NCBI RefSeq assembly: GCF_026151205.1
Contig: NC_087077.1
Span: 6,474,483 to 6,534,482, forward strand
DNA length: 60,000 nt
From: Bolinopsis microptera
Taxonomy: Eukaryota > Ctenophora > Tentaculata > Lobata > Bolinopsidae
Reading direction: 5' to 3'
Shown here: piece by piece, positions 1 through 60,000 of the stretch
How positions within the stretch are numbered: the stretch's first letter is position 1
Layout: each line of letters starts with the position of its first letter
The notes under the pieces: model-generated
Told to the model about the DNA's origin: nothing
The model's input: only the letters and a program-made list of their open reading frames with translations
The model's database searches: none
Made by a program: the position numbers and the translations under genes

Positions 1-318
1 GCTAACCCTGCTAGCAGGGGGGGCGGCACCTTAGGGGGGCGGCATTTTCCTGGATTGTAGGTCTGATTTCACGGAAAAAGCGCCTTATAGGTGTCCTACC
101 CTGTCGAATTTAGCGTTCGGTCGACGTGAAAAAAATATTTGGGGTACCATTTTTGCTTCAGGGAGCGGCAAAAAGCTGTAGGGGGCGGCAAAAAAAGTAC
201 CCAACCTTTTTTTTAATTTTTTTAAATTTTTTTTTAGGGACACAAAATTCTAGGGGCGGAAAAGGGGCGGCAAATTTCAATCAGCAGGGGGGCGGCACAA
301 AGTAACGTTACACCACTG
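1..318 (-). mobile_element. Terminal fragment of a hAT-like DNA transposon
   Basis: The segment is built of repeated G-rich motifs of the form 'ggggcggcaaa' with poly-T/poly-A stretches around 200-235 and no open frame. Read on the minus strand from 318 it starts CAGTGGTGTAACGTTAC, which resembles hAT-superfamily ends (CAGTG/CAGNG starts). The base after it (319) is where LINE-A sequence starts, so this may be one end of an element whose other end lies before the window. No second end or target-site duplication can be tested here. The assignment rests only on the terminal motif. Confidence 0.35.
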
Positions 319-364
319 CCTCTAGAAACCCCAGAACTCATCAAGCTTAGTCAAAACTAGTTGA

Positions 365-1687
365 CCAGCTACGTACAGTTTCCTGGACAACTGGAACCTT
401 TTTGGGCCATGCACAAGCCAATACGTATGTGAAGATTGCATTTCACTGGTAGATGACACCCGTTCTTCCAAAAACTTTTCTCCACCTGGTCCACCTGTAC
501 CATCTGTGGTAGATGCTCCTAAGTCCAACCCTGTGATGAGTCATGATAATGGTCATGATGAAGCTCCTGATATTCTCTCCAAAGTTGAGCATCTGATGAG
601 GGCAAACAACTCTGCCCTTCTGGAATCATTTCGTGAGGAAATGCATAGCATTATTGTCGACAAGCTTGCTCTATGTGCTCCAGCCTCTGAACATTCACTT
701 GAAGAGCGAGTTTCTAATGTTAACAAAGAAAACTTGCAATCCCGGTCTCCAAGTGCACTGTCCTCTTACAGCAATTTTGCTGAAGCTCTTGTAGGTGGTG
801 CTAGTTCTCCTCAGCCAAGTAAAGTGTCCGCTAACATAAATCAAATTAGCAAGGAAAGTAAAGAGATATTGGTGCTAGATAGTCCCTTTCCTTCTGCTGA
901 TATTTCATCTGCTCCAGATGTTCTATCTGAGTTGCTCTATGACACACGATTGATTGCTATGAAAACTAGCCTACTAGATTCACATAAGAAGATAACGCTA
1001 GTTTTTCCATCTTCATCTGATAGGCTGAAGGCTAAAAGTCTTATTGAAAACTCTGATGTCATTAAATTACTTGGTTTTCACATCACTCTCTCACAGAAAG
1101 CTCTCCCTAAGGTCACTGTGTCTAATATTCCCAGTCAGATATTCGAAACCATTGATCGCCATGGTTTGCCCGCTGAAGATTTCCGGTTACAGACTAAAAA
1201 AGCTCTTCTAGATATTATTCCCTTGAAAAATCCTGGACTTAAACACTTGCTAGATAATGAGCATTTCTTTGAAATTGTGTACATAAATGTTGGACTAAGG
1301 TACACTACTGCTGGGATCAAGGTCTCTCCTCAGATTAGGAACCTATTGACAGGAGACGGCAAAATCTTCATTCTGAATAGTGCTTGTCCTGTAAAGGATA
1401 GATTCATCATCAAGCAGTGCTATAATTGTCAGAAGCTCCACCATATTTCCCAAAATTGTCCTGAGAAAGAAACTCTGGTTTGTATGTATTGCAGCGGTAG
1501 GCATAGAACATCAGACTGTCATTACAAGGAAGACCCTATCAGACATAGATGTCGCAATTGCAGTCTGTCAAAAGATCCAAGAATCTCATCTCACTGTAAC
1601 ACTCACTATTCCAGCTCAGAGCAGTGCCCCATCATGCAACAGGCATTGAATCGGTATAAACAAAACATCCTTACTTCAAAAAACTAG
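365..1687 (+). CDS. LINE-A ORF1: Gag-like zinc-knuckle protein
   Basis: The open frame runs from just after a TGA at 362 to the TAG at 1685-1687. No convincing ATG marks the start, and the first part of the protein is probably lost. Near the N-end a Cys-pair motif (PCTSQYVCEDC) hints at a PHD/RING-type finger remnant. The C-end has CCHC knuckles: CYNCQKLHHISQNC (CX2CX4HX4C) then CMYCSGRHRTSDC (CX2CX3HX4C), followed by another Cys/His cluster before the stop. The middle is Ser-rich. Such ORF1 proteins bind element RNA and form the RNP of Jockey/CR1/I-type LINEs. ORF2 begins 29 nt after the stop. Confidence 0.8.
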   Translation, partial: PATYSFLDNWNLFGPCTSQYVCEDCISLVDDTRSSKNFSPPGPPVPSVVDAPKSNPVMSHDNGHDEAPDILSKVEHLMRANNSALLESFREEMHSIIVDKLALCAPASEHSLEERVSNVNKENLQSRSPSALSSYSNFAEALVGGASSPQPSKVSANINQISKESKEILVLDSPFPSADISSAPDVLSELLYDTRLIAMKTSLLDSHKKITLVFPSSSDRLKAKSLIENSDVIKLLGFHITLSQKALPKVTVSNIPSQIFETIDRHGLPAEDFRLQTKKALLDIIPLKNPGLKHLLDNEHFFEIVYINVGLRYTTAGIKVSPQIRNLLTGDGKIFILNSACPVKDRFIIKQCYNCQKLHHISQNCPEKETLVCMYCSGRHRTSDCHYKEDPIRHRCRNCSLSKDPRISSHCNTHYSSSEQCPIMQQALNRYKQNILTSKN

Positions 1688-1716
1688 CTACAAACTCTAA
1701 GTCAGAATGTCAGAGT

Positions 1717-2415
1717 ATGAACTTTGCCCTGTTCAATTGCAGATCCATCTGCAATAAAACTGCTGGAGTCATGCAATTGCTTGAAGACTTTGATACTGAT
1801 ATTTGCTGTGCTACAGAAACTTGGCTGAGAAAAGATGACAATGCTAAGTTTTCTGAGATGAAAGAACTTGGATATTCCATTCATAGCCAGCCAAGAGCTG
1901 GGCGGGGAGGAGGTGTTGCTGTTCTATATAAGAAAAGTCTTAAAGTGACTCCTCAGAAGTGCAAGCGATTCAAAACGTTTGAGTCTTGTGAAGGTACCTT
2001 CAAATCATCTTCTGGAGATATACTACGAATTGTTTCAATTTACCGTTCTGGCACCTCCACATCTCAGAGTGCTAACATCCCCCAATTTCTAACTGACTTT
2101 GAGCAACTCTTGGTTGATTTAGTAGACAAACCTGGAAAGCCCTTGATCATGGGTGACTTTAATATCCACATTGAAGACGAAAATGATTCAGTTGCACAAA
2201 GGTTTAATTCACTACTTAAGTCTTGTGGGTGGGTGCAACAAATTTCAGCTGCAACACACAGAGATGGGGGCATATTAGATCTTGTAATTACCAGGGATGG
2301 TTCTTTTACTCACGATTGCATTGAAGTTCTAGATCCTGTCATTACTGATTCTGGTACATCGTCTGACCACTACTTTGTTGCTTTCAATTGCAATATGTAT
2401 CTCCAGCACCCATAG
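1717..2415 (+). pseudogene. LINE-A ORF2, N-terminal part: AP-type endonuclease
   Basis: This is the endonuclease-exonuclease-phosphatase (EEP) domain that nicks target DNA to prime reverse transcription. It starts at an ATG (MNFALFNCRSIC), and the family landmarks follow in order: CCATETWL with the catalytic Glu, RAGRGGGVAVLY, LIMGDFNIHIE, and GTSSDHYFVAF with the catalytic Asp-His pair. The frame then drifts and stops at 2415, while the RT frame is already open from 2388. A one-base indel at about 2390-2400 therefore separates the two halves of one original ORF2. Confidence 0.85.
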
Positions 2416-4190
2416 GCACTCTAGAACCAATTACTTACAGAAACATTGCTTGCATAGACCTAGATGCTTTTGTTGAGGATATTCTTAAGTCAAAACTATG
2501 TGACACTGATTGCTTCAATGACCTCGATAGTGCAGTTGATATCTATGAGTCTGAGTTGAGCAGTATTTTGGACAAGCATGCTAAAGAAAAAACTTTCATC
2601 CCAAGAAAAGATCATAACGCTGAATGGTGGTCTACACACTGTCAACAAGCAAAAGCAATGAGAAGAAAGATTGAGAGACTGTATCAAAAGAATCATGATT
2701 GCCCAGATTATAAACGACTGTACAGGAAAGCATCAGAGAGAGCATCCTCAGTCATTGTATCCACAAGAGATCACTTCTACAAAACAAGGTTACAAGATAG
2801 TGCAGGTGATGCTAAAAAGACTTATTCCATCGTTAATAAGTTGCTCAATAAAGAAAAAGTTAGTACTACTACACCTTCTTGCTCTTCAAATCTTGAGAGT
2901 GCTAACAACTTTGCACAGTTCTTTAAATCAAAGGTCGACAACATATACAACAACATTTATTTAGAACAACAATCGCAAGATTCTCCTAAATCAGATGAAT
3001 TTGTTCCTCTTTCTAATAGCCCAAAGATAGTACAATTCCGTCATGTGTCTGATGAAGAACTAGTAAGCATCATAAAGAATATGTCTAACAAATTCTGTGA
3101 TCTTGACCCCATACCTACAAAGATTCTCATCAAGTGTCTCCCAGAACTCCTTCCTCTGATCTCATTTATAGTCAATGAATCATTAGTTAAAGGTGAGTTT
3201 CCTATAAAACTTAAGGAGGCTCTCATTCGTCCAAGTTTGAAGAAACGTGGCCTTGACGGTGAATCTCTATCTAACTATAGGCCTATTAGCAATCTCTCAT
3301 TCTTGTCAAAAATCATTGAGAAGTGTGTATCTATACAGCTCACCAGTTATCTTGAGGATAACAACTTGCTTTCTAAAGTTCAGTCCGGCTATAGGAAGTT
3401 TCATAGCTGTGAAACTGCAACAACCAGAATCCATAACGACATCTTGATAACTATTGACAAGAAAACTAAAGTTGTTCTTTTACTTCTAGATTTGAGTGCT
3501 GCCTTTGATACTGTCAATCACCCAAGATTAATCAAGAAGCTAAGATCTGCTTATGGCATTACAGGCATTGCTCTTACATGGATCAGGTCCTACTTGGCTA
3601 ACCGTTCATTTTGTGTCAAAGTCAAGGATTCGTCTTCCTCAGCAACTGTTCTTGAGATAGGTGTGCCACAAGGTTCAATCCTTGGCCCCTTGCTATTCAT
3701 ATTGTACACCAAAGATCTTGAGAACATTGCAAGTATGCATGGGTGCTGTATTCATTTGTATGCTGATGACACCCAGCTGTATTTCACTCTTGATTCTGAT
3801 GACCCATCACAGCTAGAGCACAATATGGAACACTGTATGTCTGATATCAAGAAATGGATGACAAACAATTTCCTTCAACTGAATTCTTCTAAGACTGAAG
3901 TCATCGTTATATCCTCTAAATTTGACTCAACAAATATTCCAGCCTCTCTACAGATTGTTAAGGATCAAGAGCCACATGTTGTTAGTGGAACTGTGAAGAG
4001 TCTTGGGCTGTATTTGGACAGTTATCTTTCAATGAGTGATCAGATTACGTCAGTGGTTCAAGCATGTAATATTCAGATCAGAAATTTGTGGTTTATTGCA
4101 TCAAAACTGTCTTTTAACCTTAAGATTCAGCTTGTTCATGCTCTAGTACATGCTCTAGTTCATGCTCTAGTACTTTTAACGGCCAGGTAG
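2388..4190 (+). pseudogene. LINE-A ORF2, central part: reverse transcriptase
   Basis: This frame continues LINE-A ORF2 after the frameshift. RT palm motifs are intact: motif A LLLLDLSAAFDTVNH (about residue 368 of this segment), motif B GVPQGSILGPLLF, and motif C YADDTQLYF with the catalytic Asp pair (about 458). Upstream is the usual fingers motif LSNYRPISNLSFLSKIIEKC. The true C-terminal coding sequence is cut at 4174 by a SINE, and the last residues of the open frame come from the SINE. Just before the cut, HALV is coded three times in a row by a 12-bp tandem triplication not expected in the family. Confidence 0.85.
4137..4170 (+). repeat. 12-bp tandem triplication in LINE-A RT region
   Basis: The unit catgctctagtN occurs three times, coding HALV-HALV-HALV. 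Related LINEs have one copy here before the SRIDYCNS motif. It lies immediately at the SINE integration point, so it is either an older slippage event or linked to that insertion. Confidence 0.7.
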
Positions 4191-4537
4191 CGCAGTTGGT
4201 TAGAACGCCTGTCTTACAATCGTTAGGTTGCGAGTTCGAAACCCACTGACTGCCTGGTCGTGGGGTGAGCGTCGTCGACGTTCAGCTAAGGATCATGAGT
4301 GGTCTATGCAGCCCCCCGGTCTACTCAGCCGAATACTCGAGAAATCGGGTGTGAGGGTTAAATGAGGAGCTGCACATTGCAGCAAAGTCTCGGACGAAGA
4401 AAGTATGGTACACACTACCTTAACCGTCACTGGCCAAAAAGATCCTTCGGCTTCCTGTAATTGGCTGGTTGCACTTGTGTAACATTGTGGCTGTTGGAAT
4501 ACACCGAAGTAAAATAAGTGTCTAGATAAAAAAAAAA
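4175..4537 (+). mobile_element. tRNA-derived SINE inserted in LINE-A
   Basis: A 363-bp insert is flanked by the 6-bp direct repeat AGTACT (4169-4174 and 4538-4543). Its head (4181-4259) looks like a tRNA. The pol III A box TAGCGCAGTTGG is at 4188-4199, and a B-box-like GAGTTCGAAACC is at 4232-4243, with a TAC-type anticodon loop and an acceptor-like GGCCAGG. A non-tRNA body of about 260 bp follows, ending in a run of A. Removing the insert and one duplicate rejoins the LINE-A frame exactly at HALV-LSRIDYCN. It is not a functional tRNA gene: the anticodon stem does not pair properly. The partner LINE is unknown. Confidence 0.85.
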
Positions 4538-4543
4538 AGTACT

Positions 4544-5006
4544 CTCTAGAATTGATTATTGCAATAGCGTATATTTTGGACTGAGCTCTTATGATTTAAG
4601 TCGTTTACAGAAGGTGCAAAATTCTGCTGTAAGATTTATTTTCGGGAGAGGAAGAAAGGCACACACTACTCCACTACTTAAGAAAGTTCATTTTCTACCA
4701 GTTAGATTTAGAATAGATTTTAAGATTGCCCTACTTGCCTACAAGTGTTTAAATAATATAGCTCCTCCTTACTTAAAAGAGTTGATATCTCCTAGGCAGC
4801 AAAGTTTTAAAAATGTACGTCTTGATAATGATTATTTTTACCTTAGTTTTCCGCCCTCTCCTAACTATGTAAACACAGAGAAAGCTTTTAGTCACTGTGC
4901 AGTTAAAGTATTTAATTCCTTGCCATACGACATAAGATCAGCTGAGTCAGTTACATCTTTCAAGACCAAACTTAAAACATACTTCTTTTCTCTAGCATTT
5001 GATTGA
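4544..5006 (+). pseudogene. LINE-A ORF2, C-terminal part
   Basis: Directly after the SINE duplicate the frame reads SRIDYCNS, then LQKVQNSAVRFIFGRGR, HTTPLLKKVHFLPVRFRIDFK and SFKTKLKTYFF, ending at TGA 5004-5006. This is the conserved tail of CR1/Jockey-like ORF2 proteins downstream of the RT. It is in the same frame as the segment before the SINE, because insert plus duplicate total 369 bp, a multiple of three. Only about 40 bp of 3' UTR follow before LINE-B. Confidence 0.8.
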
Positions 5007-5046
5007 TTTTGCATTTACATAGGTAAAATGAACTTGTCATGTCTAA

Positions 5047-5472
5047 TTTTCAATTCGAGTAGACAACCTTAGAGGAGAGAATGCAATCTATCAGCTGGTT
5101 GACATTCTCCGCATGAAGATTGAACAGATAAAAAAGCTCTCCCCTAAAATCAAACTCTTTGTCACCGCAGTCCTCCCAACCAGACTGCCCCAAATGAACA
5201 AGAACATCATGATCTTCAACCGACTAGTCGATGAATTGTTGAGTGCCAACTTTAACCAGACTGTATGGCACATTGGAGTTGGCCACTTTCTGGACAGTAG
5301 TGGACTCCTTGCCACTAATCTGACCAGAAGTGGTGATGATATACATTTAGGTATTTATGGTATTGCAAAATTTGTGAGATGTGTGAAGCACTGGGTGTAT
5401 GTGAGAGCGAGGCAAGAGTGGACAAGACGTGGAAAACACAACCAGTCAGTGGGGTCTAACAACCCCACTTAG
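5047..5472 (+). pseudogene. LINE-B ORF1 remnant: C-terminal half of SGNH/GDSL hydrolase
   Basis: The frame is open from 5047 without a start codon and ends at TAG 5470-5472. The sequence LFVTAVLPTRLPQMNKN followed by a DDIHLGIYGIAKF motif matches the later blocks of SGNH esterases. There the Asp-x-x-His pair supplies two catalytic residues. The N-terminal GDS and GxND blocks are missing through truncation. CR1-type LINEs are known to carry an esterase in ORF1, and LINE-C here has the fuller version. ORF2 begins only 5 nt after the stop, which suggests coupled translation of the intact element. Confidence 0.6.
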
Positions 5473-5477
5473 TAAAA

Positions 5478-5897
5478 ATGAATATAAAACTGATTAAAGA
5501 TGTGTGTGGCCCATGCAGCAGATCTATTAACATTGGACAACCTTTACTGGAGTGTGAAAACTGCAATAATGCAATCCATACCAAATGCTTCAAATCTGCC
5601 AAATATTCTTGCAAAAATGGTCTGTGGATGTGTTACGAGTGTGCTAGTTCTGCAGAGGAACGATACTATCCATTTCCATCTAATGAAGAATCTTATGACT
5701 CTGACAGATTCTATGAAAATAGGAACCAGGAGGATACCCTGATTGCATCGTATTCCCTTGTACTTGAACGCTGTCGTCGCTACTCTAAAATTGAATTTCT
5801 AAATGCAATTAAGCAGCTTAATTCCTTAAAAAACCCATGTTATCATCTCTATTCTACAATGTGGATGGAAATGCATCCAACTTTGATAGCTTCTTGA
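5478..5897 (+). pseudogene. LINE-B ORF2, N-terminal PHD-type zinc finger
   Basis: It starts at the ATG 5 nt past the ORF1 stop. A Cys/His cluster (CGPCSRS, CENCNN, IHTKCFK, MCYEC) fits a C4HC3 PHD-like finger of about 50 residues, commonly found ahead of the endonuclease in CR1-like LINEs. An acidic, Tyr-rich linker follows. The true frame changes near 5835, where the endonuclease frame opens. The last ~20 residues of this open frame are therefore out-of-frame sequence. It should be read as the N-terminus of the next entry. Confidence 0.7.
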
Positions 5898-8890
5898 TTG
5901 AGCTCAGAAGTATAGGACACTCGTTTGATATGATAGGCCTTGCTGAAACCAATACTGATCCTGCGCAGCAGGGTCTGTATCAAATTCCAGCATACACAGG
6001 ATTCTATAGCTATGGGGAAACATTGGCGGGCAAGAAGAAAGGCACTGGTGTTGCACTCTATGTATCTGACAATCTAAACACTGTGGTCTTAGAAAAAGTA
6101 TCACATTGTACTCCAAATATTGAAAGCCTCTTTGTTGAAACCACAGATAGCGCAGGCTGCAAAATTGTTCATGGAGTCATGTACCGACCCCCAAATGGCT
6201 GCTTTGACAGCTTTTGTGAAACGCTGGAGTTAATTGCAAGACAGCTAAATGGAAAAACTGTCAATTTGTTGGGCGACTTTAACTCAAACATACTTAATAT
6301 TTCTACCAGTTCCCAGCTCTTTGAGGATACATTGTACAGAAATGGCTTCTATCCGACTATATCCATCGCAACACATTTTCGTCAAAACTGTAAAAGTTCA
6401 TGTATTGATAACATTTTAACAAATAAAATAGAGAATGTAGTCTTATCAGGTGTTATCGAGGAGCGGCTTGGTGAGCATGCCCCTATATTTACCTTTACCT
6501 CAGCAGAGACCCCTCGCAATACAGAGCCCCAGAAACATGTCCGATATTATGATTACTCAAGCTCCAAATTAAAAAGTTTTGTAACTGAACTTGAGGTGAA
6601 TGTAAATCAGCTGACTCCTTCGACACAATTTGATGAGTTTACGGCATGTTTTGACCAGACACTTGATAAACACTGTAAACTGGAAGTACCAAAAGTGACA
6701 AAAAGAACTCCGAAACTCAACCCATGGATTACAGACGGTATCATCCAGTCGGTAGAAAGAAAACATGAACTACGTAAGGAGTGGTCTGACACTGTTACCA
6801 ATAAGAACCCTGGTGGTAATCTCTTGTTCTACCAAGTATTTAGCAATTATCGTAGGATGCTTAAAGCCATCATTAAAGCTGCCAAACGTTCGCATTACTG
6901 CAACGAAATCCTCAACAACTGTGAAAACAGCAAGAAAACTTGGCAAATTATCAATGAACTTAGAGGCAAGAAGAAGAGACAAACCAAACGCCCGTTTATC
7001 ATTGATAATCAAAGAATAGTTGATAGAAGGACAATCGCTAATGGATTCAATGCTTGGTTTGTCTCTATTGCACCCAAGCTGAATGAGACGCTTAATGACC
7101 TATCTCATGGCATGCCTATATTACCCATGAAAACTTTTTATGACTTCCTGAATAAAAGAAATGAAAAAACTACTATGCTAGAAGATTGCTCCCCAACCGA
7201 AATATTGAAAATTATAAATCAGTTTGAAAACGGCAAAGCTAGTGACATTCCAATAAGTGTAATAAAAAAGTCATCTCATATAATTGCACCTGTCTTATCA
7301 AATTACTTCAATATCCTTATGGCCGAAGGTATATTTCCAGATGTCCTAAAAACTGGTAAGATAACACCTGTATATAAGAAAGGTAACCCTGAAGAAATTG
7401 AGAACTACCGTCCTATATCCACACTGTCTGTCTTCGGTAAAATCTTCGAAAAGCTCATTTACTCAAGAATATACGGATTTGTTAGCTCTCAAGGAGCCAT
7501 ATCGGAGACACAGTTTGGATTTAGGCAATCCCATTCTACATCTAATGCAGTCAATTACTCTGTAGATTTAATTACAAAATCTCTTAAACTCAAGAATCAT
7601 GTTCTAGGAATATTCATTGACTTAAGCAAAGCCTTTGACACTATCGACCATTCAACACTACTTATAAAATTAGAGGGCTGTGGAATTAGAGGAGTAGCAA
7701 ATAACCTTATAAAAAGCTACTTAACAAATAGACTACAATACACCGAAGTTGTGGGAGAAAAATCAGACACCCTATCTATTCAATTTGGTGTCCCGCAGGG
7801 TTCAATACTTGGACCTCTCCTATTTCTCCTCTACATGAACGACATCTCAAACAGTTCTAAACTAGGATCATTTGTTACATTTGCTGATGATACCAATATA
7901 TTTGTTGTAGGAAAAACAAAACGTGAGGCCTATGAACGTGGAAATAAGCTTCTTTCATCATTGCAGTCTTGCATGCGAGCAAATAAGTTACATATAAATA
8001 TGTCCAAGTGCTGCTACATACACTTCAAGCCTCCCATGAAAGGTTCTAAGTCAGAGACTCTATCAGATGATGAAGTAGGACTTACTATAGACAACTTTCC
8101 GATAAAAAAAGTTTCATCCACTAAATTCCTTGGAGTTATAATTGATGAAAACCTTTCATGGGAAGAACACATTAAAGCCCTTAAGCGAAATCTAAATCAT
8201 TCCACTTCCACCTTATGTCGACTTCGCTGCTCCCTTCCAGAATTTCTACATCAACAACTATACTATACTTTGTTTGAATCCCATCTCTCTTACTGTATAT
8301 CTGTCTGGGGTGGGGCAGCGAAGCATCGTATAAGCTCTCTGTTTACCGCCCAGAAGTACTGTCTTAGGGTTATGTTCGGTGATAGGGAGGCTTACCTTGA
8401 TAAGTTTAAGACCTGTGCACGTACCAGACCAATAGGGCACCAAAGACTTAACAACAAGTTTTTCATAAAAGAACATACTAAACCGCTATTCAAACATAAT
8501 AATATCCTAGCTATCCAAAATCTCTATACATACCACTGTTACCTCGAGCTCTACAAGATAATGAAATTTCGTGCTCCAATATCCTTACATGAAGGCTACA
8601 CATGCTCGACAAGGAAGCCGACCCTACTTATTTGTCAGGCTGACCCACCTGATAACCATAATACAAGATCAACCAACATTTTTAACATGATTACTCCAAA
8701 AATTAGAATGGATGACTTTACCATGAGTGTGATGTGTTTGCGGGGAAAGCTTAAACGTGCACTATTAAATAATCAACACAGCCACGCCCCGCTTGATTGG
8801 ACAATCAAAGATTTTGACTGCAACAATATTGTCTTCGAAAGATCACTACTTGCTGGTCACACACATGTCAGCGAAATTCCCCTAGTCTAG
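5837..8890 (+). pseudogene. LINE-B ORF2: endonuclease and reverse transcriptase
   Basis: There are 1,017 open codons. EEP motifs: LFYNVDGNASNF, IGLAETNTD, NLLGDFNSNIL (about residue 145), and a terminal GEHAPIF, where most family members have SDH. The catalytic Asp is thus replaced by Glu. RT motifs: ENYRPISTLSVFGKIFEK, motif A IDLSKAFDTIDH (about 592), GVPQGSILGPLLF, and motif C FADDTNIFV (about 682), in which Phe replaces the common Tyr without touching the Asp pair. The C-terminal region ends at 8890. It belongs with the PHD finger at 5478. A one-base frameshift near 5835 and the Glu substitution suggest an inactive copy, although the RT core is intact. Confidence 0.88.
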
Positions 8891-8950
8891 TGTTTTCCAA
8901 GTCTTGTTCTGTGAGAAAAGTATGTGTGAGAAAGTCTTTAATAAAATAAA

Positions 8951-9580
8951 ATGAATGTATATTTTTGAATTTTTAACATTTAATTTGATAATGCAGTATA
9001 AAGAAATTTTTAATTAGCACTGTATAGTTTAAGATATTTATATTAGCTTATTATAACCATTGATACAACGAACATAATTTTTCAACAGCTCTCGAATATC
9101 CATCTTAAAGTTGCATCTTATATCCTCAAACTACACAATTTAAACTTAGGCATATATATAGTGTAGACTTTCTGTCACAACAAGACTGTAACCCATAGTA
9201 ACAAACACAAACAGAACCCCTAACGTCTGCTAACAATTTTCTTCTGATCCTCATATGAGCCCTGTCTCTAAAAACTCAACTGAACTAGCGTTTTGGTGTG
9301 TGCAAAAGCTTTCAGGCACGCACATTCCCTGCCCCGTTAGTTGCCTGTCCCTTCAAAATCAAACTAACAGTCAAGGACAAAAAGTCATACACCAAATGAG
9401 CATTATATTTTTATAAATTGTTTTACATCTCTTTACTCTGTAAAATGTGCTAAAAATTAAATTTCTTGTTTCATTGAAATTTCTTGTTTCATTGAATTAA
9501 ACTAAGCTCAGTTAATGTAAGAGCCGCTTTAGAAAGCACTGGAGTTTATCTCCAGGATTAAATTATATCGAGTTATATGA
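8951..9580. other. Non-coding spacer, possibly LINE-C 5' UTR
   Basis: AT-rich sequence without an open frame or recognisable repeat, apart from a short direct repeat of 'atttcttgtttcattgaa' at about 9460-9495. It lies between the LINE-B tail and the first coding residues of LINE-C, so part may be the LINE-C leader. Confidence 0.4.
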
Positions 9581-9913
9581 TTTAGCTATAAGGCGGTTTA
9601 TAAATGTTGTAACTTCCCTAGCATCTTTAAGTTGATGGGACTTATTAATGACCTCCCCTCCACCACCAACAACATGGATGCTTGCCTTGTTACTAGGTAC
9701 GACACTCAGCAAGCTAAGTTAAGCCTCCATAAGGACGATGAAGACCTAATAATATCACAGTCCAGCTCCATTTGCACTTACTCTATAGGGGCTCCACGGT
9801 CACTTGAGTTTGTGCTCGATACAACCCAAGTAGAACAACGCACAACTAGGGCCTCTAGGTCAAGGCCAGCCCAAGAGTTGATTAACGCAGACTTCACCCT
9901 CCCTGCCACCAAT
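9581..9913 (+). pseudogene. LINE-C ORF1, first part: AlkB-like 2OG-Fe(II) dioxygenase
   Basis: The frame opens after TGA 9578; the ATG at 9635 is the first obvious start, but conserved-looking residues lie before it. The sequence NNMDACLVTRYDTQQAKLSL then HKDDED is typical of AlkB-type oxygenases. The first iron ligands are the HxD at 9728-9736. SICTYSIGAPRSLEFV matches the following strand of that fold. Known family chemistry is oxidative demethylation or hydroxylation using 2-oxoglutarate and Fe(II), usually on nucleic acid. The frame runs into a transposon at 9914 and continues at 15088 in the codon ACC AAT. Function in a LINE is unknown. Confidence 0.65.
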
Positions 9914-10130
9914 GTAAGGTTTTTTTTTTACATATTTGATAGATTTACAGATCTGGCTTGACAAAAATTTTCAGAAAAAATCATGTTCGCGGGAAGCAAA
10001 AATCCGATGAGTTTTTTAGGGGGGAGGGGTAGGGGGTTGAGGGGGGTTGGGAAGGGTTGTCATATGACGAGAAATTTGTTGCAAAAATTAAACAATCTTT
10101 ATTTGTTGATATTATTCACCCCTGTTGCCT

Positions 10131-10345
10131 AGAGTGGTGGGTCTGCACTTGAGAAGAGTGGGTCTGGCCGCTAGAATGGTGGGTCTGCAATCTAGAAGTG
10201 GATCTGGCAACCAGAATGGTGGGTCTGCAATCTAGAAGTGGGTCTGGCAACCAGAATGATGGGTCTGTACCCTTAAAGAGTGGTCTGACAACCAAAGTGG
10301 TGGGTGTGCACTTGAGAATAGTGGGTCTGGCAGCTAGAAGTAGTA
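10131..10345 (+). repeat. Short block of the 'gggtctggcaaccagaatgg' minisatellite
   Basis: About five degenerate repeats alternating gtgggtctggcaaccagaat and ggtgggtctgcaatctagaa. It is the same family as the large array at 11028. The two blocks are separated by about 680 bp of single-copy AT-rich sequence (10346-11027) with no recognisable feature. Confidence 0.85.
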
Positions 10346-11027
10346 GTAAACCCGCGATGGGGTGGCATGTGCCTCAATAAAAATATTACAATCATTTATT
10401 ATTATATCAATGTATCATTAAATATTTCAAAAATATCAATAACGTATGGTTGATCCTTCACACTTGGTAAAATATATAAAAATAAAGTTAATCTACACTA
10501 AAGAATAAATAATCTATATTATATAAATCAACAATATTAACTCCCCATCTTCATGTAGTCATTTATCAAAGCGGTAGAAATCCAAGTAATTTTAGTACGC
10601 GGTGCGCAAGGAATTTCGTTTTTTTTTAAATGTGTAGGCAAGATAAGCCTAAGTGTGGCAGTGAAAATTGAAAAATAAGTTGCAGAATAAATTGCAGTGA
10701 CTGACTGTCAAATGCATTATCGCAGTTCATTTATTTGACTGCACAGTGCACTAACGTTTAGGATTCTTACAGCTGTTATATTTTGCTAATATTTTGTTTA
10801 AAAGTTGTAAAGGACAAAGTTCTTGTCCGTCCACGAAAGGTTTTCTAGGTCAAGTTTTTGTTTGTCCAGTAAGTAACGTACAATGTTGTCCTTGTATGAA
10901 TTAATAAACTTATCTTGTAACTTAGGTACGTTGAAGGGAAGGATTTTGTTTATTTCGTTTATTGTGTTGTTATATAATCGTGGTCCTACGTTAGAGATGC
11001 TATAATCGGTGATCCGTAATCTGTTGA

Positions 11028-13530
11028 TTAATGGTGGGTATGCAATCTAGAAGTGGGTCTGTTAACCAGAATTGTGGGTCTACACCCTTGAAGAGTGGGT
11101 CTGACAACCAGAATGGTGGGTCTGCACTTGAGAAGAGTGGTTCTTGCGGCTGGAATGGTGGGTCTGCAATCTATAAGTTGGTCTAGCAACCAGAATTGTG
11201 GATCTGCATTCGAGAATAATGAGTCTTCACTCTAGAAGAGTGGGTCCGGCAACCAGAGTGGTGGGTCTGCACTTGAGAAGCGTGGGTCTGGCCGCTTAAT
11301 GGTGAGTCTGCACCCTTTAAGAGTGGGTCTGACAACCAGAGTGGTGGGTCTGGACTTGAGAAGAGTGGGTCTGGCAGCTAGAATGGTGGGTCTGCAATCT
11401 AGAAGTTGGTCTGGCAACCAGAATGGTGGGTGTACGTACACCCTTGAAGAGTGGGTCTGACAACCCGAGTGGTGGGTCTGGACTTGAGAAGAGTGGGTCT
11501 GGCAGCTGGAATGGTGGGTCTGCAATCTAGAAGTGGGTCCGGCAACCAGAATGGTGGGTGTACGTACACCCTTGAAGAGTGGGTCTGACAACCAGAGTGG
11601 TGGGTCTGCACCCTTGAAGAGTGGGTCTGACAACCAGGGTGGTGGGTCTACACTTGAGAAGAGTTGGTCTGGCAGCTAGAATGGTGGGTCTGCGATCTAG
11701 AAGTTGGTCTGGCAACCAGAATGGTGGGTCTGCACCCTTCAGGCTTCAAGAGTGGGTCTGACAACCAGAGTGGTGGGTCTGCACTTGAGAAGAGTGGGTC
11801 TGGCAGCTAGAATGTTGGGTCTGCAATCTATAAGTGGGTCTGGCAACCAGAACGGTGGGTCTGCAGTCTGCACCCTTAAAGAGTGGGTCTGACAACCAGA
11901 GTGGTAGATCTGCACTTGAGAAGAGTGGGTCTGGCAGCTGGACTGGTGGGTCTGCAATCTAGAAGTTGGTCTGGCAACCAGAATGGTGGGTGTACGTACA
12001 CCCTTGAAGAGTGGGTCTGACAACCCGAGTGGTGGGTCTGGACTTGAGAAGAGTTCGTCTGGCAGTTGGAATGGTGGGTCTGCAATCTAGAAGTTGGTCT
12101 GGCAACCAGAATGGTGGGTGTATGTACACCCTTGAAGAGTGAGTCTGACAACCCGAGTGGTGGGTCTACACTTGAGAAGAGTTGGTCTGGCGGCTAGAAT
12201 GGTAGGTCTGCGATCTAAAAGTGGGTCTTGCAGCCAGAATGGTGGATCTGCACTTGAGAAGAGTGGGTCTGTCAGCTGGAATGGTGGGTCTGCAATCTAT
12301 AAGTGAGTCTGGCAGCTAGAATAGTGGGTCTGAAATCTAGAAGTGGGTCTTGCAACATGAATGTGGGTCTGCACCCTTGAAGAGTGGGTCTGGCAATCAG
12401 AATGGTACGTCTACACTCTAGAAGAGTGGGTCTGGCAACCAGAATGGTGGATTTTCGCCCTAGAAGGATGAGTCTGGAAACCAGAAAGGTGGGTCTACAA
12501 TCTGGAATAGTGGGTCTGGCAACCAGAATTGCGGGTCTGCATTCTAGAATAGTGGATCTTCACTCTAGAAGAGTGGGCCTGGCAACCAGAATGGTAAGTC
12601 TACACTCTGTCAACCAGATTTGGGGGTCTATAAACTAGAATATAGGAGATATGGCTACCAGAATTGTGGGTTTGGACAACCCGAATGGTGGGTCTTCACT
12701 CTAGAATAATAGGTCTGGTGGGTCTACACTTTAGAAGAGTGGGTCTGGCAACTAGAATGGTGTGTCTGCAATCTATAAGAGTGGGTCTGGCAACCAGAAT
12801 AGTGGGTCTGCAATCAAGGGAATCAAGATGAGTGAGTCTGGCAATCAGAATGGTGGATCTGCACCTTAGGGTAGTGGGTCTGGAAACAAGAATGGTGGGT
12901 CAGAATTCTTGAATAGTGGGTCTTCACTCTAGCTAAGAGTGGGTCTGGCAACAAGAATGGTGGGTAAGAATTCTAGAATAGTGGGTCTTCACTCTAGAAG
13001 AGTGGGTCTGGCAACCAGAATGGTAAGTCTACACTCTGTCAAGTGTCAACCAGAATTGGGGGTCTAAACTAGAATATAGGATATATGGCAACCAGAATTG
13101 TGCGTCTGGAGTCTAGAGTCTAGAATAGTGGGTCCGGCAACCCGAAAGGTGGGTCTTCACTCAAGAATAGTGGGTCTGGCAATCGGAATGGTGCGTCTAC
13201 ACTCTAGAAGAGTGGGGCTGGCAACCAGAATGGTAGGTCTTCGCCTTAGAAGAGTGGGTCTGGCAACCAGAATGGTGGGTCTGCATTTTATAATAGTGGG
13301 TCTTGACTCTATACCTACTAGAAGAGTGGGTCTCCTCTCTAGAAGAGTGATTCTGGCAACCAGAATGGTAATTCTTCACTCTGTCAACCAGAATTGGGGG
13401 TCTATGAACTAGAATATAGGAGATATGACAACCAGAATTGTGGGTCTGGACTCTAGAATAGTGGGTCTGGCAACCAAAATGTTGAGTCTGCACTCTAATA
13501 GAGTGGGTCTGGCAACTAGAATGCAGACAC
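11028..13530 (+). repeat. 2.5-kb minisatellite array, ~42-bp composite unit
   Basis: Two related half-units alternate: gtgggtctggcaaccagaat and ggtgggtctgcactctagaa, giving a period of about 40-45 bp with many variants (gacaaccagagtggtgggtc; cttgagaagagtgggtctgg). A recurrent 'tctagaa' half-site recurs throughout. Several larger blocks (for example 11400-11640 and 11940-12180) share the same variant order, so segments of the array were duplicated. Open frames across it in both strands are by-products of the repeat. Confidence 0.9.
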
Positions 13531-13739
13531 GTAGCCAAGGGGAAGACCCCCGGAAAAAATTGAACCCCAAAAAAAATAAGCCCCATGGTCGCCTGGTAAG
13601 TTGGCTGTGTTTATGACTGTTTGATTAAACGACACGACAGGCAATCGACTTTAGCATTTCGTAAATTATTCCCAAATCCCACTATACAATATGTTATATG
13701 TACTTATTCCATTCAATGTGACAAGTACTGAGTTCCCCC

Positions 13740-14835
13740 TAGCCCCCAACTTTGTATTATTGTGATGTCTGAAATTACAAATTTCTAATGTCAAATGTCG
13801 TCTGAAACACCCTATTTCTCAAAAATTTTCCGGGGGCTGCACCCCCAACTTTGTATTATCGCCGTCCTACAAATTTCTTAAATGCCTAATGTCGTCTAAA
13901 ACAAATAATTTCTAAAAATTTTCTTGGGGGCTGCGCCCCCCCCCCCCCCCCCAGCCCCCCAACTTTATATTATTGTGATGTCTGATTATTACTGCGCCCC
14001 CCCAGCCCACCAACCTTGTATTATTGTAATGTCTGATTATTGCTGTCCCACAAATGGGTCTGGAACACCCTATTTCTCAAAAATTCTCCGAAGGCCAGGG
14101 CTGCGCCTGCCTAGCCCTCCAACTTTGTATTATTGTGATGTCTGATTATAATTACTGTCCTACAAACACGTCTAAAACACATAATTTCTCAAAAATTTTC
14201 TGATTGGCTGCCCCCCCCCCCCCCCCCCCCTCCCTAGCCAACCAACTTTATATTATTTTGATGTCTGATTATTACTGCCCTACTAATTTCTTTAATGCCT
14301 AATGTCGTCTGAATCACCCTATTTCTCAAAAATTTTCCGGGGGTGCGCCCCCCTAGCCTCCCAACTTTGTATTATTGTGATGTCTGATTATTACTGTCCT
14401 ACAAATTTCTTTAATGCCAAATGTCGTCTAAAACACATTATTTCTCAAAAATTTTCCTGGGGGTTCGCTCCCCTAGCCCACCAACTTTATATTATTCTGA
14501 TGTATGATTATTGCTGTCCTACAAATTTCTTTAATGCCAAATGTCGTCTGAATCACCCTATTTCTCAAAAATTTTCCGGGGGTTGCGCCCCCCAGCCCAC
14601 CAACCTTGTATTATTGTAATGTCTGATTATTGCTGTCCTACAAATGTCGTCTGGAACACCTTATTTCTCAAAAATTTTCCGAAGGCCAGGGCTGCGCCCC
14701 CCTAGCCCCCCAACTTTGTATTATTGTGATGTCTGATTATTACTGTCCTACAAATTTCTTTAATAATGCCAAATGTCGTCTAAAACACACAATTTCTCAA
14801 AAATTGTCTGGGGGGCTGCGCCTTCCCCCCTCCGT
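13740..14835 (+). repeat. Degenerate tandem array, ~95-140-bp unit
   Basis: About nine units share the core 'aactttgtattattgtgatg', 'tctgattattactgtcctac', 'aaatttctttaatgcc', 'tgtcgtctaaaacacc' and 'tttctcaaaaattttccggg', followed by a C-rich stretch of varying length (up to about 20 C at 13938-13952 and 14212-14230). The C-tracts drive the length differences between units. Confidence 0.85.
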
Positions 14836-15087
14836 AGCCAACCAAAGGAGCTTTGCCCCGGCTACTTGTCGTGTCGGACTACGTGCCCAGAATCGAAAAA
14901 ACTTAATCTTCAAATGAATAACGGAACCTTCATTATGAAGTTACGAGATGATAATATAATTGGGAGGCAAAGTGGGTATCGGGCTTGGGGCTCATAATGC
15001 GCAAAATTTGGCCGCTGTCGAGTGGGTCTGCCTAAAATTCACAGATCTAGCTATGGGTCTGAGACATTTGTAAAAAAAAAACCTTAC

Positions 15088-15915
15088 ACCAATGGCACAC
15101 TGAACATCATGAAGCCTGGTGCACAGCAAGTCATGAGGCACAGGATTGCCCCAGGAGTTGCACCTTCTGACAATGAAATTTGTTGGAGGTATAGTCTCTC
15201 CTTCAGAAAGTTAACCACACCTTCCTCTTCCTCTTCCCCTTCATCTCCTATTCTTCCCTCTCCTACATCCGACAGTCCTAATAAAGTATCCCCAAAAGCC
15301 CCCATCACAGACTCTCAAAAACACCAGAAGTCTATTATTCTCATTGCTGGTGACTCCTTTGCTGCTCGATTGGACGCTGATCGCCTCAGTAGAGGTAAAG
15401 AAACTGTCACCAACATAGCTAAGGGTGGGCTTAAGATCTCAGCTATACAGAAATCTATTGAGGCCTTTCATACAAAGAACCCTCTTGTGCAGGTAAAGAA
15501 ACTGTTCTTAAGCTTCGGTGCCAACGACATCCGGTACTGTACCCAGGGTGTCAATCATCTCAAGACCCCTGTGAGTGACCTTATGAAGACAGCAAAAAAA
15601 CTTTATCCAAATGCACGTGTTTTTGTACAAGCTATTCCACCAGTCCACCCCAACGGACAAGATAAAATCCCTGGTAATGTTTGTGCTATGAATAATTTGA
15701 TCTTTGATCGCTGCTCTAGGCATAAACTGTTTTACCTTGATGTTTTTTGGGCTTTCTTAGACCGCTATGGAAACAGAAACGAGAGATTATTTCCTAAGTG
15801 TGACAATAGGGGCTTTTATGATATTCATCCCAGCCCCAAGGCTGGGATGCCAGTGTTGGCAAAGTTCTATCTCAGAATCATACACTCAAAGTGGTTTAAT
15901 CTAATGGGATACTGA
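15088..15915 (+). pseudogene. LINE-C ORF1, second part: AlkB C-terminus and SGNH hydrolase
   Basis: The first codons continue the dioxygenase interrupted at 9913: NGTLNIMKPGAQQVMRHRI supplies the third iron ligand (His), and WRYSLSFRK the Arg that normally binds 2-oxoglutarate. A Ser/Pro-rich linker follows. An SGNH hydrolase comes next: GDSF (nucleophile Ser, near 15350), Gly in AKGG, GAND (near 15520) and DIHPSP (catalytic Asp-His, near 15822). The stop is TGA 15913-15915. Esterase domains are known in CR1 ORF1; coupling to an AlkB fold is much less familiar. Codons between 15022 and 15087 belong to the transposon, not to this protein. Confidence 0.75.
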
Positions 15916-16109
15916 TGTGGTAATCCAATTCAATATTTCAATTTTTCATTGTCTGCATCAGTATCCTATTGGATCTGATCATTTGGATGTTATTTATATG
16001 TATTCAAACGAAGTGATAGCATAATGTATGTTACTTCATATTATAGCACAATACCTAACAAAACACAACGGCGAGACACAATTCTGTTAATAATATACTT
16101 AAAAGTTCC

Positions 16110-19100
16110 ATGGGAATATCGGCTCAACAACACCGTGTTGCAACTGGTATGTTTTCTAGGTATGTTATCATCAGTAAAAGTAATAGAGGTAACGGGGAAA
16201 ATTTGTTGTCCTGTCTTCTGTCTCGTCATATGTTATGTGCTCTATTGGGTATATTTTATTTGTATGTTATTTTGTATATATTTTCTTTGACTATCGATGC
16301 TAATATACTCCCTGGTGCTCCCCTACAACCTAAAATACACTCTGTACCATGTTTGAGGTCATCCATAAATCTTTACTTTATGGTAATATTTTGTACCATT
16401 TTTCTCAGACACTTCAAACTTGTGTATAGGGGTGAGAGGGGCATTGGGGCAGCCTTAACTGCAATTTCTGTAAAATTGCTATCTACCACAAAAACTGAAC
16501 TGTCACCTACCATGTCACCGAAACAGACTGTTAAGTTACTTTTCGGTATTACCAGCAGCTGGCTTGGGGTCATGTCTAGGTGTGGTCTGGTTTTTCTATC
16601 TCTCCTTAATATTTCCCTGATAGTAATTTGTAATTGTTCCTTACTGAACCCTGGACCAAATTTATCCGTTGTTTACAATAATGTCCATGGTTTCCTAAAT
16701 ACTCGCGATCTAGCATCAGGAACACCACCACTAAATATGACCAAGATACATGAATTTCATGGTTATATCTACAAACATAAGCCTCACATCATTATTCTAA
16801 ACGAGACATGGCTGAAAAATTCCATTCTCAGTAATGAGGTGCTCCCTGACAAATACAAAGTATTTAGGCTTGACCGATCCTTAAGATCGCATCCAGTGGA
16901 TGCAACCCAGCCCAAGAAATTCAGAAAAAACGGTGGTGGTGTTCTGATTGCCCATAGAACAGACATTGATATCTCTAGTCTAAAGTTTTCTAAGGTTAGT
17001 GTTCAAGCTGAATTATTATCCGTCATAATTAAGACTCAGTGTGGAAGAAACTTTTGTATATCAACATTCTATAGAGTAGGAACGCTTGGCTTAGATAATT
17101 TTGAATCTTTCAAGAAACATTTTGTTACTTTAGCATCTGCCAGAAAGTTGCAAAGACACATTCTGGTAGGGGACTTTAATTTGGCTTCGATTTCTTGGCC
17201 AGATGGTCAGTCATCTTGTCAGCTACACTCTAGCTTTGTAAATTTTCTCACTGATGACCTCGGACATACACAACTTATTAGTTTCCCTACTCACAAGTCA
17301 GGCAACACCTTAGATCTTGTGTTCACTAACATTCAGAACCTTATTAAGAATGTTAAAGTTTTAGATCAAAACGAAATGTGTATGTCCGACCACTTTTGTA
17401 TCACATTTGACATTGATATTAAGACCAAGTATATTAAGCAGCCTAAAAGAAAGATCTTTAATTATAGCAAAGGTAATTTTAGGGGCCTGAATTCTGAGTT
17501 ATTTAGCATCGATTGGGATAATATATTTGAGTGTAATGATCCTTATCTTGCCTGGAGTCGATTCAGAGGAGTTCTTGATGCAGCCTGTGACCGATGGATC
17601 CCTAAAAAGACCATTAAGTCTCAGTTCCAGCCCCCATGGTATGACTCCGAATGTGATCGCCTCCTACGAAATAAGGAGAAATGGAGAATAAGGCATAAGG
17701 GGAGCAACTCTGAGTCTCATAAACAAAAGTTTCGTGCATTTCGCACAAAATTTAAAAATTTGATGGACGAAAGAATGAGACTCAGTGTTGAGGATGACTC
17801 CGATGATGCTCTTATCTCCAAGAAATTCTGGACCTACGTTAAATCTAAATCAAAGTCAACCAGGATCCCTGAAACTGTCAAATATCATAATCGCTTTCGA
17901 AACAATCCATCTGATCAAGCTGCCCTTTTTAACGAATATTTTTATGAGCAGTTTTCTCAAGAGAGCGATTATGGCATTGACATAGATTTTCGTGATGATT
18001 GTTTTTCAAGTCTTGTGTTTAGTAGAGAAGATGTTCTGTTGATTCTTAAAAAGTTAAATCCTAACAAGGCCCCTGGCCCTGATGGGATTCATGGGAGAGT
18101 CCTCAAAAACTGTGCCCAAAGCCTTGCATACCCACTTAGTGTTTTATTTAACCTGTCTTTCTCGAGCGGATGCATACCCCCTGATTGGAAGCTGGCACTT
18201 GTAGTACCAGTGCACAAAAAGGGCGATAAGTCTTCGGTTGAGAACTACAGGCCTATCTCGTTAACATCTCTTGTAATGAAAGTCTTTGAAAGGTGCATAA
18301 AGACTGCATTATACGCTGCGTGTTCTGATCTGTTGGATGACCGACAACACGGTTTTGTTAATGAACGCTCATGCACAACCCAAATGATACCTTTCACAGA
18401 CAATCTTGCACTTGCATTGAATAACAGGTCCAGGACTGATATAATATATTTTGATTTTGCGAAAGCCTTTGATAGCGTTTCGCATGACCTCATTTTAAGT
18501 AAATTAAAGAATATTTTTTATGTCGATGGACTAATGCTTAAATTTATTAAGTCCTATCTTGAGGGGCGACAACAACAAGTAGTGATAGGAGGCCAAACGT
18601 CTTCTTCTCTACCAGTTCAGTCTGGTGTCCCTCAAGGTTCTATACTCGGCCCTTTATTGTTTGTAATATTTATAAATGACATGTTCTCCTGTGTCTCTGA
18701 AGGCACCAATATCGCCCTTTATGCAGATGACACTAAAATTTGGAGGGAGATTCTTGGTTACCCTGACCATCACATAATCCAAAATGACATCAATAGATTA
18801 TATGATTGGTCAGTGAGAAATCGAATGAAGTTCCACCCACAAAAGTGCAAAGCCCTCTCTGTGTCCCTGCAAAGAAACGTGCTGGATAACTTGCCATTCA
18901 ATACCTTCTTTTATAAACTTTCTGGAAGTGATATTGACTTTGTGCCCTCTCAGTCAGATTTAGGAGTCGCAATAAACTCCAGGTTTAATTGGGGTGCACA
19001 ATGTAAAGCGCTTGTTTCCAAAGCTACATCTAGACTTGGACTACTTAAGAGAACATGTCATTTCACTACTGATAAAAGGCAGAAAAGATCGTTCTATTTA

Positions 19101-19616
19101 GCGTTAATTAGGTCTATATTTGAACATTGTTCTGTCATATGGTCCCCTCAATCTGCAACCCATCTTCAACAGTTTGTTGCTATCCAAAAGAGGGCTATTA
19201 AATGGATCAATGGTGAACCTTACTCCAGTTATAATGACGATAAACTTGCTACAGAGCAAAAGAAACTAAATATTCTCCCTGTTAAACAGAAGTTTATTTA
19301 TAACGATCTTATGACCTTCTATAAAATAGTGAATAGCATAATTCCAGTTTCGCTCCCTACATATATAGTCCTATGCCGTCCAGAGGGCACCCGATACACT
19401 AGGCACAATGCTCAAATAATTGATATGTCGGATACTTCAACTTACATGAGTACCACTGTGCCCTGCTCGGATGCCTTCCGAAATAGCTTTTTTCATAGAT
19501 CTATGCTGAATTGGAATAGTCTACCAGTATGTATCCGGCAGTCAGAGCGGATTTCTACTTTTAAGGCCAAACTGATCAAGTACCTCTGGGCTGCCGATAC
19601 TGTCTGGCCAGATTAG
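16110..19616 (+). CDS. LINE-C ORF2: endonuclease and reverse transcriptase
   Basis: A single uninterrupted ORF of 1,168 codons, 194 nt after ORF1. The first ~180 residues are rich in hydrophobic stretches and end in CNCSLLNPGP (NPGP at 180-183). This resembles the 2A ribosome-skipping motif found at this place in some animal LINEs, although the usual Asp-x-Glu before it is absent. EEP motifs: VYNNVHGF, LNETWL, LVGDFNLASI (about 353), MSDHFCITF (about 427). RT motifs: APGPDGI, ENYRPISLTSLVMKVFE, FDFAKAFDSVSH (about 780), GVPQGSILGPLLF, YADDTKIW (about 870). All catalytic residues are present. The protein nicks target DNA and copies LINE RNA. The true start may lie further downstream. Confidence 0.9.
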   Translation: MGISAQQHRVATGMFSRYVIISKSNRGNGENLLSCLLSRHMLCALLGIFYLYVILYIFSLTIDANILPGAPLQPKIHSVPCLRSSINLYFMVIFCTIFLRHFKLVYRGERGIGAALTAISVKLLSTTKTELSPTMSPKQTVKLLFGITSSWLGVMSRCGLVFLSLLNISLIVICNCSLLNPGPNLSVVYNNVHGFLNTRDLASGTPPLNMTKIHEFHGYIYKHKPHIIILNETWLKNSILSNEVLPDKYKVFRLDRSLRSHPVDATQPKKFRKNGGGVLIAHRTDIDISSLKFSKVSVQAELLSVIIKTQCGRNFCISTFYRVGTLGLDNFESFKKHFVTLASARKLQRHILVGDFNLASISWPDGQSSCQLHSSFVNFLTDDLGHTQLISFPTHKSGNTLDLVFTNIQNLIKNVKVLDQNEMCMSDHFCITFDIDIKTKYIKQPKRKIFNYSKGNFRGLNSELFSIDWDNIFECNDPYLAWSRFRGVLDAACDRWIPKKTIKSQFQPPWYDSECDRLLRNKEKWRIRHKGSNSESHKQKFRAFRTKFKNLMDERMRLSVEDDSDDALISKKFWTYVKSKSKSTRIPETVKYHNRFRNNPSDQAALFNEYFYEQFSQESDYGIDIDFRDDCFSSLVFSREDVLLILKKLNPNKAPGPDGIHGRVLKNCAQSLAYPLSVLFNLSFSSGCIPPDWKLALVVPVHKKGDKSSVENYRPISLTSLVMKVFERCIKTALYAACSDLLDDRQHGFVNERSCTTQMIPFTDNLALALNNRSRTDIIYFDFAKAFDSVSHDLILSKLKNIFYVDGLMLKFIKSYLEGRQQQVVIGGQTSSSLPVQSGVPQGSILGPLLFVIFINDMFSCVSEGTNIALYADDTKIWREILGYPDHHIIQNDINRLYDWSVRNRMKFHPQKCKALSVSLQRNVLDNLPFNTFFYKLSGSDIDFVPSQSDLGVAINSRFNWGAQCKALVSKATSRLGLLKRTCHFTTDKRQKRSFYLALIRSIFEHCSVIWSPQSATHLQQFVAIQKRAIKWINGEPYSSYNDDKLATEQKKLNILPVKQKFIYNDLMTFYKIVNSIIPVSLPTYIVLCRPEGTRYTRHNAQIIDMSDTSTYMSTTVPCSDAFRNSFFHRSMLNWNSLPVCIRQSERISTFKAKLIKYLWAADTVWPD

Positions 19617-20040
19617 CTCATCAGTCTTATGAGTCTCAGAAATTTGTTTTTGTTGGTTACAATTCTGTCCGTCCAATTTCCTATCTGCTTGTCCTTTTCT
19701 TATTTCTTTATCAGTTGTGACGGAATTGTAATGAACAAAATCCTTATAATTATTTATGATATGTTTGATTTCTTGTTAATGTTTGTCATTCAAATTTGGT
19801 AGACGGCCCCAACGTTAATGTGGCTCTTGCTATGTGTTGGTTCAGCCGAATTAATTATTATATTTAATCAAGTTTATTTTTCTCGTTAGTTGTCATCCGG
19901 CCAAACATTAAGCAACTTATATTGCAGTACCATTTATCATTTAGTAATCAAAATATGTCATTGTAATTTTGCATGGCTGAAATGTAACGCTTGATTTATA
20001 TATATAATGATTAATTGAATTTTCAAATAAAAAAAAAAAA
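19617..20040 (+). other. LINE-C 3' UTR and poly-A tail
   Basis: AT-rich non-coding sequence after the ORF2 stop, ending in 'caaataaaaaaaaaaaa' (A-run 20029-20040). This marks the 3' end of the retrotransposed copy. A matching target duplication could not be located because the 5' end is unclear. Confidence 0.6.
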
Positions 20041-21253
20041 TTATTATAATAGCATGTATGGTCCTGCAGTGGGGTCTCCTTGTCCTTGGATCTGTGTTTG
20101 GTCCGTCTATTCTTAAAATTTTCCATTTGTGTCACTTAGACTCACCTATTATGTTAATCGACACCACTGGTCCTAGTTAGATTTAGCCATGGCACGATTA
20201 CTCAAACGTAACAGTTAAATAGGTGTGACATACTATTATATTCTTATAATTATATCATATGAATTGATTGCACTGCTAATAAATAAAATACTTTGTTTTA
20301 CTAAAAAATACTTTGTTTTACTTTTGAGACCAATTTTAGCTCGCAAATGGAGTTGAAACCTCGCGATTTTCAGCAGGGACGTAGAAAAAGGATAGGAATT
20401 TTGATTTAGGCTTTGGAATTTTTACAATTAACGTCGGAAGTGAGGAAAAATTGGCGACAGAATAATGGCGTAATTTCATCAAAGGTTATTTTCTAAAGTC
20501 CAATTAGAAGGTCTTTCAGAATGATCCCATTCCAGAAACCGAAGTTATGACGGAATTATACGACAAAAATCAATGTAGCTCCAAAAGCAACACGTCATTA
20601 AATATGGCACCATAGCGGAGCTAACTAATTATTCCAGAAAAGGTATGACAAATGAGGTTTTGTGAAAAAGCTCACATTCTCGATCAAGAAAACAATAGTA
20701 CAACAATTTTGAGAATCCGAGCAAGTTTAATTCTATCGTACACCTCATACTAAAACATGCATCTATTATATTTTTCTATTTTACTCTGGATATCAATAGA
20801 TTTTCACTCCCACTAAATCGCTCGCCCAAATTTTAAGAAAATTCTTGTGAAAAGGCCCTGAGAGTATAAAAGTAGTTGGGTTTGGTGTATTTTTGGACAC
20901 TGATTCCGATTCACCCCCAAGACGTAGGGTAAAAATGCGTCCCTGGAAAGTTATCTGCAAAAAACTGTTTTGGTCACGTGACAGGCCAAAAACATCAATT
21001 CGATTGTTTAGTGCTCGGGTTAGTGTTAGGGTTGTGGATAGCTTCGGGGTAATGGTTAAAAATTAAAAATTGGCCAAGGAATAAAAATTTTAGTGCCCAA
21101 AATTTGGACCCCCAAGTACAGTGGTGTCAAAAATGCAAATTAGATAGGTAATAATTATTTTAATATCTTTGTACTTTGGTTTCATCCTTTTGTGGCAAAG
21201 AAGCGTTTTGTAAATATTTATTCCACTGGGAAGTTTTAATGAATTATTTCATA
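20041..21253. other. Gene-free spacer with dispersed repeat fragments
   Basis: No open frame of note. Three stretches recur elsewhere in the window: 20335-20480 (diverged copy at 28245-28420), 20808-20938 (reverse-oriented copy of 24522-24632) and 21050-21165 (copy of 47590-47700). A short direct repeat of 'aaaatactttgttttact' lies at about 20285-20322. Confidence 0.6.
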
Positions 21254-22648
21254 CAGGGGGAGCCGCGCACTTCGTGCGCGGCGGGTCATATAACGTATGA
21301 CAAGAAACAAGCGCGTCACTCACTAGTATCATGCGTATACACCTGGCTATGTGAATATTGCACATAATAAGGAAAGCATTTTTACCCTGTCATGGGGACC
21401 GGGGTTATTCAAAATCAGCGTGCGAAAATACATCGATTAAAGTTGGTTTCAACTGTCGGGGGCTTTTTAGAAAAATTTCAAAGATCGACTGTAGATTGAT
21501 TTAGCATGCTCAACTTGGTATATAATAGGACCTCGGGTTGATTGACGATGTCAATCCTTCGCATCTCGCCGATCTGCATACGGCGATTTGTGGTTGCGAG
21601 AAGAATTATTGGATGCGCGCGCGGCTCAGTAGTGCATCGCGCTACAAGACCTCGGGCTTCTTTACCTGGGGACCCCAGGCTATTATGTTCACATAGAGAT
21701 TAGGCGGAATGACAGGCTGAGCGCGGCCCAGTAAGCTTTCTTTGTTCATAAACAGAAAATTTTCCGATTAGTAGATGCGGTGGAATGACAGGCTGAGCGC
21801 CGCCTAGATCAATATTATATCTAAATGGATGGTCCAGTGTTTCACTTTCGGAATACATCGACTGAAATTACATTTATACTGCATACTCTCAGGTCTCTTA
21901 ATTAACATGATTCTAAAAATTTGGGCTAGCCAATGGTATTTAGTGCATTATTGTATAATCCCTACCGTCAATAATAATAGGCAACAGAATCGAGTGGAAA
22001 ATTGCATTTGCATTTTAGATGTTTCCATAATTGGAATAAATTCAGTCTCAATGACATCAATTATTAACCAAATGCAAATTAAACGTGTCTGAGTATGGCG
22101 ACACCGTGCCAAGCACCAAGCAATATTATACATATTATATATATATATATATTTCATGGCTGGACTTCTACACAATAAAAGAAAGCGGTTGTGATTATAT
22201 ATATGATTATATATGATTATATATATATATATTTGGTATTTAAATTTAAAAGAAATGCGTCTAGTGTTTAGTAACGCGTAAATTTAAAACTGAATGAAAA
22301 GCACGAACGCACGTACGTAACGACAGTGTTAGTTTTCTTGCCATGTCATCGATAAAAATCCATTGTAAATTTAATCAGTCAATTGGGGAATAGACTGAGG
22401 GGGAATTTATTTTACTTTATATTTTATCGTCCACACTTTTGTCATTATGCATTCGTTCATCAACGAAATCAAATATGATGCATGATTCAAATGTATACAA
22501 TTTGTGTCAACGCGCTAATAAAGTGCAATTAGATTTGGACCTATAATAATATCCGTGTAGATTCTTGAACGTTGATTTCTTTTTTACGGTAAGTGTTAAT
22601 TGTCATACGTTGTATGACCCGCCGCGCACGAGTGCGCGGCTCCCCCTG
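21254..22648. mobile_element. 1.4-kb non-autonomous TIR transposon with TA duplication
   Basis: About 50-bp terminal inverted repeats beginning CAGGGGGAGCCGCGCAC are nearly identical (one indel, one substitution). They are flanked by TA on both sides (21252-21253, 22649-22650), as in Tc1/mariner-like elements. Each TIR itself contains a palindrome (gccgcgcac..gtgcgcggc), so each end can form a hairpin. No transposase frame is present. The interior holds a fragment matching the 3' UTR of LINE-D (21658-21740), a copy of a dispersed repeat (21376-21480) and AT dinucleotide runs (22136-22240). Confidence 0.75.
21658..21740 (+). repeat. Fragment matching LINE-D 3' UTR
   Basis: The segment has 'tttacctggggaccccaggc' and then about 41 bp from 'tagagattaggcggaatgac' to 'gcgcggcccagtaa'. 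The same sequence, reverse-complemented, occurs at 55690-55765 at the end of the LINE-D coding frame. A shorter second copy of the core (ggaatgacaggctgagcgcc) follows at 21782-21805. Confidence 0.7.
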
Positions 22649-22650
22649 TA

Positions 22651-23049
22651 TCGCCGAAACTCTACCACTATAGTGAAGCGACCGTGGGGGTCACCACGTG
22701 ATACAAAGTGTTAACAGTTGCACTGGAGCAGTCTCTGTATTCTGCACTCTAACGATTAGGAGGAGGCCTTTTCAGGTACAAATACAAGTAATTTTATTGT
22801 TTAGGTACATTTTCAAACATTTGCATTTAAACTCTAACTCTTATTTTTACCATTATCCAGATTCTAACCTTATAGATAGTTATTAATATTAACTGCATAA
22901 TATCAATAAACCTATAGCTATGTACCCGGGCTAATAGCTAATTATATCAGCGTTTGGTTGCATTTCACAAACAAGATTCCTTTCAATGTCAAACAAATAG
23001 ATACCAAATGATTTCTTACACTATAATTGTACTCTGTAGTCCTTTTTTT
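22651..23049. other. Spacer, nothing recognised
   Basis: AT-rich single-copy sequence between the TA-flanked element and the 14-bp array. No frame longer than about 60 codons and no repeat structure noted. Confidence 0.5.
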
Positions 23050-23175
23050 GTAGTACGTGATTTGTAGTACGTGATTTGTAGTCCTTTTTTTGTAGTACGT
23101 GATTTGTAGTACGTGATTTGTAGTACGTGATTTGTAGTACGTGATTTGTAGTACGTGATTTGTAGTACGTGATTT
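23050..23175 (+). repeat. 14-bp minisatellite, left part
   Basis: Unit gtagtacgtgattt, about eight copies, with two interruptions by 'gtccttttttt'. The array continues after the inserted element at 24329. Confidence 0.92.
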
Positions 23176-24328
23176 CTGCCGTTTTCTCAGAAAAGGCAGT
23201 AAGTCCAATTTTTCGAAATATGACAATATTGGTATCAAAATTTTCAGTAGAAAATTCTCTACAACATGAGCTACATATTAATGTATAGAAACATTGTTGC
23301 ATGCAATTTCTAAGGAAGTAAGTCCCAGTTGAGAAACATTATGTTCGGTTTTGGCCAATTATTTTCTGAGAGAAGGACGTAAGTCCGGACTTACTGCCTT
23401 TTCTGAGAAAATCTTGAAAATCTTCTGAGATAAGGAAGTAATTCCGTGGACTTACTGCCTTTTCTGAGATAAATTATCTGTGATAGGAAGAAGTAGCTGG
23501 ACTTACTTCCTATAAAAGCATGCTAAAAGCGGAATTTTAGAAAGCGATTTCCCAAGAAGAACATAACTTTACTGCCGATTGATATTTTCGCTTGAAATTT
23601 TCAGAATCAATGTATAATTACATTTCAACTTTACTTAAGTGATCAAAATTTTCATTCAGGCCTCACAAAAAATTTGGTGGCCGATTTTCAAAAACGCCGG
23701 ATGTATTTTATTCGCAAAACATAAACATTGGAGCAGTTATTGAGCTGTTATAATCGCAGAGAATGTTTAGTTTAGGTATATCTTTTAGATCAAGTTCATT
23801 TTCATCAAAATATCGATAAGATATCATTTAATGCACTGAAATCTTTCAAAATTGGCGAGTTTGCCTAAATAATGGCATACTATTATTCAAAAACATTTAT
23901 TATATGATATGGAGCAATTTAGATTTACCTAATTGTTTATATTTTACAATATAATCCAAAATACATAGATCCAAACCTCAAAAAATTTGTAAAAAGCTTA
24001 GACTTACTTCCTTCTCAGAAAAATATTGAACAGAGATTTTTCTCTGAAAAGGAAGTAAGTCCAAGTTTTCTCAGAAAAGGCAGTAAGTCCATCCAGTATG
24101 AAAAATAAGCTCGATTATTTGGCATAAAAATGGTTATATCTAAGCTTATGGACGGCTCAAAGCTTTAATTTTTTGACAAATTAAAATTTGACTAATTATT
24201 GATAACTCAACGTGTTTACTTTTGATCTTACGTAAAAAGTAAGCGGAGAAAAAACCATAAACGCAAAAGTCGCAATATCTCGAAATGGCAGATATATGGA
24301 CTTACTGCCTTTTCTGAGAAAACGGCAG
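23176..24328. mobile_element. 1.15-kb TIR element inserted in the 14-bp minisatellite
   Basis: Perfect 32-bp inverted repeats begin ctgccgttttctcagaaaag. The left flank ends in 'attt' and the right flank starts with 'attt', so a 4-bp ATTT duplication is possible but cannot be separated from the array unit. Motifs of the form 'ggcagtaagtcc' or 'ggacttactgccttttctga' recur inside in both orientations (about 23380, 23450, 24000, 24060). They form subterminal repeats typical of transposase-binding arrays. No coding frame, so it is non-autonomous and the superfamily is unknown. Confidence 0.8.
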
Positions 24329-24403
24329 ATTTGTAGTACGTGATTTGTAGTACGTGATTTGTAGTACGTGATTTGTAGTACGTGATTTGTAGTACGTGAT
24401 TTG
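24329..24403 (+). repeat. 14-bp minisatellite, right part
   Basis: About five further copies of gtagtacgtgattt, the continuation of the array interrupted at 23175. Confidence 0.92.
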
Positions 24404-25064
24404 TTATCATTGTAATTTATCAATACCCGGCCTGGCATGTTTTTACAACCCAAACTGTAATCAATGATATATATTTATTTTTATTTGTTCGTATCCTCAG
24501 CCTATGAATATTATATTTTTACCCTACGTCATGGGGGTGATCCGGGATCAGCGTCCAAAAATACACCGATTGAGATCAATTTCTCACGAATTTTCTTAAA
24601 ATTTGGGCGAGCGATTTAATAGGGGCGACGAAGATTCGCTTAATCGCGCTCGGTTGAAAAAGAATTCAGTCGCAAATCTGAAATCCATATCAACAATCAT
24701 TCAAATTAAACTAACAATAGTCATTAAGAAACTGCATTGTTAATTTAATCGGAGGGACATTTTTAATAGTAAGTCATAATACTAGTACAATAGAATTATT
24801 AGTATACAACCTTCCATTGTCTGTAGGATTATAATACCACTACAACTAGTCACTACGACTATCGTCTGTGGGACACAGTCGTACGTTTATTATACTATTT
24901 GTCTCCGTATGAATTTAAAATATTTGCAAACTTTTATTTCAATCTATTTTACGTAAGATATTTTCCTTTTCATAGGGGAATCATTCTTTGTTTAATATCT
25001 CCCTAAGTACCTAGTAAATATGAATCGGAGTTGTCCTATTATACTATATACCTATATACCTTCA
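24404..25064. other. Spacer with one dispersed repeat copy
   Basis: 24522-24632 matches the reverse complement of 20808-20938; shared words include 'aaaatttgggcgagcgattt' and 'tttttaccctacgtc'. The rest is AT-rich without features. Confidence 0.6.
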
Positions 25065-25462
25065 GCCCTCAGTCACATTTCCCTCACTCCCAGTTCATTT
25101 CATTTCCCTCACTCCCAGTTCACTTCATTTCCCTCACTCCCAGCTCACTTCATTTCCCTCACTCCCAGTTCACTTCATTTCCCTCACTCCCAGTTCACTT
25201 CATTTCCCTCACTCCCAGTTCACTTCATTTCCCTCACTCTCAGTTCACTTCATTTCCCTCGCTCCCAGTTCACTTCATTTCCCTCACTCCTAGTTCACTT
25301 CATTTCCCTCACTCCCAGTTCATTTCATTCCCTCATTTCCCTCACTCTCAGTTTACTTCATTTCCCTCACTCCCAGTTCACTTCATTTCCCTCACTCCCA
25401 GTTCACTTCATTTCCCTCACTCCCAGTTCACTTCATTTCCCTCACTCCCAGTTCACTTCAAT
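25065..25462 (+). repeat. 25-bp minisatellite, ~16 copies
   Basis: The unit starts catttccctcactcccagtt and ends cactt. It is nearly homogeneous, with one 3-copy segment of altered spacing near 25320-25350. Because 25 is not a multiple of three, all three forward frames read the same repeat peptide. The long frames here are not genes. Confidence 0.93.
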
Positions 25463-28400
25463 GTAGAAATTATATAGAAAATAATATGGTCTGAAATGTT
25501 GGATTTCGTCAAGAAATTCCTGCCAAAATTACGAAACGGCGCATTAATCGGCGTCTAACTATAAACAGGTTCACGCCGTGTCATAGGCGGCGGCGTTCGG
25601 TGACGGCGTGCAGCACTGTTGTTTATGCAACATTGCAACCTGACACGGATCTGTGCATAATACTAATAGTAATACTAACTTAAAATAATATGCTATCATA
25701 TAATAATAATATGGGCCTTGTGGGATACGTTTATGGTGAAATGCGGTGACCGACAACTAAGAATTCAGGCTCCCGCAGTCCCGCAGGTATCACATCACAT
25801 GGCCCAATCAGGGACGTCATTTGTGATGTGATCCATATTATAACCATCCTAACAGCCGGACAACCAAGAACCTGGGTAGGGTTCACACTTCACATGACAG
25901 TTTAGTAAGTAGCTGTGTATTATGAAGTATATTAAGAAGTGTTTGAGCTCTCGGCATGTGTTCACATAGCGGACGTGAGCCAGGTCCGAAAGGGGCTGGT
26001 TCTCGTATCAGCCACTGCGATACCATATTCACTGTGATTTGATCTGCCTATTGATTATTCGACTGCTTTTGGACGGTTATAGTTGGGTTAGCTAGTTAGA
26101 ATAAAATGTCGGCCCCCCCTATACTATTACTATTGGTAATGATATGGTTTAATTATAATCATACATGTAATGGTTTGTTATAGCTGTGGTCAGTTTACTA
26201 CCGCCCTCATCAGATAAACATTTCACGTGTGGCAGTGCAATTGTTTCATATTCTAGCTCAAACTTAGCTCTCCTTCAAAGTTTTATCGGTTTTCAAGAAA
26301 ACAACAATTTCAAAGTTTGGCACCGGTAGTATCTTAATAAGTTTCACGTCTTTGTGTTTTCAGTCTCGAATTTACCTCATCGCATCGGAGTTTGTTGACA
26401 TACATTATTGTGCACCAAATAAATAGATCCATTATATATTCCGATGTAATGAGGGACAGTCTAAACTTCAAAAGTTTGAGAGCTGGAAGATTAAACAATT
26501 GGTTAGCTCCTCAAAATAAGCTCTCGGTGCAAGACCGACGATAATGAAACTTCTAGATAATTAAACAATGTAGTTGAGATTTGAATCTAAAGGATTGTGA
26601 CATTCAGGGCAAATGAAGTATGAACGAGCGAGGACTATTGTTATGCAGCTGTTAGGTACGTACCGACTCAAAAACGGCTGAATCCCCGCCTAGAAGAAAA
26701 ACTCATTTCACAGTTTTCTTAGATATAAATTACTTCGACTTGGCGATTCAAATTTGTTTACTCCTATCGACTTAATCCTCTCGGGCAATGAAACATTTCT
26801 GCCCGGATCTGCACAGCATATGGAATGTTTAAAGTATCTCCAGATTAGTTGTCAGGGTCTTAGAGGGAGATTCAAAGCAAATAAGGCGGATGCCAAAGTA
26901 TTTACTGCACGTGCCAAAGTATTTACTGCACTGAGACCCGCCGCTATCTCTTACTCTTGTTATACGGGCCTCATTCGGAAGGTGATTGTTTGTTTTCGTG
27001 TTTGGTGGTACAATTCATTTAACAGATTGTTTCACTATGTGGCATTTTTTCTGAGTCAAGACATCATTATTTGTCTTCGTAATATTCAGAACTTGTGCTC
27101 GGCCAAGTTTAAGTATTTAATGATTGATTGTTTTCAGTAGTGGTTCCCATACATAAAGTAGTGTGATCAAAACAGTGCGATTATAAATTAATCGCACTGA
27201 TTATAACACCAGAAACTGGTATAATACGATTAGTGATTACACCAGTTACTGCAGTCGGCTGCGCCTCCTGAAATAACTGTTTCCAGATATATAAGGAAAA
27301 TCTTTTATCTTGGCAGCCTCTGTTCTAAAATCTTAGATTCCCGATCCCTCATCCCATGAGATTTTCAAAACAATATAGCTATCTAAAACTAGGAGGAGAT
27401 AATGATCTCGTATATCTCAGAGCTAACTTTTAGAGTAGTTCTCTGACCGACCTATCATTAACTCGTCATGTTTACAGGCTGTACGATTAGACGCTGTATC
27501 ATCACTCTCAATCGATGATCACTCGATTAAAATACAATTATATGTTTACTCTAACCAATAAAATACTTGAACCATTCATTTTGTTTAAAATTTCTCAGCT
27601 GTTTAAAGGACGACTGGTAGTTTGCACGATAGAAATGAACTTTTTAGATTCTCCTGAACAAAATTTGCTTGCCTCGTGACGTTTACAATTGGGTAATCTG
27701 GTGTAGTGTTAGATAGGTAGTTTACAATTTGAAGTAACTGTAAGCTTCCCGGTTATTTTATTATTCACACTTAAAGGCAATTTTCGGTATACCAAATTTA
27801 TAAAAATCAGAAACAAACCATTCTGTGTCAACTCATTAGACTGACTAAATACTAACTGAAAGTTATCAGATATTCACACTGTTTGATCGGCAGAACCATC
27901 ACACCGTCATATTTCCATCTTGAAGAGAATCGTTGTGGCTACTGGCTATCCATGCAACTAGACACGAACGGGTTAACTGCAACACAGCTCACTCTATCTA
28001 CCTTTAAAGACAAATTCTTTTTCCGTGATCAAGTCAGTGAATAGTGATATACAGTGTATAGTATAGTGATATAACAGTCTCTTCACAAAGTTTCAAATGC
28101 CCTTAAAATTAGTTTGACCACAACAATGTGAGGTTGGGGTCAGAGAATAATGCATAATATAATATAATGATATAATGTGTTACTTCAGGTGAACCAACAT
28201 GGACCCGCATCTATACTATATTTTGAGCAAAAAGTGGCTCTCTATTAAAACCTATTTCTGCTCGCAAATGGATTTGAAAACTCGCTGTTTTTAGGAAGGT
28301 TGCAGAGTAAGAATAAGCATTCTTAGAATTTTTATTTTTGGTTAACATTGTTTGTAAATAATGTCAGAAGTGAAGAGAAATTGACATTAGAATAATGTAA

Positions 28401-29535
28401 TGGCGATTAGGGAATACTTAGAACTTTGTCGTCAACGTCAAATAGGAATCCATACTTTTTACAGTAGTATGAAGCTAGATGAAGGAGAAGAATGAGAAAA
28501 TAACTGATTTTACGTTTCCTCGAATATAGCAGGTTTCTAGTACATTATATAACGAGCTTTTAATTTGAAATGTGATCATTACATTGATTATAAGTTACCT
28601 GAAATAAGTGGTCCGAATTAATCCGTCCATTAAAAAGATATTGCAGTTGATAAATCTTACTATATATCCTGCTAGTAGATATAAAGTATGCCTTTCAGTT
28701 TCGTTCACACCAGCCTATATCAGTTTATACGATTATTCATCTAATATAACTCAATGAAATCGTCAACCTTTCATCGCATTTTACATAATACATAAATTAC
28801 TATCATCTTACTTTTTAAATGTATTTTATAAATAATAAATTTGTGGATAAATGTTAAAGCTTATATATATCACAGTATATTATCACAGGTGAAAATTACT
28901 AAAGGTAGTAGACTGTAGAGGTACCATGAAAGGTAAATCTGACTAGATTTTTACCAAGAACAGAATTCTTTCTAGTTCTGAGGTTGGCTGCTGCAAGTTT
29001 TAAATTATTTTAACATAATATTATTATGTTAAATATGTAATATGTAATCTGAATATAAACTAAACGGATGTGGCAGTTAGTTGGCTAGGAAGCTACATTT
29101 GTCATATTAACTTTTTATAAATATAAATAAATATAGCTATTTTCTTGGGAGGTACAATATTTATTTGAAATATTAACATCGTCGATAAGTTACGAAGGAA
29201 CTCGGCGGGCGAGTTCAAAGTAAGTAGGTTATAAACTTTAAACTATTTTCAAGTTACCACCTTGTCTGGTTTGTATGGGACTATAGCTGCTCGCTCTTAC
29301 TTTAGCACACTCCAGTAGTATGTGACCCTGGTTATTAGGAAAGTTCGCACGAGATGGATCATGGACCACCTTTTTCCCAATTTAACTCACAGGAAGATAT
29401 TTTAAGATAGGCTTATGATATTTCACATGTCTATAGTTGAACTAATTGAGTTTCGATTAATCAAATTTTTGGAGTATTTAGTCAAGGGCAAATTGAGGCT
29501 AACAAGTCATTTCTAATTTTTGAAATATATTTGAA
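25463..29535. other. 4-kb gene-free AT-rich region
   Basis: No supported gene. The 128-codon frame at 26754-27140 has no recognisable domain and contains a small duplication (gccaaagtatttactgcac twice at about 26890-26930). 28245-28420 is a diverged copy of 20335-20480. A perfect hairpin lies at 27173-27199. AT-rich microrepeats occur near 28150 and 28860. Confidence 0.5.
27173..27199. other. Perfect 11-bp-stem hairpin
   Basis: cagtgcgatta, 5-nt loop taaat, taatcgcactg. It is isolated in non-coding DNA with no T-tract or neighbour that would assign a role. Confidence 0.5.
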
Positions 29536-29700
29536 TAATAACGTCACAAAAATGGTCAATTAAACCACTTACCACCGACCGATTTGAAAAACCTTAATAA
29601 TTTGGCTTCGTCAGGGTTTTTTCGGCACTTTACCGAAAAAAACAGTTTCATATCCCTTACCGTTTTCTTGTTTTAACCATTCGTAAATTACAGCCAGACT

Positions 29701-29732
<32 letters not shown>

Positions 29733-29745
29733 TTTATTAAGATTT
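29536..29745 (-). mobile_element. Helitron-like fragment with (CA)n
   Basis: On the minus strand it reads (TG)n, then 'aagaaaacggtaag', 'aagccaaattattaag' and 'atcggtcggtggtaagtggt'. This parallels 34774-34990 on the plus strand over about 170 bp. The (CA)12-14 run at 29706-29733 occupies the place of the GTCTGTCTGTCTGT tract in the other copy. It is probably an old copy lacking its end. Confidence 0.45.
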
Positions 29746-30045
29746 CAGTATAGATACTATAAAGTATACATGTACAATATCTCATGTTGCAGGAGGGAGA
29801 TGATTCCTAATTACTGTGAAATTATCAATTATGCATGAAAATAAAATACGTTTGATACTTTAGAGGCTAATTTCTATTATTTCTTTGAATTACTATAACC
29901 ATGGTAAAGATGCCGCCCTAATCTTAGCACGTGCACAGAGGAAGCAGACACACTAGGCTATATCTGTAAAGTGTAATCTGTATATTACGTCAACTCAAGA
30001 CTTGTACTCCATACCAGCACATTGTTAGACGCCAATTATCAGTTT
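29746..30045. other. Spacer, nothing recognised
   Basis: Single-copy AT-rich sequence between the Helitron-like fragment and the 56-bp array. Confidence 0.4.
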
Positions 30046-30316
30046 AGCAAGTAGTGCCAGTCTAGTAGCAGCATTAATTAAGTAATAGTCTATAATAGGA
30101 TAGCAAGTAGTGCCAGTCTAGTAGCAGCATTAATTAAGTAATATTCTATAATAGGATAGCAAGTAGTGCCAGTCTAGTAGCAGCATTAATTAAGTAATAG
30201 TCTATAATAGGATAGCAAGTAGTGCCAGTCTAGTAGCAGCATTAATTAAGTAATAGTCTATAATAGGTTAGCAAGTAGTGCCAGTCTAGTAGCAGCATTA
30301 ATTAAGTAATAGTCTA
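30046..30316 (+). repeat. 56-bp tandem repeat, five copies
   Basis: The unit begins agcaagtagtgccagtctag and contains 'tagcagcattaattaagtaa' and 'tagtctataatagg'. Copies are almost identical. It is not CRISPR-like: there are no unique spacers. Confidence 0.92.
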
Positions 30317-30594
30317 GTACCAATATCCCATAATTTAAAACTTTCTTTGTATTGGCAGTGTGAGGCGCCAATGTAATTATACAAGTTAAAGTTAAATGCC
30401 AATTTTCATACTTGGACCTTAATCCACGTTCCGGCCACGTTCCAGCCACGTTCCGGCCTCCATAGCCTCCACCAAGCCAGAAAGTCTAACTATTTTTTTG
30501 TTTAAGAGCTTTCAGTCTCTTATCGATAGTAAATGTTTTTCAATACACGCGGTCTATTATTGTCATATCAACTTCGAATCTTTTGTTTTTCCAG

Positions 30595-30856
30595 CCTGTT
30601 ACATATAGCACGATGTGCCTGAAATATGAGCTGTTTAAGCTGTGGTTAAGACATCCATTTATCTTTGAGTCGAACCACTATATATTTGACAGATATGAAA
30701 ATGCTGTAAGTGTATCGATATATTTTTTAATTTCTTTTATTGAGTTTTATAATCACAAATAATGTTTTGTTTCAGTGTGTGTTTCAAGGCTGCTCTAGTT
30801 TTCAAATATTTTTGTTTCGACAAGAAGAGTTCACTGTTAACTTCACAGACTTATAA
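30595..30856 (+). CDS. Possible two-exon small host gene (unrecognised)
   Basis: Two open segments are joined by good splice signals. Exon A is 30595-30705: the acceptor is tttttccag and the donor gtaagt. A 70-nt intron follows. Exon B is 30776-30856: the acceptor is tttgtttcag and the stop is TAA 30854-30856. The joined frame is 63 codons; an ATG at 30613 gives MCLKYELFKLWLRHPFIF onward for 57 residues, ending FRQEEFTVNFTDL. Both exons are phase 0 at the joint. No family is recognised and upstream exons were not found. It could be a terminal piece of a larger gene, a pseudogene or chance. Confidence 0.25.
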
Positions 30857-31320
30857 CTCATATAATATACGTACGTACGTTTTGGTGAGTTTGGCAGGGC
30901 GTGCTCAGGATAACTGCATCGAGTGCGTCCTCCTCCAGCTCAGCATTGAGTTATCGTTTGTCTCGGAGTGTAGCCCGGAACCGGTGGCGTGTCTGGGTAC
31001 TGTTCCATAAATCTGCCTAGACCAACTTTGAAACTGTGTAGCAATATATCATATATTATATATATTATATATATTATAGGGGTCTTCGTGGCAATTGTTT
31101 GATCGTGAGCCTTTTACCTATTGGATTTTGCTTGTCAAATATAATTGCTCAGAAGATTACTCAGAAAGAAGGAAAAAGATAAAAAGCAGTTAAAATTTTG
31201 CTTGCTAACTTAGCATTCATCATGTTAACTTATACTAAATTTCTAAAAAAACTCGAAAATTAATACTTTCAAGTGCCTAATTATACATTAACGAAGAATC
31301 TTTATTCATATTATGAAAAC
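30857..31320. other. Spacer, AT-rich microrepeat
   Basis: Contains 'tatattatatatattatata' at about 31045-31080 and otherwise nothing recognised. Confidence 0.5.
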
Positions 31321-31466
31321 TTTACTTACATATTTACTTACATATTTACTTACATATTTACTTACATATTTACTTACATATTTACTTTCATATTTACTTA
31401 CATATTTACTTACATATTTACTTACATATTTACTTACATATTTACTTACATATTTACTTACATATG
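31321..31466 (+). repeat. 12-bp tandem repeat, ~12 copies
   Basis: Unit tttacttacata, almost perfect, with one variant near 31385. The frame through it (YIFTYIFT) is a repeat artefact. Confidence 0.92.
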
Positions 31467-31674
31467 TTCGAACCTAATTTTTGTCTCCAAAGTTATTAAA
31501 TTTCACCGAGTGCCCGATTTTTAATTTGAAAGTGTGCACTGACTGGGCAGTGCACACTTTACTAAATGGTTTAAATCAGGACTTTGTGTTTTACAGCCTG
31601 TGTTCCGTATACTTTTACCTTTATAAGGATATGAATCATACTAAATGTGGTAAACATAATTATGGTATTGATTA

Positions 31675-32702
31675 CCTTACTCGGGAATATTATAGCGGGT
31701 TAATTTATGACTGGGAAAATTAATGACCGGGAAAAATATGGCGGACTTTCCCAAAACCTGCCAAATTATCCCGGTCATGTATTTACCGGTGGCCGACCTT
31801 TCAAGTTTTTTTTCAGAGGTCAACAAATTTACAACCGAAATTTTTGTTTTTGTTACTTGTTAAAGAAGTTATTTCAGTTTACAGTTATTGATATTACTCA
31901 GAAATAGAAAAAAAGACACGTCTATTTAAAGGAAAATAAATCTAAGCAATAATAAGTCAAATCTTCATTAAAGCGTATTCTCATTCTCATTATCGCTAAT
32001 GTCCCCGCCATTATCATTATTGATATCCCCCTGAGCTGCTGACCGTCAAATTCGAAGTTGTATTGTTGTCTTAACAAGACTTTCATTTTGTCCGCTAATG
32101 GGGCTACTGCTCTGAAGGTCAGCCGGAGCTTAATTTCCTGCCCACCGCTTGGTATTGGGGAACGTCTTGGCTTTGCATCTTCAACTGCTCCAGTAATCAA
32201 TTACTCACTTCTAGCGGGATGTGGCCACAAGTTACTTTAACGGGAAAAACTCCCTCTTTCTTTAGTCTACACACTGCACACGAGAAGCGATCAATCTTTA
32301 GAGACATTATTATTATAATATATATTATATATTATTATTATTTTCGTTTTCTTCTTTAACATATAAATTGTTTTCTTCTCTACAATTCACTGATTCATGG
32401 GCAAGAGAAGTGAGAATCACGGTCCACCCTGAAATCTGATTTCTATAACCAAATTGTGATTTTTATAACGAAATTATGGTAGCAACCGCCAATAAAGTTA
32501 CAGCCCTCCATCCACTGCTTCAAAGGTCTTCTCTAGCACATATGAGACTTCAGGTAAAATATGATGATCACCACCCCCTTGGAACCCCATAATCTGAGTC
32601 GGCGGGTTTTTTTATGACTGGTAAAATTTTTGACCGGGAAAAATATGGCGGAATCTATCAAAACCCACCACTTTATCCCGGTTATAATATTCCCGAGTAA
32701 GG
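31675..32702. mobile_element. 1.03-kb TIR element, TA-flanked, with captured coding-like sequence
   Basis: Inverted ends CCTTACTCGGGAATATTATA at 31675-31694, with the reverse complement at 32683-32702, each bordered by TA. Inside each end is a related subterminal direct repeat containing 'gaccgggaaaaatatggcgg' (about 31725 and 32630). A third partial copy occurs at 34585-34640. There is no transposase. The central part has a minus-strand coding-like fragment (see 31966-32200). Confidence 0.65.
31966..32200 (-). pseudogene. Coding-like fragment, perhaps SUMO/Rad60-like domain
   Basis: The minus frame reads SGGQEIKLRLTFR, PLADKMKVLLRQQ, then YNFEFDGQQLRG. The spacing of a beta strand, a helix and an 'F-x-FDGQ-x-L' strand recalls the ubiquitin-like fold of SUMO and Rad60-type proteins. 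After LRG an adjacent frame gives DINNDNGGDISDNENENTL and a stop, which looks more protein-like than the continuing frame, so a one-base shift is possible. This is a weak, short resemblance. It could be a gene fragment picked up by the surrounding element. Confidence 0.25.
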
Positions 32703-34773
32703 TATACAATTTAACTATCTCAATTCCCAAAAATTTGGTTGGAAAAATGTTGGCGGCCCTCTCACCCAAATTTTTCACATAAATTAATGGCACATAAACC
32801 ATACGTCGAACAAAAATGTCGTCAACCAAACGTTTTGTATTATGATTTTGGCACTTAATATCTGTAGTTAAATCATTTGATGTTCAATTCCATATAAATT
32901 AACTTGTTTCAAATTCGTATGTATTGCATTCAAGAAGACGTGTTAACAAGTTAATAGTTATGATCCTTTTAAAAAATAACTGAGTGAGTTCACTTTCATA
33001 TTAAAACTTTTATCGGCTGGTGCCTGGTCTGGACAGTCTGGTCAGTGGTTGAACGAATAATACAGATGTAACCAAAAAGACATCGTGAATAAGTAAAGAT
33101 ATCGAGTGAATCCAGTGGTGGTTGCAATCCATCTTGCATGCACAGAGTGAGACAAGTATCTATTTTAACTTTATCTAACTCCCCTGTTCACTGCTTCATG
33201 GTGTTCTTCGTATTTGTTGCGTACAGGTAGTTGAAGATGAACTTTCTGTAGCAGGCTGTTGTTCTGTAGCCGTTGTTCACCAAATCTTATATTGATTCTG
33301 GGTCTTGTAGCTCGAAATACATCCGATAAAATAGTGCTTTCTGGTAAGTTTTATCAAACAGACTGAATGATATTCATAAAAAAAACAAGAATTGCGCCAG
33401 TTAGCGGACGCTAGATTTCCATCGACCGTAATTAATTACAATTAACGATCGTTTCATATTGGTTAAATTACCAAATTTCTTTGGGGCGTTACAGAGAACA
33501 AAATGGAGGGGTTGCCGTTGTCAATTATTTGAATCGAAAGTTAAACGACCGGACACCGTAGCGCAGCCTGTGCGGTGATATGCATGATGCAGTTAAAAGG
33601 ACGTCTGTCCGACAGCGACTCTTGTCCGACTCAATATGTTACCAGAAAAAAAAGACATCTGTCCGAAATTGTGATCTAATTGCAATACGACACATTTCCA
33701 TTTTCCAATTAGAGACATGATCTGAACTGAGATATGACCTGAGCCGAACTCTACCATAGTTTATTTTCATTTGATGACAAAAATTGGACAATAGTTTAAA
33801 TGTTATATAAATAACTGATCTCCATACCGCTCTCCTGTCTGTAATGTAGGCTGTGATGTGATTGGCAGCTTGTTACAGCTTGTTAGTGTACGGCTAGCAT
33901 GATCCTGTCCTCAAATAGTCAATCACGTATCGATGGATCAGATCTCAATGGATCAAATCAGCATTATATTAGTCGACTGTGGAAGCAACGTCACAATTTA
34001 TTACACGTCATGAGCTTGTGAAATACAAACGTGATCCGAAATTACAAATGTGATCCGAAAGTTGGACAGATGTCGCCAAAAGCGACTCCTAATCAAAATG
34101 TATAATAGCGAAGAGAGATATACATGCGCGACGTACACGATTTATTAGCTCGATTCTTGGTATAGAGTACACCTTGACATAAAAGCATTGTAAAATGCGC
34201 GCGCGACCATCACATCATAATTTGTAAAGGAGCACGTGTTTGCGGAGGTTAATGCATGTTTTGCTTTGTGACACGACGAAAAACATATACCCACTATACC
34301 CATTCTCAAATCCTACCACTTCTAACCATCTATTGCCTTTTTAGGCGATGGAAAAAATATCTCTAGTAGAGTAGTAGGGAAAAAGGAACTGTATGCTGGT
34401 CAGCGTACTGGACGATGGTTGTGGTTGTGTTGGTGAAGGAGCAAGTGTGGTTGTGGTTTGATATGTAAACTGGATGGGTTTAACGAGTAGTCCTGCCTTG
34501 ATAAATTATTTGTGCGGGTAAAATGTATCCGCAACATGCCTAAAATGTAAGTTGCTTGACTGCCTTCGTCAATATACAATCATGGCGGGTTAAATTATGA
34601 CTATTAAAAATATGACGGGATGGAACCGCTTTATTAATAATGAGTAATTATAGGTGGCCTCATGTCTCGAATTGCACATTTCATATACCTCCAATTGCAG
34701 TATTTTATTAATACATTGTGAGCATTATATGTGCGAGTATTTACTGCTTAGTAATGACAATGCAGTATTATAA
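32703..34773. other. 2-kb gene-free region
   Basis: Nothing clearly supported. 34585-34640 resembles the subterminal repeat of the 31675 element ('ggcgggttaaattatgacta'). Words like 'ggacgtctgtccgaca' recur loosely near 33600, 33655 and 34055 without a clear unit. Confidence 0.45.
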
Positions 34774-34990
34774 TCTATACTAATAATCTCAAGATATATG
34801 TGTGTCTGTCTGTCTGTTTCCGAACGGCTTAATCAAGAAAACGGTAAGAGTTACGGGGCTGGTTCTTTTGATATAGTGCAGAGAAAACTCTGACCAAGCC
34901 AAATGATTAAGTTTTTTTAAATCGGCCGGTGGTAAGTGGTTTAATTGATGGTTTTGTACTGCAAATTGTTAAAGTGACTCACTTTTGTCC
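34774..34990 (+). mobile_element. Helitron-like 5' end fragment
   Basis: Begins TCTATACTAATAATCTCAAG after an A, then GTGTGTCTGTCTGTCTGTTT and 'aatcaagaaaacggtaag'. Non-autonomous Helitron/Helentron copies in invertebrates often start this way. Homologous to 29536-29745 in the other orientation. No 3' CTAG end with a hairpin was located. Confidence 0.45.
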
Positions 34991-35280
34991 CTCTCACACT
35001 CTCTACCTCTCACTCTCTCTCTCCCCATTTACAGCTCCCCTAATTACTGCTTTGCACTCAGAATGAAATTGCGATCTGTTTGGACTAAGTGAGTTAATAC
35101 TTTTGCACCAAACTACGACACTGTAATGCATGTTTTCGTGTGTACTTTTGCATTTCATCTGCGATTATAGTGAAGTCCCGGCCGTAGTAGGCACGAGTTG
35201 CACTAGTATAATCATATTAATATTAACTTTGAGCCGCGCTAATGTGATGCGCACTGATCATCAAAGCGATATGTTCTGGA
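34991..35280. other. Spacer with CT-rich stretch
   Basis: 34995-35035 is a (CT)-rich microsatellite-like tract. The remainder is single copy, without genes. Confidence 0.4.
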
Positions 35281-35495
35281 CACGTGCAATTATCAGGGTG
35301 ATAATGAGGACACACGTGCAATTATCAGGGTGATAATGAGGAGACACACAATTATCAGGGTGATAATGAGGAGACACACAATTATCAGGGTGATACTGAG
35401 GAGACGCACAGTTATCAGGGTGATAATGAGGACACACACAATTATCAGGGTGATAATGAGGACACACGTGCAATTATCAGGGTGATAATGAGGAC
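35281..35495 (+). repeat. 30-bp minisatellite, seven copies
   Basis: Unit 'acacacaattatcagggtga' plus 'taatgaggag'. Copies differ mainly in 'acacac' versus 'acacgtgc'. Confidence 0.92.
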
Positions 35496-35611
35496 ATTAT
35501 ATTAATGTTACACAATATGCCAACTATTATATTGAGCTGCATTAATACCATTGACTATGCGACCAATCGTACAGGGACCCGATAATAATCCCCCATTATC
35601 GTTTCCCTGAC

Positions 35612-35764
35612 CTGTCCCTATATTTACTGTCCCTATATTTACTGTCCCTATATTTACTGTCCCTATATTTACTGTCCCTATATTTACTGTCCCTATATTT
35701 ACTGTCCCTATATTTACTGTCCCTATATTTACTGTCCTTATATTTACTGTCCCTATATTTACTG
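35612..35764 (+). repeat. 15-bp minisatellite, ten copies
   Basis: Unit ctgtccctatattta, nearly perfect. The minus-strand repeat peptide frames here are artefacts. Confidence 0.93.
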
Positions 35765-35974
35765 ACCGATCGTACAGACATGTAGTTGTACCCCCACCCC
35801 TACCCCCATATAGGGGTATATTGAGGTAAATATGACAGTCAAGCACTTAAAAGATATCGTGCTAAAATTTATTGAGTATACACAATACTATTTATAGAGG
35901 GTGACTTTAATAACCATCAATAGTTACAATAGCTGGGCAGTAGCAAACTAGCATTACCTTGTCACATTGTTAAC

Positions 35975-38900
35975 TGAGCACAGTACAGCTATACTGTGTT
36001 CACCTCTCTGAGCAGTACAGCTATTCTGTGTTCACCTCTCTGAGCAGTACAGCTATACTGTGTTCACCTCTCTGAGCAGCACAGCTATACTGTGTTCACC
36101 TCTCTGAGCAGTACAGGCTATACTGTGTTCACCTCTCTGAGCAGCACGGCTATACTGTGTTCACCTCTCTGAGCAGTACAGCTATACTGTGTTAACCTCT
36201 CTGAGCAGTACAGCTATACTGTGTTCACCTCTCTGAGCAGCACAGCTATACTGTGTTCACCTCTCTGAGCAGTACAGCTATACTGTGTTCACCTCTCTGA
36301 GCAGCACAGCTATACTGTGTTCACCTCTCTGAGCAGCACAGCTATACTGTGTTCACCTCTCTGAGCAGCACGGCTATACTGTGTTCGACTCTCTGAGCAG
36401 CACAGCTATACTGTGTTCACCTTTCTGAGCAGTACAGCTATACTGTGTTCAACTCTCTGAGCAGTACAGCTATACTGTGTTCACCTCTCTGAGCAGCACA
36501 GCTATACTGTGTTCACCTCTCTGAGCAGTACAGCTATACTGTGTTCACCTCTCTGAGCAGCACAGCTATACTGTGTTAACCTCTCTGAGCAGCACAGCTA
36601 TACTGTGTTCACCTCTCTGAGCAGCACGGCTATACTGTGTTCACCTCTCTGAGCAGTAGAGCTATACTGTGTTCACCTCTCTGAGAGCAGCACAGCTATA
36701 CTGTGTTCACCTCTCTGAGCAGCACAGCTATACTGTGTTCACCTCTCTGAGCAGCACAGCTATACTGTGTTCACCTCTCTGAGCAGCACGGCTATACTGT
36801 GTTCACCTCTCTGAGCAGTACAGCTATACTGTGTTCACCTCTCTGAGCAGCACAGCTATACTGTGTTCACCTCTCTGAGCAGCACGGCTATACTGTGTTC
36901 ACCTCTCTGAGCAGCACAGCTATACTGTGTTCACCTCTCTGAGCAGCACGGCTATACTGTGTTCACCTCTCTGAGCAGTACAGCTATACTGTGTTCACCT
37001 CTCTGAGCAGCACGGCTATACTGTGTTCACCTCTCTGAGCAGCACAGCTATACTGTGTTCACCTCTCTGAGCAGCACGGCTATACTGTGTTCACCTCTCT
37101 GAGCAGCACAGCTATACTGTGTTCACCTCTCTGAGCAGTACAGCTATACTGTGTTCACCTCTCTGAGCAGCACAGCTATACTGTATTCACCTCTCTGAGC
37201 AGCACAGCTATACTGTGTTCACCTCTCTGAGCAGCACAGCTATACTGTGTTCACCTCTCTGAGCAGCACAGCTATACTGTGTTCACCTCTCTGAGCAGCA
37301 CGGCTATACTGTGTTCACCTCTCTGAGCAGCACGGCTATACTGTGTTCACCTCTCTGAGCAGCAAGGCTATACTGTGTTCACCTCTCTGAGCAGTACAGC
37401 TATACTGTGTTCACCTCTCTGAGCAGTACAGCTATACTGTGTTCACCTCTCTGAGCAGCACAGCTATACTGTGTTCACATCTCTGAGCAGCACAGCTATA
37501 CTGTGTTCACCTCTCTGAGCAGCACAGCTATACTGTGTTCACCTCTCTGAGCAGCACAGCTATACTGTGTTCACCTCTCTGAACAGCACTGCTATTCTGT
37601 GTTCACCTCTCTGAGCAGTACGGCTATACTGTGTTCACCTCTCTGAGCAGCACAGCTATACTGTGTTCACCTCTCTGAGCAGTACAGCTATACTGTGTTC
37701 ACCTCTTTGAGCAGCATAGCTATACTGTGTTCACCTCTCTGAGCAGTACGGCTATACTGTGTTCACCTCTCTGAACAGCACAGCTATACTGTGTTCACCT
37801 CTCTGAGCAGTACGGCTATTCTGTGTTCACCTCTCTGAACAGCACAGCTATTCTGTGTTCACCTCTCTGAGCAGTACAGCTATACTGTGTTCACCTCTCT
37901 GAGCAGTACAGCTATACTGTGTTCACCTCTCTGAGCAGCACAGCTATACTGTGTTCACCTCTCTGAGCAGCACGGCTATACTGTGTTCACCTCTCTGAGC
38001 AGCACAGCTATACTGTGTTCACCTCTCTGAGCAGTACAGCTATACTGTGTTCACCTCTCTGAGCAGCACGGCTATACTGTGTTCACCTCTCTGAGCAGTA
38101 CAGCTATACTGTGTTCACCTCTCTGAGCAGTACAGCTATACTGTGTTCACCTCTCTGAGCAGTGCAGCTATACTGTGTTCACCTCTCTGAGCAGTACAGC
38201 TATACTGTGTTCACCTCTCTGAGCAGCACGGTTATACTGTGTTCACCTCTCTGAGCAGTACAGCTATACTGTGTTCACCTCTCTGAGCAGTACAGCTATA
38301 CTGTGTTCACCTCTCTGAGCAGCACAGCTATACTGTGTTCACATCTCTGAGCAGCACAGCTATACTGTGTTCACCTCTCTGAGCAGTACAGCTATACTGT
38401 GTTCACCTCTCTGAGCAGCACGGCTATACTGTGTTCACCTCTCTGAGCAGCACAGCTATACTGTGTTCACCTCTCTGAGCAGCACGGCTATACTGTGTTC
38501 ACCTCTCTGAGCAGTACAGCTATACTGTGTTCACCTCTCTGAGCAGCACAGCTATACTGTGTTCACCTCTCTGAGCAGCACGGCTATACTGTGTTCACCT
38601 CTCTGAGCAGCACAGCTATACTGTGTTCACCTCTCTGAGCAGCACGGCTATACTGTGTTCACCTCTCTGAGCAGTACAGCTATACTGTGTTCACATCTCT
38701 GAGCAGCACAGCTATACTGTGTTCACCTCTCTGAGCAGTACAGCTATACTGTGTTCACCTCTCTGAGCAGCACGGCTATACTGTGTTCACCTCTCTGAGC
38801 AGTACGGCTATACTGTGTTCACCTCTCTGAGCAGCACAGCTATACTGTGTTCACCTCTCTGAGCAGTACAGCTATACTGTGTTCACCTCTCTGAGCAGCA

Positions 38901-40384
38901 CAGCTATACTGTGTTCACCTCTCTGAGCAGAACGGCTATTCTGTGTTCATCTCTCTGAACAGCACAGCTATTCTGTGTTCACCTCTCTGAGCAGTACAGC
39001 TATACTGCGTTCACCTCTCTGAGCAGTACAGCTATACTGTGTTCACCTCTCTGAGCAGCACGGCTATACTGTGTTCACCTCTCTGAGCAGCACGGCTATA
39101 CTGTGTTCACCTCTCTGAGCAGCACAGCTATACTATGTTCACCTCTCTGAGCAGCACAGCTATACTGTGTTCACCTCTCTGAGCAGCACGGCTATACTGT
39201 GTTCACCTCTCTGAGCAGTACAGCTATACTGTGTTCACCTCTCTGAGCAGTACAGCTATACTGTGTTCACCTCTCTGAGCAGTACAGCTATACTGTGTTC
39301 ACCTCTCTGAGCAGTACAGCTATACTGTGTTCACCTCTCTGAGCAGCACGGCTATACTGTGTTCACCTCTCTGAGCAGTACAGCTATACTGTGTTCACCT
39401 CTCTGAGCAGTACAGCTATACTGTGTTCACCTCTCTGAGCAGCACAGCTATACTGTGTTCACCTCTATGAGCAGCACAGCTATACTGTGTTCACATCTCT
39501 GAGCAGCACAGCTATACTGTGTTCACCTCTCTGAGCAGTACAGCTATACTGTGTTCACCTCTCTGAGCAGCACGGCTATACTGTGTTCACCTCTCTGAGC
39601 AGCACAGCTATACTGTGTTCACCTCTCTGAGCAGCACGGCTATACTGTGTTCACCTCTCTGAGCAGTACAGCTATACTGTGTTCACCTCTCTGAGCAGCA
39701 CAGCTATACTGTGTTCACCTCTCTGAGCAGCACGGCTATACTGTGTTCACCTCTCTGAGCAGCACAGCTATACTGTGTTCACCTCTCTGAGCAGCACGGC
39801 TATATTGTGTTCACCTCTCTGAGCAGTACAGCTATACTGTGTTCACCTCTCTGAGCAGCACGGCTATACTGTGTTCACCTCTCTGAGCAGCACAGCTATA
39901 CTGTGTTCACCTCTCTGAGCAGCACGGCTATACTGTGTTCACCTCTCTGAGCAGCACAGCTATACTGTGTTCACCTCTCTGAGCAGTACAGCTATACTGT
40001 GTTCACTTCTCTGAGCAGCACAGCTATACTGTGTTCACCTCTCTGAGCAGCACAGCTATACTGTGTTCACCTCTCTGAGCAGCACAGCTATACTGTGTTC
40101 ACCTCTCTGAGCAGCAAGGCTATACTGTGTTCACCTCTCTGAGCAGTACAGCTATACTGTGTTCACCTCTCTGAGCAGCACAGTTATACTGTGTTCACCT
40201 CTCTGAGCAGCACAGCTATACTGTGTTCACCTCTCTGAGCAGCACAGCTATACTGTGTTCACCTCTCTGAGCAGTACAGCTATACTGTGTTCACCTCTCT
40301 GAGCAGCACAGCTATACTGTGTTCACATCTCTGAGCAGTACAGCTATACTGTGTTCACCTCTCTGAGCAGCGCAGCTATACTAT
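35975..40384 (+). repeat. 4.4-kb satellite array, 32-bp unit, ~137 copies
   Basis: The unit is ctgtgttcacctctctgagc followed by agYacRgctata. Copies fall into three main variants at the 'gcagtacagc', 'gcagcacagc' and 'gcagcacggc' positions, with rare marks (acatctct, ctgaacag, gctattctg). The order of variants repeats with a period of about 35 units (1,120 bp; see findings). Each unit contains an imperfect palindrome (cacag-ctata-ctgtg). No open frame of note crosses it, unlike the other arrays. Confidence 0.95.
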
Positions 40385-41704
40385 AAATCAAGAGGCTTGC
40401 ATATAATGAACATATTGACACGGGTGCAGAGTTGAGTCTGTACGGAACCTAGTAGTTTCAGATCCTTGTTTAACTTGCCGTACAGCAAGGTCATCCACTA
40501 CTTTAGCCCGGCGAGGCACATAACTCCCTCTACAACTCCATGACAAATATGTTTGACTGTCTTTTGTAACCGTCTCGCTCAATATATAAGTAATACGGAT
40601 ATCACTTGGGTGTACTTATGTTCTTTAAATCGATCATTTTGTTAAACGATTTCATAAATAAAGTTAGGGAAGTTGGTTAAGAATATATTTAGAAAAGCAC
40701 GTACAAAGATAGTTAACCTAGCCAGCCAGTTCTGCGGTAAATACAACGAGTTTCCTCTGTTGCTTATAAAGACATGACACATCACTTTTCATAGTAATTA
40801 TTAATAATGTTTGGTTAACAAGTTGTTACTTGCCACAGTACTTGTCACAGTAATTACTTCAGCGTCTACAAGTGGTAAATGTATGCGTGCAATCAGTATG
40901 TTTTACTTTTGTTTTACTTAGTTCTTTAGATTGCACCAGTAAATTTTGAGGCTTTCTGTTCATTTATAGATTGACTTTCAAGCTGTACATAAACCCATAA
41001 CGGCTAGCTTCCAATGGACAAAAACATGTGACATATAGAATAGTAAGTATTGTGTTATGAAACGTCAAACAAAGAAGCTATCTTCTATAATTGTGAACTA
41101 TAAATAAAACTATCGTGTGGATATATTATGCTTATCTTGGTGGGGGGTAGGGGGTTGTGGGGGCCGGGGGCCGGGGGGGGGGGGGGGGGGGGGGGGGGCC
41201 ACCGCGAAAACAAACATTTTAAGTTAAAGTTTTCAAATCCAGTTCCACTCGCTTATAACGTTAATGTTGACATGCTGTACTATTTGAGCATATAAATGAT
41301 ACTGATTACTGATCAGTGATCATATTTTTCTCAGATCATTCGCCATTCTTAATTAATTCGTAAGGCCACGCTGTTTTTTACTGTTTACGTCGCCGCCGAC
41401 AAAGTAAACTCAGCCCATTAATTTTTAATTATCAACATGGATATCACCGATGATTCCCTGTCCACCAATATTGTGCTCCACCCGTGACCCGGGTGGAGCA
41501 CAATGTTTTATCAATTTAACACTTTATATTGATGTACTTATATGACTTCTGCAGTTAAGGTAACTGCATGAAATAAGTCTAATTATATTGTCCGCGATGA
41601 CTCTGGTTAGTCCGACGAAAGGCTTCAGCATTATTTTAGGCAGGGTGAGTTACCATAGTTACCATAATTACCATAGTAGAAGGTTGAGGGACTTTTACTG
41701 TTTA
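40385..41704. other. Gene-free spacer between satellites
   Basis: Contains a G-tract of about 26 bases (41173-41198) within a G-rich run from 41140, a hairpin at 41469-41503, and three copies of the 9-bp unit ttaccatag at 41650-41683 just before the next array. The 64-codon minus frame at 40388-40582 has no recognisable domain. Confidence 0.5.
41469..41503. other. 15-bp-stem perfect hairpin
   Basis: attgtgctccacccg, loop tgacc, cgggtggagcacaat. The stem is GC-rich in an AT-rich setting and has no obvious gene next to it. Confidence 0.6.
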
Positions 41705-42576
41705 TACTGTACTACATCTACTGTATTACATCTACTGTATTACATCTACTGTACTACATCTACTGTATTACATCTACTGTACTACATCTACTGTACTACA
41801 TCTACTGTACTACATCTACTGTACTACGTCTACTGTACTACATCTACTGTACTACATCTACTGTACTACATCTACTGTACTACATCTACTGTACTACATC
41901 TACTGTACTACATCTACTGTACTACATCTACTGTACTACATCTACTGTACTACATCTACTGTACTACATCTACTGTACTACATCTACTGTACTACATCTA
42001 CTGTACTACATCTACTGTACTACATCTACTGTACTACATCTACTGTACTACATCTACTGTACTACATCTACTGTACTACATCTACTGTACTATATCTACT
42101 GTACTACATCTACTGTACTACATCTACTGTACTACATAAACTGTACTACATCTACTGTACTACGTCTACTGTACTGCATCTACTGTACTACATAAACTGT
42201 ACTACATCTACTGTACTACATCTACTGTATTACATCTACTGTACTACATCTACTGTACTACATCTACTGTACTACATCTACTGTACTACATCTACTGTAC
42301 TACATCTACTGTACTACGTCTACTGTAATACATCTACTGTACTACATCTACTTTAATACGTCTACTGTACTACATCTACTGTACTACATCTACTGTACTA
42401 CATCTACTGTACTACATCTACTGTACTACATCTACTGTACTACATCTACTGTATTACATCTACTGTACTACATCTACTGTACTACATCTACTGTACTACA
42501 TCTACTGTACTACATCTACTGTAATACATCTACTGTACTACATCTACTGTGCTACATTTACTGTACTACATCTACT
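41705..42576 (+). repeat. 14-bp minisatellite, ~62 copies
   Basis: Unit ctgtactacatcta with scattered substitutions (tattacatc, tacgtc, cataaa). All three frames are open for long stretches, which explains the 183-codon frame here. Confidence 0.93.
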
Positions 42577-43487
42577 AACTGTAACTATGGTTTTGATTTT
42601 TTTCAGTATGTTATGATGTAAGAGAAAGATTAAACTTGGACGTTGTTTTTAGCTATCCCTTTTTTATAACTTTTATCTAACATAATTATAATTTAAAATA
42701 ATAATAGACAGAACCAAACAGTTAACCCAATCGATTTCAAATAAGTAAGTATTGCAATTTTATTTAATTGATCAAGCCATTGAGTTCAGAAATTAAGTTG
42801 AATTTCAGTTACAAAGCAGAGAGCTGCCTATTTTATTAAGCAAGTAGGTACAAGTAATATTTTAAACAGGTTTAAATAGGTTGTGCGGTGTTTAGTTTAA
42901 CATTTCAACATTAGGCACGATATGGTGGAGGGGGGGGGGGGGCTCTATTAGGCATGATATGGTGGAGGGGGGGCTCTATTATGCATTATATGGATTGTGA
43001 TATTTTAAATTTCCGATGTCAGCGAGTGGAACTGGATGTAAATGTGCAATTTTAGGTTTGCGGTGAAAGCTGATCCACTACTCACTCAGTAAGAGTAAAC
43101 TAGTAACAGTAACCACATGCTAATTGATACGTTTAGACGCGGCTAACAACAGTGCACCACCTAGGTGGTGAAGCTTTACTTATAAAACAACACCTTTCTG
43201 CAGAATAGCGGGTTATATTATTATTATAATATTATGAGGTTATTATAGGTGTCAACAGAAGAAGGCAGGTGCCACCCAAGCTGGCACTAGTGGTACTGTA
43301 GCTCTAGTCCGTCTATCTTTCACTTAACTCGATTAGCGCTCTCTAGATTAAGTCATACGATAGGGCTGGCTCTGTTGTAACATTGTCAACATTACTGTTA
43401 CTTGTTTAGTGTTTACTGTTGCTAGTTTTGTTATCTTGAGTTTGAGGAGTTATCTTGTGGTGGAACTGTTGATATATCATGTCCCCC
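42577..43487. other. Gene-free spacer
   Basis: Includes a ~40-bp G-rich repeat at 42913-42990 ('gatatggtggaggggggg' twice, with a third partial copy). Otherwise AT-rich with nothing recognised. Confidence 0.5.
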
Positions 43488-43962
43488 TTACCATAGTTAC
43501 CATAGTAACCATAATTACCATAGTAACCATAATTACCATAGTTACCATAGTTACCATAGTTACCATAGTTACCATAGTTACCATAGTTACCATAGTTACC
43601 ATAGTTACCATAGTTACCATAGTTACCATAGTAACCATAGTTACCATAGTAACCATAGTTACCATAGTTACCATAGTTACCATAGTTACCATAGTTACCA
43701 TAGTTACCATAGTTACCATAGTTACCATAGTTACCATAGTTACCATAGTTACCATAGTTACCATAGTTACCATAGTTACCATAGTTACCATAGTTACCAT
43801 AGTTACCATAGTTACCATAGTTACCATAGTTACCATAGTTACCATAGTTACCATAGTTACCATAGTTACCATAGTTACCATAGTTACCATAGTTACCATA
43901 GTTACCATAGTTACCATAGTTAACATAGTTACCATAGTTACCATAGTTACCATAGTTACCAT
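43488..43962 (+). repeat. 9-bp minisatellite, ~53 copies
   Basis: Unit ttaccatag; variants gtaacc and gttaac mark a few copies near the ends. Because 9 is a multiple of three it gives repeat-peptide frames (TIV plus strand, TMV minus strand). They have no sign of selection and are not called as genes. Confidence 0.94.
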
Positions 43963-44389
43963 TCCAATAGTTCTACAGCAGCTCACTTGTTTATCAAGGC
44001 GTTGTCACCATCTTCAGGGCAATCCCTTTGTTTATAATTGTTCCCCAATATCCCTCATTAAAAGGACAAGCTCGTGTACTAGTCCTAACTAATTAATATA
44101 AACACGGCATGAACAAGTTCCACTTCATTTACTATATCCAGTGTTACCGTTGAGCTACTGGTGGTCAAAGTAATATCACTATTTGCCACACCTTTGTAGT
44201 CTGTTTAATCACAATGCTGGCAAGCATTACCGTCGCCCTTATATTCACAATACTATTTACCCCCTATACTATTATATCCCCTTTATTGATTTCCAGGCAT
44301 TAAGACTCATCGAAAGTAGATCAGCAGGTACATTTAAGTTCAAAACATTCTAATTCAATGTTAAAGATGACAGGAATAAGAAATAGTTA

Positions 44390-45657
44390 TATATGGAGGT
44401 TTTTAAGAAATTTGCGCAAAATACGCGCCAGCATGTTATACGAAATTAGGTAAAAAACCCAAAATCGCCATATTCAGGTGCCTTAAAAACCATGTTAAAA
44501 TTGAGTTAGAGATCTGAAACTTTGCAGGGCGTCTAGACCTTGTCCAAATCGACTGTAAAAAAAATTTCATGTTTCAGGAGTATCGTGAAGTGGGTTTTCT
44601 GGAACCCCTGTTTTACAACAGATTGTCGTGAAGATATATATATATTATATAATATAGACGCTTTTTGCAGTCAATTGTAGCCTACATTTAAGTGTCCGTA
44701 GATTCGAAAGTATAAACGATACAGTCATCTCGAACCACAGGTTTTAAAGATAATCGTTTAAACTTCAGTTTACATTGTATTGAAAAATAATTTAACGTCA
44801 TCATCATCACTTGATGACGTCATCAAATTAAGTGTTTTAAAAACTTGATTTTTGACAAAGTAACAACTTTTCAAATCGATTTTACGCTATTAAGGAGTAA
44901 TTTTATTCAAAATCTGAGGACATTTTCATCTTAGATAATTGTTCAAGCATTCCGAAAATCTACCGGAATAGTTTCCTACCTTGCTCCTTCATAAAGATAT
45001 TTGCTATTGAAGTTAGTGCTTTTTTGAAGAATAATTTTATAAAAACACAAAAGTTGTGAATTAGTATTCTCTGGTGTTGGGTCATCCCTTGGGTTGTGGA
45101 GCTCAATTTTGCTTCTTAAAGGTGTAAATTGTGTTATAGGCTAGTTTTAAAGTTAAAAATCAAAAAGTTGCACACGTGGGGACACGCCCAAATTTATTTA
45201 AAATAGCTAAAATTACTAAAAATTTTGATTTTCACGATTTTTATCAACTTTGGAGTCCCGTTGTGATCCAAGTTCTTTTTGAAATCTTCTGAAACTTTGC
45301 ATGCTTATCAAACTATATATTAAATACCACTATGCAAAAATTTACGGTGATTCAATATTGTATGCGCACGCAACGTCCGCTCAAAGTTTGCACGTGCGAA
45401 AGGTGAGAATTTTGCTCATTCGTGATTTCGAATATATTCTGCTTTCCACGAAATTTAAATGGCATTATATATGAATTTAATGCCAACTTGAATGAGTAAA
45501 AAGTGCCATATTCAGTCGGTTATCGACAGATATACCTAACTAAACACAAGGAAACGTTTTCAAAGGCAGAATTTCGAAATCGTCGGAATTACCTCCTTGT
45601 TAATGAAGTTTCGATTGTGTAAATTATCCTGACATTATAATCAAAAAGAAATGATAT
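44390..45657. other. Gene-free interior, left of palindrome
   Basis: Single-copy AT-rich DNA; no frame of note and no repeat seen apart from a short AT dinucleotide run near 44630. Confidence 0.5.
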
Positions 45658-45982
45658 TTGACCAAAACCCATAATCATGGGTAGAGTGTACCGCTGCCAG
45701 TGTCTCTCTTTTCCAAACAAAAGGAAATGATATTAATTTGAGGAACCGTCCGCTAATGCAAATTGATACCGAGAATGAAATCGGTCGCTCGCTTTTCCCA
45801 TTTAATAAGCTTTATTACAATTCGTAAGCCGTGAATGAATGGGAAAAGCGAGCGACCGATTTCATTCTCGGTATCAATTTGCATTAGCGGACGGTTCCTC
45901 AAATTAATATCATTTCCTTTTGTTTGGAAAAGAGAGACACTGGCAGCGGTACACTCTACCCATGATTATGGGTTTTGGTCAA
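45658..45982. repeat. Perfect palindrome, two 145-bp arms, 35-bp spacer
   Basis: Arms 45658-45802 and 45838-45982 are exact reverse complements as far as I can read (starting ttgaccaaaacccataatca, ending gctcgcttttcccatt). The 35-bp spacer contains a smaller palindrome (aataagctttatt). A third, single copy of the outer ~78 bp with several changes is at 47793-47870. Confidence 0.9.
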
Positions 45983-47423
45983 TATTATCATGTATTTAAC
46001 AAACATAAAGTTGAGCGCATATGCGATATTCAATTTGAGTTTTGTTACTCATTACATCTAGTAAAGTAAAATACTATTTTTGACATCATTTGATCATAAT
46101 TCATTAAGTTATACATTTCTACAAAGCTAAAGTATGACGATGAAACCAAAGATGATCGTTATCATTGGTTATGTTTCTTTTTATTTTCAATATTATTGAT
46201 TCCTTCAATTTTGAATTTTATAAAAATAACTTCTCCTGACACTTAAAAATAATTATCATTGCTTAACGAATTAAAAATACGCCTTTTCTTAAACTCGTCC
46301 AGATTAATCTTAAAACGCTAAACGCGAACGATCTAGAGGTGGTCTAATTCAAACAAATGGCTCGAGCTGGCGCGCGGGGAAACGTTATTTTTACAAATAA
46401 GCGACCATTTTGCAAAAAACCGGAAGTCTCTAGCTCTTTTACTTTCGAAGTTTGGGCCCCGCCAGTAAGGTTTCCTGGGAACTATCCAACGTTGCAAATG
46501 CAATGTAACTATATCAATTATTTGTTATATAGTAGTGTTGAAATTATTAAGTATGTTCCTATCCGGATATTACATAACTAAATTCCTTACAATCCAATTG
46601 TAAGTTTGTGACCTACAAAAACGCGAGTCCGCAACTCATCGACCTTCTTATAATATTATTAATATTATTAACAATAATATGTGTCTTGTATAATATTCCA
46701 AAGAAACATTGTATCAACCGTTAACAATCCAACATGAACAAATCATAAGATGTAATATTTTCCTTAGAAATGCACCTATTAACTTATTTTGTGATAGATG
46801 CTACTCATACTGCAAGGTCAAAGACATACCTTTTTGATATTTATAATGTTCGCCGGAAATATTCCATATAGTTATATTATTATTACAGACCTAATAATAA
46901 TATTAAATATAGCTATAGAAAGCTCTTCGTACATTACAACACATAATTTACCTTGGCTTGATTTCGTGCCCGCGCTCGCCCTCACTTTCGGTTTGAGCAT
47001 TTAATTATCACATTTAATTATCGCGCGCACCACTCAACGGTCAAGGTATTACTTATACTATTATGGCATTGATATTATAGATTAAAATCATGCCCACTAA
47101 AATGTAAACTTTTGCAATGTAACAAAACCTGGGAGTGATCTATTCTAACTCAAAGGAAGTAAAGAACCCGGTTCTATTATAATATTATCTGTATATATAG
47201 TATTATCTGCATATTATAGTATTATCTGTATATACTGTATAGTATTATCTGTATGTATTAATGCTTTTCATACAAAGTTACAACAATTGTCTTCATGTTA
47301 TGTATCCTAGTTTTGGACAGGATATTACCCGCTTAAGATATTTCCATCGCGTTACATAATATTCAATAAATGTAATAGATTTGTAGTGTTGTAATTAGTT
47401 TAAAATATAGTATTATCTGTATA
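45983..47423. other. Gene-free interior, right of palindrome
   Basis: No gene supported. 46355-46580 is a 74-codon frame without a recognised domain. 47170-47260 has a ~20-bp imperfect repeat ('tagtattatctgtatatact'). Confidence 0.5.
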
Positions 47424-47740
47424 TCTTACTATATATAAAGCGAGACGATATATATATATTTATTTATCTGTGCCATTTTACTGACACCACGGCATCAACT
47501 TTAACACGACTTTCCGCAAAAACCGTAAAAGATATACAACTGAAACTTTTTTGACTGGGTCAAATGCTTTAATGGCCTTCAAATCAGCATCAAAAAATAA
47601 AAAATTGGCCAAGAAATAGGAGTTTTAGAGCCCAAAATTTTGACCCCCAAGTGGTGTCAAAAACGCGAATTAAATAGGTAATAATTATTTTAGTCTCTTG
47701 AGTCTTGACACCACTTTAGGGTTAGACGGGTTCCTGCTAG
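47424..47740 (+). mobile_element. Short Helitron-like non-autonomous element
   Basis: Starts TCTTACTATATATAAAGCGA after an A, ends ...GGTTCCTGCTAG before a T. This fits Helitron insertion between A and T, a TC start and a CTAG end. The interior has 'ccgcaaaaaccgtaaaagat' and 'caactgaaac', the usual style of such elements. No clean 3' hairpin is visible. Part of it (47590-47700) is repeated at 21050-21165. Confidence 0.5.
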
Positions 47741-47792
47741 TATATTATAATTTATATACATAATATTATATATCATAGTATTATCTATTCGA

Positions 47793-47870
47793 CCAAAACC
47801 CATAATCATGGGTAGAGTGGACCGCTGTCAGTGTCTCTTTTTCCCAAACAAAAGGAAATGAAATTAATTT
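47793..47870 (+). repeat. Third copy of the palindrome arm
   Basis: Begins gaccaaaacccataatcatg and matches the outer 78 bp of the 45658 palindrome with several substitutions. It is immediately followed by the right inverted repeat at 47871. Confidence 0.8.
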
Positions 47871-48052
47871 TAACTATTTTTTATTCCTGTCATCTTTGAC
47901 ATTGAATTAAAATGTTTTGAACTTAAAATATCCCTGCTGAACTACTTTCGGTGAGTCTTAATGCCTGGAAAACAGTAAAGGGGGTATAATAGTATAGGGG
48001 TAAATAGTATAGTGAGTATAATGGCGACGATCGTGCTTGCCAGCACTGTGAT

Positions 48053-48727
48053 AGGCATTATATTCAGTCCACACTAAATTAGCCCCCAGCCCCCCGCCCC
48101 CCAACACACTCACCAGATATTAAGGTCCAGTAAGAGACATTAGCTGAAATGAGCACCTGTAAGCGGGATCTAAAATATTTTCTAGACCGAACTAATCAAG
48201 AAAATGGATGTGCTGCCAGTCGGTGGTGAGCTCAATGGGCTGATGACCTTATTTTTGCTGAGCCCCCCTGCCCCCCATAAATTCTAATCGAATTGAACTA
48301 CATGCCGGTGGTGCAGGTGAGGGTATTATAATTACCCGAGGTAGCTGGGATATCGGCTACTTTGTATTACATTAGCAGTAGCACTAGCTACCTCCTTTTA
48401 TCAAACCACCAGTGGTTGCTCGTCCAATAGCAATAACAGATCTCTCTCTAATCAGGCTAAATTATAATCAGTATTTATCTTAATCACTTGTCCAATTAAC
48501 CAGATTTTAATAGCTTCTGTTGTCTTTTGTGCTTGTTCCTATCATTGGATTGAGAATTACAGTACTTCGTTTCATTCAGTCAGTATCCCGATGTGATGAA
48601 ACATGGTTTAAAGACTAACTGTATCTGTTGATTACTTTGAGATCAGAGAAAAAAATGGTTGCAGCATTTGTTAGCAGTTTACAATTTAAAATCTTATTTT
48701 AATTCTTAAATACTCATTCTATTTCAG
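48053..48727. other. Upstream region of the GPCR gene
   Basis: Non-coding. 48728 follows a pyrimidine-rich acceptor (ttctatttcag), so at least one 5' UTR exon must lie further upstream; it was not identified. Two C-rich runs occur at 48088-48106 and 48262-48280. Confidence 0.45.
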
Positions 48728-48728
48728 A

Positions 48729-51700
48729 ATGTTTCCAAATGTCACAGATTCAATATCGTTCACAACGGAGATAACGTACAGTCAGAAGATTGACAGAATC
48801 TGGGGATCAATTGGTAAATTCACGGACTCAAGCTTCTGTACTCCAGCTAAAATATACAAAGAAACAACATATAAACTTTGTTACTCATTAATAACTCTAA
48901 TTCAAACTCTAACTCTAACAGTCTGACTTTGGCTTTTACTCCAACTCTGACTCTAATTTATTTTGTCATTTTAACTCTAACTCTAACTCTAACTCTAACT
49001 CTAACTCTAACTCTAACTCTAACTCTAACTCTAACTCTAACTCTAACTCTAACTCTAACTCTAACTCTAACTCTAATTCTAACTCTAACTCTAACTCTAA
49101 CTCTAACTCTAACTCTAACTCTAACTCTAACTCTAACTCTAACTCTAACTCTAACTCTAACTCTAACTCTAACTCTAACTCTAACTCTAACTCTAACTCT
49201 AACTCTAACTCTAACTCTAACTCTAACTCTAACTCTAACTCTAACTCTAACTCTAACTCTAACTCTAACTCTAACTCTAACTCTAACTCTAACTCTAACT
49301 CTAACTCTAACTCTAACTCTAACTCTAACTCTAACTCTAACTCTAACTCTAACTCTAACTCTAACTCTAACTCCAACTCCAACTCTAACTCTAACTCTAA
49401 CTCTAACTCCAACTCTAACTCTAACTCTAACTCTAACTCTAACTCTAACTCCAACTCTAACTCTAACTCTAACTCTAACTCTAACTCTAACTCTAACTCT
49501 AACTCTAACTCTAACTCTAACTCTAACTCTAACTCTAACTCCAACTCCAACTCTAACTCTAACTCTAACTCTAACTCTAGCTCTAACTCTAACTCTAACT
49601 CTAACTCTAACTCTAACTCTAACTCCAACTCTAACTCCAACTCTAACTCTAACTCTAACTCTAACTCTAACTCTAACTCTAACTCTAACTCTAACTCTAA
49701 CTTTAACTCTAACTCTAACTCTAACTCTAACTCTAACTCTAACTCTAATTCTAACTCTAACTCTAACTCTAACTCTCCCTCAGGACTGTTATGCGGAGCG
49801 TTCACCATTATTGGCAACATGTTCGTATTCACGATTCTCATCAGGCTACCCAAACGTAGTCTCGCTGACTTTGCTTTCATCAACTTGTCAATTATAGGTG
49901 AGAACATGTCCTTTAGTTGAATTAGCTGCATTAACATCTTCTATAAGCTGCATTAACATCTTCTATTAGCTGCTCTAAAATCTTCTATTAGCTGCACTAA
50001 CATCTTCTATTGCTGCACTAACATCTTCTATTGCTGCACTAACATCTTCTATTAGCTGCACTAACTTCTTCTATTGATGCACTAACAATAGCTGCATTAA
50101 CATATTCTATTAGCTGCACTAACATCTTCTATTGATGCACTAACATATTCTATTAGCTGCACTAACATATTCTATTAGCTGCACTAACATCTTCTATTAG
50201 CTGCACTAACATATTCTATTAGCTGCACTACCATCTTCTATTAGCTGCACTAACATCTTCTATTAGCTGCACTAACATCTTCTATTGGCTACACTAACAT
50301 CTTCTATTACTGCACTAACATCCTATATTCGCTGCACTATGACTAACATTTTATATTAGCTGCACAAAAATCTTCTATTAGCTGCACTTACATCTTCTAT
50401 TGCTGCACTAACATCTTCTATTACTGCACTAAAATGCTAATAACTACGACATTTACCACTTACCTTGGTTAACTGATAACAGTAAAAGTGTCACTATTTC
50501 AGACACTATTAGCGGTTTTACAGCTATAGCAGGTTCCTGGTTCCTATTGGATGATAGAACCTGGCTTGCTAGCAGTGGAGTTTTACACACCGTAACTTGC
50601 TACATGGCAGGTACTTCAATTCAACTTATTTCCTGTCTCCATTGCTATACTTGTAATGTGAGGACGGAGGGGGGAGGCAGGGGGGGGGGGGGGGGGGAGG
50701 GGGAGATAATGATAGCATTACTAACACTATATTTAGAAAAAGGACCAAGGAGTGTCTAAATTTAATTTCGCGATCCCGGCTATTAACGTATTAGATTAAC
50801 AAAGTAATATGAGTTAGACAATAATGTTGTCATTGGGAATGATCGGAAATAATTAAATCGGTGGTTCAGAACATTTCCCGTTCTCCCTTTTACTGGCAAA
50901 TAATTTGTGGGGGTGTTAGTACACACTACACATGACTGTGCTAATGGTTTATAAGGCTTCACTCATCAAACCAGAGGGTAAGTAGCCTTAAATAAGTTTA
51001 AATAATAATCACAAAGAACAAACAAATGAATCTAAAGGGGAATTAGAGTTAAATTACAAAAGTGATGACATAGCCTAACTGTCAACAATTTATTGTTTAA
51101 AATGGCCGGTTTAACCTAGTTTTAAAAAGTATACGTTAAGTATTACTGTTAATTTCATACGATTATTAATATACTTGGCAAGACCTCTAACTTTGGTAAG
51201 GTTTACTGAAGGTGACATTTCCAGTAAAACATGTTAATAACTAACTGCCCTGCTAAAGTTACGCCCACTCCCAGGTATGACCTGGAACGCAGCGTCCCTA
51301 ACTACACCCCTCTTGGTATCAGTAGTTAGCATTGGCCGGCTATCAGCTGTTTATCTGCCTCTAAAATACGACAAGATCTTCACCCGCCCTGTAGTTTACT
51401 CCATGCTAATCTACTGCTGGTTACACGGAGCTGTCGCTTCTTCTCTCAGCTTGTTGGGGGACACTGGGAACGGTAAATATGCCCTGTTTTAGCGATTATC
51501 CCACATATTGAGGGAGTTTTACTTACCACCCCCACAATAGTATCTGCTCTTACACATGGTAAACAGAGTGGGGACTGGGGGGGGGGGGGGGGGTTTAACA
51601 GGCTTCTCTTAATCCATTACTGCGTTCAGTAGTATCATAGACCACCATAATTACACACCATTCACGTCCGTACAATCACAATCTAACGGACAATCGCTTA

Positions 51701-53494
51701 ACAAGAGGACTGAGAATGTTGTGGCTGTCACCATGTAAAACCCCCGTTCCATGGCCGGATATTATGCCAAATTATTAGACGGAGATCGTCTACTGATATT
51801 TCTCCGGATATTTCTCCGGTTTGCAGTTCCACGACCGGAGACCATCCACGGTAATTTTGTTGATTCTGTATGATTCTGTATGAATTAATCTCCGAGAAAT
51901 TCCCGGAGAGCTTCATCTCCGTCTAATACAGTAGACGGAGCCGGAGAATCATCTTCGGAGATGATCTACGGGAAATGGACCTCCGTCTAATAATTTGGCA
52001 TAATATCCGGCCATGGAACTGGGGTGTAAAGACAAGGCATTATAATAATTAATGTGGCTATAATAGTGGTTGTAATGAAAACTAACAGTCTTCCTCTCGG
52101 AAGTTATAGCTGAAACTTATTACTTTGGTAGATCCTATTGCTGAATGATGATGAATAGTTAATTCTCATGGTTATTAGTAATAACAGTAATACAAAAACA
52201 CGTATGTTTCAGGTAAATATGCGCTATACAGAGGTTGGGGGTTCTGCGACCAAAGCATCAAGAGTGCGTACGAGAGCAAGAAAACATTTACAGGTAATAT
52301 AGTGGTAACCATGGTAACAAGGGGGTCACCACATGGTAACAAGGGAGTAACCATGGTAATATGTAGTAAAATTTACAGGTTACTGTTGTTAAAGTATGTC
52401 TATTGATGAATTAACATGTTTTATCTATCAGCTCTGTACATGACAAAGTCTGATATGACTTTATGTTTCAGCTCTGTACATGACACAGTCTGATATGACT
52501 TTATGTTTCAGCTCTGTACATGACCTTCTTTACGCTTCCCATGATGCTGACATGTGCTTGCATCGTGTTTTGTAATCTACTGGTTATGACAAGGATAATA
52601 ATGATGAAGATAAAACCCGACCCGAACGTCATGCTATCTGAACAAACCAGCACTACCAAGGTAGGTCCTTTCCTGCGCGCTTTTAATTTGTCCAGATATT
52701 AATTAATGAGGATTATATAAAACTGTTGAATATTTAACTACTATTTGTGAATGTCCCCTTAACTACTCTCAAACATTAATCAGCACCTGATCAGCGGTGA
52801 CTTTCTCAAAGTACTAAAAACATAACATTAACTAAATACCCTTCAGGTAATGCTGACGAAGATAGGGAATATGGGACACCAACTATCTCGAGTAGCCACA
52901 GTACAGAATTTTGGAAATTCTATTAGAAAGGGCTACAACTACAAGGCCTCGACAAAAGATGCTCAGCAAGAGTTGTCCATGAGCACAGCGACTACTGGTG
53001 CAGAGAGTAGCGGCTACAAACACTTCGAGATAGTATCACTTGACAATAACAGTGAAACTCACTTCAACAAGACAACAGGCTCTTCAGTTAAATCTTCACT
53101 GAAGAGAAGGCAAAGCAAACTGAACAAATTAAAGAGTTTCCAGAAGCAGAAGAGAGCCAAGAGGGAAAACAGGGCTATTTTCATGACTTTTCTAGTGTCA
53201 GTCAGTTACCTCATCTGCTATATGGAGATTATAAACTTTTACACCCTTGCTTCATTCAATGACTCCCCGAGGACGCTCTTTGAGAAAGTACTGGGTATAA
53301 CGGGGAACCCTCTGGTGGAGACGTATGTCTATTTGTGGTATTATTTCTCTCTGTTTGCTGCAGCTGCTACTAATGTCCTGCTCCACCTGCTCTTTAATCA
53401 CGTGGTGAGGAATGGACTCACAGCTAAGGGTAGAAAGTCTAGAGAGGAGATGAACAATAGGAGTAGTGGTAGGTCCTGTATGACAAATAACTGA
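48729..53494 (+). CDS. Divergent rhodopsin-like G protein-coupled receptor, seven coding exons
   Basis: Exons are 48729-48813, 49784-49897, 50503-50610, 51275-51472, 52213-52293, 52512-52660 and 52847-53494. All have GT-AG borders; the first five introns are phase 1 and the last phase 0, giving 460 residues. Landmarks: N-glycosylation site NVT near the N-end; TM1 TIIGNMFVF with Asn40; TM2 NLSIIDT with Asp67; Cys99 before TM3, with Cys180 in the second extracellular loop for the usual disulfide; TM4 Trp151; TM5 Pro205; a long basic third loop; TM6 and TM7 in exon 7. Odd points: GRL (123-125) replaces DRY, TM6 lacks CWxP, and TM7 has TNVLLH instead of NPxxY. Ligand unknown. It should sit in the plasma membrane. 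Confidence 0.85.
48878..49777 (+). repeat. (AACTCT)n hexamer array in GPCR intron 1
   Basis: About 134 copies between 48973 and 49777, preceded by a degenerate start from 48878. Variants are aactcc, aattct, agctct and aacttt. The array stops about 6 bp before the acceptor AG (49782-49783), so the intron's pyrimidine context comes from the repeat. The frames of LT or EL dipeptides on both strands are artefacts. Confidence 0.95.
49917..50434 (+). repeat. 22-bp minisatellite in GPCR intron 2
   Basis: Unit tagctgcactaacatcttct plus 'at', with units of 19-22 bp through loss of 'tag'. About 24 copies, variable. It starts about 20 bp after the exon 2 donor. Confidence 0.9.
50611..51274. other. GPCR intron 3
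   Basis: Contains a G-tract of about 18 bases at 50680-50697 and is otherwise AT-rich without repeats or frames. Confidence 0.6.
51746..52019. mobile_element. Foldback MITE in GPCR intron 4
   Basis: Ends are about 39-bp perfect inverted repeats starting gttccatggccggatattat. The interior carries further inverted motifs (tagacggag / ctccgtcta; ccggagaat / cttcggag; ctccggtttg / ccggag), so the 274-bp unit can fold almost end to end. Outer flanks are C-rich on the left and G-rich on the right, making the precise ends and target duplication uncertain. A short G-tract at 51578-51593 precedes it. Confidence 0.75.
52427..52521 (+). repeat. Triplicated 3' splice acceptor before GPCR exon 6
   Basis: A 40-bp unit 'gactttatgtttcag' + 'ctctgtacatgacaNagtctgat' occurs as two full copies ahead of the real exon 6 start (first AG at about 52430, second near 52470, used AG 52510-52511). 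Each unit copies the acceptor and the first ~12 exon bases. Only the third site keeps the reading frame. Confidence 0.8.
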
Positions 53495-53499
53495 GTGGT

Positions 53500-53660
53500 G
53501 GTTTAACAGGCACATTATGATATTAGGTGGTTTTACAGGCACATTCTGATATTAGGTGGTTTTACAGGCACATTCTGATATTAGGTGGTTTTACAGGCAC
53601 ATTATGATATTGGAGGGTTTTACAGGCACTTTCTGATATTAGGTGGTTTACGAACTCTTC
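53500..53660 (+). repeat. 29-bp tandem repeat in GPCR 3' UTR
   Basis: Unit ggtggttttacaggcacatt + ctgatatta, about five copies starting right after the GPCR stop codon. It would be part of the 3' UTR if the transcript extends that far. No clear polyadenylation signal was pinned down. Confidence 0.9.
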
Positions 53661-54202
53661 TAAATATTTAACATTATATCACCTCTCTCTCTCCGATGTA
53701 AATTCTCAATACCTCAATATACTTTTATTTTTTTTTATCTATGGATATTTTTACAATTAACTTAAAGTTGTTTGAAAAAGTACCTTATCAGTTAAAATAT
53801 GGTCGGCTAAAACGTGGGCGCAAACGCAATACGGCTAATCATACTTTCCACCGATCAACAATTTCATATACGCCATATTTAGCTGACCAGATATTACAGC
53901 ACATATTATACATGTTATACATGATATATATATTATATGTATTAGTCAGTACTATTTTATTAAAATTACCATGTGGGACAACGTAACAATATGCAATTCT
54001 AAAAATAACTCTATTCTTTGTAAAATCACCAGTTTATGACACCATGTTTTTTTGGTGTTCGTTTTGTTGGCTTGCAATCAGATTGCACTAAAATTGCAGG
54101 TTATTCGTCAAAAATCGTAGTAAAAAGGTTTGAATTTTGACAAGGGACATGCATCGTGTGGCAACAAGCCGAACAAATAATAGCCAGTCAGTGACTAAAA
54201 TA
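53661..54202. other. Spacer after the GPCR gene
   Basis: AT-rich; the 81-codon frame at 53741-53986 lacks recognisable features. 54195-54202 is the left target duplication of the MITE. Confidence 0.5.
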
Positions 54203-54629
54203 CAGAGTTGAAAAATACGTATTTTACGAATTTTATAAAATATCAAAAATACGTTAAATACGGCGTATTTTATTTTCGTTGAATAAAATACGTAATAAGT
54301 GTTATTGTACCATTGATAGCTCCAATAAAGTAATTAGTACTATTGCTTTATATAAATTTACGATTTTATCAAAACTCGCATAGCTCTGTCGTTTTTCACC
54401 TCGCATATGACTTCAGAGTACTGGGCACGTGCTATACCAAAGCATTAAAGCGTTGAAGTTAAATAGAAATGTGTCTGAAAAAAATGCAAACGAATGACAT
54501 AACTTTAGTCTTTGAATGAAATTTCAAGAAAAACGTATTTTAGCGTATTTTTGACGTATTTTATTTCTAAGCAAAAATACGCAAAATACGGCGTATTTAA
54601 AAAATTATCTCACGTATTTTTCAACTCTG
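54203..54629. mobile_element. hAT-type MITE, 427 bp
   Basis: Terminal inverted repeats CAGAGTTGAAAAATACGT, flanked by a perfect 8-bp duplication CTAAAATA (54195-54202, 54630-54637), which is the hAT hallmark. The word 'aaatacg(t/g)' recurs throughout in both orientations as subterminal sites. No coding capacity. Confidence 0.88.
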
Positions 54630-54955
54630 CTAAAATATAGATTGAGTCGCTATTTTAGCCTACCAAATCGTAATCGCTTAGGTATTTCACACAGGGACAG
54701 TTTCAAAATTGCAGTTTTCATTATTTGTCTGACTTTGAACTTACTCCCGTATAATATTGTACATCATTGATGAGCAGGATTAAACTGCGAGTTGTGGTAG
54801 GTATATTGTTGCGGTTCCTTGTAATTTTATGTAAGAGGCTAGTTTATACGTTCAATCTATTCAAGATGGAGCAGTGAAGGTGTTCCATAGTTTGGCGCTG
54901 GGTAATTTAATATCATCAAGATGCTGCTGGATACTGGCTGCCTGCTGATTGCTGG
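54630..54955. other. Spacer, nothing recognised
   Basis: Single-copy AT-rich sequence between the MITE and the left edge of the 70-bp array. Confidence 0.4.
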
Positions 54956-55011
54956 GTACTCCTAACATCTACCTACAAACATACTACCTTCTACATCTAC
55001 CTAACACATAC
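54956..55011 (+). repeat. Left remnant of the 70-bp composite array
   Basis: Reads tactcctaacatctacctac, then acaaacatactaccttctac, then atctacctaacacatac. It matches 59596-59650 and 59940-60000 of the array on the far side of LINE-D. Confidence 0.85.
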
Positions 55012-55753
55012 TTTCTTTTTTTTTTGTTGGGGACTGGCCCGTGGTACCAGCCAATGTTTACTCAAAAAATATATATAATATCAATGGTAATAAGAAAATC
55101 ATCCCCGTGGGGCACATGCATAAATATAAAATGTTAAGGAAATCTCAAACTATTCAATTTAGACTCTACCGGTAAAGTATGCAATGAAGGTTTATAACTT
55201 AAAGTTTAATTTTCTAATGGTTAATAGGTAAAGATTAAAAACAGTAAAACAAGACTGAGCACTTCAAAATTTGTAGAATTTGTAACTTGATTTGAAATAC
55301 GCGGCGATAAAAAAGAATGTCCAATGTTGGCAGTGTAAATGATGAGATATGCGACGTTTATTGAGTGATGCATAAGTGTGTGCATATAATCTAAGATGTA
55401 GAGACAAGGTTATTATCGGCATTTTGGTTTATGTTACGCTTTGATTTTCTTAGTCCTGTTATACAAAATAACATGAAATTAGGCCATTCGTCTTCGATGT
55501 TTTCATTTTGCTGATCGATGAGCATAGTTTTTATACAAGTTTTGTAAATGTTCAGGTTAAATAGACTAGGCGGGGAAGTTGCTGCAACATTATATCGGTT
55601 TATTGCTAATAATGGACCTTTAAAAAATACTGAGTTGTTGTAGGGGTGTTGACCATACTTTTCTGACCATTGTTTACTGGGCCGCGCTCAGCCTGTCATT
55701 CCGCCTAATCTCTATTCTTTAATGTTGTTTACCAACATTAAAGCCTGGGGTCC
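55012..55753 (-). other. LINE-D 3' UTR
   Basis: 742 bp of AT-rich sequence after the stop. Its first ~65 bp share a near-identical block with 21658-21740. It ends in a poly-A tail read on the minus strand. No second frame is seen. Confidence 0.7.
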
Positions 55754-58700
55754 TCAGGTAAACCATTGTGTAGTGAGAATAGAATCCGTGTTAGTATTAA
55801 ATAATGGTGCGCTTTTGGGAATTGTTTTCTTGTGAGACAATGGTACTAGATTAGGAAAGTTTTTCAATTTATGCATTAAAATGAGTGCGTTCTTTACAAT
55901 GATACTGTGTACTGTCAATATTTTATGTAAATAAAAGCCAGACTTAGTACTTGCTGGGGGGATACCGTCCTTGTACCAGTAATTGACGAAACCAGGTAAT
56001 ACTGCACGAAGGCCCATTTTCTGTTTTACAAAAAGTGATTCAATATGAGACTTAGCAGCAAAACCCCATACAAGGCTGCAATAATTAAGGTGTGACTGCA
56101 CAAAACTTTGATAAATTTGAAGACGTGCTTCGAGAGGCAGATATTTTTTAAGTTTGTACATGACTCCTATGTATCTGGACATTTTCATTTTCATGGCAGA
56201 GATATGATAGGACCAGTTTAGTTTATCATCTATTATAACTCCTAAAAAACGGGCTTCTGTTTTTCTCTCAATTGTGACACCAGAAATTGTCACATCACGA
56301 TAATTAAGATTCCTTTGTCGAGAGAAGATCATATAATTTGTTTTCTTAAGGTTGAGAGCTAAACCATTATTATCTACCCACTTAACTAAAGCATCGCTAA
56401 GAGTTATTAGTTTATCGTAAACTTCATTAAGATTTTCTCCTATCAGGAAGATGTTGGCATCATCTGCGTACATAATGAAATTGGCTATATCTGATATTTG
56501 AGGCAGGTCGTTTATGTAGATTATAAAGAGTAAAGGTCCTAATATTGACCCTTGAGGCACGCCGTATAAAATTTGGTTGGTTGAAGATTTTGACGAGCCA
56601 ATTGATACAAACTGTTTCCTGTTAGTGAGATATGACTTGAACCAGTTTAAGGCTTGACCTCTTATGCCGTAATGGTCCAGCTTGCGCAAGAGTATGGAAT
56701 GATCCACAAGGTCGAAAGCTTTGCTGAAGTCGATTAAAAGAAGTAAAGTTACCTGCTTTTTAGACATTGAATTAAGAATGGTGTCTTTTGCGTTGAGAAG
56801 AGCATGTTCACAAGACCTACCCGGGCGAAAACCGTATTGGTTTTCACATAGTATGCTGTATTTATCTAAAAAACTTAAAACTCGGTTATGCATTAGCTTT
56901 TCAAATACTTTAGAGAATGAAGCAAGAAGAGATATTGGTCTGTAATTTTTTATGTCAGATTTAGATCCACCTTTGTGAATTGGGACCACCTTCGCTTCTT
57001 TCAAAGCCTGTGGAAAGATCCCCTGTTCAAAAGAACTGTTGACAACGTGGGCTAGTACACTAGTAAAACTGGGACAACTGTTAGCGATTTTTAGAGGTTC
57101 AATTTTAGTGTCTAGTGTGGCTTTATTCTTAAGCAGGTTTATGACGTCCTCAATTTCAGTGGCAGTAACTGGCTTTAAGTAAATACTACTTGGAGTGGCG
57201 TTGCGAAGTGTGCTCTGGGTTCCACCAGGATCAAAAGTGGTCCTACTACTAATTTCAGACTTAATTTTTGGAGCGATGTTTGAGAAGTAATCGTTAAATT
57301 TTTCTGCTACAGCTGCCGGAGTGCTGATTGAGCCGTCTTCGTCAGTCAGTTTTATTAAGGTAGGTTTAGATTTTTTCCTATTTAGAAGACTGTTTATCAT
57401 TTGCCACTGCTTCTTAGAAGTTTCTTTGTTTTGCTCAAAAAATTTTTTGAAGTGCTTGTTTTTAGCTTTATCGATGTGTTTATTACAAAACTTCTTCAGA
57501 CGGTCATATTTACTGCGGTTGCTATCAGATGGTTCCTTAACAAAATCATAATATGACTCATTTTTACGTTCTATAGCTTCTTCGAGCCAGGGCAGCATCC
57601 ATGGTTTCGGATTAACACGTTCATTTTGTCTTCGTGATTGTCTTTTTGTAGGATAGGCAGACTCGTAAATCTTATTATAAGCCGTATTAAAATTATTGAA
57701 CTGTTCGTTGGCATCATTGGTATTGTTAAAAATTTCTGACCAACTTTCATCTATAATTAAGTCTCTGAATTTTTGATTGTTGGTGTCGTTAAATCTACGT
57801 GTTTCAGTTTGAGATACATTTTGTGAGTTAGACGCAGAGCGGTAGCTGCTGGTTGGCGTGTTATCAAGATTTATTGTAGTGACTATTGCTAAGTGATCCG
57901 ACATATCTGTCGTTAAGACATTACAGCTTATTGTATCCTCAAGATTGTTTGTGTAGATGTGGTCAATAAGCGTGGCACTATGGTCCGTTAGGCGAGTTGG
58001 GCGTGATACAATTTGAATAAAACCGTAAGAGGAAGCAATATCTATAATGTTCTGACATGCTTGGTCGCTGCTGTGCTTCAGTAAATCAAGGTTGAAATCT
58101 CCATGAAGCGTCATATGTTTACGGGTGTGTCTCCCTAGGTTGTGCAGCGTATTTTTGAAAATTTCTAGAAACGCTTCAGGTCTCCTAGCGGGAGAACGGT
58201 AAACATTGCCAATTATTTTCGTTCTGTTGTATCCTTTGCACTGATGGAGCTTAATAAATTGGAATTCGCCACTAGTATTAGTTGGTTCAGGGTTTGGAGT
58301 GAAAATATCAATTTTATCATAATCGACTACACGTTTGTGTACATAAATGGCTAGCCCCCCACCTTTTCCAGATGGGCGAATTGGATCCTGGATAAATGGT
58401 TCATGAAATCCATCTAAGGTAACGTCGTTTATTCCGTTCGGTAATTTCCCTAAAGTACAATTAGTTTCGTTAAAACACAATATATCATACTTATCATAAG
58501 TCTCAATATCATCACGTAGTTGATCTATATTCTTAATAAGGGATCTTATGTTCATAGAAAATGTTTTAAGTTGAGAGCAGGTAGATTTTTTCACGTTACG
58601 TTGTTGTTTGTACTGACAACTAGTTAGGAAAGATGAAATATTGCTCCAAGTTGAATCTTGATGCTCTTCGTTGGTCATGGCGTCGCCAATAAGATTAAAT

Positions 58701-58960
58701 CGACTATTCTGATCGTACGGATTAAATATGTCACTATTAAGATTACTGTAGTCGTCATAGATTTCATAGTAGGTTGCGTGAAATCCAGGAATGATACTTT
58801 CACAGCAACTCGTACAGCCTAAATTATCCTTAAAACATTTGACATGGACATTACTTTGGCACCATGAGCATGTGCGAATATTTTTAATAGAGTAACACCA
58901 GCCGCTGCAGCTTGAACATTTGATCTTGACTTTGTTTTCAGATGTAACAGTGGGTTCCAC
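55754..58960 (-). CDS. LINE-D ORF: zinc finger, endonuclease, reverse transcriptase
   Basis: 1,068 uninterrupted codons from an ATG. Residues 14-52 hold a Cys/His cluster (IKCSSCSGWCYS, TCSWCQSNVHVKCF, CTSCC) of PHD-like type. EEP motifs: FSMNIRSLI, LCFNETNC, GKGGGLAIYV, LHGDFNLDLL (about 288), TDMSDHLAIV (about 355). RT motifs: IKNYRPISLLASFSKVFEK, LIDFSKAFDLVDH (about 737), YGVPQGSILGPLLF, MYADDANIFLIG (about 830). All catalytic positions are present. It would nick DNA and reverse-transcribe its own RNA. The stop codon lies inside the sequence shared with 21658-21740, so that conserved block marks the coding/3' UTR border of this family. Confidence 0.92.
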   Translation of the reverse strand: MEPTVTSENKVKIKCSSCSGWCYSIKNIRTCSWCQSNVHVKCFKDNLGCTSCCESIIPGFHATYYEIYDDYSNLNSDIFNPYDQNSRFNLIGDAMTNEEHQDSTWSNISSFLTSCQYKQQRNVKKSTCSQLKTFSMNIRSLIKNIDQLRDDIETYDKYDILCFNETNCTLGKLPNGINDVTLDGFHEPFIQDPIRPSGKGGGLAIYVHKRVVDYDKIDIFTPNPEPTNTSGEFQFIKLHQCKGYNRTKIIGNVYRSPARRPEAFLEIFKNTLHNLGRHTRKHMTLHGDFNLDLLKHSSDQACQNIIDIASSYGFIQIVSRPTRLTDHSATLIDHIYTNNLEDTISCNVLTTDMSDHLAIVTTINLDNTPTSSYRSASNSQNVSQTETRRFNDTNNQKFRDLIIDESWSEIFNNTNDANEQFNNFNTAYNKIYESAYPTKRQSRRQNERVNPKPWMLPWLEEAIERKNESYYDFVKEPSDSNRSKYDRLKKFCNKHIDKAKNKHFKKFFEQNKETSKKQWQMINSLLNRKKSKPTLIKLTDEDGSISTPAAVAEKFNDYFSNIAPKIKSEISSRTTFDPGGTQSTLRNATPSSIYLKPVTATEIEDVINLLKNKATLDTKIEPLKIANSCPSFTSVLAHVVNSSFEQGIFPQALKEAKVVPIHKGGSKSDIKNYRPISLLASFSKVFEKLMHNRVLSFLDKYSILCENQYGFRPGRSCEHALLNAKDTILNSMSKKQVTLLLLIDFSKAFDLVDHSILLRKLDHYGIRGQALNWFKSYLTNRKQFVSIGSSKSSTNQILYGVPQGSILGPLLFIIYINDLPQISDIANFIMYADDANIFLIGENLNEVYDKLITLSDALVKWVDNNGLALNLKKTNYMIFSRQRNLNYRDVTISGVTIERKTEARFLGVIIDDKLNWSYHISAMKMKMSRYIGVMYKLKKYLPLEARLQIYQSFVQSHLNYCSLVWGFAAKSHIESLFVKQKMGLRAVLPGFVNYWYKDGIPPASTKSGFYLHKILTVHSIIVKNALILMHKLKNFPNLVPLSHKKTIPKSAPLFNTNTDSILTTQWFT

Positions 58961-59068
58961 TTAGAGCTAAATATTATGATTGTGATACCGATAGTATATA
59001 AAACTATAGTTCAAATCAGATTCTTTCACGAGAACCGGAGGTCCTGTATGCTACAGAATCGTGATATG

Positions 59069-60000
59069 ATTACTACCTACTACATCTACTTAACACATAC
59101 TACCTACTACATCTACCTAACACATACTACCTACTACATCTACCTAACACATACTACCTACTACATCTACCTAACACATACTACCTACTACATCTACCTA
59201 ACACATACTACCTACTACATCTACCTAACCTTGGTCACAGAACACATACTCCACATGCACATCTACCTACATACATACTACCTACTACATCTACCTAACC
59301 TTGGTCACAGAACACATACTCCACATGCACATCTACCTACAAACATACTACCTACTACATCTACCTAACCTTGGTCACAGAACACATACTCCACATGCAC
59401 ATCTACCTACAAACATACTACCTTCTACATCTACCTAACCTTGGTCACAGAACACATACTCCACATGCACATCTACCTACAAACATACGACCTACTACAT
59501 CTACCTAACCTTGGTTACAGAACACATACTCCACATGCACATCTACCTACAAACATACTACCTACTACATCTACCTAACCTTGGTCACAGAACTCATACT
59601 CCTAACATCTACCTACAAACATACTACCTACTACATCTACTTAACACATACTACCTACTACATCTACTTAACACATACTACCTACTACATCTACCTAACA
59701 TTGGTCACAGAACACATACTCCACATGCACATCTACCTACATACATACTACCTACTACATACTACCTTCTACATCTACCTAACCTTGGTCACAGAACACA
59801 TACTCCACATGCACATCTACCTACAAACATACGACCTACTACATCTACCTAACCTTGGTTACAGAACACATACTCCACATGCACATCTACCTACAAACAT
59901 ACTACCTACTACATCTACCTAACCTTGGTCACAGAACTCATACTCCTAACATCTACCTACAAACATACTACCTACTACATCTATTTAACACATACTACCT
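59069..60000 (+). repeat. 70-bp / 27-bp composite tandem array, runs off the window
   Basis: Two nested periods: a 27-bp unit (cacatactacctactacatc + tacctaa) repeated alone at 59096-59230, and a ~70-bp unit adding 'cttggtcacagaacacatac' and 'tccacatgcacatctaccta' from 59228. Two larger blocks are nearly identical (59480-59640 and 59826-60000), so segments were duplicated. The array continues past 60000 and resumes to the left of LINE-D at 54956. Confidence 0.92.

Follow-up and report, generated by a model that had tools for sequence, protein, structure and literature searches.

LINE ORF1 with an AlkB-like and an SGNH domain

Profile matches, motifs and uninterrupted genome copies show that a predicted ALKBH3-like Fe(II)/2-oxoglutarate dioxygenase is fused ahead of a predicted SGNH esterase in an esterase-type LINE ORF1. 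The occurrence of the same pair in many related LINEs suggests that these elements may repair their own genetic message. A sequence-only reading of the window (the whole 60,000-nucleotide stretch of Bolinopsis microptera DNA analysed) had proposed the fusion. It proved genuine, both by Pfam and by uninterrupted copies holding both domains. Its scope had been drawn too narrowly, to one LINE ORF1; many LINE lineages and a Helitron carry the pair.

The LINE copy in the window

The window LINE is a 5'-truncated copy, with an ORF1 split by a 5.2-kb insertion. Its features were (start–end, strand):

9611–9914, +: first piece of ORF1, N-terminal half of AlkB (blastn, 98.4% to the uninterrupted copy L004; 2OG-FeII_Oxy_2, PF13532, 4.1e-8)
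9728–9742, +: AlkB iron ligands His and Asp and the invariant Glu (H-K-D-D-E; from the sequence, invariant in 17 ORF1s)
9915–15086, no strand: element inserted within ORF1 (repeat search; blastn break points; single site in 7/9 other copies)
15087–15207, +: second piece of ORF1, C-terminal AlkB (sequence; ORF1 alignment A1)
15337–15912, +: SGNH/GDSL hydrolase domain (Lipase_GDSL_2, PF13472, 3.5e-10; invariant Ser, Gly, Asn and His in alignment A3)
16110–19616, +: ORF2, in a frame open from 16059 to 19616 (PF14529, PF03372, RVT_1; hydropathy)
19617–20040, +: 3' untranslated part (blastn to L004 and L005)

The AlkB ligand motifs, the SGNH blocks and the ORF2 frame were all located in the sequence where they had been read before. 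The HxD motif lies at 9728–9736, the second iron His, in VMRHRI, at 15139–15141, and WRYSLSFR at 15184–15207, with the 2-oxoglutarate Arg codons at 15187–15189 and 15205–15207 (sequence and alignment A1). The Ser block GDSF is at 15349–15360, the GxND block GAND at 15518–15529 and the Asp/His block DIHP at 15820–15831. The start given earlier, 9581, is only that of a stop-to-stop frame; homology to the uninterrupted copy starts at 9611, and about 130 N-terminal ORF1 residues are missing by blastn against that copy. The idea of a one-frame fusion holds for the uninterrupted copies. In the window copy the two pieces do not form one open frame, because a separate element is inserted between them. 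This element has an 18-bp terminal inverted repeat and a 6–8 bp target duplication, and its bulk consists of two tandem-repeat arrays, as found by repeat search. Searched as an exact string, the insertion site was single and unduplicated in seven of nine other copies, and the string was absent from the other two.

Both anticipated profile matches, AlkB in the first piece alone and SGNH in the second, were present and above the family cut-offs. In ORF2 (RVT_1 at 3.9e-30 plus an endonuclease in Pfam), an N-terminal hydrophobic part with NPGP is followed by the endonuclease and then the reverse transcriptase. Single-sequence PDB searches gave weak matches: for the first piece, a half-domain too weak for a subgroup call, E. 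coli AlkB (0.13); for the second, a lysophospholipase (0.06) and ZfL2-1 (0.26). A tRNA scan (bacterial settings) and an Rfam scan of the window were empty.

Spread through the genome

At least 19 of the 130 genome matches listed for the SGNH piece were open frames of 521–526 aa with at least 95% identity. Among these uninterrupted copies, for which the sequence-only reading had suggested a search, those fetched hold both domains, AlkB then SGNH in ORF1, and endonuclease and reverse transcriptase in ORF2. The same reading had named copies lacking AlkB as evidence against the fusion. AlkB was present in every intact ORF1 read, from the window LINE and from related families.

In the one genome searched, we distinguished at least 25 LINE lineages with AlkB and SGNH in ORF1, three of them picked by reverse transcriptase alone. 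The AlkB tree has 27 LINE rows (24 found via an AlkB or SGNH match, three via reverse transcriptase alone), and in 26 of them AlkB and all SGNH blocks share one open frame; the sequence of the 27th (L045) was taken only to the GTND block. One of the five loci chosen by reverse transcriptase, L054, had no ORF1 in the stretch read, and L056 had the domains in a broken frame. The broken copies L012, L013 and L014 were excluded from alignments and trees. The reverse transcriptase of L022 was far from all others in a tree built with no named reference sequences. No relative was found in viral contigs (IMG/VR).

Conservation and selection

In alignment A1 (17 ORF1s, 21% mean identity), the HxDxE, the second His and the R-S-R of AlkB were invariant, as were G, N and H of SGNH. 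With the Helitron included, the AlkB iron and 2-oxoglutarate ligands were invariant in 18/18 domains. The sole invariant columns of the SGNH alignment A3 (18 rows) were S, G, N and H, the Ser of the Helitron row (L025) being there by chance, since the aligned piece is without its own Ser block.

Pfam 2OG-FeII_Oxy_2 was above cut-off in ten of 14 full-length LINE ORF1s, in the Helitron ORF and in all three further ORF1s. It was not reported in the other four (L004, L006, L007 and L011), where the AlkB call rests on the match of the window fragment, the alignment, with its shared ligands, and the tree. SGNH was above cut-off in only six of 15 proteins (14 LINE ORF1s and the Helitron) and in one of three further ORF1s. 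The remaining SGNH domains were below cut-off or, for L020, unreported, and were assigned by their motifs.

The ligand conservation bears on the idea that the AlkB fold is a nucleic-acid-binding module only, taking the place that an RRM or CCHC knuckle has in other ORF1 types, with catalysis incidental. Such a replacement would suit esterase ORF1ps, described as lacking “defined RNA binding domains” (PMC3905857, accessible text), and the ORF1 of an AlkB-less LINE in the window is of the CCHC type (knuckles recognized by eye). However, a pure binder would have no need of iron and 2-oxoglutarate ligands, invariant in 17/17 aligned ORF1s, and we consider this reading quite improbable.

As the sequence-only reading had proposed to examine, dN/dS ratios indicated purifying selection on AlkB. 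They were 0.055–0.19 between lineages (dS below 1), from L017–L022 (0.055) to L008–L009 (0.19), and 0.07–0.35 for young copies, all perhaps somewhat lowered by the selection of copies for open frames. The ratio for L015–L018, 0.11, was near saturation. Twelve pairs were run and eight AlkB ratios are reported; L020–L029, L016–L030 and L024–L030 were saturated, and L017–L031 had no synonymous AlkB change. The L022–L031 ratio repeats that of L017–L022, L031 being near-identical to L017. Sequence comparison shows the predicted AlkB-SGNH pair to be kept under purifying selection.

Taken alone, the truncated and interrupted window copy might pass for an artefact or a decayed fusion, whether by a frame open by chance, an assembly error or capture of a host gene fragment that has no function. 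Against this stand the uninterrupted copies, the many families, the purifying selection and the conserved ligands, which leave it a negligible probability. Chance or pseudogene fusion was rejected on the intact copies, ligand conservation and dN/dS.

Relationships of the two domains

Searched against the PDB, the AlkB family profile matched ALKBH3 (5e-32), ALKBH2 (8e-24), E. coli AlkB (2.5e-10), ALKBH8 (1.4e-8), a DNA N6-methyladenine demethylase (3.5e-5), ALKBH1 (0.06) and ALKBH5 (0.9, chance level); FTO was absent among the 51 chains listed. The two best matches, human ALKBH3 and ALKBH2, covered the catalytic core (ALKBH3 positions 27–172 of 173), but are cellular repair enzymes without SGNH. 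Searches with single members (three LINE, one Helitron) had ALKBH2 or ALKBH3 on top in 4/4 cases. These comparisons place the element AlkB nearer to ALKBH2/3 than to any other ALKBH protein. Its type points to a putative repair of m1A/m3C and away from erasing an m6A mark set by the host.

The sequence-only reading had favoured the latter kind of role, in which AlkB would erase a host regulatory mark, m6A or another, and the element RNA would evade decay or silencing. The AlkB of an orchid Gypsy element demethylates m6A in vitro (PMC9289625, accessible text), L1 retrotransposition is affected by m6A (PMC7873242, accessible text), and the match to the DNA N6-methyladenine demethylase fits as well. 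Yet the orchid enzyme is ALKBH5-like, whereas our profile matches ALKBH5 at chance level and ALKBH3 strongly, and in L1 the sign is opposite, m6A aiding the element and the eraser ALKBH5 suppressing it (PMC7873242, accessible text). We regard such an escape as rather unlikely. On the ALKBH5 value and the PDB chains listed, we rejected an m6A eraser of the ALKBH5/FTO type as the starting assumption.

The SGNH profile had ZfL2-1 ORF1p as its top PDB match (9e-16), followed by lysophospholipase L1-type entries (5e-15), by a narrow margin (61.1 vs 58.7 bits for the next).

A first AlkB tree placed the element AlkBs with the host ALKBH3-like pair, apart from the ALKBH2-like, at only 89/72, and the tree of 29 element AlkBs did not resolve this split. 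In the latter, 27 of the 29 formed one clade (95/91), with L017/L022 standing apart; by an AU test, a single clade of all 29 was not rejected (p 0.417). One capture for all elements is compatible with these results but not required by them. The host's own genes, L042 (ALKBH2, 3.9e-60) and L043 (ALKBH3, 2e-39), did not fall within the main element clade. The same main groups appeared in both the AlkB and the SGNH tree, which argues that the pair is old. Recent acquisition by a single element was rejected by the number and divergence of the lineages.

A Helitron with the same pair

The Helitron L025/L058 has the order SGNH-AlkB-Rep-PIF1. SGNH and AlkB are in frame with Rep (Helitron_like_N, PF14214, 3e-22), and the same frame of contig C10 continues into the PIF1 helicase (PF05970, 2.7e-22), indicating one protein. 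The open frame has 3388 aa; the Rep and PIF1 matches come from overlapping stretches of the contig. In the AlkB tree, the Helitron domain was sister to a LINE AlkB (99/93). One enzyme pair is thereby common to a retrotransposon and a rolling-circle DNA transposon. In fish, texim is alike as a gene for an SGNH hydrolase, akin to the CR1 esterase, that travels with Helitrons (PMC4021074, accessible text). It differs in being a neighbouring gene, and AlkB is absent from the accessible text of that report; here SGNH and AlkB are in the Rep frame.

Presence in a DNA transposon also fits a DNA-side role, in which ALKBH2-like action on the cDNA or the chromosomal target would keep integration or second-strand synthesis unblocked, and a PHD-like finger of some families would bring the enzyme to chromatin. 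ALKBH2 was the second-best match of the family profile and the best PDB match for the L020 AlkB, and PHD-like matches were found in L019, L020 and L021 (E 0.0002–0.0065, all below the Pfam cut-off). However, ALKBH3 is closer for the family profile, ALKBH3 prefers single strands, and no PHD match was found in the scanned window-type families. In our view, a DNA-side role is unlikely.

Comparison with known systems

Type IV (esterase) LINEs such as ZfL2-1 (PDB 4c1b) likewise have an SGNH esterase ORF1 ahead of an endonuclease/reverse-transcriptase ORF2. The described domains of ZfL2-1 ORF1p are a coiled coil and the esterase (PMC3905857, accessible text), whereas here a second enzyme, AlkB, precedes. 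The predicted SGNH domain has the catalytic Ser, GxN and His of this type; because the AlkB domain is present as another enzyme in ORF1, we place these proteins as a probable variant of the esterase type and not as plain members. Esterase ORF1ps have been called unique among ORF1ps for their enzymatic function, and transposon esterases from cnidarians and sponges were also aligned (PMC3905857, accessible text). Among 448 Jockey-superfamily elements surveyed elsewhere, ORF1s of the esterase type were confined to two vertebrate groups, and the accessible text of that survey does not use the word dioxygenase (PMC4120745).

Among the openly licensed papers listed, judged by title and abstract start, we found no description of AlkB in a LINE or Helitron. 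Two other papers on ctenophore genomes contain neither AlkB nor ALKBH in their main text. Ctenophores are regarded as the sister group of all other animals (PMC10232365, accessible text). The nearest precedent appears to be the giant Ty3/Gypsy elements of Phalaenopsis, retroelements with an AlkB-family dioxygenase with intact ligands, found only in Phalaenopsis among the plants screened (PMC9289625, accessible text). These are LTR elements with a separate AlkB ORF encoding an ALKBH5-type m6A eraser, whereas the elements described here have an ALKBH3-like domain in LINE ORF1, in many diverged lineages and with an esterase partner. An AlkB is also encoded by plant positive-strand RNA viruses, mainly Flexiviridae, with a proposed role in repairing their methylated RNA genomes. 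It is part of the viral polyprotein and held to be a recent acquisition (PMC544882, accessible text), while the LINE pair seems old.

Proposed role

As the best explanation, to which we give a probability of about 0.5, the AlkB-SGNH ORF1p would strip polymerase-blocking m1A/m3C from element RNA or cDNA. ORF1p would coat the element RNA. Because esterase-type ORF1ps are without a recognised RNA-binding domain, the AlkB domain may supply the nucleic-acid contact as well as an activity. It would remove m1A and m3C, lesions that prevent base pairing, from the nascent cDNA and the single-stranded RNA template. Left in place, they would bring target-primed reverse transcription to a halt. Membrane tethering of the particle would fall to the esterase, a role already proposed in ZfL2-1. 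For the Helitron, AlkB may shield the single-stranded DNA intermediate; the putative factor common to both element classes is a long stretch of exposed single-stranded nucleic acid.

The substrate cannot be read from homology, since AlkB relatives vary in the base and the strand they prefer; the match to the DNA N6-methyladenine demethylase is a point against a fixed m1A/m3C substrate. m1A prevents Watson-Crick pairing and ALKBH3 takes it off mRNA, but m1A is also reported as not widespread on mRNA, which counts against the proposed role (PMC7962492, accessible text). More tentatively, an ALKBH3-derived demethylase may have been captured by an esterase-type LINE ORF1, become standard via descent and ORF1 exchange, and been passed between LINE and Helitron, to repair methyl lesions that block reverse transcription on the element's own RNA or single-stranded DNA, with alkylation or enzymatic m1A/m3C truly limiting mobility in this host.

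If the repair mechanism is true, template damage or methylation would exert enough selection on LINEs to retain a dedicated demethylase. ORF1p would serve in template repair besides forming a coat, and the esterase-type ORF1p would gain a second testable activity. This transposon class would also join RNA viruses and the orchid Gypsy elements as AlkB carriers.

Related LINEs in the window

Two further ORF2 copies in the window belong to related LINEs:

5822–8890, +: ORF2 of a related LINE, grouping with L019 (96/89) in the reverse transcriptase tree
55754–58960, −: ORF2 of the L016 LINE family, whose ORF1 has AlkB and SGNH

For the first, none of the frames listed upstream was an ORF1 belonging to it; the ORF1 of L019 consists of a PHD-like part, AlkB and SGNH. 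A tandem repeat occupies the ORF1 side of the second.

A LINE ORF1 joining two enzymes

The sequence-only reading had claimed a LINE ORF1 that joins an AlkB-like dioxygenase to an SGNH hydrolase. The fusion was confirmed, with its motifs at the positions given there, and it is more widespread than described. The LINE copy and the element that splits it are:

9611-9914 and 15087-20040: LINE copy in two parts, 98% and 97% identical to L004, an uninterrupted copy of the same family
9915-15086: element inserted in ORF1 (terminal inverted repeat of 18 bp, target duplication of 6-8 bp)

Comparison with L004 showed that the window copy is 5'-truncated. The plain insertion site was present by exact string in seven of the nine other copies searched. 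Most of the inserted element consists of two arrays found by repeat search, one with a 21/42-bp period (~10.1-10.3 and 11.0-13.5 kb) and one with a ~119-bp period (13.8-14.8 kb); a search inside it for frames of at least 150 aa found none. In Pfam, the first ORF1 piece matched 2OG-FeII_Oxy_2 (4.1e-8), the second Lipase_GDSL_2 (3.5e-10), and ORF2 an endonuclease and RVT_1 (3.9e-30). Single-sequence searches of the two ORF1 pieces against PDB were weak (best E 0.13 and 0.06, respectively).

Elsewhere in the window, 41564-42356, 43364-44092 and 48875-49940 are long simple tandem repeats. Several frames are open there simultaneously, and coding is not credible.

Intact copies and lineages

The genome searched comprised 264.65 Mb, with the window at 6474483-6534482 of contig C6, and 129 of 369 first-look candidates were scored for the SGNH piece, so that the counts are lower bounds. 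The SGNH piece had at least 130 matches, of which at least 19 were ≥95% identical and lay in open frames 521-526 aa long. The AlkB piece had at least 136, the weaker ones being other families. Two uninterrupted copies could be aligned over ~5.7 kb, where a run of A closes L004. The Pfam profile 2OG-FeII_Oxy_2 gave at least 151 matches, many in long frames. Among the matches listed, frame lengths of 551, 593, 611, 646, 676, 707, 750 and 778 aa recurred, and one group had frames of 2225-3388 aa.

AlkB and all SGNH blocks share one open frame in 26 of the 27 LINE rows of the AlkB tree; for the remaining one, L045, the stretch read stops after the GTND block. Collapsing the near-identical pairs L004/L037 and L029/L045 left 25 LINE lineages. 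Since most rows had been located through AlkB or SGNH matches, five loci were picked by reverse transcriptase only. Three of these (L052, L053, L055) had an intact ORF1 with finger (by eye), AlkB and SGNH. A fourth (L056) had the same ORF1 with a broken frame, and in L054 ORF1 was absent from the stretch read.

ORF1 architectures varied. The window type has a short N-terminus. L019, L020 and L021 carry a PHD-like finger (E 0.0002-0.0065, under the Pfam cut-off), followed by AlkB and SGNH. In L017 and L022, a long stretch weakly matching coiled-coil families lies between AlkB and SGNH. L050 has a single 1611-aa frame with AlkB, SGNH and the start of ORF2, as if ORF1 and ORF2 were fused. AlkB and SGNH motifs were absent from the ORF1s of a control clade, consisting of the window's 365-5006 LINE and L057, a relative with 49% identity, in which the ORF1 C-terminus has cysteine knuckles (by eye). 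A Pfam scan of the ORF1 at 365-5006 returned no family. This AlkB-less LINE with a CCHC-type ORF1 has many genome copies at 98-99%, and its ORF2 frame is broken in the window copy.

Catalytic residues

Aligning 17 ORF1s (21% mean column identity, L004 numbering) gave as invariant AlkB columns Y118, H171, D173, E175, S189, G191, R194, Q243, H248, R264, S266 and R270, which cover HxDxE, the second His and the terminal RxSxxxR. The SGNH region had three such columns, G374, N376 and H477. A separate SGNH alignment of 18 rows had no invariant columns beyond the catalytic Ser, G, N and His; the Ser of the Helitron row is there by chance, because its own Ser block is absent from that row. The GDS block is present in a second Helitron copy, L049. 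The serine block of L015, L018, L023 and L059 reads S-S-S, not G-D-S, with Ser, GTN and His retained; their activity may be different.

SGNH exceeded the Pfam cut-off in 6 of the 15 proteins of the main scan (L004, L006, L007, L008, L010, L011) and, in a separate scan, in L060 by Lipase_GDSL. Elsewhere it was under the cut-off, and in L020 unreported. For L004, L006, L007 and L011, the full-length ORF1s gave no reported hit to the Pfam AlkB profile, though the window fragment exceeds the cut-off. Where Pfam missed a domain or scored it below cut-off, the assignment is based on motifs, alignment and trees.

Kinship of the two domains

A family profile built from 18 AlkB domains and searched against PDB matched ALKBH3 (5e-32), ALKBH2 (8e-24), E. 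coli AlkB (2.5e-10) and ALKBH8 (1.4e-8). DNA N6-methyladenine demethylase (3.5e-5), ALKBH1 (0.06) and ALKBH5 (0.9) ranked lower. The match spans the segment that, in nucleic-acid AlkBs, makes up the substrate lid. Searched alone, the AlkB of L020 had ALKBH2 as first match (5.5e-11), and those of L017 (5.7e-13), Helitron L025 (5.1e-11) and L008 (8.9e-4) had ALKBH3. That the AlkB serves to escape m6A marking by the host is the less likely reading, since there is no near match to ALKBH5 and m6A favours L1 (PMC7873242).

The host's own genes are of ALKBH2 type (L042, 3.9e-60) and ALKBH3 type (L043, 2e-39; L044 groups with it, 95/88). Twenty-seven of the 29 element AlkBs formed one clade (95/91). 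L017 and L022 fell outside with unsupported placement, and placing all 29 in one clade was not rejected (p 0.417). The SGNH tree reproduced these main groups, its base being weakly supported; both domains have therefore largely diversified together. Nearest to the SGNH profile in PDB was the zebrafish ZfL2-1 ORF1p esterase, by a small margin (9e-16; next 5e-15).

Selection and exchange

We calculated dN/dS (Nei-Gojobori) for 12 pairs of copies chosen for open frames; saturation affected three of the pairs, and in a fourth AlkB lacked synonymous changes. AlkB values were 0.19 (L008-L009), 0.055 (L017-L022) and 0.11 (L015-L018, with dS ~2, near saturation). L022-L031 repeats the L017-L022 value because L031 is near-identical to L017. 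Four young-copy pairs of the window family gave 0.35, 0.21, 0.07 and 0.19, from few changes. The part after AlkB, including SGNH, gave 0.10-0.24 where defined. The AlkB domain thus appears to be maintained by selection between active lineages.

The ORF2 regions of L015 (3269-5501) and L018 (reverse strand) are 98.6% identical over 2233 bp, whereas their ORF1s reach 71% at best, over 1050 bp, with no DNA match in the SGNH part. Elements have therefore swapped ORF1s, and AlkB-SGNH is present in both versions. The Helitron carrier has SGNH and AlkB ahead of DUF6570 and Helitron_like_N in one frame that continues into a PIF1 helicase; its frames reach 3388 aa. Its AlkB is sister to that of the LINE L060 (99/93). 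Of the carrier's genome matches, three nearly full ones had 80-100% identity and one had 47%; others were in pieces. Repetitive Pro/Ala-rich stretches separate the domains in L025, L049 and L058.

Possible role

The data establish the fusion and its recurrence, the ligands, kinship with ALKBH2/3, selection and ORF1 exchange; the role is inferred. More likely than m6A escape, ORF1p would strip m1A/m3C from the RNA template or the cDNA. The enzyme class is that of 1mA/3mC repair, m1A stops base pairing (PMC7962492), and such lesions would halt the element at reverse transcription. Esterase ORF1ps, moreover, have no recognised RNA-binding domain (PMC3905857). AlkB in RNA viruses has been given the same explanation (PMC544882). 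Against this mechanism, m1A is reportedly not widespread on mRNA (PMC7962492). The esterase half would work at membranes, a role proposed for ZfL2-1 (PMC3905857). The AlkB-SGNH ORF1 is a new form of esterase-type LINE ORF1; among elements, the nearest precedent found is an orchid Gypsy AlkB, which belongs to another element class and AlkB subgroup and sits at another position.

In the window LINE clade (window 16110-16700; L004-L011) and L060, the N-terminal part of ORF2 has two to five hydrophobic stretches, some of them overlapping, before the endonuclease. None occurred in seven ORF2s of other clades with at least 136 residues scanned each before the endonuclease motif; for L015 and L018 the scan covered only 16 residues, and L023 was left unscored. 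This part closes in NPGP in the window copy and eight families read. NPGP is a signature of 2A self-separating peptides, but here the D-x-E that usually precedes it is absent. Possibly, the leader is membrane-anchored or separately released.
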